A program made the translations under genes and the position numbers. A stretch of 64,000 nt of DNA from Streptacidiphilus anmyonensis (GTDB lineage Bacteria; Actinomycetota; Actinomycetes; Streptomycetales; Streptomycetaceae). The stretch covers positions 474,996 to 538,995 of the forward strand of contig NZ_BBPQ01000001.1 of NCBI RefSeq assembly GCF_000787855.1, read 5' to 3'. The notes under the pieces were generated by a model. It was not told the origin of the DNA, made no database searches, and saw nothing but the letters and a program-made list of their open reading frames with translations. Below are positions 1-64,000 of the stretch, in pieces. Numbering within the stretch: the first letter of the stretch is position 1; every line of letters starts with the position of its first letter.

Positions 1-132
1 ACCCCGCGCCGCGAGGTGTCGGGCAGGAACAGGCGGTCCGGCGCGCCCGGGGCGCCCGGGGCGCCCGGGGCGACCGGGGCGACCGGGGCGACCGGGGCGA
101 CCGCCGGATCCGAGCCGCGCAGCGTGACGTGA
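1..132 (+). CDS. C-terminal tail of a truncated gene, collagen-like repeat
   Basis: The frame is open from the first base to a TGA at 130-132 and encodes about 43 residues. The middle consists of G-A-P then G-A-T triplets (roughly residues 14-29), written by a 9-bp tandem repeat. Such collagen-like tails are common at the C-termini of streptomycete secreted or membrane proteins. The next gene runs towards it, so a convergent gene ending here is plausible. The rest of the protein is outside the window, so no function can be given. The repeat could also be plain non-coding sequence. Confidence 0.3.
   Translation, partial: TPRREVSGRNRRSGAPGAPGAPGATGATGATGATAGSEPRSVT
44..103. repeat. 9-bp tandem repeat (6.7 copies)
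   Basis: Three copies of CGCCCGGGG are followed by three of CGACCGGGG and a partial seventh. The period of nine keeps a +1 frame open as Gly-Ala-Pro/Gly-Ala-Thr triplets. The region 133-300 after it shows nothing recognisable. Confidence 0.85.
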
Positions 133-300
133 CGGCACCACCGCACCGACACGGGGACGACGTCGAGGAGCGACGCGAGGGACGTCGAGGGCGCGGCGCA
201 GGCTCGCGGCCGAAGGCATGGCAGAGCCGTGGCCGGTCAGCGCCGCCGGCGCACGGGCCGACGGCCCCGCGCGGGGTGGAGCCGCGGAGCCGCGGGGCGC

Positions 301-1104
301 CTACGCCTCCAGCGCCGCCAGGAGATGCGGCCAGGCGATGGAGCCCGGGTCGATGACGCCGAAGTGCTCGACGCCCTCCAGCTCCACCAGGTGGGCCCGG
401 TCGCCGGCCGTGCGTGCGGCGTGGGCGTAGGTGCGGGACATCGTCGGCGGGACGTCCTCGTCGTCCGCGCCGTGGATCAGGGTGACCGGGACGCCCAGCG
501 GCAGCAGCGCCGCCGGATCGCAGTCCGCGTAGCGGGACGGGAGGGCGTCGACGTCGCCGCCCATCATCGCGCGGGCCGCGCCGCTGCCCAGGTTCCACTC
601 GTCGGCGAGGCGCAGCGACGCGCAGCCGGCGAGGGAGACGACGGCGTCGGGGCGGCCCTCGGAGTGCCACGGCGACCCCGCCGGAAGGCGGCGCCGCGCC
701 GCCGCCCACAGGGCCAGGTGCCCGCCGGCCGAGTGGCCCACGTAGACCGTCCGCGACGGACGCACGCCCTCGGCGGCGGCCATCGTCGCGAGGGCCTCGG
801 TGCAGACCGCCACGTCGTCGAAGATCTCCGGCCAGCCGGGCGTGCGGCGGTACTCGGGGACGGCGACCAGGAAGCCCTCCGCGGCCAGCGCCTTCGCGAG
901 CGGCGCGGTGTGGTGGCGGTCCCACCGGGGACGCCAGAAGCCGCCGTGGAAGAGGACCACCAGCGTCTTGCCCTCACCGCCCGGGCCGCCGCCCTGCGGC
1001 AGCAGGAAGTCGACCACCTGCTCGGGGTGGCCCCCGTAGGCGTGGGTCCGGTCGGCCTCCAGCCGCAGCGCCCGCAGTGCGTCCTCGTCCGGCATCCTGC
1101 TCAC
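301..1104 (-). CDS. kynB: alpha/beta hydrolase, kynurenine formamidase-like
   Basis: This 267-residue alpha/beta hydrolase probably hydrolyses N-formylkynurenine to kynurenine in the cytoplasm. It shows the oxyanion-hole motif HGGFW (about residue 53), the nucleophile elbow GHSAGG with catalytic Ser (about 123), a late Asp in GADDEDVP and a His in EGVEHFG. The HGGxW type is the family of eukaryotic/actinobacterial kynurenine formamidases, not the metal-dependent bacterial KynB fold. Function rests mainly on context: it sits behind an Lrp-type regulator that diverges from tryptophan dioxygenase and kynureninase, so the three steps from tryptophan to anthranilate are all encoded within 3.5 kb. 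It could be a carboxylesterase of other specificity, but position makes formamidase the best call. It follows the regulator by 43 bp in the same direction, probably as one transcript. Confidence 0.78.
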   Translation of the reverse strand: MSRMPDEDALRALRLEADRTHAYGGHPEQVVDFLLPQGGGPGGEGKTLVVLFHGGFWRPRWDRHHTAPLAKALAAEGFLVAVPEYRRTPGWPEIFDDVAVCTEALATMAAAEGVRPSRTVYVGHSAGGHLALWAAARRRLPAGSPWHSEGRPDAVVSLAGCASLRLADEWNLGSGAARAMMGGDVDALPSRYADCDPAALLPLGVPVTLIHGADDEDVPPTMSRTYAHAARTAGDRAHLVELEGVEHFGVIDPGSIAWPHLLAALEA

Positions 1105-1147
1105 TCCCCCTCGGTCGGCTCCGAGGCCGACTCCGACTCCGACATCC

Positions 1148-1585
1148 TCACACCGGCTCGACCGGCCGCCAGCGCAGCGGGGTCGACAGGATCATCGTGC
1201 TCGACGGCTGGCCGTACTCGGCGAGCCGGTCGATCAGCTCCTCGAACTCCGCCATGGTGGCGACCGCCACCATCAGCACGCAACAGGCGCCGCCGGTGAC
1301 CCGGTGCAGTTGCAGCACCTCCGGCCACTTCGCGACCGACGGGTCCCGCAGGACGCAGCGCGGCCCGTAGCACTGGACCTGCACCAGCGCGGAGACCACC
1401 CGGCCGGCCCGGGTGAGGTCGACCTCGGCGTGGTAACCCGTCAGCACGCCGGACGCCTCCAGGCGGCGGACACGCTCGGCCACCGCCGGGGCGGAGAGGT
1501 TCACCCGCCGGGACAGCTCGTTGAAGGACAGCCGGGCGTCCTCCTGCAGCTCCGCCAGCAGGCGCCGGTCGACCGCATCCAGCAC
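1148..1585 (-). CDS. Lrp/AsnC-family transcriptional regulator
   Basis: A 145-residue Lrp/AsnC protein. The N-terminal winged helix-turn-helix starts at LDAVDRRLLAELQEDAR and ends near residue 60, followed by an RAM/AsnC ligand-binding domain. The family forms octamers or dimers that sense amino acids. Its gene diverges from kynA and precedes the formamidase gene, so it probably controls the kynurenine genes in response to tryptophan or kynurenine; Lrp-type KynR regulators are known in proteobacteria. The start chosen is the GTG at 1585 just before the conserved LDAVD, with GAGG eight bases upstream. GTG codons at 1594 and 1612 are alternatives that add three or nine residues. Confidence 0.85.
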   Translation of the reverse strand: MLDAVDRRLLAELQEDARLSFNELSRRVNLSAPAVAERVRRLEASGVLTGYHAEVDLTRAGRVVSALVQVQCYGPRCVLRDPSVAKWPEVLQLHRVTGGACCVLMVAVATMAEFEELIDRLAEYGQPSSTMILSTPLRWRPVEPV

Positions 1586-1611
1586 GCCTCTCACCTCACA
1601 CTTTCCGAACA

Positions 1612-1649
1612 CTAAGCCAATCGGCTCATCACCTTGTCCAGGCTAAGCC
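1612..1649. promoter_or_regulatory. direct repeats between regulator and kynA, candidate operator
   Basis: CTAAGCC occurs at 1612-1618 and again at 1643-1649, 31 bp apart, about three helical turns on the same face. It lies in the divergent promoter region between the Lrp-type regulator and kynA. Phased sites fit multimeric Lrp/AsnC binding. The assignment to this regulator is inference. Confidence 0.35.
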
Positions 1650-1737
1650 GTTCGCCGCCGGGGCAGCCCGTCGCCCATTCAACGAGGCGGCGAACCGCAG
1701 CAGAATGAAAGCGACCACCGCGCCTGGAGGACCACCC

Positions 1738-2535
1738 ATGCCTGCGACGCCCGCATCCACGCTCGCCGAGCCGACCACACCCAAGGTCGACTTCGCCGCC
1801 GCGACCACGCCCTACGCCGCCTACGCGGGGATCGACACCCTGCACTCGCTGCTGCACCCGCTCAGCGAGGAGCCGGCCGAGACCAGCTTCATCGTCGCCA
1901 CGCAGGTGATGGAGCTGCTCTTCGGCCTGATCCGGCACGAGTGGACCCGCGCGCAGCAGGCCCTGCGCGTCGACGACCTGCCGACCGCGATGTCCGCGCT
2001 GCGCCGCGGCCTGGACGCGCAGGACGTGCTGGTGACCTCCTGGGACCTGCTGGCGTCGATGACCCCGGTGGAGTTCAACTCCTTCCGGCCGGTCCTCGGA
2101 GAGGCCAGCGGCTTCCAGTCGTACACCTACCTGCACCTGGAGTTCCTGCTCGGCAACAAGCACGAGCGGCTGCTGCGCCTGTACGCCGGGCACCCGGAGG
2201 TCCACGCGGACCTGCGCCGCACGCTGGAGGCGCCGAGCCTCTACGACGACGCCCTCGCCTACGTGGAGCGGCGCGGCCTGGACGTCTCCTCCCCCGTCGG
2301 CGCCTGGCTGGCCGCCAACGCCGACCCCAAGCAGGGCGAGGTGTGCGCCCTCGCCGAGCTGCTGATGGACGTCGCCGAGCGGGTCACCCGATGGCGGCAG
2401 CGCCACCTGGCCTCGGTCAAGCGCTGCATGGGCGCCAAGCCCGGCACCGGCGGGTCCAGCGGCCTGAGCTGGCTGCGGCACGCCGCCGAGCAGGACGTCT
2501 TCCCCGACCTCTGGGCTGTGAGGGACGCGCTGTGA
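1738..2535 (+). CDS. kynA: tryptophan 2,3-dioxygenase
   Basis: A haem dioxygenase that opens the indole ring of L-tryptophan to N-formylkynurenine, the first committed step of the kynurenine pathway. The 265-residue protein matches the family in length and carries the conserved block with FNSFRPVLGEASGFQS, followed by an EFLLGNK helix, the substrate- and haem-pocket region. The start is the ATG at 1738, preceded by GGAGG at the right distance; an in-frame ATG at 1705 lacks a ribosome site. It overlaps kynU by four bases (GTGA), so the two are translationally coupled. The divergent Lrp-type gene is the likely regulator. Confidence 0.92.
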   Translation: MPATPASTLAEPTTPKVDFAAATTPYAAYAGIDTLHSLLHPLSEEPAETSFIVATQVMELLFGLIRHEWTRAQQALRVDDLPTAMSALRRGLDAQDVLVTSWDLLASMTPVEFNSFRPVLGEASGFQSYTYLHLEFLLGNKHERLLRLYAGHPEVHADLRRTLEAPSLYDDALAYVERRGLDVSSPVGAWLAANADPKQGEVCALAELLMDVAERVTRWRQRHLASVKRCMGAKPGTGGSSGLSWLRHAAEQDVFPDLWAVRDAL

Positions 2536-3764
2536 CCACTGCTGAAGACGTGACCACGCGTGAGGACGCCCTCGCGCTGGACGCCGCCGACCCGCTGCGC
2601 GGGTTCCGGGACCGCTTCACGCTGCCCAAGGACGTCCTCTACCTCGACGGCAACTCCCTCGGCGCGCTCCCGTCGCACACGCCGGAGCGGCTGCGGCGCA
2701 TGGTCGAGGAGGAGTGGGGCCGGGGTCTGATCCGCAGCTGGAACGAGGCCGGCTGGTACGACCTGCCGCGCGGCCTCGGCAACCGCCTCGCCCCGCTGGT
2801 CGGCGCCGCGCCGGACCAGGTGGTCGTCTGCGACTCGACGTCGGTGAACCTGTTCAAGGTCCTCAGCGCGGCGCTTCGGCTGCGCCCCGGCCGGTCGACC
2901 CTCGTCAGCGAGGTCGGCAGCTTCCCGACGGACCTCTACATGACGGAGGGCCTCGCCCCCGCCCGCCGACGGCTGATCGGACGCGACGGGCCGACGCTCG
3001 CCGAGCTGCTCGACGAGGACACCGCCGTGGTGCTCCTCTCCCACGTCGACTACCGCACCGGCCGGCTCCAGGACATGGCCGCGGTCACCGAGCAGGTGCA
3101 CGCCGCGGGCGCGCTGATGGTCTGGGACCTGTGCCACTCCGTCGGCGCGCTCCCGGTCGAGCTGGACGCCTGCGGCGCGGACTTCGCCGTCGGCTGCGGC
3201 TACAAGTACCTCAACGGCGGCCCCGGCGCGCCCGCGTTCCTGTACGCGGCGCAGCGTCACCACGCCGCCGCGCGGCAGCCGCTCAGCGGCTGGTTCGGGC
3301 ACGCGGAGCCGTTCGCGATGTCCCCCGACTACCGTCCGGCGGACGGCATCGGCCGGTTCCTGACCGGCACGCCGCCGCTGCTGAGCCTCGCCGGCCTGGA
3401 CGCGGCCCTCGACGTCTGGGCGGACGTGGACCTCGCGCAGGTCCGCGCGAAGAGCCTGAGCCTCACCTCCTTCTTCCTGACGCTGACGGACGCGCTCGGG
3501 CTGGAGTCCGTCACGCCGCGCACACCCGAGGAACGCGGCAGCCAGATCTCGCTGCGCCACCCGTCCGCGTACGCGGTGGTCCAGGCCCTGATCGCGCGGG
3601 GCGTCATCGGCGACTTCCGCGAGCCGGACATCATGCGCTTCGGCTTCACCCCGCTGTACGTCTCCCACGCGGACGTCTGGGACGCGGCGGACGCGCTCCG
3701 CGACGTGCTCGCCACGCGCGAGTGGGCGCAGCCGCGCTTCGCGGAGCGCGGCGCGGTCACGTAG
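2532..3764 (+). CDS. kynU: kynureninase
   Basis: A PLP-dependent hydrolase that cleaves kynurenine to anthranilate and alanine. The 410-residue length is typical. YLDGNSLGALP near the N-terminus is the family signature, and GCGYKYLNGGPG contains the PLP Lys. The GTG start at 2532 overlaps the kynA stop. Anthranilate made here can feed tryptophan salvage or secondary metabolites; no biosynthetic cluster using it is visible in the window. A large inverted repeat follows the gene and probably ends the transcript. Confidence 0.93.
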   Translation: MTTAEDVTTREDALALDAADPLRGFRDRFTLPKDVLYLDGNSLGALPSHTPERLRRMVEEEWGRGLIRSWNEAGWYDLPRGLGNRLAPLVGAAPDQVVVCDSTSVNLFKVLSAALRLRPGRSTLVSEVGSFPTDLYMTEGLAPARRRLIGRDGPTLAELLDEDTAVVLLSHVDYRTGRLQDMAAVTEQVHAAGALMVWDLCHSVGALPVELDACGADFAVGCGYKYLNGGPGAPAFLYAAQRHHAAARQPLSGWFGHAEPFAMSPDYRPADGIGRFLTGTPPLLSLAGLDAALDVWADVDLAQVRAKSLSLTSFFLTLTDALGLESVTPRTPEERGSQISLRHPSAYAVVQALIARGVIGDFREPDIMRFGFTPLYVSHADVWDAADALRDVLATREWAQPRFAERGAVT

Positions 3765-3793
3765 TCGCGCCGGGGCGCGCACACAGGGGCGCG

Positions 3794-3904
3794 CCCGCAG
3801 GGGCGTGGGGAACCGCGCGAGAGACCACGTGGGGCGGTCGATCCCACGGGGACGGGACCGGCAGCCACCAGGGTCTCTCGCGCGGTTCCCCACGCCCCTG
3901 CGGG
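3794..3904 (+). terminator. 33-bp perfect inverted repeat after kynU
   Basis: Arms 3794-3826 and 3872-3904 are perfectly complementary over 33 bp around a 45-base loop. The core GGGGCGTGGGGAACCGCGCG resembles a repeat scattered between genes in streptomycete genomes (from memory). It lies 30 bp after kynU and 64 bp before the next gene, so it probably acts as a terminator or an mRNA 3-prime stabiliser. Confidence 0.7.
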
Positions 3905-3968
3905 TCGTCAGCACCATCAACATGAGACGCCACTGTCGAAACACCGGGCCCCCTGCCACAATGCGGGC

Positions 3969-5033
3969 ATGCACACCTGCTCCGCCCGCTCCAGCCTCGG
4001 GCTGCCCCTCGCACTGGTCAGCGCCTTCGCCTTCGGCGGCTCCGGAGTCGCCGCGAAACCGCTGATCGAGGCCGGGCTCAGCCCGCTTCAGGTGGTGTGG
4101 GTCCGGATGGCGGGCTCCGCCCTCGTGCTGCTGCCCGTCACCGTCCGGCACCGGGGCCTGCTGCGCCGACAGCCGTGGCTGCTGCTGGGGTTCGGGCTGC
4201 TCGGGGTGACGCTCGTCCAGGTGTCGTACTTCTTCGCCATCTCCCGCGTGCCCGTGGCGATCGCCATGCTGCTGGAGTACCTCGGCCCGTCCCTGCTGCT
4301 CGCGTACGTGCGCTTCGTGCAGCGCCGGCCGATCACCCGGGCGGCGGCCCTGGGCGCGCTGACCGCGACCCTCGGGCTGGCCCTCGTGGTCGAGGTGTGG
4401 ACCGGTCTCGGCGGACTGGACCCGGTCGGAGTCCTCTTCGGGCTCGGCGCGGCCTGTGCCCAGGTCGGGTACTTCGTGATCTCGGAGAAGGCCGGGCGCT
4501 CGGCCGTGGCGAACCCCGCCGAACGGATCGACCCGGTCGCGCTCAGCGGGTTCGGGCTGCTGATCGGCGCGCTGGTGGTGACGCCGCTGGCGCAGCCGTG
4601 GACGCTGCCGTGGCACGTGCTGGGCGGCGAGGCCGCCATGGGTTCACGGCACGTCCCGGCGCTCGCGCTCGCGCTGTGGATGGTGCTGGTCTCGACCGTC
4701 GTCGCCTATCTCTGCGGTGTCGCCTCCGTCAGCAGGCTCTCCGCGCCGGTCGCGTCGGTGATCGCCTTCCTGGAGGCGGTCGTGGCGACGCTGCTCTCCT
4801 GGTTCCTGCTCGGCGAGCACCTGTCGACGCCCCAGTTGCTGGGCGGCGGGCTGGTGCTGGTCGGCGCGTTCGTCGCGCAGACCAGCCGCAAGGTGGAGAC
4901 CACCACGGTGGTCGCCTCCGGTGCGGAGCCCGTGCCGGGCCCGGCCCCGGCCGACGAGGCCAGGGGCGAGACCACGGACGAGACCACGGACGAGACCGCC
5001 GGGGAGACCGCCGGGGAGGCGGCGTCCCACTGA
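3969..5033 (+). CDS. EamA/DMT-family transporter
   Basis: A 354-residue drug/metabolite transporter with about ten hydrophobic segments in two EamA halves (roughly residues 8-140 and 150-300); the second half contains the typical SAPVASVIAFLEAVVATLLS helix. Family members export amino acids or metabolites through the cytoplasmic membrane, but the substrate cannot be read from sequence. A location just after the kynurenine genes is suggestive, yet the strong hairpin between them argues against one transcript. The C-terminus is an acidic Thr/Glu repeat (TDET, AGET) of about 20 residues made by a short tandem DNA repeat, a likely disordered cytoplasmic tail. Confidence 0.85.
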   Translation: MHTCSARSSLGLPLALVSAFAFGGSGVAAKPLIEAGLSPLQVVWVRMAGSALVLLPVTVRHRGLLRRQPWLLLGFGLLGVTLVQVSYFFAISRVPVAIAMLLEYLGPSLLLAYVRFVQRRPITRAAALGALTATLGLALVVEVWTGLGGLDPVGVLFGLGAACAQVGYFVISEKAGRSAVANPAERIDPVALSGFGLLIGALVVTPLAQPWTLPWHVLGGEAAMGSRHVPALALALWMVLVSTVVAYLCGVASVSRLSAPVASVIAFLEAVVATLLSWFLLGEHLSTPQLLGGGLVLVGAFVAQTSRKVETTTVVASGAEPVPGPAPADEARGETTDETTDETAGETAGEAASH

Positions 5034-5081
5034 CGCCGCACCCGACATGCGGGACGGGACGGGTGCGCGCATCGTTGTCCC

Positions 5082-5360
5082 ATGAGCACGATGCAGATGT
5101 CGAACAGCAGCAGCAACCCGGGCTTCCGCCCCAACACCCAGTTGCTCGCGGCCGGAGCCGCCATGACCGGCTTCGGTGCGCTGGTCGTCGCGGCCGGAGC
5201 CGCGATGGTCGGCTTCTCGCTGGCCATGGCCGGACGCCGCTGGGTCCAGAGCTGGGAGACCGCGCCGACGGAGATGGCCCAGCGGACCTTCAACCAGGCC
5301 CGAGTCGCCTCCCAGGCCGGTCTGGACGCCTGGCGCGGCGCCAGCCCGTCGCTGAACTGA
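5082..5360 (+). CDS. small Ala/Gly-rich membrane-associated protein
   Basis: A 92-residue protein of unknown function. Residues about 22-50 form one long Ala/Gly/Met hydrophobic stretch that could be one or two membrane helices, and the C-terminal 40 residues form a polar helix with a WVQSWETAP motif. The start codon lies 49 bp after the transporter stop. No obvious ribosome site is visible, so the message may be leaderless. I do not recognise the family; it looks like one of the short conserved streptomycete hypothetical proteins. Confidence 0.6.
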   Translation: MSTMQMSNSSSNPGFRPNTQLLAAGAAMTGFGALVVAAGAAMVGFSLAMAGRRWVQSWETAPTEMAQRTFNQARVASQAGLDAWRGASPSLN

Positions 5361-5400
5361 ACCGGACTGGACTGATCCGAGCCTGAACCGCTTGCGCGGG

Positions 5401-5435
5401 CTCCTGTTGCGGCGTAATCATGATTACAACAGGAG
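5401..5435. promoter_or_regulatory. nested palindrome upstream of haemoglobin gene
   Basis: A perfect 14-bp palindrome, GTAATCATGATTAC (5414-5427), is flanked by complementary arms CTCCTGTT (5401-5408) and AACAGGAG (5428-5435). The centre is strikingly AT-rich for this genome. It ends 21 bases before the GTG of the haemoglobin gene and overlaps the expected promoter or leader, so it is a probable operator. The regulator is unknown. Confidence 0.5.
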
Positions 5436-5456
5436 CCACGCAAGAGGAGCACCCTC

Positions 5457-5939
5457 GTGAGCGAGCACCCCCCGTCGATCCTCGAATGGGCCGGCGGCCT
5501 GGAGGCGTTGCAGCGTCTGACCGCCACGTTCTACGGCAAGCACGTCCTGAACGACCCGCTGCTCGCGCCCCTCTTCGCCGGGATGGACGCCGAGCACCCG
5601 CAGCACGTCGCACTCTGGCTCGCCGAGGTCTTCGGCGGCGAGGACGGCCCGCAGGGCTACTCCGAGGAGCGCGGCGGCCACGCCCACATGGCCGGCCGCC
5701 ATCTGGGCCGCCACATCACCGAGGCGCAGCGGCGGCGCTGGGTCGCGCTGCTGATGGACTCCGCGGACGAGGTCGGCCTGCCGACGGACCCCGAGTTCCG
5801 CGCCGTGTTCACCTACTACATCGAGTGGGGCAGCCGGATGGCGCTGATCTACTCCGGCGAGAACCCGCCCCCGATCGACGCCGCCCCGATGCCGCGGTGG
5901 TCCTGGAACCAGACGCCGCCCTGGCAGCCGTCCGCCTGA
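5457..5939 (+). CDS. group II truncated haemoglobin
   Basis: A 160-residue 2-on-2 globin that binds haem and handles O2, NO or peroxide. The HxxMxxxHxxxxI block (HAHMAGRHLGRHI, about residues 75-87) contains the proximal His. The helix-G Trp diagnostic of group II is in YYIEWGSRMA near residue 123. A Pro/Trp-rich C-terminal tail extends about 25 residues past the globin core. The start is GTG at 5457 with GAGGAGC upstream. A perfect palindrome just upstream suggests stand-alone control, perhaps by a redox or NO sensor; that is inference. Confidence 0.88.
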   Translation: MSEHPPSILEWAGGLEALQRLTATFYGKHVLNDPLLAPLFAGMDAEHPQHVALWLAEVFGGEDGPQGYSEERGGHAHMAGRHLGRHITEAQRRRWVALLMDSADEVGLPTDPEFRAVFTYYIEWGSRMALIYSGENPPPIDAAPMPRWSWNQTPPWQPSA

Positions 5940-5960
5940 GCCGGAAATACCCGCGGCCGT

Positions 5961-5981
5961 CCCCCTGTTGTCGCCAGGGGG
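5961..5981 (+). terminator. hairpin after haemoglobin gene
   Basis: CCCCCTG and CAGGGGG pair over 7 bp around TTGTCGC, 21 bases after the stop codon. It has no U-run, which is usual for streptomycete terminators. Confidence 0.45.
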
Positions 5982-6030
5982 TGCAACAGGATCGCGGGCA
6001 GCCGCGCGGCTGGGCGGGAGGGCGGACAGG

Positions 6031-6975
6031 ATGCGGATCCTCGTCGTCGGGGCGGGAGCGACCGGGGGCTTCTTCGGCGGGCGGCTGGCGCTGGCCGGAC
6101 GGGACGTCACCTTCCTGGTGCGCCCCGGGCGCGCCGCCGCGCTGCGCGAACGCGGCCTGCGGATCGTCGGGGCAGGCCTCGGCGGGCCGGAGCAGGAGCT
6201 CCGGCCGCGGCTGGTGCTGCCGGGCGAGGTCGACGGCCCCTACGACGTGGTGCTGCTGTCGGTGAAGGCGGGCGCGCTGGCCCAGTCCCTGGAGGACGTG
6301 GCACCGGCGGTCGGTCCGGGCACGGTGATCGTCCCCTTCCTCAACGGCATGGCCCATCTCGCGGCGATCGAGCGCCGGTTCGGCCCGGACGTCGCGCTCG
6401 GCGGCATGGTCCGCGTCGCCGGCACGCTCGACGACGACGGCGACGTCCGGGTCCTCTCCCGCGTCAGCGAGTCCGTCATCGCGGACATGACCCTCGGCGA
6501 GCTCGCCGGCGGGACGAGCGCGCGGATCGAGCGCATCGGCAAGGAGCTGTCCGATGCCGGATTCGGTGTCGTCGTCTCCCCCGACATCCTCGGCGTGATG
6601 TGGGGCAAGTGGGCCTTCATCAGCGCGCTCGGCGCGCTGACGACGCTGATGCGCGGTTCGGTCGGCGAGGTCGTGCGGGCGGGCGGCGGCTGGCTGGGCC
6701 CCGCGCTCCTCACCGAGGCCGCGGCGGTGGCCGCGGCGGCGGGCCATCCCCTGACGGACACCCTGCGGGAGCGCATCGCGGCGAGCCTCACCCGCGCGGA
6801 CTCGCCGGACACCGCGTCCCTCTACCGCGACACGGCAGCGGGGCGGCCGACGGAGGGCGAGCACATCCTCGGCGACCTCACCGCACGCGCGCGCGAACTG
6901 GGCGTCGACACCCCGCTGTTGGACCTGGCGGCCCTCCAGCTCCGGGTGCACGGGCTGCGCCTGGCGGCAGGCTAG
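6031..6975 (+). CDS. 2-dehydropantoate 2-reductase family protein
   Basis: A 314-residue ketopantoate reductase of the PanE/ApbA type: an N-terminal Rossmann fold with GAGATGGFFGG (residues 8-18) for NADPH, the VLLSVKA loop, and a C-terminal helical domain containing the conserved MWGKWAFISALGALT segment. Family members reduce 2-dehydropantoate to pantoate in coenzyme A synthesis, but streptomycetes often have several paralogues and no pantothenate genes lie nearby, so the exact substrate is uncertain. The ATG at 6031, behind a GGGAGG site, starts directly at the nucleotide-binding strand MRILVVGAG. An upstream in-frame ATG would add 21 residues that look like leader sequence. Confidence 0.82.
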   Translation: MRILVVGAGATGGFFGGRLALAGRDVTFLVRPGRAAALRERGLRIVGAGLGGPEQELRPRLVLPGEVDGPYDVVLLSVKAGALAQSLEDVAPAVGPGTVIVPFLNGMAHLAAIERRFGPDVALGGMVRVAGTLDDDGDVRVLSRVSESVIADMTLGELAGGTSARIERIGKELSDAGFGVVVSPDILGVMWGKWAFISALGALTTLMRGSVGEVVRAGGGWLGPALLTEAAAVAAAAGHPLTDTLRERIAASLTRADSPDTASLYRDTAAGRPTEGEHILGDLTARARELGVDTPLLDLAALQLRVHGLRLAAG

Positions 6976-7090
6976 GGGCGCTGGGCTCCACCGGCCTGCG
7001 GATCCACCGGTCTGCGGCTCCGCCGCGCGCGGCCCGGGCGACCAACCACGGGCCCCGGCCGGAGGCAGAGCCCCGCGCCCCTGAACGGCG

Positions 7091-7681
7091 CTACCGCGCC
7101 ACGGAGACCAGGTACCGCGCGTACTCGTCCAGCGCCGCGGCCGCGGCGGCGTCGTCGCGGTCGATGAGCCAGTTGAGCGTCAGCCCGTCCAGGACCGCGA
7201 GGCCGTAGCGGGCGAGGACGGGCAGCGGGACGGACCACTCGAAGCCCGCCAGGCGGGCCATCGTCCCGAGGGACTCGCGGTTGACCTCCAGGTAGCGGCC
7301 GTACTGGTGGCGGGCCAGCTCCGCGAGGCCCTGCTGGCGCAGGGCGTACTGGGTCAGCTCGTACGTCAGCAGGTGCTCCTCGGGCGTCGCGCGGATGCGG
7401 TCCCAGTAGGCGTGGAGCGTGTCCCGGACGACCTCGGCGACGGGCGCGCCCTCGACGCCCGCCGCGACGGCGGGCGCGAGCGCGCCCTGCATGATGCGTT
7501 CGACGACGCTCTGCAGCAGCTCCTCCTTGGAGCGGAAGCAGTAGTGGAACGCACCCAGCGGCAGTCCCGCCTCGGCGACGATCGCGCGGGTCGTCGCCTT
7601 CGCGACGCCGTCGCGGATCATCACCTTGATCGCCGCCTCGATCAGCTCCTCGCGGCGCTCGTCGGCCGACCGGCGGACCAT
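7091..7681 (-). CDS. TetR-family transcriptional regulator
   Basis: A 196-residue TetR repressor. The helix-turn-helix lies at about residues 10-55 (TTRAIVAEAGLPLGAFHYCF), followed by a helical ligand domain. The start is the ATG at 7681, with GGAG five to nine bases upstream. The gene runs in the same direction as the deaminase gene that precedes it, with 136 bp between. It is the only regulator next to the divergent deaminase/oxidase promoters with the large inverted repeat at 9119-9177, so it is a candidate for binding there, without direct evidence. Confidence 0.85.
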   Translation of the reverse strand: MVRRSADERREELIEAAIKVMIRDGVAKATTRAIVAEAGLPLGAFHYCFRSKEELLQSVVERIMQGALAPAVAAGVEGAPVAEVVRDTLHAYWDRIRATPEEHLLTYELTQYALRQQGLAELARHQYGRYLEVNRESLGTMARLAGFEWSVPLPVLARYGLAVLDGLTLNWLIDRDDAAAAAALDEYARYLVSVAR

Positions 7682-7768
7682 GGTGACTCCAGGTGCAGAA
7701 GGGACAAGTGAGACGGGCACGTTCCCGGCACGCTACCTCAGCACGCGTCCGGCACAGGCCGCGTGGCC

Positions 7769-7796
7769 GGTCCGCAGGGCCGCCGGCCTGCGGACC
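7769..7796 (-). terminator. hairpin downstream of deaminase gene
   Basis: GGTCCGCAGG (7769-7778) and CCTGCGGACC (7787-7796) pair perfectly over 10 bp around an 8-base loop, 22 bases past the stop of the minus-strand deaminase gene. Confidence 0.55.
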
Positions 7797-7817
7797 GCCG
7801 GTCCACGGGCCGCCGGG

Positions 7818-9056
7818 CTACAGGAAGGCGTGGCCCTCACCCCGGTACGTCGGGGCCTCGCCCACGACGCGGTCGCCCTCGACGAGGTGGAGCCGGTCCA
7901 CGCGCTCGCACAGCTCCCCCGCCTTGGCGTGCCGGAACCAGACCCGGTCGCCCAGGCGCAGCCCGTCCGCGGCGTCGCCGACGAGCGGGGTCTGCACCTC
8001 GCCCGCGCCCTCCGTGCCGACCAGGCGCAGACCGGGCGGGAAGACGGGGGTCGGCAGCCGGTCCGGGCCCGCCGGGCCGGAGGCGATCCAGCCGCCGCCG
8101 AGGACGGTGACGTGCCGGGGCGCGGGGCGGCGGGTGACGGTCAGGGCGAAGTACGCGGCAGGGTACGGGGTGAAGGCCCGGTAGTGGTCGAACAGGCGCG
8201 GCGCGTACAGGCCGGAGCCTGCGCCGAGCTCGGTGACCGCGGCCTCGGACGAGGTGGCTTCGAGACTGCCGGTGCCGCCGCCGTTGACGAACTCCAGCGG
8301 CGCGACGTCCTGGACGGCGCGCACCGCGGCGGCGCGGCGGATGCGCAGATCCTGCGTCGACAGGCGCTGCATCAGCCGCACCCCGGCGCGCATCAGCGGC
8401 GAGCCGGGCTGGTTGTCGGCGAGGCCGGCGATCTGGCCCTCGTAGGACATGACGCCGACCAGCCGCAGCCGCGGCCTGGCCACGACCGCGCGGGCCAGGG
8501 CGCCGGCGGCGGCCGGGTCGTGCAGGGGCGAGCGCCGCATGCCGAGGTGGATCCGGCCACCGAGCAGCCGCAGCGACGCGTCGAGGTCCAGGCAGACGCG
8601 CACCTGCGGGCCGTTCGCGCCTGCCGTCTCGGCAGCGGCGGTGATCAGGTCCAGGTGTTCCACGGAGTCGGCCATGACCGCGATCCGCGCGGCGGCGCGC
8701 TCGTCGGCGGCGAGTTCGCGCAGCGTGGCGGCGTCGGCGCAGGGGTAGGCGACGAGGATGTCGCCGAGCGAGTCGTCCGTGGTGCGGGCCAGCCACAGGG
8801 CCTCGGGCAGGGTGAACGCCAGGATCCCCTGGTAGCCGGGGGTGCGCAGCACGTCCTCGATCAGCGGCCGGCAGCGCAGCGACTTGCTGGCGAGCCGGAT
8901 CGGCTTGCCTCCGGCGCGGGCGACCATCCGCTCCGAGTTGGCGCGCAGCGCGCCGAGGTCGACGACGGCGAAGGGCGGCCGCAGCCCGGCGGTGGCCCGC
9001 TCCAGCTGGTCGAAGGTGGCGGGCGACGTGGTCTTCCTGGGCGTTTCGGTCGTCAT
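7818..9056 (-). CDS. PLP-dependent amino acid deaminase/aldolase (alanine racemase-like fold)
   Basis: A 412-residue type III PLP enzyme, of the group annotated as amino acid deaminase/aldolase or D-threonine aldolase-like. The N-terminal TIM barrel carries the PLP Lys in RLASKSLRC (about residue 56). The FVNGGGTGSLE phosphate loop and the C-terminal beta domain with WIASGPAGPDRLPTP follow. Such enzymes act on D-amino acids or beta-hydroxy D-amino acids, often giving a keto acid and ammonia. Transcription starts within the same inverted repeat that serves the divergent flavin oxidase, so the two are probably co-regulated and may work in one route. A GAGAGG site precedes the ATG. Confidence 0.8.
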   Translation of the reverse strand: MTTETPRKTTSPATFDQLERATAGLRPPFAVVDLGALRANSERMVARAGGKPIRLASKSLRCRPLIEDVLRTPGYQGILAFTLPEALWLARTTDDSLGDILVAYPCADAATLRELAADERAAARIAVMADSVEHLDLITAAAETAGANGPQVRVCLDLDASLRLLGGRIHLGMRRSPLHDPAAAGALARAVVARPRLRLVGVMSYEGQIAGLADNQPGSPLMRAGVRLMQRLSTQDLRIRRAAAVRAVQDVAPLEFVNGGGTGSLEATSSEAAVTELGAGSGLYAPRLFDHYRAFTPYPAAYFALTVTRRPAPRHVTVLGGGWIASGPAGPDRLPTPVFPPGLRLVGTEGAGEVQTPLVGDAADGLRLGDRVWFRHAKAGELCERVDRLHLVEGDRVVGEAPTYRGEGHAFL

Positions 9057-9112
9057 CGAAGGGCCTCTCGCTGGACCTGCCGGGGGCTGGTACGAGCCCG
9101 CGCTTGTCCGGC

Positions 9113-9184
9113 AGCGTGACTTGTTCAGTTGTCCAAGTCAAGGCTGCTGGACTCTTGACTTGGACAACTGAACAAGTTCACTCT
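9113..9184. promoter_or_regulatory. divergent promoters embedded in a 24-bp perfect inverted repeat
   Basis: Arms 9119-9142 and 9154-9177 are perfect complements separated by 11 bp. Each arm is itself an imperfect dyad (ACTTGTTCAGTTGTCCAAGT at 9119-9138). Each contains a TTGACT -35 box: plus strand 9155-9160 with CACTCT 18 bp later at 9179-9184; minus strand 9141-9136 with CACGCT 17 bp later at 9118-9113. The repeats thus fill both promoter spacers, as expected for a pair of repressor operators. The plus promoter places the transcript start at or next to the ATG at 9193, a leaderless message. Confidence 0.65.
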
Positions 9185-9192
9185 TCCGTCTC

Positions 9193-10509
9193 ATGACGAA
9201 CGCGTGGCGCAACTGGGCAGGGAACGAGCAGGCGCACCCGGTGCGGGTCGCGCGGCCGGCCGACGCGGGCGAGGTGGCCGCCGAGGTCGCGGCCGCGATC
9301 CGCGACGGGCACCTGGTCAAGGCGGTCGGCTCCGGGCACTCGTTCAGCCCCGCCGCCGTCGCGCCCGGCGTCCAGCTCCAGCTGGACCGGATGAACCAGC
9401 TGCACTCCGTCGACGCGGCCTCCGGGCTGGTCACCGTCGGCGCGGGCATGCCGCTGTGGCAGCTCAACCCGCTGCTGGCCGAGCACGGCCTGGCCATGGA
9501 GATCCTCGGCGACATCGACCGGCAGACGATCTCCGGCGCGATCTCCACCGGCACGCACGGCTCCAGCACCCGCTTCGGCGGCATCGCCACGCAGGTGCGC
9601 GCGCTCGAACTCGTCCTCGCCGACGGCTCGGTGACGCGCTGTTCGGCCACCGAGCAGCCCGAGCTGTTCGCCGCCGCCCGCGTCGGCCTCGGCGCGCTCG
9701 GCGTCCTCACCAGGGTCACACTGCAGTGCGTCCCGCTGTTCGCGATGCGCGCGCAGGACACCCAGCAGCCCGTCGCCGAGGTGCTGGAGCACATGCAGGA
9801 ACTCGCCGACGCCCACGACCACTTCGAGTTCTTCTGGTTCCCGCACAGCGAGGTCTCGTTGACCCGCCGCTTCACCCGGCTCCCGGCCACCACCGCGCTC
9901 ACCCCCGTCGGCGCGCTGAGCGCACGGCTGGACGAGATCCTCAACGGGCCCGGCTTCGAGACCCTGTGTCGGGTCGGCACGCGCTTCCCCGCCACGATCC
10001 GACCGATCGCCCGCTTCGCGGCGAAGGCGATGTCGGCGCGGGAGTGGACCGACCTCTCCTACAAGATCTTCGCCTCGTCCCGCCCGGTCCGCTTCCTGGA
10101 GGGCGAGTTCGCGATCCCCCGCGAGCACGCGGCGGACGCGCTGCGGGAGATCAAGCAGTGGATCGACCGCAACGACGAGCGGGTGTCCTTCCCGCTGGAG
10201 ATCCGTTTCGTGGCCGCGGACGACATCTGGCTCTCCACCGCCCAGGGGCGGGAGAACTGCTACATCGCCTTCCACCAGTACCACCGCATGCCGCACGAGC
10301 GGTACTTCCGGGCCTGCCAGGACATCCTCTCCTCCTACGGCGGCCGTCCCCACTGGGGCAAGATGCACGACCTCGACGCCGCCGCCCTGCGCCCGCGCTA
10401 CGCGCACTTCGACGACTTCGTCGCCCTGCGCGACAAGCTCGACCCGACGGGCCTGTTCGCCAACCCGTACCTGGACCGGGTCCTCGGCAAGGCACCGCAG
10501 GCGCGCTGA
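9193..10509 (+). CDS. FAD-linked oxidoreductase, D-arabinono-1,4-lactone oxidase type
   Basis: A 438-residue flavin oxidase with an N-terminal PCMH/VAO-type FAD domain and a C-terminal ALO domain. GSGHSF (residues 44-49) carries the His that binds FAD covalently in this family; SGAISTGTHGSS follows near 114, and the HWGKMHDLD block near the end contains the conserved catalytic segment. Family members oxidise aldonolactones or alditols with O2, giving H2O2. No ribosome site precedes the ATG, and the promoter geometry suggests a leaderless transcript. It diverges from the PLP deaminase and shares the inverted-repeat control region with it. Confidence 0.85.
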   Translation: MTNAWRNWAGNEQAHPVRVARPADAGEVAAEVAAAIRDGHLVKAVGSGHSFSPAAVAPGVQLQLDRMNQLHSVDAASGLVTVGAGMPLWQLNPLLAEHGLAMEILGDIDRQTISGAISTGTHGSSTRFGGIATQVRALELVLADGSVTRCSATEQPELFAAARVGLGALGVLTRVTLQCVPLFAMRAQDTQQPVAEVLEHMQELADAHDHFEFFWFPHSEVSLTRRFTRLPATTALTPVGALSARLDEILNGPGFETLCRVGTRFPATIRPIARFAAKAMSAREWTDLSYKIFASSRPVRFLEGEFAIPREHAADALREIKQWIDRNDERVSFPLEIRFVAADDIWLSTAQGRENCYIAFHQYHRMPHERYFRACQDILSSYGGRPHWGKMHDLDAAALRPRYAHFDDFVALRDKLDPTGLFANPYLDRVLGKAPQAR

Positions 10510-10581
10510 GGGGACCGGCCCCGACCCCGGGCCCGGCGGGCTAGCGTGGTGCCACTGCCCCCGGTCCCAGGAGGAACGCAC

Positions 10582-12066
10582 GTGAGCAACGGTCCGCTCT
10601 TTCCCGCCGTCGCGGCCGGCGGTTCCGCGCCCGCGGTGAGCTTCGGCGCGCGCGGGCTCGACTACGCACGGCTGCGCGCTGCCGTGCTGGCCACGGCGGC
10701 TCGCCTCGGCGGGGCGCGCCGGGTCGCGCTGTGGGCGACGCCGACGCTGGAGACCGCCGTCGGCGTGGTCGCCGCGCTCGCCGCCGGGGTGACCGTGGTG
10801 CCGCTGAACCCGAAGAGCGGGGAGCGCGAGCTCGCCCACGTCGTCGGCGACAGCGCGCCCGAGCTGGTCCTCGCCGCCGCGGACGACGAACTGCCCGGCG
10901 TGCTCGCGGGTCTGCGGGTGGTCACGCCGCAGCTCTCGGCCGACGGTCCGGACTCGGAGGCCCCGTGGCCGGCCGAGCCGGACGACGAGTCGCCCGCGTT
11001 GATCATCTACACCTCCGGGACCACCGGCCCGCCGAAGGGCGCGATCGTCCCGCGCCGCGCGGTCCGCACGACCCTGGACGCCCTGGCCGAGGCGTGGGCG
11101 TGGACCGGCGGCGACGTGCTCGTGCACGCGCTGCCCCTGTTCCACGTGCACGGGCTGGTGCTCGGGATCCTCGGGCCGCTGCGGCGCGGCGGCAGCGTGC
11201 GGCACCTCGGGCGGTTCTCCCCCGAGGGCGTGCGGGACGAGCTCGCCAACGGGGCGACCATGCTGTTCGGCGTGCCGACGATGTACCACCGGATCGCGCA
11301 GGACCTGGACGCGGGCGACGCGGGGCTGGCGAAGGCGCTGGCCGGCGCCCGCCTGCTGGTCTCCGGTTCGGCCGCGCTGGCGACGCGCGACCAGCGCGCG
11401 ATCGAGGCGGCCACCGGCCGCCGCGTCGTCGAGCGGTACGGCATGACGGAGACGCTGATGAACACCAGCGTCCGTCCGGGCGCGGACCACCGGCCGGGCA
11501 CCGTCGGGACGCCGCTCGACGGCGTGGAACTGCGGCTGGTCGACGAGGCCGGCATGCCGTTCGACGCGGCGGACGTCCGGGCCGGGGGCATCCGCGACGG
11601 GGAGACCGTCGGCGAGATCCAGGTGCGCGGCGCGAACCTGTTCAGCGGCTACCTGAACCGCCCGGACGCGACGGCGGACGCCTTCGCCGAGGACGGCTGG
11701 TTCCGCACCGGCGACATGGCCGTGCTCGACCCGGACGGCGCGGTGCGCATCGTGGGACGCAAGTCCACCGACCTGATCAAGAGCGGCGGATACAAGATCG
11801 GCGCGGGCGAGATCGAGAACGTGCTCCAGGAGCACCCGGCCGTGGCCGAGGCCGCGGTGACCGGCGAGCCCGACCCGGACCTCGGCGAACGCGTCGTCGC
11901 CTGGATCGTCCCGGCCGATCCGGCCGCGCCGCCGTCCGCCGACGAGCTGGCAGTGCACGTCGCGGCCCACCTCGCACCGCACAAGCGCCCGCGCGAGGTC
12001 CGCCACGTCCCGGCGCTGCCGCGCAACGACATGGGCAAGGTGATGAAGCGCGCCCTCGGCGCGTGA
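10582..12066 (+). CDS. matB: malonyl-CoA synthetase-like acyl-CoA ligase
   Basis: A 494-residue ANL-superfamily ligase. Motifs in order: the AMP/ATP loop TSGTTGPPKGA (about residue 145), YGMTET (about 288), GWFRTGDMA (about 372), the hinge KSGGYKIGAGEIE, and the C-terminal catalytic Lys in NDMGKVMKR. The stretch from PLFHVHGLVLGILGPLRRGG onward closely resembles S. coelicolor MatB (SCO2444, from memory), which activates malonate and methylmalonate to CoA thioesters for polyketide and fatty-acid synthesis. The start is GTG at 10582, ten bases after a GGAGG core; upstream in-frame ATG has no such site. No malonate decarboxylase or carrier gene is adjacent. Confidence 0.85.
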   Translation: MSNGPLFPAVAAGGSAPAVSFGARGLDYARLRAAVLATAARLGGARRVALWATPTLETAVGVVAALAAGVTVVPLNPKSGERELAHVVGDSAPELVLAAADDELPGVLAGLRVVTPQLSADGPDSEAPWPAEPDDESPALIIYTSGTTGPPKGAIVPRRAVRTTLDALAEAWAWTGGDVLVHALPLFHVHGLVLGILGPLRRGGSVRHLGRFSPEGVRDELANGATMLFGVPTMYHRIAQDLDAGDAGLAKALAGARLLVSGSAALATRDQRAIEAATGRRVVERYGMTETLMNTSVRPGADHRPGTVGTPLDGVELRLVDEAGMPFDAADVRAGGIRDGETVGEIQVRGANLFSGYLNRPDATADAFAEDGWFRTGDMAVLDPDGAVRIVGRKSTDLIKSGGYKIGAGEIENVLQEHPAVAEAAVTGEPDPDLGERVVAWIVPADPAAPPSADELAVHVAAHLAPHKRPREVRHVPALPRNDMGKVMKRALGA

Positions 12067-12162
12067 CGTCCGCGGGCGCTGCCGATGTCAAGAACCGGGC
12101 GGCGGCTCCGACCACCTGTCGACAGGCCCCGCGAGGGGCCGGTGGACGACAAGGAGGACGAG

Positions 12163-12534
12163 ATGAAGTTCCTGATCAGCCTGCACATCAACCCGGCGGT
12201 GCTGGACGCGCTGACCGACGAGGAGAAGGCCGCGATCGGCGAGGGCCACGGGCGGTTCATCGCGGCGCTGAAGGAGTCCGGTGAGCTGATCACCACGCAG
12301 GCGCTGGTCGACCCGTCGCAGGCCGCCGTGGTGTCCGTCCGCAACGGACAGCCGGTGGTGACCGACGGGCCGTTCCTGGAGTCCAAGGAGTTCCTCGGCG
12401 GCTTCTACCTGATCGACTGCGAGAACAAGGAACGGGCGGTCGAGCTGGCCGCCCGGATCCCGGACAGCGCGATCGAGGGCCTGGGCGTCGAGGTGCGTCA
12501 GGTGATGTTCTCCGACGGACACTTGGAGGCGTGA
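12163..12534 (+). CDS. YciI/DGPF-domain protein
   Basis: A 123-residue YCII-related protein with the characteristic DGPF motif (VTDGPFLESKEFLGGFY, about residues 66-82). Its role is unproven; proteins of this fold are typically encoded beside ECF42 sigma factors. That is so here: the stop codon overlaps the GTG of the sigma gene by four bases. The ATG at 12163 follows an AAGGAGG site. Confidence 0.88.
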   Translation: MKFLISLHINPAVLDALTDEEKAAIGEGHGRFIAALKESGELITTQALVDPSQAAVVSVRNGQPVVTDGPFLESKEFLGGFYLIDCENKERAVELAARIPDSAIEGLGVEVRQVMFSDGHLEA

Positions 12535-13769
12535 CGGCCCCGCCCGCCCTGGAGGACCTGCTGCGTGAGCTCACGCCGCAGGTCCTCGGCGCGCTGGTGC
12601 GCCGCTACGGGCGGTTCGAGGGCTGCGAAGACGCCGTCCAGGAGGCCGTGCTCGCCGCCGCCGTGCAGTGGCCGTCCGAGGGCCTGCCGGACAACCCGCG
12701 CGGCTGGCTGACCACGGTCGCCTCCCGGCGCCTCGTCGACCAGCTGCGCAGCGACCACGCCCGCCGCGAACGCGAGACCGCACTGGCAGCCGGCTTCGAC
12801 GCGGAGGCGGCGCCGCAGGACGTCCCGGACACCGACGACACCCTGGTGCTGCTGTTCCTGTGCTGCCACCCGACGTTGACACCCGCCTCGCAGACGGCCC
12901 TGACGCTGCGCGCGGTCGGCGGCCTCACCACGGCCGAGATCGCCCGCGCGTTCCTGGTGCCGGAGGCCACGATGGCCGCCCGGATCAGCCGGGCCAAGCA
13001 GCGCATCAAGGCCGCCGGCAGCACGTTCGCCCTGCCGCAGGGCCCGGAGCGCGAGGAGCGGCTGCGCGTCGTCCTGCACGTGCTCTACCTCATCTTCAAC
13101 GAGGGCTACACCGCCTCCTCCGGCGACACACTGCACCGCGCCGACCTGGCCCGCGAGGCCATCCGGCTGACCCGCACAGTGCACGCGCAGCTGCCCGAGG
13201 ACACCGAGGTCACCGGCCTGCTCGCGCTGATGCTGCTCACCCACGCCCGGCGCGACGCCCGCACCACGGCCTCGGGCGACCTGGTGCCGCTGGCCGAACA
13301 GGACCGGACCCGGTGGGACCGCGCCCTGATCGACGAGGGCACCGCCCTCGCCCGGACCTCCCTGGCCGGCCCGTCGCTGGGCCCCTACCAGCTCCAGGCC
13401 GCCATCGCCGCCACCCACGACGACGCGGCCACGGCCGAGGAGACCGACTGGGCGCAGGTGCACGCCCTCTACCTGATCCTGGAACGCATCGCGCCCAACC
13501 CCATGGTCACCCTCAACCGGGCCATCGCCCTCGCCGAGGCGCACCGCCCCGAGGCCGGTCTGGAGCTGCTGGCGACACTGGACGGCGACGAGCGGATGGC
13601 GCGTCACCACCGGCTGCTGTCGGTCCGCGCCCACCTGCTGGAGCGGACCGGCGATCCGGCCGCCGCCTACGACCTCTACCGCCGCGCCGCGAAGGCCACC
13701 GCGAGCCTCGCCGAACGCCGCTACCTGGAGTCCCGCGCCGCCCGGGTCCGGCCCAAGGGCCCGTTCTAG
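12531..13769 (+). CDS. ECF42-type RNA polymerase sigma factor
   Basis: A 412-residue extracytoplasmic-function sigma factor. Region 2 spans about residues 10-75 and region 4, with the HTH GLTTAEIARAFLVPEATMA, about 130-180. A helical C-terminal extension of about 220 residues (NEGYTAS...; TPR-like) defines the ECF42 group. ECF42 factors are not paired with anti-sigma factors; the C-terminal domain and the linked DGPF proteins are thought to govern them. Its GTG start overlaps the YciI stop, so the two are coupled. Likely targets are its own operon and unlinked DGPF genes. Confidence 0.88.
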   Translation: MTAPPALEDLLRELTPQVLGALVRRYGRFEGCEDAVQEAVLAAAVQWPSEGLPDNPRGWLTTVASRRLVDQLRSDHARRERETALAAGFDAEAAPQDVPDTDDTLVLLFLCCHPTLTPASQTALTLRAVGGLTTAEIARAFLVPEATMAARISRAKQRIKAAGSTFALPQGPEREERLRVVLHVLYLIFNEGYTASSGDTLHRADLAREAIRLTRTVHAQLPEDTEVTGLLALMLLTHARRDARTTASGDLVPLAEQDRTRWDRALIDEGTALARTSLAGPSLGPYQLQAAIAATHDDAATAEETDWAQVHALYLILERIAPNPMVTLNRAIALAEAHRPEAGLELLATLDGDERMARHHRLLSVRAHLLERTGDPAAAYDLYRRAAKATASLAERRYLESRAARVRPKGPF

Positions 13770-13892
13770 ACGCTTCCAGCCCGTTCCAGACCGTTCCCAG
13801 ACCGGTTCGAGGTCGTCCCGGTCGTGCGTCCACAGTGCAGCGGGTACGCTGACCCGTCGCTGTCGCTGTGTGTACGGGGGAGGAAGCGGGAG

Positions 13893-14960
13893 TTGGCCAC
13901 CGTCAGAGCTGGGTCGCAGGAGTCCGCGCCGTACGGGGACGACACGTGGACGCGGACGATGGAGGAGGTGTCCCACAGCGGCCGGCGGCTGCGGCGCGAG
14001 GAGCTGGACGCGCTGCGCGCCTACGGCGACCACGCCGCCGAGGAGGGACGCGGACTCGCGGAGCTGATCGACGAACGACTGGCCGCGACCGGCCGGGTGT
14101 GGGAGGACCGCCCGGTGGACGCCGCCTCGATGGCGGCCCTGCGCGCCGCCGTCGCGGCGCTCGCCGCCGGGCACGGCCTGGCCTACCGCGAGCGGCTGCG
14201 CCGCGAGGAGGCGGGACGCCGGCAGTTCGTGGCGGACCTGCTGAGCAGCCGCAGCGACCTCGGGCGGCTGGCCGAGCACGCCGAGCGGTTCGGCCTCAAC
14301 CTGGCCTGCGCGCACGTGGTCGCGGTCGCCGAGGGCGACGGCTACGGCCTGGACGACCCGCTCGTCCGCGGCCTGGAGCGGCAACTGCTGGGCCGCTTCG
14401 GCGACCAGGAGGTGCTGCTCGCGGTCAAGCACGGACGGCTGGTGTGCATCGTGCCGTCCGGGCCGGGCGAGGAAGCGGTGATCAAGGCGTTCGCCGAGCT
14501 GACGAAGGGCCGCCGGGTGGTCGTCGGCCGCCCGCACGGCGGGCCCGGCGGCGTGGTGCACTCCTACGAGGAGGCGCGCTCGGCCCTGGAGCAGGCCGAC
14601 CAGCTGGATCTGCCGGGGCAGTTGCTGCGCGCGGCCGACCTGCTGGTGCTGCCGGTCCTGCTGCGGGACCGCGACGCGCTGGAGGAGCTCGTGCGCAGCG
14701 TGCTCGGGCCGCTCCACAAGGCCCGCGGCGGGCCGCGGCCCCTGCTGGAGACGCTGACCGCGTACGCCGACTCCCGCTACGTCACGGCGGAGGCGGCCCG
14801 CCGTCTGGGCCTGAGCGTCCGCGCGCTGGCCTACCGGATCGCGCACATCGTGCGCCTCACGGGCCTGGACCCGGACGACGCCCTCCAGCGCTACACCCTG
14901 GAGACGGCCGTCTTCGGCGCGAGACTTCTCGGCTGGCCGGACCAGCCCTCCGAGGCGTGA
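13893..14960 (+). CDS. PucR/CdaR-type transcriptional regulator
   Basis: A 355-residue regulator whose C-terminal segment (TAEAARRLGLSVRALAYRIA, about residues 293-312) is the PucR-type HTH. The middle (about 100-230) looks like a degenerate GGDEF-like sensor domain and the N-terminus is helical. PucR-family proteins control purine, amino acid or secondary metabolism genes. The start is uncertain: the TTG at 13893 lies nine bases after GGAGG and is preferred; an ATG at 13960 would give a shorter protein. It stands alone, converging on the large ATPase gene, and no obvious target is adjacent. Confidence 0.7.
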   Translation: MATVRAGSQESAPYGDDTWTRTMEEVSHSGRRLRREELDALRAYGDHAAEEGRGLAELIDERLAATGRVWEDRPVDAASMAALRAAVAALAAGHGLAYRERLRREEAGRRQFVADLLSSRSDLGRLAEHAERFGLNLACAHVVAVAEGDGYGLDDPLVRGLERQLLGRFGDQEVLLAVKHGRLVCIVPSGPGEEAVIKAFAELTKGRRVVVGRPHGGPGGVVHSYEEARSALEQADQLDLPGQLLRAADLLVLPVLLRDRDALEELVRSVLGPLHKARGGPRPLLETLTAYADSRYVTAEAARRLGLSVRALAYRIAHIVRLTGLDPDDALQRYTLETAVFGARLLGWPDQPSEA

Positions 14961-15237
14961 CGCCCCGAGGCGTGGCCTTCCGGACGTGACCGGCTGAGGG
15001 CTGATCGTCGTGTGCCCTGGTCGCTCGACGCTCGCGGGTCGCCGAGGCCTCGGCCCTTGGGGAGCTGCCCGTCGTCCGGAACGGCCCGTTCGTGCCGGCC
15101 CCCGGGAGCCTGGCTGCACGGCAGCCGGGCGTCCGGTGTTCGACTCCCCGCGAGGCGCCCCCGCCCAGGCAGGCCCGCTGCGCCGCGCCCAGCCGGCTCG
15201 TGCCCCACTGCCGTGTGCCCGGCTGCCGCGTGGCGGT
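14961..15237. other. intergenic region between convergent genes
   Basis: About 277 bp of very GC-rich sequence between the ends of the PucR-type gene and the ATPase gene. I see short GC dyads but no convincing gene, RNA or strong hairpin. Confidence 0.5.
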
Positions 15238-18200
15238 TCAGCGTAGGGGTTCCGCTTGCGGGACGGCGGAGTCGTAGGCCGCGCACAGGGCTTGCCAGCG
15301 GGCGGTCTGTGCCGGGGTCGCCCGGCCGCGCAGGCGGGCGAGGGCCAGCAGGTTGGCCTCGGCGGCGTTGCCGAGAGTGCGGGCCTCGGCGAGGTAGTGG
15401 TCGTCGAGGAGCGCCTCGACCTCGGCGTCGCTCTGGACCGGATCGATCCGGGCGGCGAGCTGCGCCATGGTGCGGTAGGAGCCCTGGAGCAGGAACGGCG
15501 GCTCGGTCCGCGAGCTCTCCTCCTGGGCGGCGGAGGCGATGTACGCGCTGTTCACGGCGAGGACGGTGCGCTGCACCCGCCGCAGCCGGGTGAGCGTCGC
15601 GACGGCCCGGTCCAGGTCCGGCACGGCTCGGCCGAGCTGGTCCGCCTGAGCCGCCGGGTCGCCGTCGGCGAGGGCGACCAGCAGGCGCAGATCGGCCGGG
15701 TCCGCGCCGACCAGCGGGGTCAGCACCGGGTTCGCGCCGAGGGCGTTCTCCAGGAAGGACAACGCGAACAGGTTCTGGTGTCCCGTCAGCACCTCGCCGA
15801 GGTTCCACACGTCGGCGCGGTTGGCGAGCATGTCGGGGATCTCGAAGCGCTGCCCGCTCGCGGTGTAGGGGTTCCCCGCGAGGCAGACCGCGAACCTGCG
15901 ACCGCGCAGGTCGAAGCTGCGGGCGACGCCGTCGCTGACGGCCTCCACGCGGCGCTGGGTGTCGCAGAGCGGGATGAACTTCTGCAGCAGCTCGGCGGAG
16001 ACGTGCTGGATGTCGTCGACGTGCAGCAGCACGTTGCTGCCCGCCTCCAGGGCGAACACGATCTTCTCGACCTCGCGGCGCGCCGCGGCGTCGGGCGCGC
16101 GCTCGGGGTCGAGCGAGGTCGTACCGGAGCCGAGCGCGGGCCCGTCGACGCGGACCATGAGCAGGCCGAGTCGGTCCGCGACGTACTCCAGCAGCGTGGT
16201 CTTGCCGTATCCGGGCGGGGAGAGGAGCAGCAGCAGGCCGCTGCGGTCGGTGGTGCCGGTGGTGCCGGTGGCGTCGAGCGTGCCGAGCTGCTTGGCGAGG
16301 TTGTCGCCGACCAGCGGCAGGTAGACCTGGTCGATGAGCTGGTTGCGGACGAAACCCGCCAGCGGGCGCGGCCGGTAGTCGTCCAGGCGCAACCGGGCCC
16401 GCTCGGCGGAGAGGACCTCCGCGCGCTGTCGCTGGAAGGCGCGGAAGGCCGGTGCCCGCTCCTCGCGGAACACCCGGGCCCGGTACGGCAGTTCGTCGAT
16501 GCGGACGGTCAACCGGCCGTCCTTGATCCGGGGGTGGGCGCCGAGCAGCCCGGTGACGGTCTCGCTGACGGCCGCGCCGATCTCGTAGCGCGGCAGTTCG
16601 GGCGCACACAGGTGGGCGACGGCCTCCGCCAGCCCCGCGCGGTCCCCGCCGTCCGCGGCGTCCGAATCACTCGCGTCGTCCGTGGCTCCTTCGCGCCCGC
16701 CGGCGCCTGCGGTCGTTCCTGCCGCCTCGCCCGCACGGGCAGCCGCGTACGCGCCGAGCCAGGCGGCGGCGAGCTGGTGGCGGGCGGCCAGGTCCCGGTC
16801 GAGGGCTTTGAGGTCCGCGTCGAGAGCGGGTGCGGCGTCGGTGTGCCGGAAGCCGTCGAGGAGCGTGCGGGCGGCGAGACCGGTGGCGAAGCCGTCACGC
16901 GGGTCGGCGAGTTCGGCGACCAGGTATTCGCCCGCCCGCCGCGACGACGACGGCAGGCCGAGCGAGCCCGTGAAACCTGCGGCCGCTTCGGAGAGTTCGG
17001 CCGCGAGGTCGGACAGCGCGGTCGCGGTGCCCGCCGCGCCGAAGTGGGTCCGGGCGAGCACGAGGGAGCGGGCGCGGCGCTGCCATGCGGCGCGCTGCGC
17101 GTCGTTCGCGCCGTACGCCCAGAACAGCTGCGCGGCCGCGCGGACTTCGGCGGGATGCTCCAGCAGTCCGGCCCCGGCGCGCAGCCGCAGCAGCGCGTCG
17201 AGGATGAGCGAGGCGTCGTGGTCGTGGACGCCGCGCTCGTAGCCCTCGTCGTAGGCGCGCTCGGCGGCCCGGCGGACCCGGGCGAGCAGGCCCTCCCGAC
17301 CGCCGGCGTCGAAGGCCGCCACGGGACCGACTCCCCCACCGATCGCCGGCCTGACCCCCGCACCGGTCGTCGAACCGGTCACCGAACCGATCGACAGGCC
17401 GACGTCCGGGCCGATGTCCGCACCGCCCGTCGAACCGGTCCCCGTCACGGCGGCGGCCCCCGGACCGAACCCGGCGCCCGCGCCCGCGTCCACCTCCGCG
17501 CCCGGCAGCAGCGCGGCGGCGAGGTACTCGGCCCGGTACAGCACCGGCGACTCGCTGACCAGCGGCTGGGTCCAGAACTCGCGGCCCTCCAGCAGCTGCG
17601 GCACCCGGGCGGGGCGCCGATAGCCGGTGCCGGTGACGAGGAAGGCGAGGCCCTCGCCGTCGGGCTGAAGGGTCAGCTCGACCGGCTCACGGCGGACCGC
17701 GAAGCGGTGGCGGCCCAGGCGGACGCTCGCGCCGCCGTCCCCGGAGAGGTCGGCGCGGTCGCGCAGCTCGCGCAGGGCGGTGCGGACGGCGCCGCTCAGG
17801 CCGTCCTCCAACTCCTGGGAGCGCACCTGGTCGTCGAGTGCCCGCAGTTCCAGAGCGGCCGCGCGCACGCGCACCGCCATCGGGTCGGCGGCCTGCGCGC
17901 CGTGGATGTCGGCCGCTGAGCCCAGCCCGGCGAGGCGGCGGCGCAGCGCCTCCAGGGCGCGCTGCGCGGAGGCGGCGACCCGGTCGGCGCGCGCGGCGGC
18001 CTCGTCGAGCAGCGTCTGCCGCCGCGCGGCGAAGGCCTGCCGGATCTCCTCGCGGCGCAGGGCGAGGTCCGCGGCGAGGTCCTCGGCCTCCGCGAACCGG
18101 GCCTCCAACCCGTCCACCCGCAGCAGCAGCCGGGCCAGTTGGTCGTCGCAGGCGGCCGGGGTGTCGGCGGCGGCGAGCGCGGCGGTGGTCGCCTGGGCCA

Positions 18201-20289
18201 GCAGCGCGGACTCGGCCGCGTGGGCGGCGCGGTGTTCGGCGTCGAGCAGGGCGCGGCGCCGGTTCGACAGCACTGCGCGGGCCCGGTTGACGGCCGCGAG
18301 CACCTCGCCGATGGCCAGCAGGACGGCGGTCCCGGCCGCCGGGTCGGCGGCGACCGCACCGGTCACCAGGTCGGTGACGGTCACCAGGGCGTCGGCCTGC
18401 TCCGTCAGGCGGTCGGCGAGCTGCGCGGCCTCGGCCGCGGTGGTCACCGACTCGGCCTCCTCGGCGGCGTGCCGGGCGGCGGCGAGGACGGCGTCGAACG
18501 CGTCCGGGCCGGCGAAGAAGGCGAAGGCGCGCTCGGTCGCGCCCGTCAACTCGGCCGCCAGATCCGCCTCGACGCGGTCGAGCGCGGCCAGGTCGAGCTG
18601 CGGCAGCTCCCGCAGCAGCCGGGTGCGCCCATGAGCCTGACGCAGCTCGGCGAGCAGACGGGTCCAGGCGTCGGCGTCGGTCGGGGGCTCGCCGTGCGAG
18701 CGGCGGATCAGCGAGGCGGCCTCCTCCCCGGCCTCCTCCAGCGCCTTCGCGGCGCGCGCGGCGAGCCCCCTGACGCGCGCCTGTTCGGCCGCCAACTGCT
18801 CGGCAGCGTCGCGCAGTTCGCTGAGCGGTTCGAGCAGGCCGGTGTCGGCGAGCCAGTAGTGGCGGTCCGCCGCCTTGGCGCAGACGTCCAGGATCAGCTC
18901 CGCGGAGACCGCGGGGACCGCGGATGCTGCGGCCTGGTTGCCCTCCTGGGCGGCGACCGTCGCCGTCCGGACCACGTCGAGGCAGTCGGCGATGCCGCGC
19001 ACCAGGTCGGCGTTGCCGATCCGGGCGAGTGGGCCGTCGCCGACCTCCTGGGCGGCGGCGTGGTCGGCGGACTGGAACGGGGTCTGCCACAGCTGGAGTT
19101 CGTGCGTGCGCACCGGCTCGCGGTCCGGCTTGAGCAGCACCAGGGTGCCGTCCGGCAGCAGGGCGTGCGCCGCGCCGTGCAGCGCCGCGCCGGCCTCACG
19201 GCGGACGGTGTTCCACGGCAGCAGCAGCACCTGGGCCCGGCCCGGCCGGCGCAGCACGTAGAGCAGGTCCTCGCCGTTGGGTGCGGGGAGCACGGCGTCG
19301 AAACGCAGCCCGTCCGCGCCGTCCGCACCGGCGGGGCCGCCCTCCCCGCCGTCGATGCCGTCGATCCGGAAGGCGCGGTGGGTTCCGTCGGCCAGCTCGT
19401 AGCCGCCCGGGAAGAGCAGGCCCTGCTCGGCCGGGAGCAGCCGGGCGCCGAGGCCGAGCGAGTCCTGCCGGCGCACCGACCCGGTGCGGATGTTGACGAC
19501 GAGGTAGCGGTCGGCGGGCTCGTTGTAGGGGCGGATCCGCAGGAGCAGCAGCGGTCCCGTCTCCGCGTAGGCGACGGCGGCGTCCGCCAGGCTCTGCAAC
19601 GGCTCGTCGACGGGCTCCTCGAAGAGGGTCCGGTCACCGGGCACCGTCCGCACGGTGAGGCTGCCGGCGGTGGTGGCGACGGAGACCGCGCCACCACCGC
19701 CGTCGATCCGGATCCGGCCGCGGTCGTGGTGCTCCCGGCCGGTCGTCGTCCAGGGCAGTTCGTAGACGGGCGGCTGCGGCAGGTCCCGCTCGCCGTGGTT
19801 GCCCAGGTACTCGACCCGGTCCTCGCCCAGCTGCCAGCAAAGGACGCGCTGGTCGCCGTCGTACCCGCCGGTGCGGAAGACGGCCAGCAGCCGCCCCGAC
19901 GCCGTCCGCAGCAGGTCGGCGAGGCGGGCGTCGCGGTAGTAGCGCAGCAGCTCGGCCAGGTCGCGGTGGAACCGCTCGTCGTCCAGCAGGCCGGGGACGG
20001 CGCCCGGGTCCAACGCCGTCCCGTCCAGGGCGTGCAGGGAGAGCAGCCCGGCGTCGAGGGTCGGCGCCGTCGTGCCCAGCAGCAGGACGTCGGGCCGGAC
20101 GGCGACGACGCCGCATGCCGTGCCGTCACCGGCGGTGCGCGGCCGCGCGGAGGCCGCGAGCTCCAGAGCGCGGGAGCCGAACGCCTCCTGCCGCCGGGAG
20201 TTCAGCTCGGCCGCCCGCCGCCCCAACTCCTCCGCGCGCTCGGCGAGCCGTGCCCGCAGGATCTGGTAGGTGCCGTCCTCGACGCCCAT
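15238..20289 (-). CDS. giant AAA ATPase with DUF3686-type N-terminal region
   Basis: A 1683-residue protein. The first 900 residues hold a beta-rich, repeat-like region (FRTGGYDGDQRVLCWQLG and similar) and long Glu/Ala/Arg helices predicted to form coiled coils. A Gly/Thr-rich linker lies at about 940-990. A C-terminal AAA domain carries Walker A SPPGYGKTT (about 1357-1365) and Walker B VLLHVDDIQ (Asp about 1425). The layout matches proteins labelled DNA-repair ATPase or DUF3686; that label is not experimental. It is the last gene of an NfeD-like/flotillin/ATPase operon, so it probably works at a flotillin-organised membrane site. The chosen ATG at 20289 follows GGGAAG; a GTG at 20364 overlapping the flotillin stop would add 25 residues. 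Confidence 0.8.
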   Translation of the reverse strand: MGVEDGTYQILRARLAERAEELGRRAAELNSRRQEAFGSRALELAASARPRTAGDGTACGVVAVRPDVLLLGTTAPTLDAGLLSLHALDGTALDPGAVPGLLDDERFHRDLAELLRYYRDARLADLLRTASGRLLAVFRTGGYDGDQRVLCWQLGEDRVEYLGNHGERDLPQPPVYELPWTTTGREHHDRGRIRIDGGGGAVSVATTAGSLTVRTVPGDRTLFEEPVDEPLQSLADAAVAYAETGPLLLLRIRPYNEPADRYLVVNIRTGSVRRQDSLGLGARLLPAEQGLLFPGGYELADGTHRAFRIDGIDGGEGGPAGADGADGLRFDAVLPAPNGEDLLYVLRRPGRAQVLLLPWNTVRREAGAALHGAAHALLPDGTLVLLKPDREPVRTHELQLWQTPFQSADHAAAQEVGDGPLARIGNADLVRGIADCLDVVRTATVAAQEGNQAAASAVPAVSAELILDVCAKAADRHYWLADTGLLEPLSELRDAAEQLAAEQARVRGLAARAAKALEEAGEEAASLIRRSHGEPPTDADAWTRLLAELRQAHGRTRLLRELPQLDLAALDRVEADLAAELTGATERAFAFFAGPDAFDAVLAAARHAAEEAESVTTAAEAAQLADRLTEQADALVTVTDLVTGAVAADPAAGTAVLLAIGEVLAAVNRARAVLSNRRRALLDAEHRAAHAAESALLAQATTAALAAADTPAACDDQLARLLLRVDGLEARFAEAEDLAADLALRREEIRQAFAARRQTLLDEAAARADRVAASAQRALEALRRRLAGLGSAADIHGAQAADPMAVRVRAAALELRALDDQVRSQELEDGLSGAVRTALRELRDRADLSGDGGASVRLGRHRFAVRREPVELTLQPDGEGLAFLVTGTGYRRPARVPQLLEGREFWTQPLVSESPVLYRAEYLAAALLPGAEVDAGAGAGFGPGAAAVTGTGSTGGADIGPDVGLSIGSVTGSTTGAGVRPAIGGGVGPVAAFDAGGREGLLARVRRAAERAYDEGYERGVHDHDASLILDALLRLRAGAGLLEHPAEVRAAAQLFWAYGANDAQRAAWQRRARSLVLARTHFGAAGTATALSDLAAELSEAAAGFTGSLGLPSSSRRAGEYLVAELADPRDGFATGLAARTLLDGFRHTDAAPALDADLKALDRDLAARHQLAAAWLGAYAAARAGEAAGTTAGAGGREGATDDASDSDAADGGDRAGLAEAVAHLCAPELPRYEIGAAVSETVTGLLGAHPRIKDGRLTVRIDELPYRARVFREERAPAFRAFQRQRAEVLSAERARLRLDDYRPRPLAGFVRNQLIDQVYLPLVGDNLAKQLGTLDATGTTGTTDRSGLLLLLSPPGYGKTTLLEYVADRLGLLMVRVDGPALGSGTTSLDPERAPDAAARREVEKIVFALEAGSNVLLHVDDIQHVSAELLQKFIPLCDTQRRVEAVSDGVARSFDLRGRRFAVCLAGNPYTASGQRFEIPDMLANRADVWNLGEVLTGHQNLFALSFLENALGANPVLTPLVGADPADLRLLVALADGDPAAQADQLGRAVPDLDRAVATLTRLRRVQRTVLAVNSAYIASAAQEESSRTEPPFLLQGSYRTMAQLAARIDPVQSDAEVEALLDDHYLAEARTLGNAAEANLLALARLRGRATPAQTARWQALCAAYDSAVPQAEPLR

Positions 20290-20360
20290 GACTGCTTCCC
20301 GTGTCCCTTTGCCCTGTTCCGTACCCGACGATTCCGCACGCCGCTCGGCGCGTGCTGGAG

Positions 20361-22433
20361 TCACTTACCCGTGCCGCCCGTGGTGGCCGCGCCGTTGACG
20401 CCGCTCGTCGCGCCCACCGCGCTGACGAGCCGCGCCGGATCCACGGGGATCGAGCCGTCGGCCGCGCCGCCGCTCAGCAGATTCATCAGCAGGGCCAGGT
20501 TCCACGGACCGCCGGCCGCGAGCGAGCGCAGCACCTCGGTCGCGTCGTCGCCGAAGCTCCGCTCGCCGTTCAGCCAGTCGGCGCCGAGGGCCTTGACGAC
20601 CTCGGAGCCCTGCACCGCGCCGTCGATGGACTTGCCGAAGGACACCGCGCCCACCAGCCGCTCCAGGAAGACGCTGTCCCCGCCGACGATGTCGATGTCC
20701 GCGCTCTCCAGGCCGGCGGCCAGCACCGACGCCTGCGCCTCGGCGACCTTGGCCTGGACCTCCAGCGCGGCGAGCCGCACGTCCTTGTCGGCGGCCAGAC
20801 GCAGCCGGAACTCCTCGTGCGCCCGGGACACCTCGTCCAGCGCGGCCATCGCCGCGGCCTTCTTCTCCAGGCCTGCCGCCTCGCCGAGCAGCTTCTCCCG
20901 GATGGCGGCGGCCTCGGCTTCGGCCTTGCGCTCCGCGACGGCGGCCTCGGCCAGGCCGACCTTCTCGATCGCCGCGGCCTTCTCCTTCATACCGGCCGCC
21001 TCGCCCTCCAGCCGGGCGCGGACACCGGCCGCCTCGGCCAGGGCCTGACGCTCCGCCACCTCGGCCTCGGCCAGACCGGCGGCTCCGGCGAGCGCCCGCT
21101 CGCCCTCGGCCCGGCGCACGTTGGCGGCGGCCTCCAGCTCGGCGCTCTTCTGCCCGGCCTCGGCGAGCACCAACTGCTCCTTGGCCTTCAGGTGCGCGGC
21201 CTGCTCGGCGGCCTCGGCCGCCTTGATGTCCTTGACCAGCTGCTCCTGCGCCTCCGCCTCGGCGGCGATGATCACGCTCTGCCGGGTGCGCTCGGCCTCC
21301 TGCACCACGCGGACGCGCTTGATCTCCTCCTCCTGCTCGGCGACCGTGCGCTCCACCGCGATCCGCTCGCGCACCACCTCGGCCACACCGCGCCGCTCCG
21401 CCTCGACCTCCTTGTCCATCTCGGCCTTGGCGAGCTGCACCTCCTTGTCGCGGTTGACGACCTCCAGCAGCCGGTCCTTCTCGATCCGCTCGGACTCCAC
21501 CGCGAGGACGCGCTCACGGTTCTTCTCCGCGACGGCGATCTCCCGCTGCTGGTTCTCCCGCTGGACGCCGAGCAGCTCCTCGGTGCGCAGCAGCGCGCTG
21601 TGCGCCTTGAGCCGCTCCTCCTCCTGGACCATCGCCGTGGCGGCCTCCTCCTGCGCCTTCAGGGTCTCGATGCCCTTGCGCTGCCGGATCTCCGCCTCGG
21701 CCCGACGCCGCTCCAGCTCCAGCACGGCCTCGCGGGCGTCCACGTCCTGCCGGGTGATCTCCATCTGCTCGTTGCGCTGGAAGTCGTTGGTGCGGATGTG
21801 CTCCAGCGCGGTCAGCTCGGTGATCTTCCGGATGCCCTGCGCGTCCAGGATGTTGGTCGGGTCGAGCTGCGCCATCGGCGTCTGCTCGAGGTGGTCGATC
21901 GCCGCGTCCTCGAGGTGGTAACCGTTCAGGTCGGTGCCGATGGCCGCGATGATCCGGTCCCGGAACTCCTCGCGGTGGGTGTAGAGGTCAGCGAAGTCGA
22001 GCTGCTTGCCGACGGTGCGCAGCGCCTCGGCGAACTTGGCGCTGAACAGGTTCTGCAGCGTCTCCTGGTGGCTCGCCCGGTCGGTGCCGATGGCCTGGGC
22101 CACCTTGACCACGTCCTCGACCGTCTTGTTGACCCGGACGAAGAACGTGATCTGGATGTCGGCGCGGATGTTGTCCTTGCAGATCATCCCCTCGCGGCCC
22201 TTGCGGGCGATCTCGATGGTCTTCACCGAGATGTCCATGACCTCCGCGCGGTGCACCATGGGCAGCACCAGCGCGCCGGTGAAGGTGACCCCGACGCCCT
22301 TGGGCCGGGAGATGATCAGGGCCTCGCCCTGCACGACCTTGCGGAACAGCCGGCCGAAGAGCAGCAGCGTGCCCAGACCGATGAGCAGAAGGACGGCGAC
22401 GAGCACGCCGATACCGATGGTGACAACAGACAT
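20361..22433 (-). CDS. flotillin-family membrane scaffold protein (YqiK-like)
   Basis: A 690-residue flotillin. One N-terminal membrane helix (residues 5-25) is followed by an SPFH/Band-7 domain (about 30-200, with the conserved REGMICKDNI segment). About 350 residues of Glu/Ala/Arg-rich coiled coil come next, then a C-terminal flotillin region with GGDSVFLERLV and a glycine/threonine tail. Flotillins form oligomeric scaffolds in fluid membrane microdomains. The NfeD-like gene immediately upstream is the typical flotillin partner. The downstream ATPase start lies within or 71 bp after this gene's end, so all three appear co-transcribed. An AGGGA site precedes the ATG. Confidence 0.93.
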   Translation of the reverse strand: MSVVTIGIGVLVAVLLLIGLGTLLLFGRLFRKVVQGEALIISRPKGVGVTFTGALVLPMVHRAEVMDISVKTIEIARKGREGMICKDNIRADIQITFFVRVNKTVEDVVKVAQAIGTDRASHQETLQNLFSAKFAEALRTVGKQLDFADLYTHREEFRDRIIAAIGTDLNGYHLEDAAIDHLEQTPMAQLDPTNILDAQGIRKITELTALEHIRTNDFQRNEQMEITRQDVDAREAVLELERRRAEAEIRQRKGIETLKAQEEAATAMVQEEERLKAHSALLRTEELLGVQRENQQREIAVAEKNRERVLAVESERIEKDRLLEVVNRDKEVQLAKAEMDKEVEAERRGVAEVVRERIAVERTVAEQEEEIKRVRVVQEAERTRQSVIIAAEAEAQEQLVKDIKAAEAAEQAAHLKAKEQLVLAEAGQKSAELEAAANVRRAEGERALAGAAGLAEAEVAERQALAEAAGVRARLEGEAAGMKEKAAAIEKVGLAEAAVAERKAEAEAAAIREKLLGEAAGLEKKAAAMAALDEVSRAHEEFRLRLAADKDVRLAALEVQAKVAEAQASVLAAGLESADIDIVGGDSVFLERLVGAVSFGKSIDGAVQGSEVVKALGADWLNGERSFGDDATEVLRSLAAGGPWNLALLMNLLSGGAADGSIPVDPARLVSAVGATSGVNGAATTGGTGK

Positions 22434-22503
22434 GGCTGTTCCCTTGGACTGACCTTGCCGCGAATGAAAGAAAGAGAGTTGGGAGACCCGACGTGACGCC
22501 GCG

Positions 22504-23175
22504 TCAGCCGGTGGGCGACGGCGCGGGCATGACCCAGAAGAACTCGCCGTCGGCGTCGTAGTCGTAGATGAGCGCGGACGCCCCCGCCCGCAGCGTCTCC
22601 CCCGGCCCGGCCGCGTCGTCGAGGCTCTGCCGGACCTGCACCACGGCGGAGGAGCCGTCCGCCGACCGGACCTCGGCCTGCCCGAAGTCGGGCCCCACCC
22701 GGCCGGTCCGGATCACACAGCCGAGCCCCACGAAGTCCCGCCGCGAGGGCGGCGGAGGCGGCTGCGGCATCATCCGCCGCACCGGCGCCACCAGCAGGCG
22801 GGCCCCGGCCCACCCGCCGAGCAGCGCCAACGGCAGCAGAAACCACCGGCCGCCGCCTCCACCGACCCACTCCCGGCCCACCAACGCGGAGAACCAGGCG
22901 AACGCGACCACCAGCGACACCGCCACCGTGATCGGTACCCCGCCCAGCCCCAACACCCGCGTCAGGCCGGCATGCCCGTGGCGTCCCCCACCGTGACCAT
23001 GGCCGTGTCCCCCGTCATGCCCGCCATGTCCACCGTGGCCCCCGTGCCCGCCACGGGCCCCGTGCAGATGCGCTCCCCCGACGAGCACCAGCAGCCAGTA
23101 GCCCACCACCACGACCAGCGCGAACGTGAAGACCACGGTCGGATACCCCGTGACCGCCCCCAGAAAGCCCCGCAC
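22504..23175 (-). CDS. NfeD/YqiJ-like membrane protein with His-rich loop
   Basis: About 223 residues: an N-terminal helix (FTFALVVVVGYWLLVLV), then a loop of about 35 residues made almost only of His, Gly and Ala, two more helices, a polar linker, and a C-terminal OB-fold-like domain with DFVGLGCVIRTGRVGP. This is the YqiJ/NfeD arrangement that accompanies flotillins and is thought to stabilise them. The His/Gly loop (HGGHGGHGGHDGGHGHGHGG) could bind divalent metal ions; that is inference. The start is unsure: GTG at 23175 is placed just before RGFLGAVTG; GTG at 23196 or 23214 are options. Confidence 0.72.
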   Translation of the reverse strand: MRGFLGAVTGYPTVVFTFALVVVVGYWLLVLVGGAHLHGARGGHGGHGGHGGHDGGHGHGHGGGRHGHAGLTRVLGLGGVPITVAVSLVVAFAWFSALVGREWVGGGGGRWFLLPLALLGGWAGARLLVAPVRRMMPQPPPPPSRRDFVGLGCVIRTGRVGPDFGQAEVRSADGSSAVVQVRQSLDDAAGPGETLRAGASALIYDYDADGEFFWVMPAPSPTG

Positions 23176-23318
23176 TGCGCTCGCCCGCCTCTGCACATCC
23201 CCCGGCGGCCACACTCCGTGAACCGCCCGAGCGTCAGAGTGGCAGCGCCACCACCCCGCGCACACTGCACGATCCCGGCAGTCTTAGCGCCCTCTTAGCG
23301 TCCTGGATCAGCTCACAA

Positions 23319-23364
23319 CGAAGGGCCGGTTCGAGAGGCACACACCTCCCGAACCGGCCCTTCG
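23319..23364 (-). terminator. strong hairpin terminating the kinase-phosphatase-vWA operon
   Basis: CGAAGGGCCGGTTCG (23319-23333) pairs perfectly with CGAACCGGCCCTTCG (23350-23364) around a 16-base loop, 17 bases beyond the stop of the last gene. It separates this operon from the NfeD-flotillin-ATPase operon, which therefore needs its own promoter between about 23176 and 23318. Confidence 0.8.
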
Positions 23365-23381
23365 CGGGGCGAATCCGCCCG

Positions 23382-23792
23382 TCACCACCGCGCGGGCCAA
23401 CCACCGTCCGCGCCGGACGGGACGGTTGGCGTGAGCGTGGGCGCGGGCGCGGGCGTGGGCGCGAGCGTGGGGGTCGGCTGGGGCGTGAACGTCGGCGTGG
23501 GCGGACGGACGGGTGAGGTCGGCAGCGCACAACACGGCGACGGAGCCCCGAGGCCGTGCGGTCGGCCGTGGACCGGCCGGTCGGTCCACGGCGCGCTCGG
23601 CAGGCCGGTCCGTGGCGGCGCGGTCGGCGCCGGGGCCGAGCCGCTTCCGCCGGCGGGAGCCGAGGAGCCGAGGAGGTTGCCCGTCGCCTCGGCCGTGGCG
23701 CCGCAGCCGAGCAGCGCGACCGCCAGCACGGTCAGCCCCACGGAGGCGCGCAGGGTCCGGGAAGCCGCGAACCGCGGGTCGACGTCCGCCAT
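23382..23792 (-). CDS. Pro/Thr-rich lipoprotein, last gene of TerY-P type operon
   Basis: A 136-residue protein with a signal peptide ending in the lipobox LLGC (Cys about 30). The mature part is low-complexity Ser/Gly/Ala then Pro/Thr repeats (PTPTLAPTPAPAPTLTPT). No enzymatic domain is visible. Its start codon shares a base with the vWA stop (TGATG), so it is translationally coupled. It probably decorates the outer face of the membrane as a spacer or contact point for the signalling proteins encoded upstream. Confidence 0.72.
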   Translation of the reverse strand: MADVDPRFAASRTLRASVGLTVLAVALLGCGATAEATGNLLGSSAPAGGSGSAPAPTAPPRTGLPSAPWTDRPVHGRPHGLGAPSPCCALPTSPVRPPTPTFTPQPTPTLAPTPAPAPTLTPTVPSGADGGWPARW

Positions 23793-24442
23793 CAGTCCAC
23801 GTACTCCTGGGCCACCTGCACGTACTCGAAGCCCTTGACGTCGGTGGCAATCTGCATCTGTCCGGTCTTCGACGAGGCGATCAAAGTGTTGAGCAGGCCG
23901 GAGATCGCCGCGCTCAGCGCCGACTCGGTGTCCGACCCGTCGGCGATGAACAGCGCCTTGGTCGCCACCTTCTCCAGCACGTCGCGCTGCGCGCCACCGA
24001 ACCCGTAGGCGATGACGTGCGGGTGACGCGGCCAACTCCGGTCCACCAGCGCGCGGAAGGATTTCTGCCAGTGCGCGTCGGTCGGACCGCCGTCGGTGAG
24101 GAAGAAGACCGTCGGGCGCAGCACGCTGAAGTTCTGCGCCCGCAGGTTGTCGACGTCCTGCTCGATGCACTGCCGGACCTGATCGAAGGTCTTGCCGTAC
24201 TCCGTGCGCCCGCCGCAGATCACCTCGGGCATGGTCGGCACCTGTTCCATGTCGGACATCGGGATCACCACGTGCACGTCGGTGGAGAAGGCGACCACGC
24301 AGACCCGGGCGAACTCCGAGACGCGCGGGTTCGTCGCCAGGTTGTAGTGCAGGCGGGCGAGGGTCGCGTTGAGAACCGCCTCGTGCGGCTTCATCGACGA
24401 GGACGCGTCGATCACCACGTAGGTGGGCAGGCAGAGTGACAC
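23792..24442 (-). CDS. TerY/YegL-like von Willebrand factor A protein
   Basis: A 216-residue protein that is essentially one vWA domain. The MIDAS motif is complete: DASSSM (residues about 12-17), a conserved Thr in GGRTEYGKT, and Asp in FFLTDGGPTD. Length and motif spacing match TerY and E. coli YegL, which occur with a PP2C phosphatase and a kinase. Metal-dependent ligand binding probably lets it recruit or sense partners whose phosphorylation is set by the other two. The GTG start at 24442 is 14 bp after the kinase gene, with a GAGG site. Confidence 0.88.
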   Translation of the reverse strand: MSLCLPTYVVIDASSSMKPHEAVLNATLARLHYNLATNPRVSEFARVCVVAFSTDVHVVIPMSDMEQVPTMPEVICGGRTEYGKTFDQVRQCIEQDVDNLRAQNFSVLRPTVFFLTDGGPTDAHWQKSFRALVDRSWPRHPHVIAYGFGGAQRDVLEKVATKALFIADGSDTESALSAAISGLLNTLIASSKTGQMQIATDVKGFEYVQVAQEYVD

Positions 24443-24456
24443 GGTGCACCTCTGAG

Positions 24457-25785
24457 CTAGTGGTTGGCGGCGATGAGGACGAGCAGGAGCGCGGCGACGA
24501 CGAGCACGAGGATCCATCCGCCGTTCGGGGTGATCGCCGGCTTCTGCCTCGTCACGGTGGGCTTTGCGGACTCCCGGAGGGCCCTGGCGAACGCCGACTC
24601 GGGTTCCTCCTTGCCCGCGGGGGTGACGCCCTGAGGCTGCGGGAGCGGGCGCGGCGACGGAGGCAGCGCGGGCAGTGCACTGCGCGTGGGACGTGGCACG
24701 GCCCGGAGGTACGGCCCGCCGTTCAGCGCCTGGACCAACTGGGCGGCCGACGGCCGCCGCTCGCGGTCCGTGGCGAGCAGCATGTCCAGCAGCACGTCGC
24801 AGACCGCGGGCTGGTTCTGCCACGGGGACGCGGCGACGGTGTGGAAGGCGTGCGCGTCCCGCTGCCCCGTCAGGCACTTGGCGACGAGCAGTCCGATCCG
24901 GTAGCGGTCGGTGTACTCGTCGGCGTCGGTGCCCGGCGGCGTGAGCGGGTCGGCCCAGTTCGGCTGGTGGATGTCGGGCATCTTGTCGGGCTGGCAGCCG
25001 TCCACGTCGATGAGGTAGACGGAACGCCGGTCCGGGCTCCAGAACGCGTTGGAGAACGACCAGTCCGAATAGACCAGCCCCAGGCGCTCCAGGATGGCGG
25101 CGAGCTCGCCCAGTCGGCGGCAGGCGGCCAGTCGGCCGGCGAATCCGGGGCGCGGCAGGCCGACGCCGTGGATCGACTCGTCGGATTTCGCCAGCCAGTC
25201 GATCTCCACGAAGCGGCGCTCGCTGAACGTGCCGCGCCGCAGCTCGGACCGGTACTGGTCGGGCGCGACCGGGATCACGCAGCCGACGGCCGGGTTGCCG
25301 GGCCCGGTGATCCGGGCCGCGGGCCAGCACGTCCCGGCGTACAGGGCCGTACGGTCCGCCTCCGGCAGGGTGTCCGGCGCCGAGATCAGGAGGTCGAGAC
25401 GGCGGGCGTCCTCCCGAGGCAGATCGGGCCGGTAGAGCTTGGCCAGCCAGCCCGGATGGTTCGTCAGCGGCCGCACGGCGACGGCCTGGCCGTTGTGTTC
25501 CGAGATCGGCTCGGCGAACGGTCCGAGATCGCCGAGGCTCACCGTGCGCGGCAGCGTCCAGCCTCTCGGATCGACCGCCGGGCGGCCGCCTCCGGTGCCG
25601 GGGCGGCTGCCTGCGTCGGCGTCCGCGTCCGCGTCCGCGGTGACCGTGCCCGTGCGCGTGCCCGTGCTCGCGCCTGCGCCTGCGCCTGCGTCCGGACCCG
25701 TGCCCTTGTCCGGACCTGCGCCTGCGTCCTTGTCTGCTGTGTCCGCCTCTGAGTCCGCGGTGTCGATGGCAGGGCGCTCCGTCAT
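24457..25785 (-). CDS. membrane-anchored protein kinase (YegI-like)
   Basis: A 442-residue kinase-fold protein. The first 80 residues are disordered Asp/Ala/Gly/Thr repeats. The kinase core (about 85-350) has an ATP-binding Lys in LAKLYRP (about 115), a catalytic loop YSDWSFSNAFW with Asp and Asn but Tyr-Ser in place of His-Arg, and a metal motif DVDG in place of DFG. A Pro-rich stretch precedes a single C-terminal membrane helix (GGWILVLVVAALLLVLIAAN, about 420-440), so the enzyme is tail-anchored facing the cytoplasm. With the PP2C and vWA neighbours it forms a YegI-YegK-YegL or TerY-P type triad. ATG overlaps the phosphatase stop (ATGA). Confidence 0.85.
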   Translation of the reverse strand: MTERPAIDTADSEADTADKDAGAGPDKGTGPDAGAGAGASTGTRTGTVTADADADADAGSRPGTGGGRPAVDPRGWTLPRTVSLGDLGPFAEPISEHNGQAVAVRPLTNHPGWLAKLYRPDLPREDARRLDLLISAPDTLPEADRTALYAGTCWPAARITGPGNPAVGCVIPVAPDQYRSELRRGTFSERRFVEIDWLAKSDESIHGVGLPRPGFAGRLAACRRLGELAAILERLGLVYSDWSFSNAFWSPDRRSVYLIDVDGCQPDKMPDIHQPNWADPLTPPGTDADEYTDRYRIGLLVAKCLTGQRDAHAFHTVAASPWQNQPAVCDVLLDMLLATDRERRPSAAQLVQALNGGPYLRAVPRPTRSALPALPPSPRPLPQPQGVTPAGKEEPESAFARALRESAKPTVTRQKPAITPNGGWILVLVVAALLLVLIAANH

Positions 25786-27050
25786 GCCCGGCCGCCGTTC
25801 CACACCACGACGGCGGTGCGGTCGTCGAGGCACTGCGGCGCGTCGAAGCCGACGTCGGCGGTGAACCGGGTGGCCGGGACCGGTGAGCGCCAGGCGTTCG
25901 CGAAGTACACATTGACCTGGCCCGCCGAGTCCGCCCACGCGTCGCCGATCCCGTCCGTGACCAGGGCGAGGGCAGCGCCGGGGGCCAGCGTGACGTAGTG
26001 GTCCCGGGCCAGCTGCGGCGTGTCCGGCAGCCGCCCGGCGACCTCGTTCGACACCACGGCGGCCGCACGGTCCTTGGCGTCGCCGGCGGACAGCATCCAC
26101 AACGGGCTGCGCGGGTCGAGCCTCCAGGCCGAACTGTCGCCGAGCCACGCGACCCAGGCCTCCGCCACTCCGTCGGCGTCCGGTTCCGCCAGTACCGCGG
26201 TGATCAGCACGGTGGCCACGTGCGAGGTGCTGACGCCGCGTCCGGCCGCGTGTGCGGCGACCGACTCGGCGATCCGCCCGTACAGCTCCTTGACGTCCAG
26301 CCCGCCGAAGCCCACGGACTCGATCTGCTCCCGCAGCAGGGTGACGGCCTGGCTCGAGGCCGTGGTGGCTCCGGCGTCGGACCAGGCCGCGCTGGACAGG
26401 CCGTCGGCCACCGCCACGATCGCGTACCGGCTGTCGCGGCTTCGCCCGATCCGGTAGGAGTCCTGCCGCGGCTCGGCAGGCTGGCCGCAACGGTGACCGG
26501 GCCCGATGACCGAGGCAGCGCGGATGGTGAAGGCGCCGACCGCGGCCTCGTCCGCGGCGATGCCGTTCTGCACCGTGCGTTCCGGCAGCAGCCACGGGTA
26601 GCCCTGAGCCCGGGCGCCGTCGCCGAAGCGGGGCACGCTCAGGTCGGTCGGCCGCTCGCGCAGGAACGGCTGGGGCCTCGCGGCCTGGGCCTGGGCCTGC
26701 ACTTGGGCCTGGGACAGGGCCTGGGCCCGGGACAGGGACGCCGAGGCGGCGGAGGCGGTCGTCGGAACCGCGGCGGTGACGTAGCGGCAGATCGGAGCCG
26801 TACCGTCGGGGCGCGGCTCCTGTGCGAGTCGCTCCCGCTGCCGGGCGAGCGTCCCGGCGGCCTCGGACCCCAGTACGGCGGCCGCGCCGGCGACGCCCAC
26901 GGCCGCGAGCGCGAACACGTCCACCAGCAGGCCGTAGCGCCGATGTTCCGTACCCACCTCGACGAGGGCCCCGACGACGACGGCCGCCAGCAGCACCGCT
27001 CGCACCCACCCCTCCATGAGGCCGCCTCCCCGGCCCTCGTCCCGGCTCAC
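25782..27050 (-). CDS. membrane-anchored PP2C-type protein phosphatase
   Basis: A 422-residue phosphatase. One or two hydrophobic segments lie at residues 12-60, followed by an Ala/Gln-rich linker (QAQVQAQAQAA) and a PP2C domain from about 170. All metal-binding signatures are present: QDSYR, VAVADGLSSA, WLGDSSAW, TDGIGDAW and DDRTAVVVW. It should reverse phosphorylation by the kinase encoded just downstream. The GTG start at 27050 overlaps the stop of the preceding small gene by four bases, and GGAGGAG lies just upstream. Confidence 0.88.
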   Translation of the reverse strand: MSRDEGRGGGLMEGWVRAVLLAAVVVGALVEVGTEHRRYGLLVDVFALAAVGVAGAAAVLGSEAAGTLARQRERLAQEPRPDGTAPICRYVTAAVPTTASAASASLSRAQALSQAQVQAQAQAARPQPFLRERPTDLSVPRFGDGARAQGYPWLLPERTVQNGIAADEAAVGAFTIRAASVIGPGHRCGQPAEPRQDSYRIGRSRDSRYAIVAVADGLSSAAWSDAGATTASSQAVTLLREQIESVGFGGLDVKELYGRIAESVAAHAAGRGVSTSHVATVLITAVLAEPDADGVAEAWVAWLGDSSAWRLDPRSPLWMLSAGDAKDRAAAVVSNEVAGRLPDTPQLARDHYVTLAPGAALALVTDGIGDAWADSAGQVNVYFANAWRSPVPATRFTADVGFDAPQCLDDRTAVVVWNGGRA

Positions 27051-27508
27051 GGCCGCTCCTCCGCATCGCGGGAGTCACGGCCGCGGGAGTCGCGGTCGTG
27101 GGAGTCGCGGTCGCGGGATTTCGGCCCGGAAGCGAAGTGCTGACTGCCGTGCAGCACAGCGAACACTTCTCCTGAATGCGTGGCGGAGTTGACCTGGATC
27201 GCCACACCCGGCTGTTCCGTGGCGCGCAGGGACGCCAGCGCCATGACGTCCTGGGCGAGAGCCGGATTCCGTTCGAGCAGCTGGGCCAGGGCCTCGGTCC
27301 AGTAGTGCAGGACCGAGGCGTCGACCGCTCCCCTCGTGGCGGTCGACGAACGGTCCAGCGCGACGGACAGCTCCTTGCGTCGGCTGCCGCGAGCCTGCGC
27401 GATCACGCCGCTCATCAGCCTCCTGGCCTCCTGCCAGAGATCGGTGCCCATCGCGGAGACCAGCGCGGTGGCGCCGCTGGCGGCCAGCTCGGCGAGTTCC
27501 TCGTTCAT
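27047..27508 (-). CDS. small helical protein with VFAV motif
   Basis: A 153-residue protein of unknown family. Residues 1-95 are helical (LAELAASGATALVSAMGTDL), resembling short regulatory helices found in effector-associated streptomycete proteins. Residues about 103-125 carry the beta-type motif HSGEVFAVLHGSQHF, which recurs in the cyclase-like protein upstream (NGTVFAVHRGDQYI) and the 90-residue protein at 31907 (AAVFAVEHGTMHV). The C-terminus is an Arg/Asp/Ser repeat tail from a 15-bp DNA repeat. Its stop overlaps the phosphatase start. I infer an adaptor or effector recruited through motif-to-motif contact. Confidence 0.65.
   Translation of the reverse strand: MNEELAELAASGATALVSAMGTDLWQEARRLMSGVIAQARGSRRKELSVALDRSSTATRGAVDASVLHYWTEALAQLLERNPALAQDVMALASLRATEQPGVAIQVNSATHSGEVFAVLHGSQHFASGPKSRDRDSHDRDSRGRDSRDAEERP
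27067..27118. repeat. 15-bp tandem repeat encoding Asp-Arg-Asp-Ser tail
   Basis: About three and a half copies of CGCGGGAGTCGCGGT-like units lie at 27067-27081, 27082-27096, 27097-27111 and partly beyond, inside the 3-prime end of the 153-residue gene. They write a charged RDS-repeat tail. Confidence 0.7.
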
Positions 27509-27517
27509 CGGCGCGTA

Positions 27518-28285
27518 TCAACCCCGGTCGTTGTGGCGGATGTACTGGTCGCCCCGGTGGACGGCGAAGACCGTGCCGTTGCCCGTGGCCTGGACGAACT
27601 GCTCCGCACTCCGCGGCCCGGGTTCCGCACCCGTCCCGCCGGAGCCGGAGCCACTCCCGGACTCCCGCCCGGACCCCCGGACGGGGTCGACGCGCGGTCC
27701 GACGGGGCTGCCCGGGTACCAGAGCCAAGCCCGCGCCGCATACTCCTTGACCCGGACATCGGCCTCGGTGAAGGCGTCGGCCTCGAGCCCGTCGTAGCCG
27801 TGCCCGACCGTCTCCTCGTAGAGGTGCTGCGAAAGGATCGCGGCCACCGGGGTGCCGTTCGGCCCGGCCATCGCCGCCTGCCGCAGCGGTGCCGAGTCGA
27901 GCAGCCGGGCCAGCGCCTCGAAGGGCGCGCCGGAGACGGCTCCCCCGGGGTCGAGCCTGATCTCCCCCGCGTGCACCGCGACCCGCACCCGGAGCCGGGT
28001 GTCCGGGCCAGCGTGCCGGTTGTGCTCGCGGATCCGCGAACTCAGCTCCGGCAGCAGCGGGACCAGCAGTCCGGCCTTGGGCAACGACGCCGGCGCGACG
28101 AGCTGGCAGCCGTCGCCGGTGTCGACGTACGCGAAGTCCCGTGCGTCCAGACGCGCGGTGTCCAGGGCACCCGTCAGCGCGGCCCGCAGAACCCTGCGGA
28201 TCTCCTGGAGTCGCTGCTCGCCGCGGCCCGCGGAACCCGCGATGTCGCACGCCAGCAGGGCTCGGTATTCGTACCTCGGATTCAC
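27518..28285 (-). CDS. nucleotide cyclase-like protein with C-terminal VFAV motif
   Basis: A 255-residue protein with a class III cyclase-like core (about residues 5-175). Both metal Asp positions are kept, in LLACDIAGS and YVDTGDGCQLV, as is the VAVHAGEI strand. The usual Asn of the Asn/Arg transition-state pair is not evident in FEALARLLDS, so activity is uncertain. A Gly/Ser linker leads to the C-terminal motif NGTVFAVHRGDQYI. First gene of the operon with PP2C, kinase and vWA, divergent from a Crp/Fnr-type gene, suggesting a nucleotide signal or a nucleotide-sensing scaffold. Start chosen at GTG 28285 with AGGAGGG upstream; an ATG at 28348 would add 21 residues. Confidence 0.68.
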   Translation of the reverse strand: MNPRYEYRALLACDIAGSAGRGEQRLQEIRRVLRAALTGALDTARLDARDFAYVDTGDGCQLVAPASLPKAGLLVPLLPELSSRIREHNRHAGPDTRLRVRVAVHAGEIRLDPGGAVSGAPFEALARLLDSAPLRQAAMAGPNGTPVAAILSQHLYEETVGHGYDGLEADAFTEADVRVKEYAARAWLWYPGSPVGPRVDPVRGSGRESGSGSGSGGTGAEPGPRSAEQFVQATGNGTVFAVHRGDQYIRHNDRG

Positions 28286-28354
28286 AATCCCTCCTGCGAT
28301 CACGACGGGGACCGGCTGTTCGAAGATCCGTGCCGCCTGCCCTGACATCCGTTG

Positions 28355-28373
28355 CCGTCACGATGATTGACGG
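28355..28373. promoter_or_regulatory. dyad in divergent promoter of cyclase-like and Crp/Fnr genes
   Basis: CCGTCA and TGACGG flank a 7-base centre, forming a perfect 6-bp inverted repeat. It lies 70-88 bp upstream of the cyclase-like start and about 85-103 bp before the Crp/Fnr ATG. The TGAC half-site and spacing fit a Crp/Fnr-family dimer, so autoregulation is plausible; this is inference. Confidence 0.45.
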
Positions 28374-28457
28374 GATCGTAGGGGAGGGGTCCTCGGGTAG
28401 AACGGCTACTAATACGGCTTGTGCGGCTTCGGCCGAACGGGAAGAGAGGTGTGGCCG

Positions 28458-29264
28458 ATGAGCAGGACACGGGTGCGCGGGGCCTCGGCCTACTGGCCGC
28501 CGGCCGGACTGCTCGGGCGGGTCGACGAGGCCGACCGCGCGATCCTGCTGGGGCTCGGCCACGGCGTGGTCTACCCGGCCGGTCAGATCACCATCCGCGA
28601 GGCCGACACCTCGGACTTCGCGCTGCTCCTGGTCGGCGGCACGGTCAAGGTGACCGCGCACGCGCAGGACGGCCGCGAGGCGCTGCTGGCCGTGCGGATG
28701 GCCGGCGACCTGGTCGGGGAGCTCGCCGGGATCGACGGCCAGCCGCGCATCGGCACCGTGACCGCCTGCGGCCGGGTGCTGGCCCGGTACATCCTCCGGT
28801 CCGAACTGCTGGAGTGCACCAAGCAGCACCCGGCGATAGGGCTCGCGCTCAACGCCAGCGTGGTGGCCAAGCTGCGCACGGCCACCGGCCGGATCGTCGA
28901 CTTCACCGGCTGCGACGTACTCGGGCGGCTGGCCAGGATCCTGCACCACCTGGCCGTCACCTACGGGCGGCCCGGCCGCAACGAGGCCCAACTGCCGCTG
29001 TCACAGCCTGAGATGGCGACCCTGGTCGGCGCGGCGGAGTCCTCGGTCCACAAGGCGCTCCGGGCGCTGCGCGCGTCGGGCGCGGTCGTGACCGGCTACC
29101 GCAGGATCACGATCCTCGACCTGGACCACCTCGCCCGGATCGCGGCCGCGGCCGGGCCGGCGGAGGGCACGGCGTCCGAGCCGCCGGTGCACGCGGTGGC
29201 CCGGCCGCACGCTGGCATCGGGGCCGGGCCCGCCCGATCACCGGCGATCTCGCCGAACACGTAA
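28458..29264 (+). CDS. Crp/Fnr-family transcriptional regulator
   Basis: A 268-residue regulator. A cyclic-nucleotide-binding-type beta barrel (about residues 10-125, GDLVGELAG as the phosphate-binding-like cassette) is followed by the long dimerisation helix and a winged HTH (about 175-225, LSQPEMATLVGAAESSVHKA). A disordered 40-residue tail ends the protein. It diverges from the cyclase-like gene and precedes the STAND ATPase gene, so it is the likely switch for both transcripts. The ATG at 28458 has a GAGAGG site. Whether it binds a nucleotide made by its neighbour cannot be read from sequence. Confidence 0.88.
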   Translation: MSRTRVRGASAYWPPAGLLGRVDEADRAILLGLGHGVVYPAGQITIREADTSDFALLLVGGTVKVTAHAQDGREALLAVRMAGDLVGELAGIDGQPRIGTVTACGRVLARYILRSELLECTKQHPAIGLALNASVVAKLRTATGRIVDFTGCDVLGRLARILHHLAVTYGRPGRNEAQLPLSQPEMATLVGAAESSVHKALRALRASGAVVTGYRRITILDLDHLARIAAAAGPAEGTASEPPVHAVARPHAGIGAGPARSPAISPNT

Positions 29265-29345
29265 AAGAGCCGGGTTCGCACGACGGGTCGGCGTCAGCAT
29301 GACCGAGTGCAGGGACCCGAGCGCTGGAGAGAACGGGGGAAGCAC

Positions 29346-31850
<2,505 letters not shown>

Positions 31851-31860
31851 CCCTCCCTGT

Positions 31861-31892
31861 GAACGACGGAACGACGGAACGACCGAACGACC
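31861..31892. repeat. 8-bp tandem repeat (4 copies) in leader of small gene
   Basis: GAACGACG twice then GAACGACC twice sit between the STAND stop and the ribosome site of the small gene. Such a simple repeat can vary in copy number and alter spacing or mRNA structure. Confidence 0.75.
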
Positions 31893-31906
31893 GAGAAAGG
31901 TCCGCC

Positions 31907-32179
31907 ATGCCCACCGAACCCACATCCGGGGACATCCACGCCGGGGACGTCTCCGGCACCCTCGTCGTCGGCGACAACAACCACGTGACGAACACGACGC
32001 ACGGTCCTGAACGGGGGCAGCCGCTGCCGGGTCAACGGAACACCGCGCAGGACCAGGCAGCCGTCTTCGCCGTCGAGCACGGCACCATGCACGTCACCTA
32101 CAACGCCGCCGGACCCGAGCCCGAGCCCGCGCCCGAGCCCGCGCCCGAGCCCCAGCCCCAGCCCCGGCCGGACCGCTGA
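31907..32179 (+). CDS. 90-residue protein carrying both cluster motifs
   Basis: The N-terminal motif (residues 7-29, DVSGTLVVGDNNHVTN) is nearly identical in pattern to the N-terminus of the STAND protein encoded 56 bp upstream. The second motif (residues 51-65, AAVFAVEHGTMHV) matches the VFAV motif of the cyclase-like and 153-residue proteins of the divergent operon. The C-terminus is a Pro/Glu repeat tail. There is no enzymatic domain. Carrying both motif types, it looks like an adaptor joining the STAND sensor to the other proteins, as inference. GAAAGG precedes the ATG. Confidence 0.7.
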   Translation: MPTEPTSGDIHAGDVSGTLVVGDNNHVTNTTHGPERGQPLPGQRNTAQDQAAVFAVEHGTMHVTYNAAGPEPEPAPEPAPEPQPQPRPDR

Positions 32180-32187
32180 GAAACGCC

Positions 32188-32220
32188 GCGTGCCCCGGCC
32201 GACGATCGACCGGGGCACGC
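32188..32220. terminator. bidirectional hairpin between convergent genes
   Basis: GCGTGCCCCGG (32188-32198) and CCGGGGCACGC (32210-32220) pair over 11 bp around an 11-base loop, 8 bases after the 90-residue gene and 15 before the end of the opposing FHA gene. Confidence 0.75.
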
Positions 32221-32234
32221 GCTCTGCCGGACGC

Positions 32235-33029
32235 TCAGTCCTTCTCCGAGAGCAGTTCCAGGTCCTGGGCGCTCAGCGTCGCCGTCTTCAGCAGTTCCCG
32301 GATCAGATTGACGCTGAGCGTCGATCCGACCGGCTCACCGACCTCGTCCCGCAGCAGCCCGCGCACGCCGCGCCGGTGCAGCCGTTCACGCACGTCCTCG
32401 ACCGTGTTGGCCACCGACTTGTAGGTCCAGGACTTGGTCGCGTACGGCGAGGTGTTGACCAGTCGAGCCGTGTCCTCCCAGGGCAGCGGGAGCGGGAAGG
32501 CGTCGTGGCCCTCCAGGTAGCGCCGGGCGAGTGCGGTGAGCACCAGCCGCTCCTGCGGGGAGAGCTCGTAGATCGTCTCAGGGTCCACGGTCTCCGCACT
32601 GCTGGTGGAGCGGGGATGCCGGTCGTCCTCGTCCACGACGCGGACCTCCACCAGGTGGGAACGCTGCTTGGACGAGTTGATCACCAACGGGGTGTACCCG
32701 GACTCGATGATCCGCTTGTGGCCCGTCAGCATCAGCACCCCGTCCGGCAGTTCGATTGGCAGGTTGCCGGTGTTGACCAGCCACCAGTCGCCGTCCGTGC
32801 CGGTGCAGGTGAACACGCCGTGCCGGCGGCTGACAGTCGGGTCGTCGACGCCGACGGGTACGTGCACGTCCTCCCGGTCACGCCCGAACAGCAGCGTGTA
32901 GCGGCGCGGCGGGACCGCGTACCCGCCTTCGGGGCCCAATACGAAGATCGTCCCCGGCGGCGCCGGGGGCACCCGGCCGGACGGACTGCCCGGCGGCAGC
33001 ACCTGGGGTGGGAAGTTTCCGTACGCCAT
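32235..33029 (-). CDS. FHA-domain protein
   Basis: A 264-residue protein. A Pro-rich N-terminus is followed by an FHA domain (about residues 25-110) with the phosphopeptide-binding signature LLFGRDREDVHVPV, then TVSRRHG. A C-terminal helical domain (about 140-264) resembles a winged helix. FHA domains bind phospho-threonine, so it is a natural reader of the Ser/Thr kinase encoded divergently 204 bp away. GGAGG lies eight bases before the ATG. Together with that kinase and the SEDS gene it resembles a reduced copy of the pknA/pknB-rodA-fha locus. Confidence 0.88.
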   Translation of the reverse strand: MAYGNFPPQVLPPGSPSGRVPPAPPGTIFVLGPEGGYAVPPRRYTLLFGRDREDVHVPVGVDDPTVSRRHGVFTCTGTDGDWWLVNTGNLPIELPDGVLMLTGHKRIIESGYTPLVINSSKQRSHLVEVRVVDEDDRHPRSTSSAETVDPETIYELSPQERLVLTALARRYLEGHDAFPLPLPWEDTARLVNTSPYATKSWTYKSVANTVEDVRERLHRRGVRGLLRDEVGEPVGSTLSVNLIRELLKTATLSAQDLELLSEKD

Positions 33030-33169
33030 TTCGCTTACCTCCGGCTCGGCTCGCGCCAGTGTAGGAGCGCGGCCCGAGGACCGGTCCTCCCCGCGGCAGG
33101 CGGCGCGCCGACCGCCGCAGACGTGCGGGACGGACGCCCCGGCACGTGTCCGCCCACGGCCAACTCGTA

Positions 33170-33198
33170 TTGATCAGGCTGGATTTGCTCGATAGCCT
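33170..33198 (+). promoter_or_regulatory. sigma-70 type promoter of Ser/Thr kinase gene
   Basis: TTGATC (33170-33175) and TAGCCT (33193-33198) are 17 bp apart, ending 35 bases before the kinase ATG, in the divergent region shared with the FHA gene. Confidence 0.5.
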
Positions 33199-33233
33199 GC
33201 CCGCCGTGAGCGCGAGCAGGCGGGGAACTGCCG

Positions 33234-34937
33234 ATGATCGATAGCACGATCGCCGAACCACTCGGCCCGGACGATCCGCAGGAGATCGGCAGCTTCACCG
33301 TCATCGGCCTGCTCGGCACCGGCGGTATGGGCGAGGTCTACCTGGGGGCGTCGGACAAGGGCTACGCCGCCGTCAAACGCGTCCGGCCCCGGCTGGTCTC
33401 CAGCGAGCGCTTCGAACGCGAGGTCGGCATCCTCTACCGGGTGCCGGTCGGGGTCGCGCCGCGGGTGCTCGCGAGCGACAGCACCACCGAACGCCCTTGG
33501 TTCGCCGCCGAGTACGTCCCCGGACTCACCGTGGACGAGGCGATCAGGTTGCGCGGCCCCCTGCCCGCCGAGGCCCTGTGGCTGCTCCTGGCCGAGACGG
33601 CCGGACAGCTGCGGGCCGTGCACGCGTCCGGGATCGTGCACCGCGACATCAAGCCCGGCAACGTCATGCTGGTGCGCGACGGCGTGAAGCTGATCGACTT
33701 CGGCATCGCGCGCGCCGCGGACCAGGCCAGGCTCACCCGGAGCGGCGGCAGCTACGGAACGCAGGGATTCTCCGCGCCGGAACAGCAGGCCGGGGCCGAC
33801 GACGTGGCCGCGCCCGCGGACGTCTACGCGCTCGGGGCGCTTCTGCTCTACGCGGCCTCGGGCCGCACGCCGGGCGTCGTCCCCGATGTCGAGCCGCTGC
33901 GCGCCGTGGACGCCGACCTCGCCACGGTCGTCGCGTCCTGCCTCGCGACCGGCCCACGATCCCGCCCCGACGTCGGCGCGGTGGAGGAGACGGCCCGCGC
34001 CCACCTGCCCGTCCCGTCGCCGTCCGATCCGCCCCGCCCATCCGGTCCGCCCCGTCCAGTCGACCTGTCCTGGCCGCCCGAGGTGATGTCACGCATCACC
34101 TCCCGACGCGCCTTCGCCGCGACGCCTGTCGGCAAGCTGGAGACCGTCCCTCCGCCGAGCCTCGATGCTGACCCGAAGCCCGCTGCCGCGTCGACGCCCG
34201 CGTCTCCCGCGTCTCCCCCGTCTCCCGCATCACCTCACCGCCCGCGCAGGCGCACCCTCCTGCTCGTGCTCCCGACGGCCACGGTGATCGCCCTCGGCGC
34301 CGTGGCGGCGTTCACCCTCATACCGCCCGCGTCCCCGCAGCACGGCACCGGGCAGTCGTCCGGCACCGCTTCGGTCACCGTCGCCCCGGTGGCCGGGACG
34401 ACGCCGACCTCCTCCACGCGCCCGAGCTCTTCGGCCTCGTCCAGCGCCAAGTCCCCCACCGCGACGTCCGTACCAGGCCAGGGCCTCCCGGCCGGCACCC
34501 CGCCGCCCGGTGCGTCCCGCACAAGTCCGGCCGCTTCCACCACTGCCACCACGCCCTCGGCGCCCGCTCCCTCCGTCACCGCGTCCTCGATCGGCGGCAT
34601 CAGCGGCAACAACGACTCGACGCAGGTCAAGGGCTCCGAGGCGGACACCAGTTGGCTCGGCAACGACGCCGCCTGCTCCGCCTGGCTGGACGACAACGGC
34701 TCCGGCCGGCTCGCGGGCGTCCTCAACACCTCCCTGAACCAGGTCTGCGACGCCGAGCTCTACCGCAGCGACGGCATCGCCTTCACCTTCCAGGCCTCCT
34801 GGGGTGCGGCGAAGACGAACTTCATCCCGGTCGCCGGCGACACCATGTGGATCTGCGTCTGGAACACGAGCAACCGTTCCGGCGAGCAGTGCTCCGCCCG
34901 CTTCACCATGAACGGCACCACCCCGGTCGAACGCTGA
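33234..34937 (+). CDS. transmembrane Ser/Thr protein kinase
   Basis: A 567-residue Hanks-type kinase. The catalytic domain (about 18-260) is complete: Gly loop LLGTGGMGEVYLG, Lys in AAVKRV, HRDIKPGN, DFG in LIDFGIA, and the SAPEQ activation segment. A Pro/Ser-rich juxtamembrane region, one membrane helix (about 341-363) and an outside Thr/Ser/Pro linker follow. A C-terminal domain of about 100 residues (NDAACSAWLDDNGSG onward) with cysteines may sense an external ligand; there are no PASTA repeats. The neighbouring FHA protein and SEDS glycosyltransferase suggest control of cell-wall synthesis at a special site. Confidence 0.92.
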   Translation: MIDSTIAEPLGPDDPQEIGSFTVIGLLGTGGMGEVYLGASDKGYAAVKRVRPRLVSSERFEREVGILYRVPVGVAPRVLASDSTTERPWFAAEYVPGLTVDEAIRLRGPLPAEALWLLLAETAGQLRAVHASGIVHRDIKPGNVMLVRDGVKLIDFGIARAADQARLTRSGGSYGTQGFSAPEQQAGADDVAAPADVYALGALLLYAASGRTPGVVPDVEPLRAVDADLATVVASCLATGPRSRPDVGAVEETARAHLPVPSPSDPPRPSGPPRPVDLSWPPEVMSRITSRRAFAATPVGKLETVPPPSLDADPKPAAASTPASPASPPSPASPHRPRRRTLLLVLPTATVIALGAVAAFTLIPPASPQHGTGQSSGTASVTVAPVAGTTPTSSTRPSSSASSSAKSPTATSVPGQGLPAGTPPPGASRTSPAASTTATTPSAPAPSVTASSIGGISGNNDSTQVKGSEADTSWLGNDAACSAWLDDNGSGRLAGVLNTSLNQVCDAELYRSDGIAFTFQASWGAAKTNFIPVAGDTMWICVWNTSNRSGEQCSARFTMNGTTPVER

Positions 34938-35160
34938 CACCACGCGGGAGCGCCGGGCCCACCCGGCGTCCCCGCCGTCCACGGCTCCAGGAGCCGCCAG
35001 TTCTCGATCCTGCCGCGGACGCCGCCCTCGAGGTGGCCCGCGGACCTTCCGCTTCGCCCGCCGACCGATCAGCGCCGGGCAACTCCCGGCAACTGCCGGG
35101 CGGCCGCGCCACGTCAAGGACTAGGACGAGGACGAACGGGATACGGGGGAACGGGGAACG

Positions 35161-36627
35161 ATGCGGACAGCGGACCGGCGCAGGCACACCGAGTTGCTCT
35201 TGCTTCTGGCAGCCGTGACGGTCTCGGCGGGGGCCTACGCCGCCGCCGAGCTCGCGTTGCACGGAGCTCTTCCGAGTTCTTTCGCGACGGTCTGCGGAGG
35301 GCTCGGCGGCCTGGCGCTGGGCGCCCACCTGGCGGTCCGCCGCTGGGCACGGCACGCCGACCCCCTGATCCTGCCCATCGTGGTGCTGCTGACCGGGCTC
35401 GGGCTGGCGATGATCCACCGACTGGACGTCACCTACGCGCTCGTCTCGGCCGACCCGGCCCAACGGGTCCCGGAGGCACCGCCACAAGTGCAGTGGACGG
35501 TCATGGCGGTGGTGCTCTTCGCCGTCGCGCTCGTGGTCGTGAAGCACCACCGCGTGCTCCAGCGCTACACCTACCTCACGATGGCCGGTTCGCTGGTGCT
35601 GCTCATGGCACCGGCCTTCTTCCCCGCCGTGAACGGCGCGAAGCGGTGGATCTCACTCGGGCCGGCCCACGTCGAGCCCGACGAATTCGCGAAGATCGGC
35701 ATGATCGTGTTCTTCGCCGGCTACCTGATGGCCAACCGGGACGCCCTGGTGCTCGTCGGCCGCCGCGTGTGGGGCGTCAGCCTGCCCCGGATGCGCGACC
35801 TCGGACCGTTGCTGGCGGTGTGGGTGGTCTGCCTGCTGGTCCTCGTCGTCGAAGTCGACCTGGGCACCTCGCTCATCGTCTTCGGCATCTTCATCGTGAT
35901 GCTCTACGTCGCCACCGAACGCGCGGGCTGGGTGATCGTCGGGCTCCTCCTCGCCGTCGTCGGCGGGGGCGCCGTCGGCGCGACCTCGTCGCACGTCGGC
36001 CAACGGGTCGCCGCCTGGCTGCACCCCATGGACGCCTTCCTGCCGAACCCGACCGTGACCGAGCAACCGGCTCAGGCGCTGTTCGCACTGGGCCACGGCG
36101 GCATCCTCGGCACCGGCCTCGGCCAGGGACAGCCCTGGCTGATCGGCTCGGCCGGACGCAGCGACTGGATCCTCGGGGCCTTCGCCGAGGAACTGGGCAC
36201 GGCCGGCGTCATGGCCCTGCTCGCGCTGTACCTGCTCCTGGCCCACCGCGGCTGGCGCGCGGCGGTGGTGTTGACCGACCCGTTCGGCAAGCTGCTCGCT
36301 GCCGGGCTCGGGTGCGTCGTCATTCTGCAGGTCTTCGTCGTCGCGGGTGGCGTGGTCGGCCTCCTGCCGGAAACCGGCAAGGCCCTGCCGTACCTCTCCC
36401 AGGGCGGCTCCTCAGCCGTGGCCAACTGGCTTCTCGCCGCCCTGCTGATCAAACTCAGCGACGCCGCCGGCCGCACCGAGACCCAGCCCGCCCCGAACCC
36501 CGCGGAGACCCTGACGATCAGCGCCACCGAAATCCACGCCGCAGCCAGCCGCCCGCAACCCGCACGCCAAGCCTGGAAGGCGACTTCGGGGACGCCTGCC
36601 GCCAGCTCCACACGAACCGGCCCCTGA
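35161..36627 (+). CDS. SEDS-family peptidoglycan glycosyltransferase (FtsW/RodA/SpoVE)
   Basis: A 488-residue integral membrane protein with about ten helices, typical for RodA/FtsW. VEVDLGTSLIVF carries the catalytic Asp region; GAKRWISLG, ILGAFAEELG and the late LPYLSQGGSSAVANW block are family signatures. It polymerises lipid II into glycan strands together with a class B PBP. No PBP gene is next to it, so it may pair with one encoded elsewhere. It follows the Ser/Thr kinase by 223 bp, and a GGGGGAACGGGGAACG leader supplies the ribosome site. The C-terminal 55 residues are polar and poorly conserved. Confidence 0.92.
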   Translation: MRTADRRRHTELLLLLAAVTVSAGAYAAAELALHGALPSSFATVCGGLGGLALGAHLAVRRWARHADPLILPIVVLLTGLGLAMIHRLDVTYALVSADPAQRVPEAPPQVQWTVMAVVLFAVALVVVKHHRVLQRYTYLTMAGSLVLLMAPAFFPAVNGAKRWISLGPAHVEPDEFAKIGMIVFFAGYLMANRDALVLVGRRVWGVSLPRMRDLGPLLAVWVVCLLVLVVEVDLGTSLIVFGIFIVMLYVATERAGWVIVGLLLAVVGGGAVGATSSHVGQRVAAWLHPMDAFLPNPTVTEQPAQALFALGHGGILGTGLGQGQPWLIGSAGRSDWILGAFAEELGTAGVMALLALYLLLAHRGWRAAVVLTDPFGKLLAAGLGCVVILQVFVVAGGVVGLLPETGKALPYLSQGGSSAVANWLLAALLIKLSDAAGRTETQPAPNPAETLTISATEIHAAASRPQPARQAWKATSGTPAASSTRTGP

Positions 36628-36878
36628 ACCACCGCCAACCGGCCCGCCGAGAAGCGGTCGCTGTCACCCCTAGCGGTCAATGGCCCCGGACGCGGATGGC
36701 GGTTTCCGAGTGCCGCCACGGCTCTGAACTGCGCGTACGGTGACCGGAACAGGGGCCCGCCAGCGTCGCCGCTGAGGCCCGTGGCTCCCCGCTGGATACC
36801 GACCTGTCTGGCACGGCTGTGGCACGACCAACTCCAGGCCCACCCCGTTCGATCCGACGGGACTCCGATATCGGTTGC
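36628..36878. other. intergenic region at island border
   Basis: About 250 bp between the SEDS gene and the opposing SUKH gene. I find no strong hairpin, gene or attachment-site copy in it. Confidence 0.45.
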
Positions 36879-37427
36879 CTAGTGAATGGGAAAGTCGAGC
36901 GCCTTACCGGCGCGGTCGTAAGCCACTTCATCCGCTTGGCAGTCGAACAGGTCGGGCATGTCCCTGAAGCAACGAACGTCTGAGTGCTCCAGCCAGATGA
37001 TCGGGCCCGGCGCGACGCGGCCTGTCGGGTTCGCCAAGAAGATCGCATTAGTCCCAGCCCCGCCAGCGATGGGGAACAGGTCTTCCGGCGCGTTGGCTAT
37101 GGCCAGCTCGTCGAGCAGGTCCTCGTAGGCTTCCCGAACTCCGAGTGCTTCGCGGATCTTTGGGCCATCGGGCCAGTCCTGTGTGCTCAGGAGATGCATC
37201 GAGAAGTAAAAATCGTCGATGCCGTCGGACAGCAGCAGGAGTTCCCGGTAGTCGGCCGGCAGGGCGAACCCTGCGCGAGTCTCCAGGGCATCCACGTCTG
37301 CAACGGAAGCTCCCGGTCGGAGGCGAGGGACCCGAACACTGGAGCGCCTCGAGTGGTCAGTCTCCCGAGCGTTGATCAGCTTGGAGATCCAGTGGTCAAG
37401 CGGGGCATCGGGTCGACTGTCCACCAT
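36879..37427 (-). CDS. SUKH (SMI1/KNR4) family protein
   Basis: A 182-residue protein with the SUKH fold signature: VDALETRAGFALPADYRELL near residues 45-64, then a LLLSDGIDDFY strand and a C-terminal FDCQADEVAYDRA block. SUKH proteins are often immunity proteins against polymorphic toxins, or orphan immunity genes in mobile regions. No toxin gene is visible beside it. Codon use is a little less GC-extreme than its neighbours, consistent with acquisition. Confidence 0.8.
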   Translation of the reverse strand: MVDSRPDAPLDHWISKLINARETDHSRRSSVRVPRLRPGASVADVDALETRAGFALPADYRELLLLSDGIDDFYFSMHLLSTQDWPDGPKIREALGVREAYEDLLDELAIANAPEDLFPIAGGAGTNAIFLANPTGRVAPGPIIWLEHSDVRCFRDMPDLFDCQADEVAYDRAGKALDFPIH

Positions 37428-37549
37428 GGCGGACAGTATGCAGCCCCGGTCGCCTCTCGATACGAACTACCGGCAGTTCGGTCGCTGAGGTCTCCCGTCC
37501 AGGTCAACCACGTTACTGCGGTCGGGTCCGGTCGGCTGCGGTCGACACG

Positions 37550-37578
37550 GTTGCTGTACTTCCGTGCTGTACAGCAAC
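37550..37578 (-). terminator. hairpin after zinc-ribbon gene
   Basis: GTTGCTGTAC (37550-37559) pairs perfectly with GTACAGCAAC (37569-37578) around nine bases, 10 bases past the stop of the minus-strand zinc-ribbon gene. Confidence 0.6.
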
Positions 37579-37588
37579 CCAGACGTAC

Positions 37589-37801
37589 TCATCGCTTCCG
37601 GAAGAGCTGCGGGTAGGGGCAGACCTCGATAGCCTCGGCCGGCCGGTCGGCCCACCGCCACCAGAAGTGATCCTCTGGGCACCTCCAGGCCTGGCGACAC
37701 ACCCGCCGGTTGTCGTCGTCGCGAAGTGAGAGGACAAGCCCGAGGTTCCTCAGCTCTCGCCCGCAGTCGGGGCAGCTCTGGGGCTCGGCGTCGTGGTCCA
37801 T
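37589..37801 (-). CDS. small zinc-ribbon protein
   Basis: A 70-residue protein with CPDCGREL near the N-terminus and CRQAWRCPEDHFWWRW in the middle, giving a CxxC...C...C zinc-ribbon pattern with a Trp-rich patch. Small proteins of this pattern are widespread hypothetical proteins in streptomycetes. Role unknown; nucleic acid or protein contact is possible. The ATG at 37801 starts just before the zinc motif; longer in-frame starts exist but add unrelated sequence. Confidence 0.65.
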   Translation of the reverse strand: MDHDAEPQSCPDCGRELRNLGLVLSLRDDDNRRVCRQAWRCPEDHFWWRWADRPAEAIEVCPYPQLFRKR

Positions 37802-37925
37802 GACGGACAGGGTAGCGAGCGACTGATGCTCGACGGATTTACAGACCGCTTGACGATCGCTCTGCAGACAGGCGCTGAGCTGCACGTTCATCGGATGCCG
37901 GGGCGGGAACTGCCCGACTGGTCCG

Positions 37926-38297
37926 TCACTGGTCCGGATCTCCGGGCCATGCCACCCCGCTCAGGATTGCGTTGCCTGCCTCGCCCACCAGGAACATCGT
38001 GCTGGCCTCGTCAATCGACGCGGCAAGTTGCTCAAGCTCAGTCGCGAGAGCGGGGTTCAGCTCGCGCCGCGCTCGGCTGGCACCCTTGATGATCTCGGTG
38101 ACGTAGCCAATCGCGTTAAGGGCATCCCGGTGCCGGCTGATCCCCTGCTGTCCGGACGGCCAGTCCGACTCCTGCCCCTGCTCCCGCTTGCGGTCCGCCC
38201 CGCCGGGCGGCGCGGGGCGGAGACAGGAGCGCGCCCGAGCGGGGGCGGACCGCGCCTCGCAAGCCGCGTGGTCCCTTGATTCAGTAGAGAAGGTCAT
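37926..38297 (-). CDS. hypothetical protein, helical C-terminus
   Basis: About 123 residues. The C-terminal half (ALNAIGYVTEIIKGASRARR onward) is a convincing amphipathic helical region. The N-terminal half is encoded by a GC-rich segment with a 12-bp inverted repeat (38190-38201 and 38242-38253) and reads as Arg/Ala/Pro-rich, so the true start is unsure. I do not recognise the family. Confidence 0.42.
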   Translation of the reverse strand: MTFSTESRDHAACEARSAPARARSCLRPAPPGGADRKREQGQESDWPSGQQGISRHRDALNAIGYVTEIIKGASRARRELNPALATELEQLAASIDEASTMFLVGEAGNAILSGVAWPGDPDQ

Positions 38298-38334
38298 CAC
38301 CACACCCCACTCCACCCCCCAGTCCGGTCTCGGG

Positions 38335-38396
38335 TGATGCTTGACAGCTTGGCTTCAGCTGATGCTTGACGGTTGATTCCCTGACTCGGCTAGGGT
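38335..38396 (+). promoter_or_regulatory. promoter with direct repeats upstream of second SUKH gene
   Basis: TGATGCTTGAC occurs at 38335-38345 and 38360-38370, 25 bp apart. The second copy runs into a -35 box TTGACG (38367-38372), with TAGGGT 18 bp on at 38391-38396. The repeated element overlapping the -35 suggests an operator or activator site. Confidence 0.5.
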
Positions 38397-38444
38397 CCCG
38401 TGCGCGGCATCGCTGCACCCGGGACAGGCGATCAGGAGAACGAC

Positions 38445-39050
38445 GTGGACAACAAGCCGAAGAGCAAGTCATCCACGATTGAGATCGTCCGTGGGCTTCG
38501 GGCTCTGATCGCGCCGCCGACCAGTGGTGGCAACGTCATTGACTGGTCGCAGGTGGCCGTCGAGTACGACCACGGCTTCCCCGAGGACTACCGGGCCTTC
38601 ATGGAGGTGTACGGCGAGGGGACATTCGACAACTTCCTGCATGTGGTCCCTCCGGTCTCCGAGGTCTATTCCAACCCGTCCGCCCTGGTGAGCGGTAGCA
38701 CCGATACCGCACGCTTCACGGCCGAGATGGAGGACTTCGAGGAGCCCGATCTGCTAATCGCATGGGGCGGCTCGGCGGACGCCGACCTGCTGTGCTGGTA
38801 CGCCTCGGATCCCGACCCCAACCAATGGACGACGGTCATCTGGCGCCGCCACTGGGCAGAACCGGAGTGCTGGATGCGCTTCGACTGCGGGATGGTCGAG
38901 CTGCTTCGCCGCTACCTGCAACACGAGATCCCGCAGTTTTGGATCAGTGACCTGAGGTACGAGGCTGCACGGTTCGTCCACGGGAGGGACGAACGCCGCT
39001 GGCGCCTCATGGGCCTCGACCCGTGGGGAGCGGAACCTCTCGGCGTGTAG
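38445..39050 (+). CDS. SUKH (SMI1/KNR4) family protein
   Basis: A 201-residue SUKH protein: FPEDYRAFMEVYGEGTFDNF (about residues 47-66) is the family core, followed by DLLIAWGGSADADLLCWYAS and a WRRHWAEPECWMRF strand. It differs clearly from the SUKH protein at 36879 (no close repeat), so they are separate acquisitions or old paralogues. The start is GTG at 38445 behind AGGAGA, 48 bases after the -10 box described upstream. Probably an orphan immunity or anti-toxin-like protein of the integrated remnant. Confidence 0.78.
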   Translation: MDNKPKSKSSTIEIVRGLRALIAPPTSGGNVIDWSQVAVEYDHGFPEDYRAFMEVYGEGTFDNFLHVVPPVSEVYSNPSALVSGSTDTARFTAEMEDFEEPDLLIAWGGSADADLLCWYASDPDPNQWTTVIWRRHWAEPECWMRFDCGMVELLRRYLQHEIPQFWISDLRYEAARFVHGRDERRWRLMGLDPWGAEPLGV

Positions 39051-39094
39051 TGGCACATCGCTGGCCACGTCCTCAATCGGCGTCGCTCTTCTGC

Positions 39095-39334
39095 TCAGCC
39101 CTCGTCATCGGCGGAACGAATCCAGGCCAACTGGGCCTCGCTCAGCGGCGGGTCGAAGCCCTCGGGGAACGTCATGAAGCGCTGCCCTAGCCACCTATTC
39201 AGGGGTCCGTGCCCTTCGCAGTGCCAGGCGAGGAGGTGCGGACCTTCCCCGCATTGCTCGTGCATGTAGCCACGTTCGTGGGCCTGACAGAAGTACCAAT
39301 ACGTCGAGCACTCGTGGTCGTCGACGTCAGGCGG
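39095..39334 (-). pseudogene. 5-prime truncated small Cys/His/Trp-rich gene
   Basis: A minus-strand frame of 79 codons, closed at its upstream end by a stop at 39335-39337 and lacking a usable start at that end, encodes a coherent protein-like sequence: STYWYFCQAHERGYMHEQCG, then HLLAWHCEGHGPLNRW, then FPEGFDPPLSEAQLAWI and a natural acidic end. Cys/His spacing suggests a small zinc-binding domain. It abuts the integrase start at 39338, so its 5-prime end was probably lost when the element arrived or decayed. A 55-residue product from an internal ATG is possible. Confidence 0.5.
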
Positions 39335-39337
39335 CTA

Positions 39338-40485
39338 GTGCCAGACAGGAAGAAGAACCCAAACGGTACCGGCAGCATCTGGCGCCGCAAGGACGGACGC
39401 TACGAAGCCCGCGTCTACGTTCCCCAGCCCGACGGCACCCGCGCACGCAAGATCGTCTATGGCGCCACATGGGAGGAGTGCGACAGCAAGCGGATTGACC
39501 TGGTCACCCGCGACCGGCAGGCCAGCCACCCCGACTCGCTCGGCGAAGCTGTCGGAGTGGCTGCCCTACTGGCTGGAGCACCACGTGAAGCCGAAACCGG
39601 AAGCGCAGCACACACGACAAGTACGAGATGCGCGTCAGGCTGCACCTGGCGCCCATCCTCGGGACCAAGAGCTTGGAGAAGCTGGCCCCAGCGGATGTCC
39701 GCCGCCTCATCGCCGTGGTGACGAAGCAGGTGTCCGTCGCGACTGCGCGCGAATCGCATCTGGTGCTGCGGTCGGCGCTGTCCGCCGCGATGCGGGATGA
39801 ACTGGTGGCCCGCAACGTCGCCAAACTGGTCCAGGCCCCGCGGGTCCAGTACCGCGAGACGAAGCCCTGGACGCTGGACGAGACGCTCATCTTCCTGGAA
39901 GGCGCGCGCCGCGATCCGCTGTATGCCGGGTTCGCGGTGGCGATTGCGCTCGGCCTGCGGCGCGGCGAGATCGCCGGACTGCACTGGGGCGACATCGACC
40001 TGGACAACCGCACGCTGACGGTTCGCCACCAGCTCCAGCGCCGCGATGGCGAGTTGTACGGGGACTCCCCCAAGTCTCGTCGGTTGCGAGTGATCCCGCT
40101 GCCCGCGATGTGTGTGCCGCCGCTGCGCTGGCAGCGGATGCGGCGGGCGGAGCAGCACCGCACGGCCGGCGACAAGTGGGAGGTGAGCGGCTACGTCTTT
40201 ACCACCCGGACGGGTCGCCCGGTCGAGCCACGCAACCTGCTCCGTTCCTTCGAGCGGATCACGGCTGACGATTCGCTGCCGAAGATCCGGCTGCACGACA
40301 CCCGGCACGGCTGCGCCACGCTGCTCTCTGCGGCTGGCGTCGCCCCGCGCGACCTGATGGCCATCCTCGGGCACAGCCAGATCGCCATGACGATGGAGAT
40401 CTACGCGCACGTGGTGCAGGAGCACCAGCGGGAGGCCATGAACCACATGGACCGACTGTTGAAGCGGCGCCGCAAGACCGGCTGA
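39338..40485 (+). pseudogene. tyrosine integrase broken by two frameshifts
   Basis: The N-terminal arm-binding segment (VPDRKKNPNGTGSIWRRKDG) reads from GTG 39338 in one frame. The core-binding domain start LSEWLPYWLEHHVKPK needs a +1 shift near 39548, and KYEMRVRLHLAPIL onward needs another +1 shift near 39597. The catalytic domain is intact: Arg in GLRRGEIAGLHW, HDTRHG (His-x-x-Arg), LGHS and the Tyr nucleophile in TMEIYAHVV. The gene ends 91 bp from the 3-prime end of tRNA-Thr, the usual place for an integrase of a tRNA-integrating element. The two shifts, if real, abolish function; both are single extra bases and should be confirmed in reads. Confidence 0.85.
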
Positions 40486-40501
40486 TGTCATCTGGTGATG
40501 T

Positions 40502-40539
40502 CAGAAGCGCCCCGGACCTGTCGGTCCGGGGCGCTTCTG
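40502..40539. terminator. 17-bp stem terminator between integrase and tRNA
   Basis: CAGAAGCGCCCCGGACC (40502-40518) pairs perfectly with 40523-40539 around a TGTC tetraloop. It can end both the integrase transcript and the minus-strand tRNA transcript. Confidence 0.88.
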
Positions 40540-40575
40540 CCGCTTGCCCATCCGTTGACGTGCAGCGGACCTGAG

Positions 40576-40649
40576 AGCCCCCTGTCGGGTTCGAACCGAC
40601 GACCCCCGCTTTACAAGAGCGGTGCTCTGGCCAGCTGAGCTAAGGAGGC
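40576..40649 (-). tRNA. tRNA-Thr (anticodon UGU)
   Basis: A 74-nt cloverleaf. The acceptor stem GCCTCCT pairs with AGGGGGC plus discriminator T, the D-arm contains TAGCTCAGCTGG, the anticodon stem CCGCT/AGCGG encloses CTTGTAA with anticodon TGT, and the T-arm contains GGTTCGAACC. CCA is not encoded. Its 3-prime end faces the integrase pseudogene, so it is the probable attachment site of the decayed element. I found no second copy of the T-arm and acceptor end at the other side. Confidence 0.95.
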
Positions 40650-40760
40650 GCGGTTGGCAGTGTACCGGGCGGGCGGAGTGCGTCGCTGCTGGTTTCTGTG
40701 GGCGGGAGGGCTGACAAGCGCACCATCGGACAGGTAACGTCACCCGGAGTTCACTCCGCT

Positions 40761-40776
40761 TGTGGACTAGACCTCA
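40761..40776. promoter_or_regulatory. DasR-like (dre) site upstream of msiK
   Basis: TGTGGACTAGACCTCA resembles the dre consensus ACTGGTCTAGACCACT recognised by the GntR-family N-acetylglucosamine sensor DasR, with a nearly palindromic GGACTAGACC core. It lies 58-73 bp before the msiK ATG. Matching is by eye and from memory of the consensus. Confidence 0.45.
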
Positions 40777-40833
40777 TCCCTTTACAACGGATCGTCCGGC
40801 ACGTTCCTGCCGGTGAAGGAGAGCAGAAGCACC

Positions 40834-41934
<1,101 letters not shown>

Positions 41935-41988
41935 TCGGCTGACCGACCGACCGGCTGACCGACCAAGCCGGCGCTCACCAAAGGCTGA

Positions 41989-42019
41989 GGAAGCCGTCCG
42001 GTTCATCCGGGCGGCTTCC
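41989..42019 (+). terminator. hairpin after msiK
   Basis: A 13-bp stem with one G-U pair (41989-42001 with 42007-42019) closes on a TTCAT loop, 55 bases after the msiK stop. Confidence 0.75.
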
Positions 42020-42106
42020 GGCATTTCGGGAGAATTCCGACACCAGGCTCACTCGTTGGAGTGACGCAATGTCGCCAAATCATCACCCCTCGCTAGCATC
42101 GCCGCT

Positions 42107-42535
42107 GTGAAGCAGCTAGTTCGCCGCATCGGCCGATCTCTCGCCTTCGTACTGCCGCTCGTCCTCGTGACGACCGGCACCCTCGCCGTCGCCAAGGTGT
42201 CGTGGGCGCCTCCGGCGACCGCCGACGTCCAGTCGCTGACGGCCGCCTCCGACGCGCAGGCGCCGGGGAAGCCCGCCGCCAACGCTCCGCAGGACGTCCT
42301 CCGGACGCGCCTGCTGCGGGAGTTGGGGGACAGGAGCCCCGCCGTCGCGCTGAGCGATCTGGAACGCACGATGGACCGTCAGCCGTCGCTGCGGCAGTAC
42401 TGCTCCTCGCTGGCCCACGAGCTCGGTCAGGCGGCCGTCCGCAAGTACCACGGGGACGTGCACAAGGCCCTGTCCTACGCGCGTCCGGTCTGCGACGCCT
42501 CGTTCGCCGCAGGTACCCTCAGCCCGGCGAATTGA
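42107..42535 (+). CDS. secreted or membrane-anchored hypothetical protein
   Basis: A 142-residue protein with an N-terminal signal or anchor (residues 9-30, FVLPLVLVTTGTLAVAKVSW), a disordered Ala-rich stretch, and a C-terminal helical domain with two Cys: YCSSLAHELGQAAVRKYHGD and ARPVCDASFAAG. The HELGxAA...KYxGD pattern looks conserved, but I know no function. The start is GTG at 42107. Its place between msiK and the sugar nucleotidyltransferase is probably conserved among relatives. Confidence 0.7.
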   Translation: MKQLVRRIGRSLAFVLPLVLVTTGTLAVAKVSWAPPATADVQSLTAASDAQAPGKPAANAPQDVLRTRLLRELGDRSPAVALSDLERTMDRQPSLRQYCSSLAHELGQAAVRKYHGDVHKALSYARPVCDASFAAGTLSPAN

Positions 42536-42569
42536 TGCACTGATTCAGGTGAGCATCAGGTGACAAGCG

Positions 42570-42603
42570 GCCTCACCCTCACTTTTGCCTACTAGGGTGA
42601 GGC
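42570..42603 (+). promoter_or_regulatory. promoter and inverted repeat at sugar nucleotidyltransferase start
   Basis: GCCTCACCCT (42570-42579) and AGGGTGAGGC (42594-42603) are perfect complements around 14 bases. The right arm overlaps TAGGGT (42593-42598), a likely -10 box six bases before the ATG at 42605, so the transcript is probably leaderless. Just upstream, TTCAGGTGA and ATCAGGTGA form a close direct repeat. Confidence 0.5.
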
Positions 42604-42604
42604 C

Positions 42605-43393
42605 ATGACCGCTGAGCACCTCATCCCCTCCGCCGGGGGGTCGCCGCTGGCCAAGCCGACGGTGACGCAGGCCGTGATCCTGGCCGGCGGCCAGGGATCC
42701 CGTCTCCGCCCGTACACCGACGACCGCCCCAAGCCGATGATCGAGATTCCCGGCACGGGTACCCCGATCATCGGCCACCAGCTCCAGTGGCTGGCCGAGG
42801 AGGGCGTCACCGACGTCGTCATTTCCTGCGGTTACCTCGCGGACGTCCTGCAGGACTGGCTGAAGACCGCCGACCTGCCGCTGAACGTCACCACCGTCGT
42901 CGAGACCGAGCCGCTGGGTCGCGGCGGCGGCCTGAAGTTCGCGGCCTCCTCGCTGCCGCGCCACGACGAGCCCTGGTACGCCACCAACGGCGACATCTGG
43001 ACCCGCTTCTCCCTGCGCGACATGGCCGGCTTCCACGCCGCCCGCGACGCCCATGCGACGCTGGCTCTGGCCCGTCCCCGCCTCCCCTGGGGCACCGTGG
43101 ACGTCGACCAGTTCGGCAACATCCTCGACTTCATCGAGTCGCCGCCGTCGCCGTACCTCATCAACGCGGGCGTGTACGTCTTCTCCGCCGAGTTCGCCTC
43201 CATGCTGCCGGACCTGGGCGACCACGAGCGCTCCACGTTCCCGCGCCTGGCCCGCGAGCGCCGCCTCTCCGGCTACGAGCTGCCGCAGGGCGTCTACTGG
43301 CGTGCGATCGACACCGCCAAGGACCTCAGCGAGGCCGCCAAGGAGCTCGCCTCCGCCCGTGCGGCCGCCGAGGCCGACTCCGCGGACGCGTAA
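42605..43393 (+). CDS. sugar-1-phosphate nucleotidyltransferase
   Basis: A 262-residue NTP_transferase-fold enzyme. The signature LAGGQGSRLRPYTDDRPKPM (residues 27-46) binds the nucleotide; Asp in ATNGDIW is the metal ligand, and INAGVYVF is the sugar-side loop. Family enzymes make NDP-hexoses (GDP-mannose, dTDP- or UDP-glucose types); the exact nucleotide is uncertain. The protein lacks the long C-terminal left-handed helix of bifunctional forms. No glycosyltransferase is adjacent. The promoter dyad at the start suggests tight control. Confidence 0.85.
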   Translation: MTAEHLIPSAGGSPLAKPTVTQAVILAGGQGSRLRPYTDDRPKPMIEIPGTGTPIIGHQLQWLAEEGVTDVVISCGYLADVLQDWLKTADLPLNVTTVVETEPLGRGGGLKFAASSLPRHDEPWYATNGDIWTRFSLRDMAGFHAARDAHATLALARPRLPWGTVDVDQFGNILDFIESPPSPYLINAGVYVFSAEFASMLPDLGDHERSTFPRLARERRLSGYELPQGVYWRAIDTAKDLSEAAKELASARAAAEADSADA

Positions 43394-43500
43394 CACCCGT
43401 CTCTCGCCGTCTCACTGCCTCTCCGCTCGATCGTCCCGCCCTCTCCAGCTGTCCCGCTCCAAGGGCCACGACAGCGGTCGAAAAGGGACATACGGTGCGC

Positions 43501-43551
43501 ATGGCAGGTGAAGCAAGGCAAGAGCCAGGAAAGCATCAGGCAAAAAAGTGA
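43501..43551 (+). CDS. possible 16-residue peptide
   Basis: ATG at 43501 (or GTG at 43495) opens a short frame, MAGEARQEPGKHQAKK, whose stop overlaps the base of the strong terminator at 43548. GGGA lies seven bases before the GTG. The Lys/Gln-rich end and direct placement against a terminator fit a small expressed peptide or a processed transcript end. Expression is unproven. Confidence 0.25.
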   Translation: MAGEARQEPGKHQAKK

Positions 43552-43577
43552 CCCCCGGCCTTCGGGCCGGGGGTCAC
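43548..43577. terminator. 13-bp stem terminator with TTCG loop
   Basis: GTGACCCCCGGCC and GGCCGGGGGTCAC enclose TTCG. A run of six A before the stem gives a U-tract on the minus strand, so it can also stop the DoxX-like transcript from the right. Confidence 0.88.
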
Positions 43578-43583
43578 TTCTCT

Positions 43584-43656
43584 GTCGCCCAGGGGTTGCC
43601 CCAGGGTTGCCCGAGGGTCGCCCAGGGGGTGCCCCAGGGTCGCCCAGGGGGTGCCC
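43584..43656. repeat. 22-bp period tandem repeat
   Basis: GGGTCGCCCAGGGGGTGCCC occurs at 43615-43634 and 43637-43656, with diverged copies before them from 43584. It lies in the non-coding stretch 43394-43690, between the terminator and the end of the DoxX-like gene. Confidence 0.75.
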
Positions 43657-43690
43657 GAGCGTCACCCCAAGGGGCGCTGCCCAGGGCTGC

Positions 43691-45256
43691 TCAGCCGCCG
43701 CCGAGCAGGCCGCCGATCACGCCGTTGCCGCCCGTCGCAGTGGGCTTGGGCGCCGGGTTGTGGGCGTGCGTCGGCGTGGTGCCTCCGCCCGTGCCGCCGG
43801 CGCCGGTGCCCGCTCCCGTGCCGGTCCCGGTGCCGGTCGTCCCGGTGCGGCCGGTGGTCGTGCCGCCGACGCCGCCCTTGTGGTGCTTCGAGGCGGACGG
43901 GGACGGGGACGAGGGCTTCGCACCCGCGCCCGCGGCGGACGCGCCCGTACCCGCCTTCGGAGCGGTCGCCACCGGCACGGGGACCTCCCCCGTCGGCCAC
44001 GCGCCCATCGGCAGAACCTCGGTGGGAGCCGACGACGGCGACGGCGCCAGGCTCGGCGCCTCAGTCGTCGTGGTGGTGGTCTGCGTCATGTGCGACGCGC
44101 GCACCGCCGCGCCCAGCGCCGAGCCGAGCACCAGCGTCGCGCCGACCACGACCGTGGTCAGCACCACACCGCGGCGCATCACGCGGCGCCGCAGCTGCGC
44201 GACGCGCGCCTGCTCGCCGAGCCGACGCCACGCCTCCAGGTGCAGCCAGCCGTCCAGCGAGAACATCGGCGCGCCCGCCAGCAGCAGCGGGCTCCATGCG
44301 GCCAGATAGATGATCTCCGGCGTGTCGTAGACCGGGACGGTCCGCCAGCTCACCGTCACCAGCAGGGCGAAGGACAGCGTCATCGCCACGCCCGCGGTGA
44401 ACCGCTGCCACAGCCCGAGCACCGCCAGCACGCCGACGTTGATCTGGACGAACGCCACGGCCAGCCCGGCGCCCACCGGGTGGGCCAGCGCCAGCGCCAT
44501 CAGCGGCTGCGCGACGCTCCACGGATGCAGCGCCTCCAGCCAGTGGACCATCGAGCCGCGCGCGCCGCCGTTGAAGTAGACCGGGTCACACAGCTTGCTG
44601 AAGCCCGCGTAGATGGAGAACAGACCGAGGAGGACGCGCAGCGGCAGCAGGACCAGGCCCAGGTCGACGCGCCGGTTCGACTGCCAGGTCTGGTGCTGGG
44701 AGGCGCCGCCTCCCTCGCCCGCCCGCGGCAGCGGGGGCCGCCGCGCGGCCGGCTCGAAGATCCGGACGTCGTCCAACTCGGCGTCGTACGCATCGAGTTC
44801 AGCCAGGCTGAGCGGCTGGGTCGCCTCCAGCTCCTCGGCCCGGCGAGCCGCGGTCTGGGCCGGTACAGCCGGTACAGCCGGTACGGCGGGCGCGGCGGAC
44901 CGGACGAGCACGCCGGGCTGCACGCCCGGGGTGACGCCGGGGACGACGAGATCCAGCTGGCCGGTCCAGGTGATCGGCGTGACCCGCCCGCGCCGACGCG
45001 GCGTCGCCGCGCCCAGGCCGACGGCTCCGGCGCCCACCAGCATGGACTCCCGTCTGCCCAGGTCGATTCCGAGCAGGTTCACGTCGATCAACGACGCCTC
45101 GGGTGCGGTGAAACGGACCCGGAAGCTCGCGGTGGTGGTGTTCAACCGCGAGGGGTCCGACGGCACCTTGACCATGTTGAGCGTCGGCTCGCCGCCGTCT
45201 ATCCCACCGGCGTTCGCCGCCGTGGGACGAGGACGGGTACGTGTTCTGGTGTCCAC
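43691..45256 (-). CDS. DoxX-like membrane protein with long flanking tails
   Basis: A 521-residue protein. About 190 N-terminal residues are soluble (beta-like segment with EASLIDVNLLGIDLG, then Ala/Pro/Val repeats). A DoxX-like core follows from about 195 to 340 with four helices (LRVLLGLFSIYAGFSKLCDP; QINVGVLAVLGLW). A further membrane helix lies near 390, and about 110 C-terminal residues are Ser/Thr/Gly repeats. DoxX-family proteins are linked to quinone or thiol redox chemistry, but function here is unproven. The start GTG 45256 lacks a good ribosome site; an ATG near 45175 is possible. Confidence 0.75.
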   Translation of the reverse strand: MDTRTRTRPRPTAANAGGIDGGEPTLNMVKVPSDPSRLNTTTASFRVRFTAPEASLIDVNLLGIDLGRRESMLVGAGAVGLGAATPRRRGRVTPITWTGQLDLVVPGVTPGVQPGVLVRSAAPAVPAVPAVPAQTAARRAEELEATQPLSLAELDAYDAELDDVRIFEPAARRPPLPRAGEGGGASQHQTWQSNRRVDLGLVLLPLRVLLGLFSIYAGFSKLCDPVYFNGGARGSMVHWLEALHPWSVAQPLMALALAHPVGAGLAVAFVQINVGVLAVLGLWQRFTAGVAMTLSFALLVTVSWRTVPVYDTPEIIYLAAWSPLLLAGAPMFSLDGWLHLEAWRRLGEQARVAQLRRRVMRRGVVLTTVVVGATLVLGSALGAAVRASHMTQTTTTTTEAPSLAPSPSSAPTEVLPMGAWPTGEVPVPVATAPKAGTGASAAGAGAKPSSPSPSASKHHKGGVGGTTTGRTGTTGTGTGTGAGTGAGGTGGGTTPTHAHNPAPKPTATGGNGVIGGLLGGG

Positions 45257-45436
45257 ATCCCACTAACCGCCCGAAGGGCCGGAAGGACACTCCCGGTTGA
45301 CAGCCGACCGGCTTACCCGTATGACGAACCGGCCGGTCGCACCATCAGATGCCGTACCAGTCGCACGACTTCCGCACTACGTCCGCGCACTGCGGCACTG
45401 CGGCACTGCTCCCGGACGACTTGCGGAACATGCCGC

Positions 45437-45477
45437 GGGGCGCGCGGCCGGGCGCACGCCCGGCACTCGCGCGCCCC
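45437..45477 (-). terminator. GC-rich hairpin downstream of rlmB
   Basis: GGGGCGCGCG (45437-45446) pairs with CGCGCGCCCC (45468-45477), with an inner GCCGGGC/GCCCGGC stem, 45 bases after the rlmB stop. The rest of 45257-45521 holds short direct repeats only. Confidence 0.6.
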
Positions 45478-45521
45478 GCCTCACTTCAGCCCTTGCCTCG
45501 CTTCAGCCCCCGCGCCGCGCC

Positions 45522-46508
45522 TTACCGCGCAGCCGCACGCAGCCGGGCCGCCTCGTAGAGGACGATGCCCGCCGCCACACCGGCGTTGAGCGACTCCGCC
45601 TGACCCGGCATCGGGATACGGACCGTCAGATCGCAGGTCTCGGCGACGAGTCGGGACAGGCCCTTGCCCTCCGAGCCCATCACCACGACGACCGGACCGG
45701 TGAGCGCGTCCAGGTCGACGAGGTTGTGCTCTCCGTCCGCCGCCAGGCCGACGACGAAGAGGCCGGCCTTCTTGTACGCCTCCAGCGCACGCGTCAGGTT
45801 GCTGGCGCGGGCGACCGGAACGCGCGCCGCCGCGCCCGAGGACGTCTTCCACGCGCCGGCGGTCATGCCCGCGGAGCGGCGCTCCGGGACCACGACGCCG
45901 TGGCCGTCGAAGGCCGCCACGGACCGCACCACGGCGCCCAGGTTGCGCGAGTCGGTGATCCCGTCCAGGGCGACGATCAGCGGCGCGTCCTTGTTGACGT
46001 CCGCGGCCGACAGCAGGTCGTCCGGGTGGGCGTACTCGTACGGCGGGACCTGGAGGATCAGGCCCTGGTGGTTGTGGCCCTCGGCGAGGTTGTCCAGCTG
46101 CGGGCGCGGGGCCTCCATCAGCGGGACGCCACGCTCGGTGGCGAGCGAGAGCGCGTCGCGGACGCGGTCGTCGTTGTCGATGAACTGCTGGACGTAGAGG
46201 GCGGACGCGGGGACGTCACCCTGCAGCGCCTCCAGCACGGAGTTGCGGCCGTAGACCAGCTCCGCACCGGACTTGCCGGTGCGGCCCTGGACGCCGCCGC
46301 GGCGCATGCCGCCCCGCGCCTTGGCGTCGGCGGCGCGCTTGGCGGCGGCGTTCGCGGCGCGCTGCTTCGGGTGGCCCTTACGCGCCGTGGCGGGCGGCGT
46401 CGGGCCCTTGCCCTCGAGCGCCCGACGGCTGTGGCCGCCCGTGCCGACCGACGCGCCCTTCTTCGATCCGGGGTTGCGGCGGTTCCTGCGCTGGCTGTTG
46501 CCGGCCAT
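45522..46508 (-). CDS. rlmB: 23S rRNA (guanosine-2'-O)-methyltransferase RlmB
   Basis: A 328-residue SpoU/TrmH methyltransferase. A basic N-terminal extension of about 80 residues (Arg/Lys-rich, RNA contact) precedes the substrate-binding domain (ELVYGRNSVLEALQG) and the SPOUT domain with DGITDSRNLGAVVRSVAAF, VMGSEGKGLS and IPMPGQAESLNAG forming the knotted SAM site. It methylates G2251-type guanosine in the peptidyl transferase loop. It lies 74 bp after cysS in the same direction, as is usual in actinobacteria. Confidence 0.93.
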   Translation of the reverse strand: MAGNSQRRNRRNPGSKKGASVGTGGHSRRALEGKGPTPPATARKGHPKQRAANAAAKRAADAKARGGMRRGGVQGRTGKSGAELVYGRNSVLEALQGDVPASALYVQQFIDNDDRVRDALSLATERGVPLMEAPRPQLDNLAEGHNHQGLILQVPPYEYAHPDDLLSAADVNKDAPLIVALDGITDSRNLGAVVRSVAAFDGHGVVVPERRSAGMTAGAWKTSSGAAARVPVARASNLTRALEAYKKAGLFVVGLAADGEHNLVDLDALTGPVVVVMGSEGKGLSRLVAETCDLTVRIPMPGQAESLNAGVAAGIVLYEAARLRAAAR

Positions 46509-46581
46509 GGGTGCTGTCCTGCTTCCTGTTTCCTACTGGTCCTGCGACGTGGTCACGTGGGATGTGATCACGTGGACGTGG

Positions 46582-47976
<1,395 letters not shown>

Positions 47977-48185
47977 CCCACCAGGGTAGTGGGCAGCGGG
48001 CACTGCCCTACGCCCTTCGGGGGACAGGCACACGGCGTTGACGAACTTGTCGCACAACCACTCTCCCTGGCCCCCTCCTCGGACCGTCCGCTCTCGCGGA
48101 CTTCGCCCTGCCCGGCCCTGCCCGGCCCTGTCTCGCCCCGGCCGGACCCCAGCCGGGGCCCGGCCCGGCCCTGTCCGGACCGGGT

Positions 48186-48686
48186 TCAGTACACCAGCGC
48201 GGTCGCGACGGCGGTCAGGCCCTCCTCGCGGCCCGGGAAGCCGAGGCCGTCCGTGGTCGCGCCGGAGACGGAGACGGGAGCGCCGACTGTGGCCGTGAGC
48301 AGGTCCTGCGCCTCCGCCCGCCGCTTGCCGATCTTCGGGTACGGGCCGACGACCTGCACCGCGACGTTGCCGATCTCGAAGCCCGCCGCGCGCACGATCC
48401 GCGCCGCCTCGGCGAGCAGCTTCACTCCGGCCGCGCCGGCCCACTCGGGACGGTCGGTGCCGAAGTGCGCGCCGAGGTCGCCGAGGCCGGCGGCGGAGAA
48501 GAGCGCGTTGCACGCCGCGTGGGCGACGACGTCGGCGTCCGAGTGTCCCTCGAGGCCCACCTCGTAGCCCTCCCAGCGCAGCCCGGCGACCCAGAGCTCA
48601 CGGCCCGGGGCGAACGCGTGGGTGTCGACGCCGATGCCGGTACGCGGCAGCCGGAACGCCGGTGTGGCGGACGTCTCAGAACTCAT
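48186..48686 (-). CDS. ispF: 2-C-methyl-D-erythritol 2,4-cyclodiphosphate synthase
   Basis: A 166-residue trimeric enzyme of the MEP isoprenoid pathway that cyclises CDP-methylerythritol phosphate with loss of CMP. Metal ligands are in GVDTHAF (Asp/His) and [12 protein letters not shown]; the CMP-binding loop is [15 protein letters not shown]. Its 5-prime end overlaps the ispD 3-prime end by 11 bp, so translation is coupled. Confidence 0.96.
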
Positions 48687-49440
48687 CGCGGGACCTCCGG
48701 CGGCTCAGGACCGCCTCCGCGAGGACGAGGTCCAGCGGCCTGGTGACCTTGAACGCCTCCTCGTGACCGGGCACGACGACGACCCGGCCGCCGAAGCGCT
48801 CGACGAGCCCGGCGTCGTCGGTCGCGTCGACGCCCTCCTCCAGTGCCTTGGCGTGGACGCGGTCGAGCACGTCGCGGCGGAAGCCCTGCGGCGTCTGCAC
48901 GGCGCGCAGCGTCGAACGGTCCGGGGTGGCGACGACCGGCTCGGGCAGACCAGCGGCCTGGGCCGGGGTCACCTGCTTGACGGTGTCGGCGAGCGGGACG
49001 GCCGGCACGACGGCCTCGGCGCCGTCGGCGACCGCGCGGGCGACGGAGTCGACCACGTCGACGGGGACGAGCGGACGGGCGGCGTCGTGCACGAGCACGA
49101 CGTCGACGTCGGGCGGGAGCACGGCCAGGCCGGCCCGGACGGACTCCTGGCGGGTGTCTCCGCCGGGCACGACGATGAGAGCGGCGCTCTCGCGTTCACT
49201 GATCGCGTCGGCGAGCAGTGCTCGCACCTCCGCGACGCCGTCCTTCGGCGCGACCACCACGACGGTCCCGACCGCGCGCGAACGCGCCAGCACCCGGACC
49301 GCGTGGACGAGGATCGGCACCCCGCCGAGTTCGCGCAGCGCCTTCGGGGCGCCCGGCCCCAGTCGCTCGCCTCGGCCCGCTGCGGGCACCACTGCTGCGG
49401 CGTTCAGGTTTGGTCCCTTCGGGGATGTGGGTACGGTCAA
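48676..49440 (-). CDS. ispD: 2-C-methyl-D-erythritol 4-phosphate cytidylyltransferase
   Basis: A 254-residue cytidylyltransferase making CDP-methylerythritol in the MEP pathway. The nucleotide signature [12 protein letters not shown] (about residues 17-28) and [11 protein letters not shown] (about 117) with the DV...DGAEAV region are typical. It stands between carD and ispF, the conserved actinobacterial order carD-ispD-ispF-cysS. Confidence 0.95.
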
Positions 49441-49608
49441 GGCGTGCCGGGCTCAGCGCCCTTCCGTGAAGCGCACCTTGACGCTGGCGTCCGGCACTGA
49501 ACAAAGAGCGGTACGGCACCGGACAGCACGGGACCGGCAACCCGGACCCGGTACCTCTACGGACCGTGATCCGTCGCTCCATGGTTCCACGCGGAAGTCC
49601 GCGCACGC

Positions 49609-49643
49609 CTCAGCGCCCGGCGATGCGACCGCCAGGCGCTGAG
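49609..49643 (-). terminator. hairpin after carD
   Basis: CTCAGCGCC and GGCGCTGAG form a 9-bp stem with a 17-base loop, 32 bases past the carD stop. It separates carD from ispD, which begins 169 bp further on. Confidence 0.5.
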
Positions 49644-49674
49644 ACGAACGAACGACAGGAACGACAGGGCCCCG

Positions 49675-50157
49675 TTACGAGGCGAGGACCTCGTCGAGCA
49701 GCGTCTCCGCCTTGTCCTCGTTGGTGTTCTCCGCGAGCGCGAGCTCGCTCACCAGGATCTGGCGCGCCTTGGCGAGCATGCGCTTCTCGCCGGCCGACAG
49801 CCCGCGTTCGCGCTCGCGACGCCAAAGGTCGCGCACAACCTCGGCGACCTTGATAACGTCACCCGAGGCGAGCTTCTCCAGGTTCGCCTTGTAGCGGCGG
49901 GACCAGTTGGTGGGCTCTTCGGTGTACGGTGCTCGCAGCACCTCGAAGACCTTGTCCAGGCCGTCCTGGCCGACCACATCGCGCACGCCGACGAACTCAG
50001 CGTTCTCTGCGGGCACGCGCAGCGTCAGGTCACCCTGCTGCACCTTGAGCACCAGATAGGTCTTGTCCACACCCTTGATCTGGCGAATTTCGATGGCCTC
50101 GATCAGCGCGGCCCCGTGATGGGGGTAGACCACGGTGTCGCCAACCTTGAACGTCAT
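49675..50157 (-). CDS. carD: CarD-family RNA polymerase-binding regulator
   Basis: A 160-residue CarD/CdnL protein. The N-terminal Tudor-like RNA polymerase-interaction domain ([20 protein letters not shown], residues 2-21) binds the beta subunit. The C-terminal helical domain (about 65-160, [20 protein letters not shown]) contacts the upstream edge of the promoter bubble. It stabilises open complexes, mainly at rRNA and growth-related promoters, and is essential in mycobacteria. The gene stands before ispD as in other actinobacteria. Confidence 0.95.
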
Positions 50158-50518
50158 GTGACAGGTACCCCTTCCGTGGCTTTCCAGAGTAACACGCTTG
50201 CGGCCGTACCAGAAGGGCGTTTCCGCAGGTCAGAGCTGGTTCGCAGGCTTGACAACCGGCCCGGTTCCATGCTGCGACCCCTGTTCGAGGAGCCCTTCTC
50301 GCAGGTCGGAGCGGTTGTCCACGAACCTGCGCGGATGCCGCCGAGGTGCAATGATCTTGCACTCGGGGCGTTATGCAACCGTGATCTGATCTTCGTCCGG
50401 GTGGGTCCACCGGGCAGTGATGCTGCGACACGGCCGACCCCGTGTGGAGCGGATAAAGGCCGTCGGTAATCTGAACGCGGACCAGAACCCTCAAAACGTT
50501 CAAGGAGAACTCTCCGCC
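50158..50518. promoter_or_regulatory. divergent control region between carD and lipoprotein gene
   Basis: This 361-bp gap has no gene. It must hold both promoters. It contains TGCAA and TTGCA around TGATC (50347-50361) within a longer bulged dyad at 50341-50366; TGCAA-N5-TTGCA resembles the Nur box of the nickel-responsive Fur-family regulator. The site is about 150 bp from the lipoprotein start and about 185 bp from carD. Its role is speculative. Confidence 0.35.
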
Positions 50519-51172
50519 GTGAGCCGCAGTCTTCGTCGCGGCGCGGTCGCCGCCGTCATCGCCGTCGCGATCGCCCCCGTCCTCGCCGCCTGCTCTGCGG
50601 GGTCCAGTGCGGCGACCCTCCAGGTAAAGCCGAACTCCGCCGCCACCTCGCTGAGCGGTGGCCAGCTGAAGCTGAACGGCGTCGCCGTCGTCACCGACGC
50701 CCAGGGCAACGCCCCCGCCAGCGTCATCGCGAGCATCGCCAACAACGAGCAGCAGGCCGAGAACCTCGTCTCGGTCACCGTCGGCACCACCGCCGCCACG
50801 CTGACCGGCACGACGGCCATCGCCACCGGCTCCGCGCTGAACCTCGGCAACCCGGGCCCGAACGCCACCAAGGCGGTCGTCCCCACGCTGGACCAGCCGG
50901 CCGGCGCCGTCGTCCCGATCACCTTCGTCTTCGCGAACGCCGGCTCGGTCACGCTGGACGCGCAGGTCCAGACCGGCACCGGCCAGTACGCGCTGTACGC
51001 GCCGTCCCTGCCGACGCTGGCCCCGTCCCCGACGGTGACGCCGGGCGGCCTGCCGAGCGGCCTGCCGACCGGCTCGGCCGCGCCGACCATCTCCGCCTCG
51101 GCGGCCGCGCACACCACCAAGAAGCCGGGCGAGACCCACAAGGCCTCGCCCTCGGCGACCGCCACGCACTGA
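50519..51172 (+). CDS. lipoprotein with Pro/Thr-rich tail
   Basis: A 217-residue exported lipoprotein. The signal peptide ends with lipobox LAAC (Cys about 24). The mature part is a single beta-rich domain (NLVSVTVGTTAATLTGTTAI; AVVPITFVFANAGSV), much like a copper- or ligand-binding beta sandwich but lacking obvious metal residues, with a low-complexity C-terminus. From memory it corresponds to the SCO4231 position between carD and phoP. The GTG at 50519 follows AAGGAGA. Function unknown. Confidence 0.8.
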   Translation: MSRSLRRGAVAAVIAVAIAPVLAACSAGSSAATLQVKPNSAATSLSGGQLKLNGVAVVTDAQGNAPASVIASIANNEQQAENLVSVTVGTTAATLTGTTAIATGSALNLGNPGPNATKAVVPTLDQPAGAVVPITFVFANAGSVTLDAQVQTGTGQYALYAPSLPTLAPSPTVTPGGLPSGLPTGSAAPTISASAAAHTTKKPGETHKASPSATATH

Positions 51173-51180
51173 CGCACCGA

Positions 51181-51277
51181 CCGCCGGGGGCCTGACCGCT
51201 ACGGTCTGCCCCCGGCGGACGCGGCAGAGAAGAGGCCGGGGCGGCACCGCTTGTGCGGTGCCGCCCCGGCCTCTTCT
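51181..51277. terminator. tandem terminators between lipoprotein and phoP genes
   Basis: The first stem is 11 bp (51181-51191 with 51208-51218). The second is a perfect 23-bp stem (51228-51250 with 51255-51277) on a TTGT loop followed by GCTTTT. It ends the lipoprotein transcript and probably the opposing phoP transcript. Confidence 0.9.
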
Positions 51278-51305
51278 GCTTTTCGGCCTCTTTCGAGTGA
51301 ATCCT

Positions 51306-51345
51306 CGCCGCGATCCGCCGCGATCCGCGGCAGTCCGCCGCAGTC
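51306..51345. repeat. 10-bp tandem repeat
   Basis: CGCCGCGATC twice, then CGCGGCAGTC and CGCCGCAGTC, immediately before the end of phoP. No function is evident. Confidence 0.7.
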
Positions 51346-51360
51346 CGCGCGCTCAGCCGA

Positions 51361-52047
51361 TCACGGCTCGAACTTGTAGCCCAGACCGCGCACGGTCACC
51401 AGGTAGCGCGGCGCGCCCGGGTCCGGCTCGATCTTCGCCCGCAGGCGCTTGACGTGCACGTCAAGGGTCTTGGTGTCGCCGACGTAGTCGGCGCCCCAGA
51501 CCCGGTCGATCAGCTGCATGCGCGTGAGCACGCGGCCCGCGTTGCGCAGCAGCATCTCCAGCAGGTCGAACTCCTTGAGCGGCAGGTCGACCTTGGCGCC
51601 GTCGACGGTGACCACGTGGCGGTCGACGTCCATGCGGACCGGCCCGGCCTCCAGCGCGCCGGGACCGCCGCTGGCCTCCTCGGTCTCGCCGCGGCGACGC
51701 AGCACGGCGCGGATGCGGGCGACCAGCTCACGGGTGGAGTAGGGCTTGGTGACGTAGTCGTCCGCCCCTATCTCCAGGCCGACGACCTTGTCGATCTCGC
51801 TGTCCTTGGCCGTCACCATGATCACCGGCACGGAGGACTTGGCCCGCAGCTGGCGGCAGACCTCGGTGCCGGGGAGGCCGGGCAGCATCAGATCGAGCAG
51901 CACCAGGTCGGCGCCGTTGCGCTCGAATTGGTCCAGGGCGTCGGGGCCGGTGGCAGCGATGGCCACCTCGAAACCCTCCTTACGCAGCATGTAGGAGAGG
52001 GCGTCGCTGAACGACTCCTCGTCCTCGACGACAAGCACACGGGTCAC
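51361..52047 (-). CDS. phoP: phosphate-response regulator PhoP
   Basis: A 228-residue OmpR-type response regulator. The receiver domain (1-120) has the acidic pair EDEES, the phospho-acceptor Asp in LVLLDLMLPG and the Lys in DDYVTKPYS. The winged-helix domain ends with VTVRGLGYKFEP. PhoP activates the phosphate-starvation regulon by binding PHO boxes and represses nitrogen and secondary-metabolism genes in streptomycetes. Identity rests on strong family match plus the phoR-phoU neighbours. Overlaps phoR by four bases (ATGA). Confidence 0.93.
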   Translation of the reverse strand: MTRVLVVEDEESFSDALSYMLRKEGFEVAIAATGPDALDQFERNGADLVLLDLMLPGLPGTEVCRQLRAKSSVPVIMVTAKDSEIDKVVGLEIGADDYVTKPYSTRELVARIRAVLRRRGETEEASGGPGALEAGPVRMDVDRHVVTVDGAKVDLPLKEFDLLEMLLRNAGRVLTRMQLIDRVWGADYVGDTKTLDVHVKRLRAKIEPDPGAPRYLVTVRGLGYKFEP

Positions 52048-53390
52048 GGCATGGCCTCCGGGGCGGCAGGGGTGGTGGTGGGAGCAGTGGGGTGAGTGGG
52101 ATCGGCAGTCAGGTCGTCGTCGGCGATCTCGTCGACATCGGCGTCAGCGTCGACGACGATGCCGTCGACGTCGCCGTCGACGCCCTCGTCGTCGCTGTCG
52201 GTGTCGGCGAACCGGGCGGCGAGCCCGTTGGCCGCCTCGTCGTTCCTACCCGCGGGAAGGCGCAGGGTGAACGTCGAGCCCTGACCCTCGACGCTCCACA
52301 CCGCCACGCTGCCGCCGTGGGACGCGGCGACGTGCTTGACGATGGAGAGGCCGAGGCCGGTGCCGCCGGTGGCGCGGGACCGGGCGGGGTCGACCCGGTA
52401 GAAGCGCTCGAAGATCCGGTCGCGGTCCTTCTCGGAGATGCCGACCCCTTGGTCGGTGACGGATATCTCGACCAGGTCCTGCTTGCCGCCGGGCACCCTG
52501 CGGGCGGCGATGGCCACCCGGGTGCGGGCGGGGCTGTAGTTGACGGCGTTCTCGACGAGGTTGCCGAGGGCCGCGGCGAGCTGGCCGCGGTTGCCGTAGA
52601 GCTGGAGTCCGGCGATGCCGCCGGCCGCCATGGTGATCTGCTTGGCGGCGGCCTGGTGGCGGCAGCGGTCCATCGCCTCGGCGACCAGCTCGTCGATCGG
52701 CACCATCTCGGCGTCGACCAAGCGCACGTCGTCCTGGACCCGGGAGAGCTCGATGATCTCCTGGACCAGGTTGGTGAGCCGCGCGGACTCGATCAGCATC
52801 CGGCCGGCGAAGCGGCGCACCGCCTCCGGGTCGTCGCTGGCGTCCTGGACGGCCTCGGAGAGCAGCGAGAGCGCGCCCACCGGCGTCTTCAGCTCGTGGG
52901 AGACGTTGGCGACGAAGTCGCGGCGCACCGCTTCTATCCGTCTGGCCTCGGTGAGGTCCTCGACCAGCACCAGGACCAGCCGGGAGCCCAGTGGGGCCAC
53001 CCGGACCGAGACCGCGAGCACCTCGCCTCCGCCGCTGGCGCGTCTGGGAATGTCCAGATCGGCTTGGCGTATCTCGCCGTCACGGCGGGTGAGCCGAGCC
53101 ATGGCGAGGATCGCGTCGACGGCGATCGCCCCGCCCCGCACCAGCCCGAGGGCATAGGCGGCGGAGCTCGCCTTGATCACCTGATCGCTCTCGTCCAGCA
53201 CGACGGCGCAGGAGCGCAGCACCGACAGCACGGTGTCCACGCCGGGCGGCAGAGCCGGCTCCTCCTGCTGGTCGCTGCGCTTGGCGGGCCGGTGATCCTT
53301 CTCGCTCCAGCGGAAGGCGAGCGCGGCGGTGAGGCCGACTCCGAGCCCGACGAGCGCGCTCACGGAGGCGGCGGCCACGTTCACATCCAT
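52044..53390 (-). CDS. phoR: phosphate sensor histidine kinase PhoR
   Basis: A 448-residue kinase: one N-terminal membrane helix (residues 8-28), a PAS-like domain (about 50-150), dimerisation helix with NVSHELKTP (His about 168), and ATPase boxes NLVENAVNYS, DQGVGI and GTGLGLSIVKH. It phosphorylates PhoP when phosphate is low. About 60 C-terminal residues form an Asp/Val/Ala acidic repeat (GDVDGIVVDADADVDE) and a Pro/Thr end not needed for catalysis. It is transcribed away from phoU, with PHO-box-like repeats in the shared region. Confidence 0.93.
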   Translation of the reverse strand: MDVNVAAASVSALVGLGVGLTAALAFRWSEKDHRPAKRSDQQEEPALPPGVDTVLSVLRSCAVVLDESDQVIKASSAAYALGLVRGGAIAVDAILAMARLTRRDGEIRQADLDIPRRASGGGEVLAVSVRVAPLGSRLVLVLVEDLTEARRIEAVRRDFVANVSHELKTPVGALSLLSEAVQDASDDPEAVRRFAGRMLIESARLTNLVQEIIELSRVQDDVRLVDAEMVPIDELVAEAMDRCRHQAAAKQITMAAGGIAGLQLYGNRGQLAAALGNLVENAVNYSPARTRVAIAARRVPGGKQDLVEISVTDQGVGISEKDRDRIFERFYRVDPARSRATGGTGLGLSIVKHVAASHGGSVAVWSVEGQGSTFTLRLPAGRNDEAANGLAARFADTDSDDEGVDGDVDGIVVDADADVDEIADDDLTADPTHPTAPTTTPAAPEAMP

Positions 53391-53464
53391 GCCAATCAGC
53401 GTAAGCGCACGTCGGTGACCAGCCGTAACCCCAGGACAATGCGCTCAGCCGGAGGTCGCCGAGA

Positions 53465-53497
53465 ATTCACCTTCACGTCTCTGCTGATTCACTCCGG
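53465..53497. promoter_or_regulatory. PHO-box-like repeats between phoR and phoU
   Basis: Three units at 11-bp spacing, ATTCACC (53465), CGTCTCT (53476) and ATTCACT (53487), match the GTTCACC direct-repeat layout bound by PhoP. Two are good matches and the middle one is weak. The location in the divergent phoR/phoU promoter region agrees with known PhoP autoregulation in Streptomyces. Confidence 0.65.
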
Positions 53498-53567
53498 TTG
53501 CGGGCCTGGGTCGTCCGGGCAGCCCACAGTGGTAGGCGAACACCCGTCCAGGAGGGATGACTGCAGC

Positions 53568-54239
53568 ATGCGCGACTCGTACCACGAGGAACTCGACTCG
53601 ATCAGCGACGGCCTGGTGGAGCTGGCCCGCCTGGCCGGCTCCGCGATGGGCCGGGCGACCACGGCGCTGCTCGACGCCGACCTGGAGCTGGCGGAGAGCG
53701 TGATCGCCGCCGACGAGAAGCTGGACCAGCTCCACCACGACCTGGAGAACCGCTCCATCGCGCTGCTGGCCCGCCAGCAGCCGGTCGCCACCGACCTGCG
53801 CATCGTGGTGACCTCGCTGCGCATGAGCGCGGACCTGGAGCGCAGCGGCGACCTGGCCCGCCACGTCGCCAAGCTGGCCCGCCTGCGCTACCCGGACTCG
53901 GCGGTCCCGTCCGACCTGCACCCCATCATCCTGGAGATGGGCCAGCTGGCCCAGCGCCTGATCGCCAAGGCCGGTCAGGTCATCGCCACCAAGGACGTCG
54001 ACGCCGCGCTCGAGCTCGAGCGGGACGACGACCGCATGGACGAGCTGCACCGCCAGCTCTTCGCCCACCTGCTGGACGACCGCTGGCACCACGGCGTCGA
54101 GACCGCCGTCGACGTCACGCTCTGCGGCCGCTACTACGAGCGCTTCGCCGACCACGCGGTCTCGGTCGCCAAGCGCGTCGTGTTCCTGGTCACCGGCGAG
54201 CACGCGGACGACTTCGTCCCGGAGCCCGGCGACTCCTGA
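53568..54239 (+). CDS. phoU: phosphate transport system regulator PhoU
   Basis: A 223-residue protein made of two three-helix PhoU repeats. The metal-binding motifs are in DLRIVVTSLRMSADLERSGD and CGRYYERFADHAVSV. PhoU couples the Pst transporter state to PhoR and so lowers signalling when phosphate is plentiful. The ATG at 53568 follows a CCAGGAGGG site. It diverges from phoR as in S. coelicolor. Confidence 0.95.
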   Translation: MRDSYHEELDSISDGLVELARLAGSAMGRATTALLDADLELAESVIAADEKLDQLHHDLENRSIALLARQQPVATDLRIVVTSLRMSADLERSGDLARHVAKLARLRYPDSAVPSDLHPIILEMGQLAQRLIAKAGQVIATKDVDAALELERDDDRMDELHRQLFAHLLDDRWHHGVETAVDVTLCGRYYERFADHAVSVAKRVVFLVTGEHADDFVPEPGDS

Positions 54240-54270
54240 CCGTCGGCCCCGCTCGGGGCGGGGGCGCGCG

Positions 54271-54302
54271 AACGGGCGTACGGGTGATGCCGTACGCCCG
54301 TT
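54271..54302 (+). terminator. 12-bp stem after phoU
   Basis: AACGGGCGTACG (54271-54282) and CGTACGCCCGTT (54291-54302) pair perfectly over an 8-base loop, 31 bases after phoU. Partial read-through would allow transcription of the small gene that follows. Confidence 0.75.
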
Positions 54303-54390
54303 GACGCTCCGTACACGGGCCTCTTCACTGGGAGACAGACAGGCCTGTCGACCACGCGGGCCTGGCCAGGCACGAGGAGGACCTGTCTCG

Positions 54391-54609
54391 ATGACCCAGA
54401 CTCTCTCGAAGGCCCAGTCTCGCTCGAAGGCCCAGACTCTCTCGAGGGCCCAGACTCCCCCGACCGCGGCCGCGACGCCGATCGCTTCAGCGTCGGCCGA
54501 AGTCACCCGGCTGCCGCTGCTCGGCGCCTGCGGCTGCGGCTCGGGCTGCGGCTGCGGATGCCAGTCCGGCGGCACCTGCCAGTGCGGCGGAGGCTGCTGC
54601 GCACACTGA
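54391..54609 (+). CDS. mtpA: metallothionein-like Cys-rich protein
   Basis: A 72-residue protein. The N-terminus has Leu-Ser-Lys-Ala-Gln repeats written by a short DNA repeat. The C-terminal 25 residues contain nine Cys in CGCG clusters (ACGCGSGCGCGCQSGG and TCQCGGGCC), a metallothionein-like metal-thiolate site. In S. coelicolor a metallothionein-like gene, mtpA, follows phoU and belongs to the PhoP regulon, and position and composition match. GAGGAGG precedes the ATG. It may store Zn or Cu during phosphate limitation. Confidence 0.75.
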   Translation: MTQTLSKAQSRSKAQTLSRAQTPPTAAATPIASASAEVTRLPLLGACGCGSGCGCGCQSGGTCQCGGGCCAH

Positions 54610-54961
54610 CGGTCCGGCCGTTCCCGGCCCTCACCCACACCCACCTCTCGGCGCGTCATCCCGTCCCTGACGCACCCTCACGACGCCGTGCGGCCCCGTC
54701 GCCCACGGCGTCGTTCGGGTCATGACGTGCGGCCCGGACCGATGGTGCAGCCATCGACGGCTTCCACTGCTGTCGCCGTCGCCCCTCGGACGGCCCAAAG
54801 CCGGACGGCTTTCTTCGCGGCCCGGCCTTTTCGAGAAACGCCGGTCCACCCAACAGGCGTGCGTCGTCGCGGCGGCGCCGGAATCTGTCCGAACCGGTGA
54901 ACCAACCCGGCACCGTGGCCTAATCTTGCTTCGGGCGACAGACGGAACCAGGGGGTGGCCG

Positions 54962-55519
54962 GTGGCAATCTGGTCGCGGAGGGAAGTGCGCTTCACCGAG
55001 GGGCAAGTCGCCAAGATCCTGGCACTGGCGATCGAAGCGACACAACGCAACGCCGACGGCAGCTCCACCCGGGATCCGGAGGAGACTCTCAAACTCTCGA
55101 TCGACAAAGTCAAGCCGATTACCAAGGTCTGGTTCTGGCTGGGCGGAGTCGTGACGTTCTCGCTGCTGCCGATGTTTTGGGGATACCTGTCCGGCAGCGG
55201 TGACACGGGATTTTATTCGATCTTCGGAAAAGGCGACCTCTTCCTGCTGTCCACCGTGCTCCTGGCCGCCGGACTCACGGAGATCGCCTTGATCGTCAAG
55301 GCGATCGACAACAAGGGACTCCTGGGCACGCTGATCCTCGGGGCCCTCCTGCTCGTGGTGGTGGACGTCGCCCGCTACAGCACGGTTGCCCAGGAGGCCT
55401 CCAACCCGGCACACATGGAAGCCCTGCCGCACAGCATTGCCTGGGCGTCGCTGATCATGTACCTGCTGGCCGCTCTGCACAGCACCACGTGCGTCTACCT
55501 GGGGGCGAAGACCGAATGA
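54962..55519 (+). CDS. four-helix membrane protein
   Basis: A 185-residue protein. A soluble N-terminal segment (VRFTEGQVAKILALAIEATQ, then a polar helix) precedes four hydrophobic segments (about 52-72, 90-110, 117-135 and 157-177). No catalytic motif is visible and I do not recognise the family. Its stop overlaps the next start (ATGA), so the pair is translationally coupled. The gene has noticeably lower GC and more non-streptomycete codons than its neighbours, and it interrupts an otherwise core region. Start uncertain: GTG 54962 is preferred. Confidence 0.62.
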   Translation: MAIWSRREVRFTEGQVAKILALAIEATQRNADGSSTRDPEETLKLSIDKVKPITKVWFWLGGVVTFSLLPMFWGYLSGSGDTGFYSIFGKGDLFLLSTVLLAAGLTEIALIVKAIDNKGLLGTLILGALLLVVVDVARYSTVAQEASNPAHMEALPHSIAWASLIMYLLAALHSTTCVYLGAKTE

Positions 55520-55839
55520 TGATCGCTGGCGCGGCGGATCTTCTGGAAATCCTCGCCGGGGCGGGTGGCGCGGTCGCCACCATGGCCGGGTCGATCGTGG
55601 CATGGGTCCAAGGTGGACGCGCAAAGCGCAATCCGAGCATCTCCCTGCATGTCGGAGACCAGACGATCAGGGTCGAAAAGGACACGCCCGAGAGAAACGA
55701 CGCCTTCCGCGAAGCCGTTCTGGAGGCGGTTCGAAACCTTCAGGCAGCCCCCGGAGAAGAGAAGCGTCTACGGGACCTTCTCCACAGGATCGAAAAAGAT
55801 GGTCCGAAGTCACCACATGAGACTGGGGATGAAAAGTAG
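55516..55839 (+). CDS. EACC1-like small membrane-associated protein
   Basis: A 107-residue protein: an N-terminal hydrophobic helix (LEILAGAGGAVATMAGSIVAWV), a basic link, a beta segment SISLHVGDQTIRVEKD, and a C-terminal helix DAFREAVLEAVRNLQ. This helix-basic-beta-helix pattern resembles the effector-associated constant component (EACC1) family found with diversified effector modules in actinobacteria. The coupled upstream membrane protein would then be the variable partner. The family call is by eye and moderate at best. Confidence 0.5.
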   Translation: MMIAGAADLLEILAGAGGAVATMAGSIVAWVQGGRAKRNPSISLHVGDQTIRVEKDTPERNDAFREAVLEAVRNLQAAPGEEKRLRDLLHRIEKDGPKSPHETGDEK

Positions 55840-55893
55840 AGCTCGCGGGACACCGGGGGCTTCGCACGAACTCCGAGAAACTCCCACAAAGAG

Positions 55894-55930
55894 AATGCCC
55901 CCGCTGCGCCGCCGGCGCAGTGGGGGCATT
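55894..55930. terminator. 17-bp stem between EACC1-like gene and gpmA
   Basis: 55894-55910 pairs with 55914-55930 (one G-U pair) on a 3-base loop. It lies between two converging genes, 12 bases after the gpmA stop on its strand, and serves both. Confidence 0.85.
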
Positions 55931-55942
55931 TCCATGCAGAGG

Positions 55943-56701
55943 TTACTTCTTGCCCTGGTTCTTCACGGCCTCGATGGCCGCGGCCGCGGCCACCGGGTCG
56001 AGGTAGCGACCGCCCTTGGTGAGGGGCTGGAAGTCGGCGTCGAGCTCGTAGAGGAGCGGGATGCCGGTGGGGATGTTGAGGCCGGCGATGTCCTCGTCGG
56101 AGATGCCGTCGAGGTGCTTGACCAGCGCGCGCAGCGAGTTGCCGTGGGCGGTGACCAGGACCGTGCGGCCGGCGGCCAGGTCCGGGACGATCGCGTCGTA
56201 CCAGTACGGCAGCATGCGGTGGACGACGTCCTTGAGGCACTCGGTGCGGGGACGGATGTCCGCGGGCAGCTCGGCGTAGCGGACGTCGTGGGCCTGGGAG
56301 TACTCGGCGTCGTCGGCGAGCGGGGGCGGCGGGGTGTCGTAGGAGCGACGCCACAGCATGAACTGCTCCTCGCCGAACTCGGCGAGGGTCTGCGCCTTGT
56401 CCTTGCCCTGGAGCGCGCCGTAGTGGCGCTCGTTCAGGCGCCAGCTGCGGTGGACCGGGACCCAGTGGCGGTCCGCGCGGTCCAGCGCGATCTGCGCGGT
56501 GCGGATCGCGCGGCGCAGCAGGGAGGTGTGCAGCACATCGGGCAGCAGGCCCTCGGCGGCGAGCAGTTCGCCGCCGCGTACGGCCTCCTTCTCGCCCTTC
56601 TCGTTCAGGTCGACGTCGACCCAGCCGGTGAAGAGGTTCTTCTCGTTCCACTGGCTCTCGCCGTGACGGAGCAGCACAAGACGGTAGGGAGCATCAGCCA
56701 T
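55943..56701 (-). CDS. gpmA: 2,3-bisphosphoglycerate-dependent phosphoglycerate mutase
   Basis: A 252-residue cofactor-dependent mutase interconverting 3- and 2-phosphoglycerate in glycolysis. [10 protein letters not shown] carries the phospho-His (about residue 15), [10 protein letters not shown] and ERHYGALQG follow, and [10 protein letters not shown] holds the second His. The ATG at 56701 gives the usual N-terminus [14 protein letters not shown]. Confidence 0.96.
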
Positions 56702-56806
56702 GGCCACGAGCCTAGTCCAGGTCGTAATCCACTGGCGCCGCCGTCTCATCGGCGAGTAATGTCCCCCTCGCTCGTCTGACACTTACCTGCCGAGGTCGGA
56801 GCAGCT

Positions 56807-58207
56807 ATGCCCACCACCGCCCCCACCCGCCTCCCCCGACTTCGCACCGTCCTTCGGGAATCCGTCGGCGGTCTGCCCCGCACCTTCTGGTGGCTGTGGA
56901 CCAGCACCCTGGTCAACCGCCTGGGCAGCTTCGTCGTCACCTTCCTCACGCTCTACCTGACCACCGACCGCGGCTACTCCCCCGCGGTGGCCGGTCTCGT
57001 CGTCTCCGCCTTCGGGCTCGGCGGCGTCTTCGGGGCGATCGGCGGCGGCGTGCTCGCGGACCGGCTCGGCCGCAGGCCGACGCTGCTCGCGGCGCAGTCG
57101 CTCGCGGCGCTGACCACCGTGCTGCTCGGCTACACCACCGAGCCGGCGATGATCGCGCTGGTGGCCGGGCTCCTCGGGCTGACCAGCAACGCGGCCCGGC
57201 CCGCCATCTCCGCGATCATGGCCGACCTGGTGCCGGCCGCCGACCGGGTGCGCGCGTTCTCCCTCAACTACTGGGCCATCAACATCGGCTTCGCCGTCTC
57301 CGCGTCCGTGGCGGGCGTGCTCTCCTCGCACGGCTATCTGCTCCTCTTCTACGGCGACGCGGTCACCACGCTGCTGTGCGCACTCGTGGTCTTCCTCCGT
57401 ATCCCGGAGACACGCCCCGAGCACCCGGCCGGCACTGTCCCTCGGGGCACGACAACGCCGGAGGAGCCGGAGCAGAAGGTCGGTCTCTCCGCCGTCTTCC
57501 GTGACGGCCCGTTCATGTCGCTGGTCGGCCTCACCTTCCTCATCGCGATGACGATCGGGCTGGGCCAGGTCGCCGTGCCGGTGGTGATGGGCCGCCAGGG
57601 CTTCTCGGCAAGCGACTACGGCCTGACCGTGGCGATCAACGGCGTGCTGATCGTCGTCGCCCAGATCCCCGCCACCCGGATGATCCGCGGCCGCGGGCGC
57701 ACCGGCATCCAGGTCGCCGCCTCGCTGCTGTTCGGCTTCGGCACGGCGCTGTGCGCCTTCGCGACCGGAGCCACCTCGGGCGGCATGGCCGTCTACGCGT
57801 TCAGCGTGGTGGTGTGGACCGTCGGCGAGATCATCTGGACCCCCGTCAACCAGGCGCTGGTCGCGGAACTCTCGCCGGTCCACGGCCGCGGCCGCTACCA
57901 GGGCGCGTACTCGCTGGCCTGGCAGGCGTCCTCGTTCCTGGCCCCGCTGGCCGCCGGAGGCATGATCGCCGCCTGGGGCGCGGACTCGGTCTGGCTCACC
58001 TGCGCGATCGTCGGCGTGGTCGCGGCCGCGGGCTACGTCCGGCTGATGCGCGGCAGTTCCGGCCGCCGCATCGAGGCCGCCCGCCTCACCGCCGGACCCG
58101 GTACCGATGCCAGGGCCGATGCCGGGACCGACGTCCTGACCGATGCCGGGACCGATGTCGGGACGGGCGCTGAGAATTCGGATGCCGCTGTGGGCGCGGC
58201 CTCCTAG
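56807..58207 (+). CDS. MFS transporter
   Basis: A 466-residue major facilitator with about twelve helices. The A-motif is present after helix 2 as GGGVLADRLGRRPTLL, and a cytoplasmic loop around residue 210 carries an RPEHPAG segment. It is of the drug/metabolite exporter type; the substrate is unknown. The C-terminal 40 residues are Gly-Thr-Asp-Ala repeats (DAGTDVLTDAGTDVGTG) from a short DNA repeat. It diverges from gpmA with 105 bp between. Confidence 0.85.
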   Translation: MPTTAPTRLPRLRTVLRESVGGLPRTFWWLWTSTLVNRLGSFVVTFLTLYLTTDRGYSPAVAGLVVSAFGLGGVFGAIGGGVLADRLGRRPTLLAAQSLAALTTVLLGYTTEPAMIALVAGLLGLTSNAARPAISAIMADLVPAADRVRAFSLNYWAINIGFAVSASVAGVLSSHGYLLLFYGDAVTTLLCALVVFLRIPETRPEHPAGTVPRGTTTPEEPEQKVGLSAVFRDGPFMSLVGLTFLIAMTIGLGQVAVPVVMGRQGFSASDYGLTVAINGVLIVVAQIPATRMIRGRGRTGIQVAASLLFGFGTALCAFATGATSGGMAVYAFSVVVWTVGEIIWTPVNQALVAELSPVHGRGRYQGAYSLAWQASSFLAPLAAGGMIAAWGADSVWLTCAIVGVVAAAGYVRLMRGSSGRRIEAARLTAGPGTDARADAGTDVLTDAGTDVGTGAENSDAAVGAAS

Positions 58208-58217
58208 AGTGCGGAAC
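58205..58217 (+). promoter_or_regulatory. -10 box of leaderless acetyltransferase transcript
   Basis: TAGAGT at 58205-58210 overlaps the MFS stop and ends seven bases before the ATG at 58218, the spacing expected for a leaderless message. No clear -35 box is visible. Confidence 0.35.
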
Positions 58218-59513
58218 ATGGGACAGAGCACCAGCGCGAGCGGGGTGGCGAAGACCCCGGCAGAGATCGAGATCCGCGTCGTCGGCGACGACGACCTGGC
58301 CGCCTGGGGGCAGGCGCTCAACGTCGGCTTCATGCGTTCCATGGGCGACGGCTGGGCCGACTACCACCGCGAGCGCTTCGAGCTCGGCCGCGCCCTCGGT
58401 GCGTTCGACGGCGAGCGGTGCGTCGGCACCTTCCGCAGCTTCGCCATGGAGCTGACCCTCCCCGGCGGGGCGACGATGATCGCCGACGCGGTCACCAACG
58501 TGACCGTCTCCGCCACCCACCGCCGCCGCGGCCTGCTCAACCGGATGATGCGTCAGGACCTCGACGCCGCCGTCGACCGCGGCGAGGCGTTCGCCATCCT
58601 GATCGCCGCCGAGTTCGGCATCTACGGCCGCTACGGCTTCGGCCCGGCCAGCGCCCAGCAGGGCAAGCGGATCGACAAGCGGACGGCCGGCGGCATCCGC
58701 GTCCCCGCCGCCTCCGACGAGGGCACGATCGAGCTGATCAGCATGGCTGAGTACCGCGCGGTCGGTCCCGAGCTGCACCGGCGCTTCCGCCGCACCCGCC
58801 CCGGAGCCGTCTCCCGCGACACGTTCAAGTGGCGGCTCCAGACCGGCGACATCACCCAGCCCGGCGGCGGCTTCAGGGAACCCCTGGTCGCCCTCTACCG
58901 GGACGCGGCGGGCGTGCCTGCCGGCCTGCTCGCGTACGAGGTCAACGACGACTGGCGCAACTGGCTGCCGGACGACGTCACCCTCAAGGTGACGGACTAC
59001 TTCGCCGTCGACTGGGCGGCGGAGGCCGCGCTGTGGCGCTACGCGCTCGAGGTCGACTGGGTCCAGCGCGTCGAGGTCTGGGATCTCGCCCCCGACTCCC
59101 CGCTGCCGCTCGCCCTGCACGACCAGCGTGCCTGCGTCGACAACAACAACAGCGCCGGGGACTTCCTCTGGGTCCGCATCCTCGACGTCGCCCGGGCCTT
59201 CTCGGCGCGCACGTACGACACGCCGGGCCGCGTCGTCTTCGAGGTCGCGGACAGCATGGGGTACACGCCCGGCCGATTCGTCCTGGAGGCCGCCGAGGAC
59301 GGCACCGGCCGCTGCGCGCCGGCGGGGCCGGACGACGCGGACGTCGACTTCGCCGTGGACGTCAGCCAGTTGGCGGCGGTCTACTTCGGGCACAGGCCGC
59401 TGGGGCCGCTGGCGCAGGCAGGGCTTCTGGAGGAGCGCCGCGACGGCGGTCTGCGCCGAGCCCAGCGCGTGCTGCGCACGGACCGCGCGCCGTGGTGCCC
59501 GGACGTCTTCTGA
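58218..59513 (+). CDS. Eis-like GNAT N-acetyltransferase
   Basis: A 431-residue protein with the Eis layout: an N-terminal GNAT domain with acetyl-CoA loop VTVSATHRRRGLLNRMM (about residues 96-112), a second GNAT-like domain, and a C-terminal SCP2-like domain (about 310-410). Eis proteins acetylate several amines of aminoglycosides or proteins. The terminal residue is Phe, as in Eis, where the C-terminal carboxylate acts in catalysis. There is no ribosome site; a leaderless transcript is likely. Confidence 0.88.
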   Translation: MGQSTSASGVAKTPAEIEIRVVGDDDLAAWGQALNVGFMRSMGDGWADYHRERFELGRALGAFDGERCVGTFRSFAMELTLPGGATMIADAVTNVTVSATHRRRGLLNRMMRQDLDAAVDRGEAFAILIAAEFGIYGRYGFGPASAQQGKRIDKRTAGGIRVPAASDEGTIELISMAEYRAVGPELHRRFRRTRPGAVSRDTFKWRLQTGDITQPGGGFREPLVALYRDAAGVPAGLLAYEVNDDWRNWLPDDVTLKVTDYFAVDWAAEAALWRYALEVDWVQRVEVWDLAPDSPLPLALHDQRACVDNNNSAGDFLWVRILDVARAFSARTYDTPGRVVFEVADSMGYTPGRFVLEAAEDGTGRCAPAGPDDADVDFAVDVSQLAAVYFGHRPLGPLAQAGLLEERRDGGLRRAQRVLRTDRAPWCPDVF

Positions 59514-59611
59514 CATGGACGGCTTCTGACTCGGACGTCCTCTGACCTGCGGAAGGCCCGGCCGATCGTGCGAGCATGCACTCGGTCACCCGCGTGCCCT
59601 CGCACACGCCC

Positions 59612-60511
59612 CTACGCGCTCTCCCGGAGCCGCCTCAGCGTCAGCACGTCCTCCGCGTGCCCGAAGCCCGGGGCCGCGCTGCGGTCCGGGGTCTCCAGAA
59701 TGAGCGGGACGCCGGCCGTCGCCGGATGACGGAAGAGGTCGGCGAAGGGCTCCGCGCCGATCCGGCCGTCACCGATGTTGGCGTGGCGGTCCTTGCGGGC
59801 GCCGACGACGTCCTTGCTGTCGTTGGCATGGATCAGCTTCAACCGGTCCGGCCCGAAGGTCTTCTCCAGCAGGTCCAGCGCCGCGAGGACGCCGCCCGGT
59901 GCGGCCAGGTCGTGCCCGGCGGCGAAGACGTGGCAGGTGTCGAGGCAGACGCCGAGCCTCGGGTGGAAGTCCAACGCGGCGGCGTACTCCCCGAGATCCT
60001 CGATCCGCGAGCAGAGCGACTCGCCCTGACCGGCCGTGGGTTCCAACAGCAGCAACGGCAGGTCGTCCGCCTCCGCCTGGTCCAGCAGCGGCAGCACGTC
60101 GGCCCGGAGCTGCGCCATCGCCTCCGCCCGCCGTCCCGAGCCGACGGCCGAGCCGGTGTGGACGACGACGCCGCGCGCCCCGATCGCGCGGCCGCGCACC
60201 AGGGAGTGGCGCAGCGACTCCGCGGAGCGTTCGCGCGTCGCGGCAGTGTCGGAGCCGAAGTTGATCAGGTAGGGCGCGTGCACGTAGACGGGGAGGTCCC
60301 GCTGCTCGCACTGCTCGCGGAAGGCGTGGTCCTGCGCCGGGTTCCCGGCGGGCGTGGCCCAGCCGCGCGGGTTGGCGACGAAGACCTGGACCGCCTCGGC
60401 CCCGATCCGGTCCGCGTAGGCGAGGCCGGTGCCCACGAGTCCGCGTGCGGCGACGGGCACGTGGGCGCCGATCGGGTTGCGCCTGCGGCGCGGGTCAGCC
60501 TGGTCGTTCAC
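59612..60511 (-). CDS. nfo: endonuclease IV (AP endonuclease)
   Basis: A 299-residue zinc-dependent TIM-barrel endonuclease of base-excision repair, cutting at abasic sites. IGAHVPVAA opens the barrel; metal ligands are in LLEPTAGQG (Glu), GVCLDTCHVFAAGHD (Asp, His) and IHANDSKD. Length matches the family. The GTG at 60511 gives the natural start VNDQADPRRR; upstream residues look like leader. It follows the AraC-type gene by 169 bp. Confidence 0.92.
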   Translation of the reverse strand: MNDQADPRRRRNPIGAHVPVAARGLVGTGLAYADRIGAEAVQVFVANPRGWATPAGNPAQDHAFREQCEQRDLPVYVHAPYLINFGSDTAATRERSAESLRHSLVRGRAIGARGVVVHTGSAVGSGRRAEAMAQLRADVLPLLDQAEADDLPLLLLEPTAGQGESLCSRIEDLGEYAAALDFHPRLGVCLDTCHVFAAGHDLAAPGGVLAALDLLEKTFGPDRLKLIHANDSKDVVGARKDRHANIGDGRIGAEPFADLFRHPATAGVPLILETPDRSAAPGFGHAEDVLTLRRLRESA

Positions 60512-60680
60512 CCGTGCAGCATGCCACGGCACGGTCCAGGTCCCCGCGCCCGGTCATGCGCGGCCGTTCCCACGCACGCAGTCCTGCGCGGCCGGTCCCG
60601 CGCCGCTCAGTCCTGCCCGCCCGAATCCTGGCCGCCAGGTCGCGCACGCCGGGGTCGCGCACTGCCCGGGTCCTGGGCGC

Positions 60681-61562
60681 TCACTCCTCCGGCTCGACGG
60701 CGACCCACAGCTCCGCGAGCGCACCCCCGCCGTCGGGGTCGGCGCCGACCTTCAGCAGCGTCGGCCCCGGGCGGTGCCGGTAGGGGTTGGACGGGAACCA
60801 CTCGCTGTAGACGTCGCCCCACATCCGCTGCAGCGCGGCGGGGAAGTCGCCGATGGCGGTGAACACCGCCCACAGACCCGCCTCCTGTGTCAGCACGTCG
60901 AGGCCGGCCGCGGCCTCGCTCCCCGCACTCTCGGGACTGGCGACGACCGCGTGGTAGTAGTCGAGCGGGCTGCCCTCCTCGTGGTTCTCCGCGTCGTGCG
61001 GCAGCGTGACGGAGATGACGCCGCTCGGCTCCTGATCCGACAGCCCGGCGATCCTGGCCATGGTGTCCGGCTCGATCGCCTTGATCATCTCCATGATGTG
61101 CGGGTTCACGCCCTGGTGGATCTGCGGAACGGTGGCCATCCGGCCCACCACCGTGAACCGGTCCTTCGTCACGATCCGGTACTGCATGGGGCTCCTTCCC
61201 TCGACGACGAGCCGGAAGGACATCCGCGGCTGCGACCGCAGCGCGAGGCCGCCTTTTCGCGCCTCGCTCGGCCCCACCCCGTGCATCGCGCGGAACGCCC
61301 GTGCGAACGCCTCACCGGAGCCGTAGCCGTAGCGCACCGCGATGTCGAGCAAGGTCCGCTCCCCGGCCACCACCTCGGCCCCGGCCATCGTCAGCCGCCG
61401 GCGCCGGATGTACTCCGACAGCGGCATCCCGGCCAACGCGGAGAACATCCGCCGCAGGTGGTACTCCGAGGTCAGCGCCATCCGCGCCAACTCGCCGACG
61501 TCGACCGGCTCCCGAAGGTGATCCTCGATGTACTCCAGGGTGCCGTTCAGCGACTCGAGCAC
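60681..61562 (-). CDS. AraC-type regulator with GyrI-like ligand domain
   Basis: A 293-residue regulator. The N-terminal AraC DNA-binding domain (residues about 5-100) has two HTHs, EPVDVGELARMALTSEYHLR and LLDIAVRYGYGSGEAFARAF. A GyrI-like domain (about 130-293) follows, similar to the Rob/BmrR drug-binding fold. Such proteins sense cationic or aromatic drugs and activate efflux or detoxification. The start is GTG 61562 with GAGGAAGG upstream. The MFS and acetyltransferase genes 1-4 kb away are plausible but unproven targets. Confidence 0.88.
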   Translation of the reverse strand: MLESLNGTLEYIEDHLREPVDVGELARMALTSEYHLRRMFSALAGMPLSEYIRRRRLTMAGAEVVAGERTLLDIAVRYGYGSGEAFARAFRAMHGVGPSEARKGGLALRSQPRMSFRLVVEGRSPMQYRIVTKDRFTVVGRMATVPQIHQGVNPHIMEMIKAIEPDTMARIAGLSDQEPSGVISVTLPHDAENHEEGSPLDYYHAVVASPESAGSEAAAGLDVLTQEAGLWAVFTAIGDFPAALQRMWGDVYSEWFPSNPYRHRPGPTLLKVGADPDGGGALAELWVAVEPEE

Positions 61563-61710
61563 GGGCGTCCTTCCTCGCTCTTTCCTTGTCGTCGACCCTA
61601 GGAATGCTCCGGTGCTCGGCACCCGACTTCCTGTGCCCGCTGCGATCGGGTCGACTCCGCATCCGGCGACGGGAGCCGGGCGAGGCGTAAGGGGTCTACC
61701 ACGGCCCCGC

Positions 61711-62538
61711 TCAGTCCTTGGCGCGTCGCCTCCGCCTGGTGCCGTCCTCGGCCGCGGCGGGCTCCGGCGACTTCGAGACCGCGGTGCGGCCGATGGTCGG
61801 CAGGACGAACTCCTTGACCATGTCCACCGCGTCGCGGACCAGCGGGCGGAAGACCCGGTAGCGCGACAGGGTGACGAGCTTGGCGACGAACGGCGAGCAG
61901 CGCCGCACGAAGGCGCGGGTGCGCTCGGTGTCGTCGGTGCGGTCGAAGACCCAGTACAGGACGACGACCATGAGGTGCAGCCAGAGCAGGTCGGGGAGCA
62001 GCTCGTCCAGCTCGGGGTCGATCTTCGGGGCGAGGTCCGAACCGTCCAGCACCTCGCGGAAGAGCTGGACGGCCGTCGCGCGGGCCGGGTGGGATTCGTT
62101 GGAGAAGGGGCTCAGCGCGCTGTTCGGGTCGGCCGCCGTGCGGAAGAACTGCGCCGCGAACTCGTGGTACGGCTCCGCGCAGTCGATCCACGACTCCAGC
62201 GCGATGGCCAGCCGCTCCGTGAAGTCGGTCCTCCCCGCCATCCGGGCGCGGGCCTCGACCAGGTGCTCGTGCGTCATCCGGTCGTAGAACCCCTGGATCA
62301 GGAATTCCTTGCCCTCGTAGTAGTAGTACGCGTTACCGACCGAGACCCCTGCCTCCGCAGCGATCGCCCGCATCGTGGTCTTCTCGTAGCCCCGTTCCTT
62401 GAAGAGCCGCATCGCGGTCTCCAGGATCAGCGCACGGGTGCGCTCGCTCTTCGCCGTCTTCGCATTCTCGGCGGCCGGGGCGCTCTCGGCGGGCCGGGCG
62501 CCCTCGGCGGCGGGCTGGGCAGGCAGGTCGTCGGTCAC
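61711..62538 (-). CDS. TetR-family transcriptional regulator
   Basis: A 275-residue TetR protein. An Ala/Glu-rich disordered N-terminus of about 30 residues precedes the HTH (TMRAIAAEAGVSVGNAYYYY, about residues 55-74) and a large ligand domain; the C-terminus is a basic Arg/Lys tail. It is the last gene of a membrane protein/DCC/TetR operon. Two identical palindromes upstream of the operon are its likely operators, giving autorepression. The GTG start lies 9 bp after the DCC stop. Confidence 0.88.
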   Translation of the reverse strand: MTDDLPAQPAAEGARPAESAPAAENAKTAKSERTRALILETAMRLFKERGYEKTTMRAIAAEAGVSVGNAYYYYEGKEFLIQGFYDRMTHEHLVEARARMAGRTDFTERLAIALESWIDCAEPYHEFAAQFFRTAADPNSALSPFSNESHPARATAVQLFREVLDGSDLAPKIDPELDELLPDLLWLHLMVVVLYWVFDRTDDTERTRAFVRRCSPFVAKLVTLSRYRVFRPLVRDAVDMVKEFVLPTIGRTAVSKSPEPAAAEDGTRRRRRAKD

Positions 62539-62547
62539 GGATCGAGG

Positions 62548-63099
62548 CTATCCGGACCACGCACGGCACTCCGCGCCGCAGGACGGATCACCGTCCACGT
62601 CCACGTCCGGGCCGACGTCCGCCGACGCCGACGCCGTTCCAGTCATCCGCTCTCCTTGCACCTGCCCCCCTTTCCCCTGCCTCCGCCGCCGGCGGGTCAG
62701 GAACTTCCGTCCCCTGGCCGCCGCCAACACCGCCGCCCGGGCCAACGGCGCGCCGGCCGGTGTGTTGAGCCGGTGCGCGGTGGCGCGGTAGTCGTCCAGC
62801 GCCCACAGGCACGCGATCCACGCGGCCGGACCTTCGTAGACCTGGCCGGCGTCGCCGACCACGGTGATCTCCCCGGCGGCCCGCCGCTGGTCCAGCTGCG
62901 GAAACGCGGCCCGCGCCGCCGCTGAACCCACGTCGACGAACTCCAGCGGGACCAGCTGCCGTTGGCGCTCCAGCCAACCGCGCAGGGAGCGGCAGAGCGG
63001 GCAGTCGGGGTCCGACAGGACCGTCAGCCGGCGGACCGGGGCGTCGCCGGAGCCCCGGTCCGCGGCGGGCTCGGCTGTCGGTGTCACGGCGTCGCTCAT
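62548..63099 (-). CDS. DCC-family thiol-disulfide oxidoreductase-like protein
   Basis: A 183-residue DCC1-like protein: VLSDPDCPLCRSLRGWL (CxxC at about residues 33-36) in a thioredoxin-like fold, then YEGPAAWIACLWALDDYR typical of the family. After about residue 140 a basic segment and an extra Cys pair, DPSCGAECRAW, form an unusual C-terminus. DCC proteins are predicted redox proteins. It sits three bases after the membrane gene, so they are coupled, and the pair may form a membrane redox unit. Confidence 0.85.
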   Translation of the reverse strand: MSDAVTPTAEPAADRGSGDAPVRRLTVLSDPDCPLCRSLRGWLERQRQLVPLEFVDVGSAAARAAFPQLDQRRAAGEITVVGDAGQVYEGPAAWIACLWALDDYRATAHRLNTPAGAPLARAAVLAAARGRKFLTRRRRRQGKGGQVQGERMTGTASASADVGPDVDVDGDPSCGAECRAWSG

Positions 63100-63102
63100 C
63101 GC

Positions 63103-63537
63103 TCAGACCTGCGGGGCGACCGGCGGGGCGACCGGCGGGGCGGGCACGGTCCAGCCGGTCGGCGGGGTCGGCGGCCGCTGCTCGCCGCGCAGCCGCGCAC
63201 CGGTCCGGAAGCGGTTCAGCACGTAGACGTTGACCAGGTGCATCACGCCGAGCACGAGCAGGACCGTGCCGACCTTGTAGGACAGGGCCCGGAAGATCCC
63301 CGCCACGTCCCGGACGTCGTTGTCCCCGACGCGCAGCCACAGCGCGACGAAGCCCAGGTTGACCAGGTAGAAGCCGACCACGAGCAGGTGGTTGACGGCC
63401 TCGGCGAGCTTGTCGTTCCCGTGGAAGACGTCGGCCAGGAAGACCCTCCCCGCCCGGCTCAGGGTCCGGCCCACCCAGACGGTGAGCGAGAGGCTCAAGG
63501 CCAGGTAGACGACGTAAGTGACGACAGTGGTGTTCAT
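63103..63537 (-). CDS. three-helix membrane protein
   Basis: A 144-residue integral membrane protein: helices at about 5-22, 47-67 and 85-105 (VGTVLLVLGVMHLVNVYVLN), and a Pro-rich cytoplasmic tail with PPVAPPVAP repeats. No cofactor motif other than scattered His is visible. It is first in the operon with the DCC protein and TetR gene and is preceded by two repressor-like palindromes. Function unknown; membrane partner of the thiol protein is a guess. Confidence 0.75.
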   Translation of the reverse strand: MNTTVVTYVVYLALSLSLTVWVGRTLSRAGRVFLADVFHGNDKLAEAVNHLLVVGFYLVNLGFVALWLRVGDNDVRDVAGIFRALSYKVGTVLLVLGVMHLVNVYVLNRFRTGARLRGEQRPPTPPTGWTVPAPPVAPPVAPQV

Positions 63538-63561
63538 TGCGGCACAGCCCTCCGACCATAG

Positions 63562-63620
63562 TTGAACACGTTCAATTCACTGTTCGAGAAGGACTGTAGC
63601 AGCTTTTTGAACACGTTCAA
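63562..63620 (-). promoter_or_regulatory. two identical TTGAAC-N2-GTTCAA operators
   Basis: TTGAACACGTTCAA occurs at 63562-63575 and 63607-63620, exactly 45 bp apart, upstream of the membrane/DCC/TetR operon. Each is a 6+2+6 dyad of the type bound by TetR dimers. The operon's own TetR is the natural candidate. The divergent gene at 63727 could also be controlled from here. Confidence 0.7.
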
Positions 63621-63726
63621 GAGAGTCTGCGGCGGCGAAGCTCATATCTCGATCAACTGTGTTGTCGGGCGCTCGCGGGCGGGGCACAGTGCCCTCACGA
63701 CCCGATGTCGCGAGGGGGAGCAAGAG

Positions 63727-64000
63727 ATGCTGACGTTGTGTTTCGTGTTCGTGGCGGTGTGCCTGGTGCTGGTGGTGGGCGGCCTGCTCCGGAGCCTTCT
63801 GGGCCTGAGGGGCAGGACCGGTGGAGCCGGTCGGCCGGGCGGACCGGGTGCCGTGCGACGCGACGGGCTCGCGTACCTGCCGGACCCGGACGCGGGCCTG
63901 CCGACCGACGGCCACCACGGCCATCACAGCCACCAGGGCCACCGTCACAACCACCACGGCGGCCACCACGGATGGGACGGCGGCGGCCATCATGACGGCG
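63727..64000 (+). CDS. His-rich membrane-anchored protein, cut by window end
   Basis: The frame is open from ATG 63727 (GGGGGAG site upstream) to the last base, 91 residues seen. One N-terminal membrane helix (FVFVAVCLVLVVGGLLRSLL) is followed by a Gly/Arg stretch, a short conserved-looking block (DGLAYLPDPDAGLPTDG) and a segment of at least 28 residues dominated by His and Gly. It may bind metals. It diverges from the membrane/DCC/TetR operon, whose palindromes lie about 107 bp upstream. Confidence 0.65.
   Translation, partial: MLTLCFVFVAVCLVLVVGGLLRSLLGLRGRTGGAGRPGGPGAVRRDGLAYLPDPDAGLPTDGHHGHHSHQGHRHNHHGGHHGWDGGGHHDG

What the first reader, a model, noticed from the sequence alone, without database searches (positions are those of the whole stretch)
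27518..29264. Divergent cyclase-like and Crp/Fnr genes with a dyad between them
Seen: the cyclase-like core keeps both metal Asp positions (CDIAGS, TGDGCQ); the Crp-like protein keeps the nucleotide-binding fold; CCGTCA-N7-TGACGG lies between the two starts. Inference: a local nucleotide signal loop in which the product controls transcription of both arms of the locus. The cyclase may instead be a degenerate sensor, as the Asn/Arg catalytic pair is not clear.
Basis: partly seen in the sequence, partly recalled or inferred. Interest (0 to 1): 0.58.

Follow-up and report, generated by a model that had tools for sequence, protein, structure and literature searches.

The report
Immune-like sensor wired to a cyclase
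In soil bacteria of the Streptomyces family, a membrane-anchored immune-type sensor appears to be wired through a tiny two-headed connector protein to a cyclase-like enzyme and a probable cell-death protein, beside a nucleotide-sensing gene switch; if true, bacteria have their own version of a bridging adaptor built from short self-assembling tags.

Summary
The two divergent genes are real: a class III cyclase-like protein (27518-28285, minus; likely start GTG 28285) and a Crp/Fnr regulator (28458-29264, plus).

The larger finding lies outside the given frame. The cyclase ends in a tag (motif B) that also ends the next, BELL-like helical protein (27047-27508) and a 90-residue protein (31907-32179). 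That small protein also carries motif A, the N-terminal tag of a STAND-type NTPase with a predicted membrane segment (29346-31850). All five genes with both tags occur in 18 of 18 close loci and, diverged, in 7 of 13 distant ones.

Best reading: an NLR/BELL-type, amyloid-like module in which a bipartite adaptor links sensor tag A to effector tag B, with a cyclase-like second output read by Crp. Cyclase activity is uncertain: metal Asp pair and Arg kept, catalytic Asn replaced by Glu. Cyclase-Crp pairing is wider (18 of 24 remote relatives). Assembly, product and DNA binding are untested. New variant of a known kind.

The parts
27518..28285 (-).
   Evidence: fold; catalytic positions
27530..27589 (-). 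Motif B at the cyclase C-terminus (ATGNGTVFAVHRGDQYIRHN), after a variable Gly/Ser/Pro linker
27047..27508 (-). BELL-like small helical protein (153 aa)
   Evidence: helical model of residues 1-97; widespread domain family; homologues with varied C-termini
27125..27199 (-). Motif B in the BELL-like protein (IQVNSATHSGEVFAVLHGSQHFASG)
   Evidence: dN/dS 0.17 against 0.52 for the helical part
28458..29264 (+). Crp/Fnr-family regulator (268 aa)
28355..28373 (.).
28419..28440 (.). Alternative 22-bp imperfect dyad TTGTGCGG-N6-CCGAACGG; at most 1 mismatch to TYGTNCGG-N6-CCGNACRA in 14 of 18 loci; candidate operator only
   Evidence: not enriched in the genome
29346..31850 (+). STAND-type NTPase (834 aa) with motif A at its N-terminus, P-loop, one strongly hydrophobic segment and about 180 residues after it
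29388..29453 (+). Motif A in the STAND protein (RVGNVSGTMVVGSHNTVNNLRI)
31248..31304 (+). Predicted transmembrane segment of the STAND protein (ISALAVACTLGFVAVVGVG, mean hydropathy 2.26)
   Evidence: a 19-residue window of 2.0 or more in 17 of 17 close and 7 of 7 distant sequences examined (7 of the 12 distant STAND genes)
31907..32179 (+). Bipartite adaptor candidate (90 aa): motif A, Pro/Gln-rich linker, motif B
31940..31996 (+). Motif A in the adaptor (AGDVSGTLVVGDNNHVTNT)
32039..32104 (+). Motif B in the adaptor (NTAQDQAAVFAVEHGTMHVTYN)
25782..27050 (-). PP2C-type phosphatase downstream of the BELL-like gene; neighbour in 17 of 17 named loci, role in the module unknown
24457..25581 (-). 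Neighbour in 17 of 17 named loci (the 'kin' query); kinase-like only by recall of such clusters, no Pfam match
23792..24490 (-). vWA-domain protein; neighbour in 17 of 17 named loci
32235..33029 (-). Protein with an FHA match just under the cut-off (20.3 against 20.7 bits); neighbour in 17 of 17 named loci

Best explanation
The cyclase-like and Crp genes belong to a five-gene signalling module. A membrane-anchored STAND (NLR-type) NTPase senses something, perhaps through its C-terminal region, and exposes its N-terminal motif A on activation. A dedicated small adaptor carries the same motif A at its N-terminus and motif B at its C-terminus, so it relays assembly from sensor to effectors. Two effectors bear motif B at their C-termini: a BELL-like helical protein (probable membrane or cell-death executioner) and the cyclase-like protein, which would be switched on by clustering. 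Its nucleotide product would be read by the linked Crp, which would adjust transcription of both arms. Shown by computation: the genes, their order and conservation, the shared short motifs, strong purifying selection on B in two of the three proteins, a cyclase-type fold match, a predicted membrane segment. Inferred: homotypic (amyloid-like) assembly through A and B, catalysis by the cyclase, nucleotide and DNA binding by Crp, membrane topology, and a cell-death role of the BELL-like protein.
For: Motif B pattern: 3 places in the window against 0.08 expected, 0 of 100 shuffles reach 3; all three are in frame in these genes (the pattern was written after seeing the motif). Motif A pattern: 3 places in the 9.4-Mb genome, 2 of them here, reversed control 0. 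All five genes with both motifs in 18 of 18 loci, motifs most diverged in L006, L016 and L018. An adaptor-only profile run over 297 genomes gave 46 matches; by place 43 fall in this locus or its counterparts: 24 adaptors (18 of them the profile's own members or nearest kin), 12 STAND N-termini, 5 BELL-like tails, 1 cyclase tail, 1 unassigned (placed). Motif B similarity between protein types is 1.49 to 2.96 per residue against -0.80 (sd 0.51, maximum 1.08 of 3000 draws) for adaptor B against random stretches of the BELL-like and cyclase bodies. B in the BELL-like protein and in the adaptor are the two most constrained segments measured (dN/dS 0.17 and 0.24). The BELL-like domain recurs in 158 of 297 genomes; in L079 a neighbouring P-loop protein shares the tag GGDAYxAGRD with it, the NLR/BELL pattern described in PMC7889193 (passages). 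Cyclase-Crp linkage in 18 of 24 remote relatives.
Against: No amyloid or interaction experiment. STAND motif A is not specially constrained (dN/dS 0.82; 0.76 without L016 and L018), adaptor motif A (0.37) no more than the adaptor linker (0.35), and the cyclase tail only mildly (0.51 and 0.47 against 0.61 and 0.63 for its linker). The stricter motif B pattern is weak genome-wide (4 places, 2 here, control 2). Similarity of motif A to a published BASS3 peptide is weak: 113 of 2000 shuffles as good for the window adaptor, 1112 of 2000 for the window STAND copy; best case 17 of 2000 for STAND L052. STAND assignment rests on Pfam matches below their cut-offs. Motif A similarity across clades is mixed: STAND2-adaptor2 (2.06) is lower than STAND1-STAND2 (2.40). 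The cyclase lacks the catalytic Asn and the usual purine Lys. Of 13 distant loci an adaptor was found in 8 and a BELL-like gene in 11. Of 20 other BELL-like loci fetched, a P-loop protein met my neighbour rule in 4 and clearly shared the tag in 1; two (L070, L071) showed no tag. 6 of 24 remote cyclase relatives had no Crp nearby. The BELL-like model's best PDB match has E 1.8.
Confidence: 0.5

Rival explanations
1. One reading: the cyclase makes a nucleotide, Crp senses it and binds the dyad between the genes; the shared tags are incidental.
For: Cyclase-Crp linkage is wider than the module: 18 of 24 remote relatives have a Crp gene within 600 bases, and none of the 24 stretches has a BELL-like match, so the pair may be older than its capture into the module.
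Against: The named dyad occurs in 1 of 18 loci. It does not explain motif B in three genes or motif A in two. The genome has two other proteins over the cut-off for the class III cyclase domain, so Crp need not depend on this one.
Confidence: 0.2
2. The cyclase-like domain is catalytically dead and acts as a nucleotide sensor or a scaffold recruited by motif B (compatible with the rest of the module).
For: Asn of the Asn-x3-Arg pair is Glu in 20 of 20 close and distant rows, while 9 remote relatives keep Asn there. Kaur et al. 2020 (PMC7159879, passages) report that several cyclase domains fused to vWA components of conflict systems are inactive.
Against: Both metal Asp and the Arg are invariant in 24 of 24, which is not expected after loss of catalysis, and the Crp partner is retained.
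Confidence: 0.3
3. Motifs A and B are ordinary docking peptides (for example strand addition in a folded complex), not amyloid-type tags; the module still connects sensor, adaptor and effectors.
For: Weak similarity to BASS3; no fibre evidence; the cyclase model puts the tail as two short strands only at very low confidence.
Against: Short length, terminal position, variable linkers, pairing with a BELL-like domain and the NLR-type setting follow the pattern described for bacterial amyloid signalling.
Confidence: 0.3
4. The small ORF 31907-32179 is not a real gene and the motif matches are chance.
For: It is short and the patterns were chosen after the fact.
Against: 18 of 18 loci keep it with fewer amino-acid than silent changes (pN/pS 0.41 and 0.29 in the two motifs); profile matches in 297 genomes fall in the same locus (43 of 46).
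Confidence: 0.02

Closest known systems
Bacterial NLR/BELL amyloid signalosomes with BASS motifs (Dyrka et al. 2020, not held; known here through passages of PMC7889193, PMC8086366 and PMC12261475)
   Same: STAND/NLR-type NTPase with a short N-terminal tag; small helical effector with a short C-terminal tag; actinobacteria; clustered genes.
   Different: Sensor and effectors carry different tags (A and B), joined by a separate two-tag adaptor; a cyclase-like protein is a second tagged partner; the sensor has a predicted membrane segment; a Crp regulator is linked. PMC12261475 mentions pairs or triplets sharing a tag, so several tagged partners as such are not new.
ASC-type bipartite adaptors of animal inflammasomes (recalled)
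   Same: One small adaptor links a sensor's domain to a different effector domain by two homotypic contacts.
   Different: ASC uses two folded death-fold domains; here two tags of about 20 residues. Analogy only.
NTP-dependent conflict systems of Kaur et al. 2020 (PMC7159879, passages and outline)
   Same: vWA, STAND and cyclase-type parts, actinobacterial setting; some associated peptide-processing systems are linked to CRP-like regulators.
   Different: The passages seen do not describe this five-gene set or a two-tag adaptor; the paper was not read whole.
Pycsar (pyrimidine cyclase plus cyclic-nucleotide receptor)
   Same: A cyclase-like protein beside a cNMP-binding protein; the Crp N-terminal domain resembles that of PycTIR (E 1.4e-8).
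   Different: The receptor is a transcription factor, not a TIR or membrane effector; the cyclase has no PADLOC match, PycC included (E up to 0.01).

Membership tests
Class III nucleotidyl cyclase | Cyclase fold | tested here: met
   Profile match to 3mr7 E 0.0006; first four Foldseek hits are guanylyl cyclases, best E 0.026, none at 0.001 or less. VIA Z 7.1 for the best named cyclase, under 7.4 for an unnamed protein and below the tool's caution level of 8. The model is weak (mean pLDDT 47.5).
Class III nucleotidyl cyclase | Two metal-binding Asp | tested here: met
   D14 and D58 invariant in 24 of 24 rows and 18 of 18 close loci
Class III nucleotidyl cyclase | Catalytic Asn and Arg (N-x3-R) | tested here: not met
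   Arg in 24 of 24; Asn replaced by Glu in 20 of 20 close and distant rows
Class III nucleotidyl cyclase | Cyclic nucleotide synthesis | not testable with these tools
   needs an enzyme assay
Crp/Fnr regulators | cNMP-binding fold plus Crp-type HTH | tested here: met
   Both Pfam domains above cut-off; best solved relative 3r6s, E 6e-23
Crp/Fnr regulators | Nucleotide-contact residues | tested here: inconclusive
   Glu and Arg of the phosphate cassette (positions recalled) kept in 18 of 18; the residue after Arg is I, V or T
NLR/BELL amyloid signalosome | NLR/STAND NTPase with N-terminal short tag | tested here: inconclusive
   P-loop and tag present; nSTAND1 23.8 bits and AAA_22 24.6 bits are under their cut-offs
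NLR/BELL amyloid signalosome | BELL-domain effector with C-terminal tag | tested here: inconclusive
   No BELL profile is held; homologues of the domain carry varied C-termini in 20 fetched stretches
NLR/BELL amyloid signalosome | Same tag on NLR and effector | tested here: not met
   STAND carries A, effectors carry B; only the adaptor carries both
NLR/BELL amyloid signalosome | Tag forms amyloid | not testable with these tools
   needs peptides
BASS3 / RHIM-like motif (motif A) | Clear similarity to BASS3 or RHIM | tested here: inconclusive
   113 of 2000 and 1112 of 2000 shuffles as good for the window's two copies, 17 of 2000 for the best of four copies tried; no RHIM match in Pfam for the adaptor at E up to 10
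Pycsar | PycC-type cyclase with TIR or membrane receptor | tested here: not met
   No PycC match for the cyclase at E up to 0.01; the receptor is a Crp regulator
MoxR-vWA ternary conflict system | MoxR ATPase with vWA protein and effector | not tested
   vWA present; MoxR not sought

The most novel reading that the evidence does not exclude
A bacterial counterpart of the ASC adaptor made of two short amyloid-type tags of different specificity, which lets one membrane-anchored NLR-type sensor drive two outputs at once: a BELL-like killer and a class III cyclase whose activity is switched on by clustering and whose product is read by its own Crp.
Probability: 0.35. Interest if true: 0.85.

Novelty: new variant of a known kind. 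Interest (0 to 1): 0.66.

Why it matters
The review passages seen here describe bacterial amyloid signalling as two-gene NLR/effector clusters that share one tag, and say that its outcome remains to be explored (PMC7889193). A locus with two tags, a bridging adaptor and two tagged outputs makes tag specificity directly testable, and would join NLR-type assembly to cyclic-nucleotide signalling and gene control in one conserved module.

Tried and rejected
Alternative dyad TYGTNCGG-N6-CCGNACRA: conserved before crp but written from the same sequences, and not enriched genome-wide (19 places with up to 1 mismatch against 40 for the reversed control); the window alone has 7 places with up to 2 mismatches against 1.92 expected, scattered. 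Distant loci differ: L048 has a perfect GATCCCGT-N6-ACGGGATC in the same gap, others imperfect versions by eye, so no single operator is claimed.

Motif A as BASS3/RHIM: suggestive only; no RHIM match in Pfam. Structure of the cyclase tail: confidence too low to use. Fold search with the BELL-like model gave nothing. PADLOC (E up to 0.01): no match for the cyclase, BELL-like protein or adaptor; weak Avs3a (0.0035) for STAND and MkoA (0.0059) for the kin neighbour. Concerted evolution of motif A between STAND and adaptor: seen in clade 1 only, not claimed. Literature: the listings and the passages opened showed no description of this module; this covers the held library only, and the primary BASS paper is not held.

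Rows dropped: adaptors L016 and L018, the two cyclase tails with an insertion (L016, L018), STAND L016, and the cyclase tail of L048 were left out of the similarity tables; STAND L010, STAND L050 and adaptor L044 were not in the set. STAND L010 is also missing. One search looked at 7 of 12 distant STAND genes. One search lost 6 of 18 loci to a strict expression; they were recovered. One search's Crp alignment read the window in a wrong frame and was discarded. The 20 stretches were picked from the better-scoring remote hits, not at random; the 20 were picked, mostly hits to the helical domain alone.
Full report
What is there. The window lies in an actinomycete whose closest loci come from Streptomyces, Kitasatospora, Streptacidiphilus and Actinacidiphila. 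The cyclase-like ORF and the Crp ORF are divergent as described. The Crp protein is a clear family member. The cyclase-like protein has no Pfam or NCBIfam match alone, and its 18-row profile finds nothing in the PDB, but a 24-row profile reaches a solved class III cyclase at E 0.0006, and the first four PDB hits of the weak model are guanylyl cyclases, none at E 0.001 or less. Its start is probably GTG 28285, after GGAGGGATT, from where homologues also align.

Active site. D14 and D58 (metal) and R127 are invariant in 24 of 24 rows (7 close, 13 distant, 4 remote); position 123, aligned to the catalytic Asn of 3mr7, is Glu in 20 of 20 close and distant rows and in 18 of 18 close loci. The purine-determining Lys is not kept: V, A, T or F stands four residues before D58 in 18 of 18 close loci (the role of that position is recalled). 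Of the remote relatives, L057 and L059 and L096, L097, L098, L099, L102, L106 and L108 keep Asn. The genome has two other proteins over the Pfam cut-off for the class III cyclase domain.

The dyad. CCGTCA-N7-TGACGG is exact at 28355-28373, but a perfect dyad of this geometry is found in the 175 bases before crp in 1 of 18 loci, the window. The conserved part of the gap lies nearer crp. It includes a 22-bp dyad with a 6-base spacer, within 1 mismatch of TYGTNCGG-N6-CCGNACRA in 14 of 18 loci (2 mismatches in 3, 3 in 1). It has the geometry known for Crp sites (recalled), but the pattern came from the same sequences and is not enriched in the genome.

Shared tags. The cyclase ends in ATGNGTVFAVHRGDQYIRHN after a linker of variable length. 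The next gene holds NSATHSGEVFAVLHGSQHFASG near its end. A 90-residue ORF after the STAND gene holds NTAQDQAAVFAVEHGTMHVTYN. A DNA pattern for VFAVxxG finds 3 places in the window, these three, against 0.08 expected. The same small ORF begins with GDVSGTLVVGDNNHVTN, and the STAND protein with GNVSGTMVVGSHNTVNN; a pattern for this motif finds 3 places in the whole genome, 2 of them here, reversed control 0. A stricter motif B pattern, which the adaptor copy does not fit, finds 4 places, 2 here, control 2, so that genome-wide test is weak for B.

Conservation. In the window and 17 named loci all five genes and both motifs are present, 18 of 18; motifs are most diverged in L006, L016 and L018. 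The neighbours called pp2c, kin, vwa and fha are also found in 17 of 17. A scan of 297 family genomes with the cyclase profile gave 116 with a match: 18 at E 3.2e-128 or lower, 13 at 3.8e-70 to 1.1e-56, the rest weaker; these overlap in part with the named loci. In the 13 intermediate loci Crp was found in 12, a STAND gene in 12 (a short hit in the 13th), the BELL-like gene in 11, an adaptor in 8, and all five genes in 7 (the L044 adaptor by tblastn match only). There motif A reads like IxGDAxGPVVVGRDNRV and motif B often has Tyr for Phe, in more than one protein. An adaptor-only profile over the same 297 genomes gave 46 matches; by place 43 fall in this locus or its counterparts: 24 adaptors (18 of them the profile's own members or nearest kin), 12 STAND N-termini, 5 BELL-like tails, 1 cyclase tail and 1 unassigned; 3 lie elsewhere. 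In a class-wide sample of 296 genomes the adaptor profile matched only the own genome and G103. Cyclase matches at E 1e-20 or lower were in 18 of 296; none but the window's own exceeds 107 bits; most stop before the tail, though G509 spans positions 6-246 (tails not looked at).

Selection. dN/dS (all pairs pooled): BELL-like helical part 0.52, motif B 0.17, C-terminal end 0.72; adaptor motif A 0.37, linker 0.35, motif B 0.24, end 0.70; cyclase domain 0.40, linker 0.61, tail 0.51; STAND motif A 0.82, NTPase 0.41 (similar without L016 and L018). So motif B is strongly constrained in two proteins and weakly in the cyclase; motif A is not specially constrained in the STAND protein, and in the adaptor no more than its linker.

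What the neighbours suggest. The STAND protein has a strongly hydrophobic 19-residue segment followed by 114 to 187 residues in 24 of 24 sequences examined (17 close, 7 of the 12 distant), so it is probably membrane-anchored (topology inferred). The BELL-like protein is a confident helical bundle over residues 1-97 with no PDB counterpart found. Its domain is widespread: 158 of 297 genomes. In 20 further stretches, chosen by me, its homologues have different C-termini; two show no tag. A P-loop protein met my neighbour rule in 4 of 20; in L079 it carries the same tag (GGDAYQAGRD and GGDAYVAGRD), in L086 and L088 a looser resemblance, in L083 none. L088 itself ends in a motif B-like NTARDHGTVFAVQGG. 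This matches the BELL/BASS description in the review, though no BELL or BASS profile was available.

Cyclase and Crp. Of 24 remote relatives of the cyclase (4, which prompted the test, and 20), 18 have a Crp gene within 600 bases, and none has a BELL-like match in its stretch. The pair may be older than the tagged module. Kaur et al. (PMC7159879, passages and outline) describe cyclases in actinobacterial conflict systems and CRP-like regulators linked to some, so nucleotide signalling in this setting is known in principle.

Mechanism and confidence. I favour: sensor activation, templating of adaptor motif A, clustering of motif B proteins, cyclase output and BELL-like action, with Crp feeding back on both arms. 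Every step after the gene content and motifs is inference. Alternatives are a dead cyclase scaffold, or non-amyloid docking tags; neither removes the adaptor logic, so the odds given overlap. I file the module as a variant of NLR/BELL signalling, not as a member of the two-gene type, because sensor and effectors do not share a tag directly.

Papers: PMC7889193, PMC12261475 and PMC7885112 were seen as passages; PMC7159879 as passages and outline; PMC8086366 as passages and section 13; others only as search listings. Dyrka et al. 2020 was not seen.

Noticed in passing
L079, 133-4510: A BELL-like protein and a neighbouring P-loop protein share the tag GGDAYxAGRD, the one-tag NLR/BELL arrangement.
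   Followed up: partly
L086 and L088: BELL-like proteins (L088 with a motif B-like NTARDHGTVFAVQGGSLHYHQ) beside an overlapping open frame with a P-loop that bears AYGxxGxxIHVF, possibly the sensor side of a related tag; gene starts not determined.
   Followed up: no
L060, 5944-6240: A two-motif adaptor-like protein in a stretch without a cyclase match, near a stretch similar to the STAND protein.
   Followed up: partly
L061 5803-6354 and L062 5809-6363: Small open frames with a motif A-like stretch (IHIGSVQGAFAIGDNNTVTN) and a hydrophobic C-terminus; possible further users of motif A-type tags.
   Followed up: no
window 15238-23265: Beyond the vWA gene, on the minus strand: an ORF without Pfam match (NfeD-like by recall), a Band_7 protein and a 1708-aa DUF3686 ATPase; possibly one long operon.
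   Followed up: no
window 28366-28418: A strongly conserved stretch before crp (GGGGTCCTCGGGTAGAACGGCTACTAATA) that fits no promoter consensus I recognise.
   Followed up: partly
L043-L049 and L051-L055, crp-cyclase gap: By eye 9 of 12 distant gaps hold AATACNGG near the middle, with CATACTGG- or CACTGTG-like elements on the two sides, perhaps divergent promoters round one operator.
   Followed up: partly
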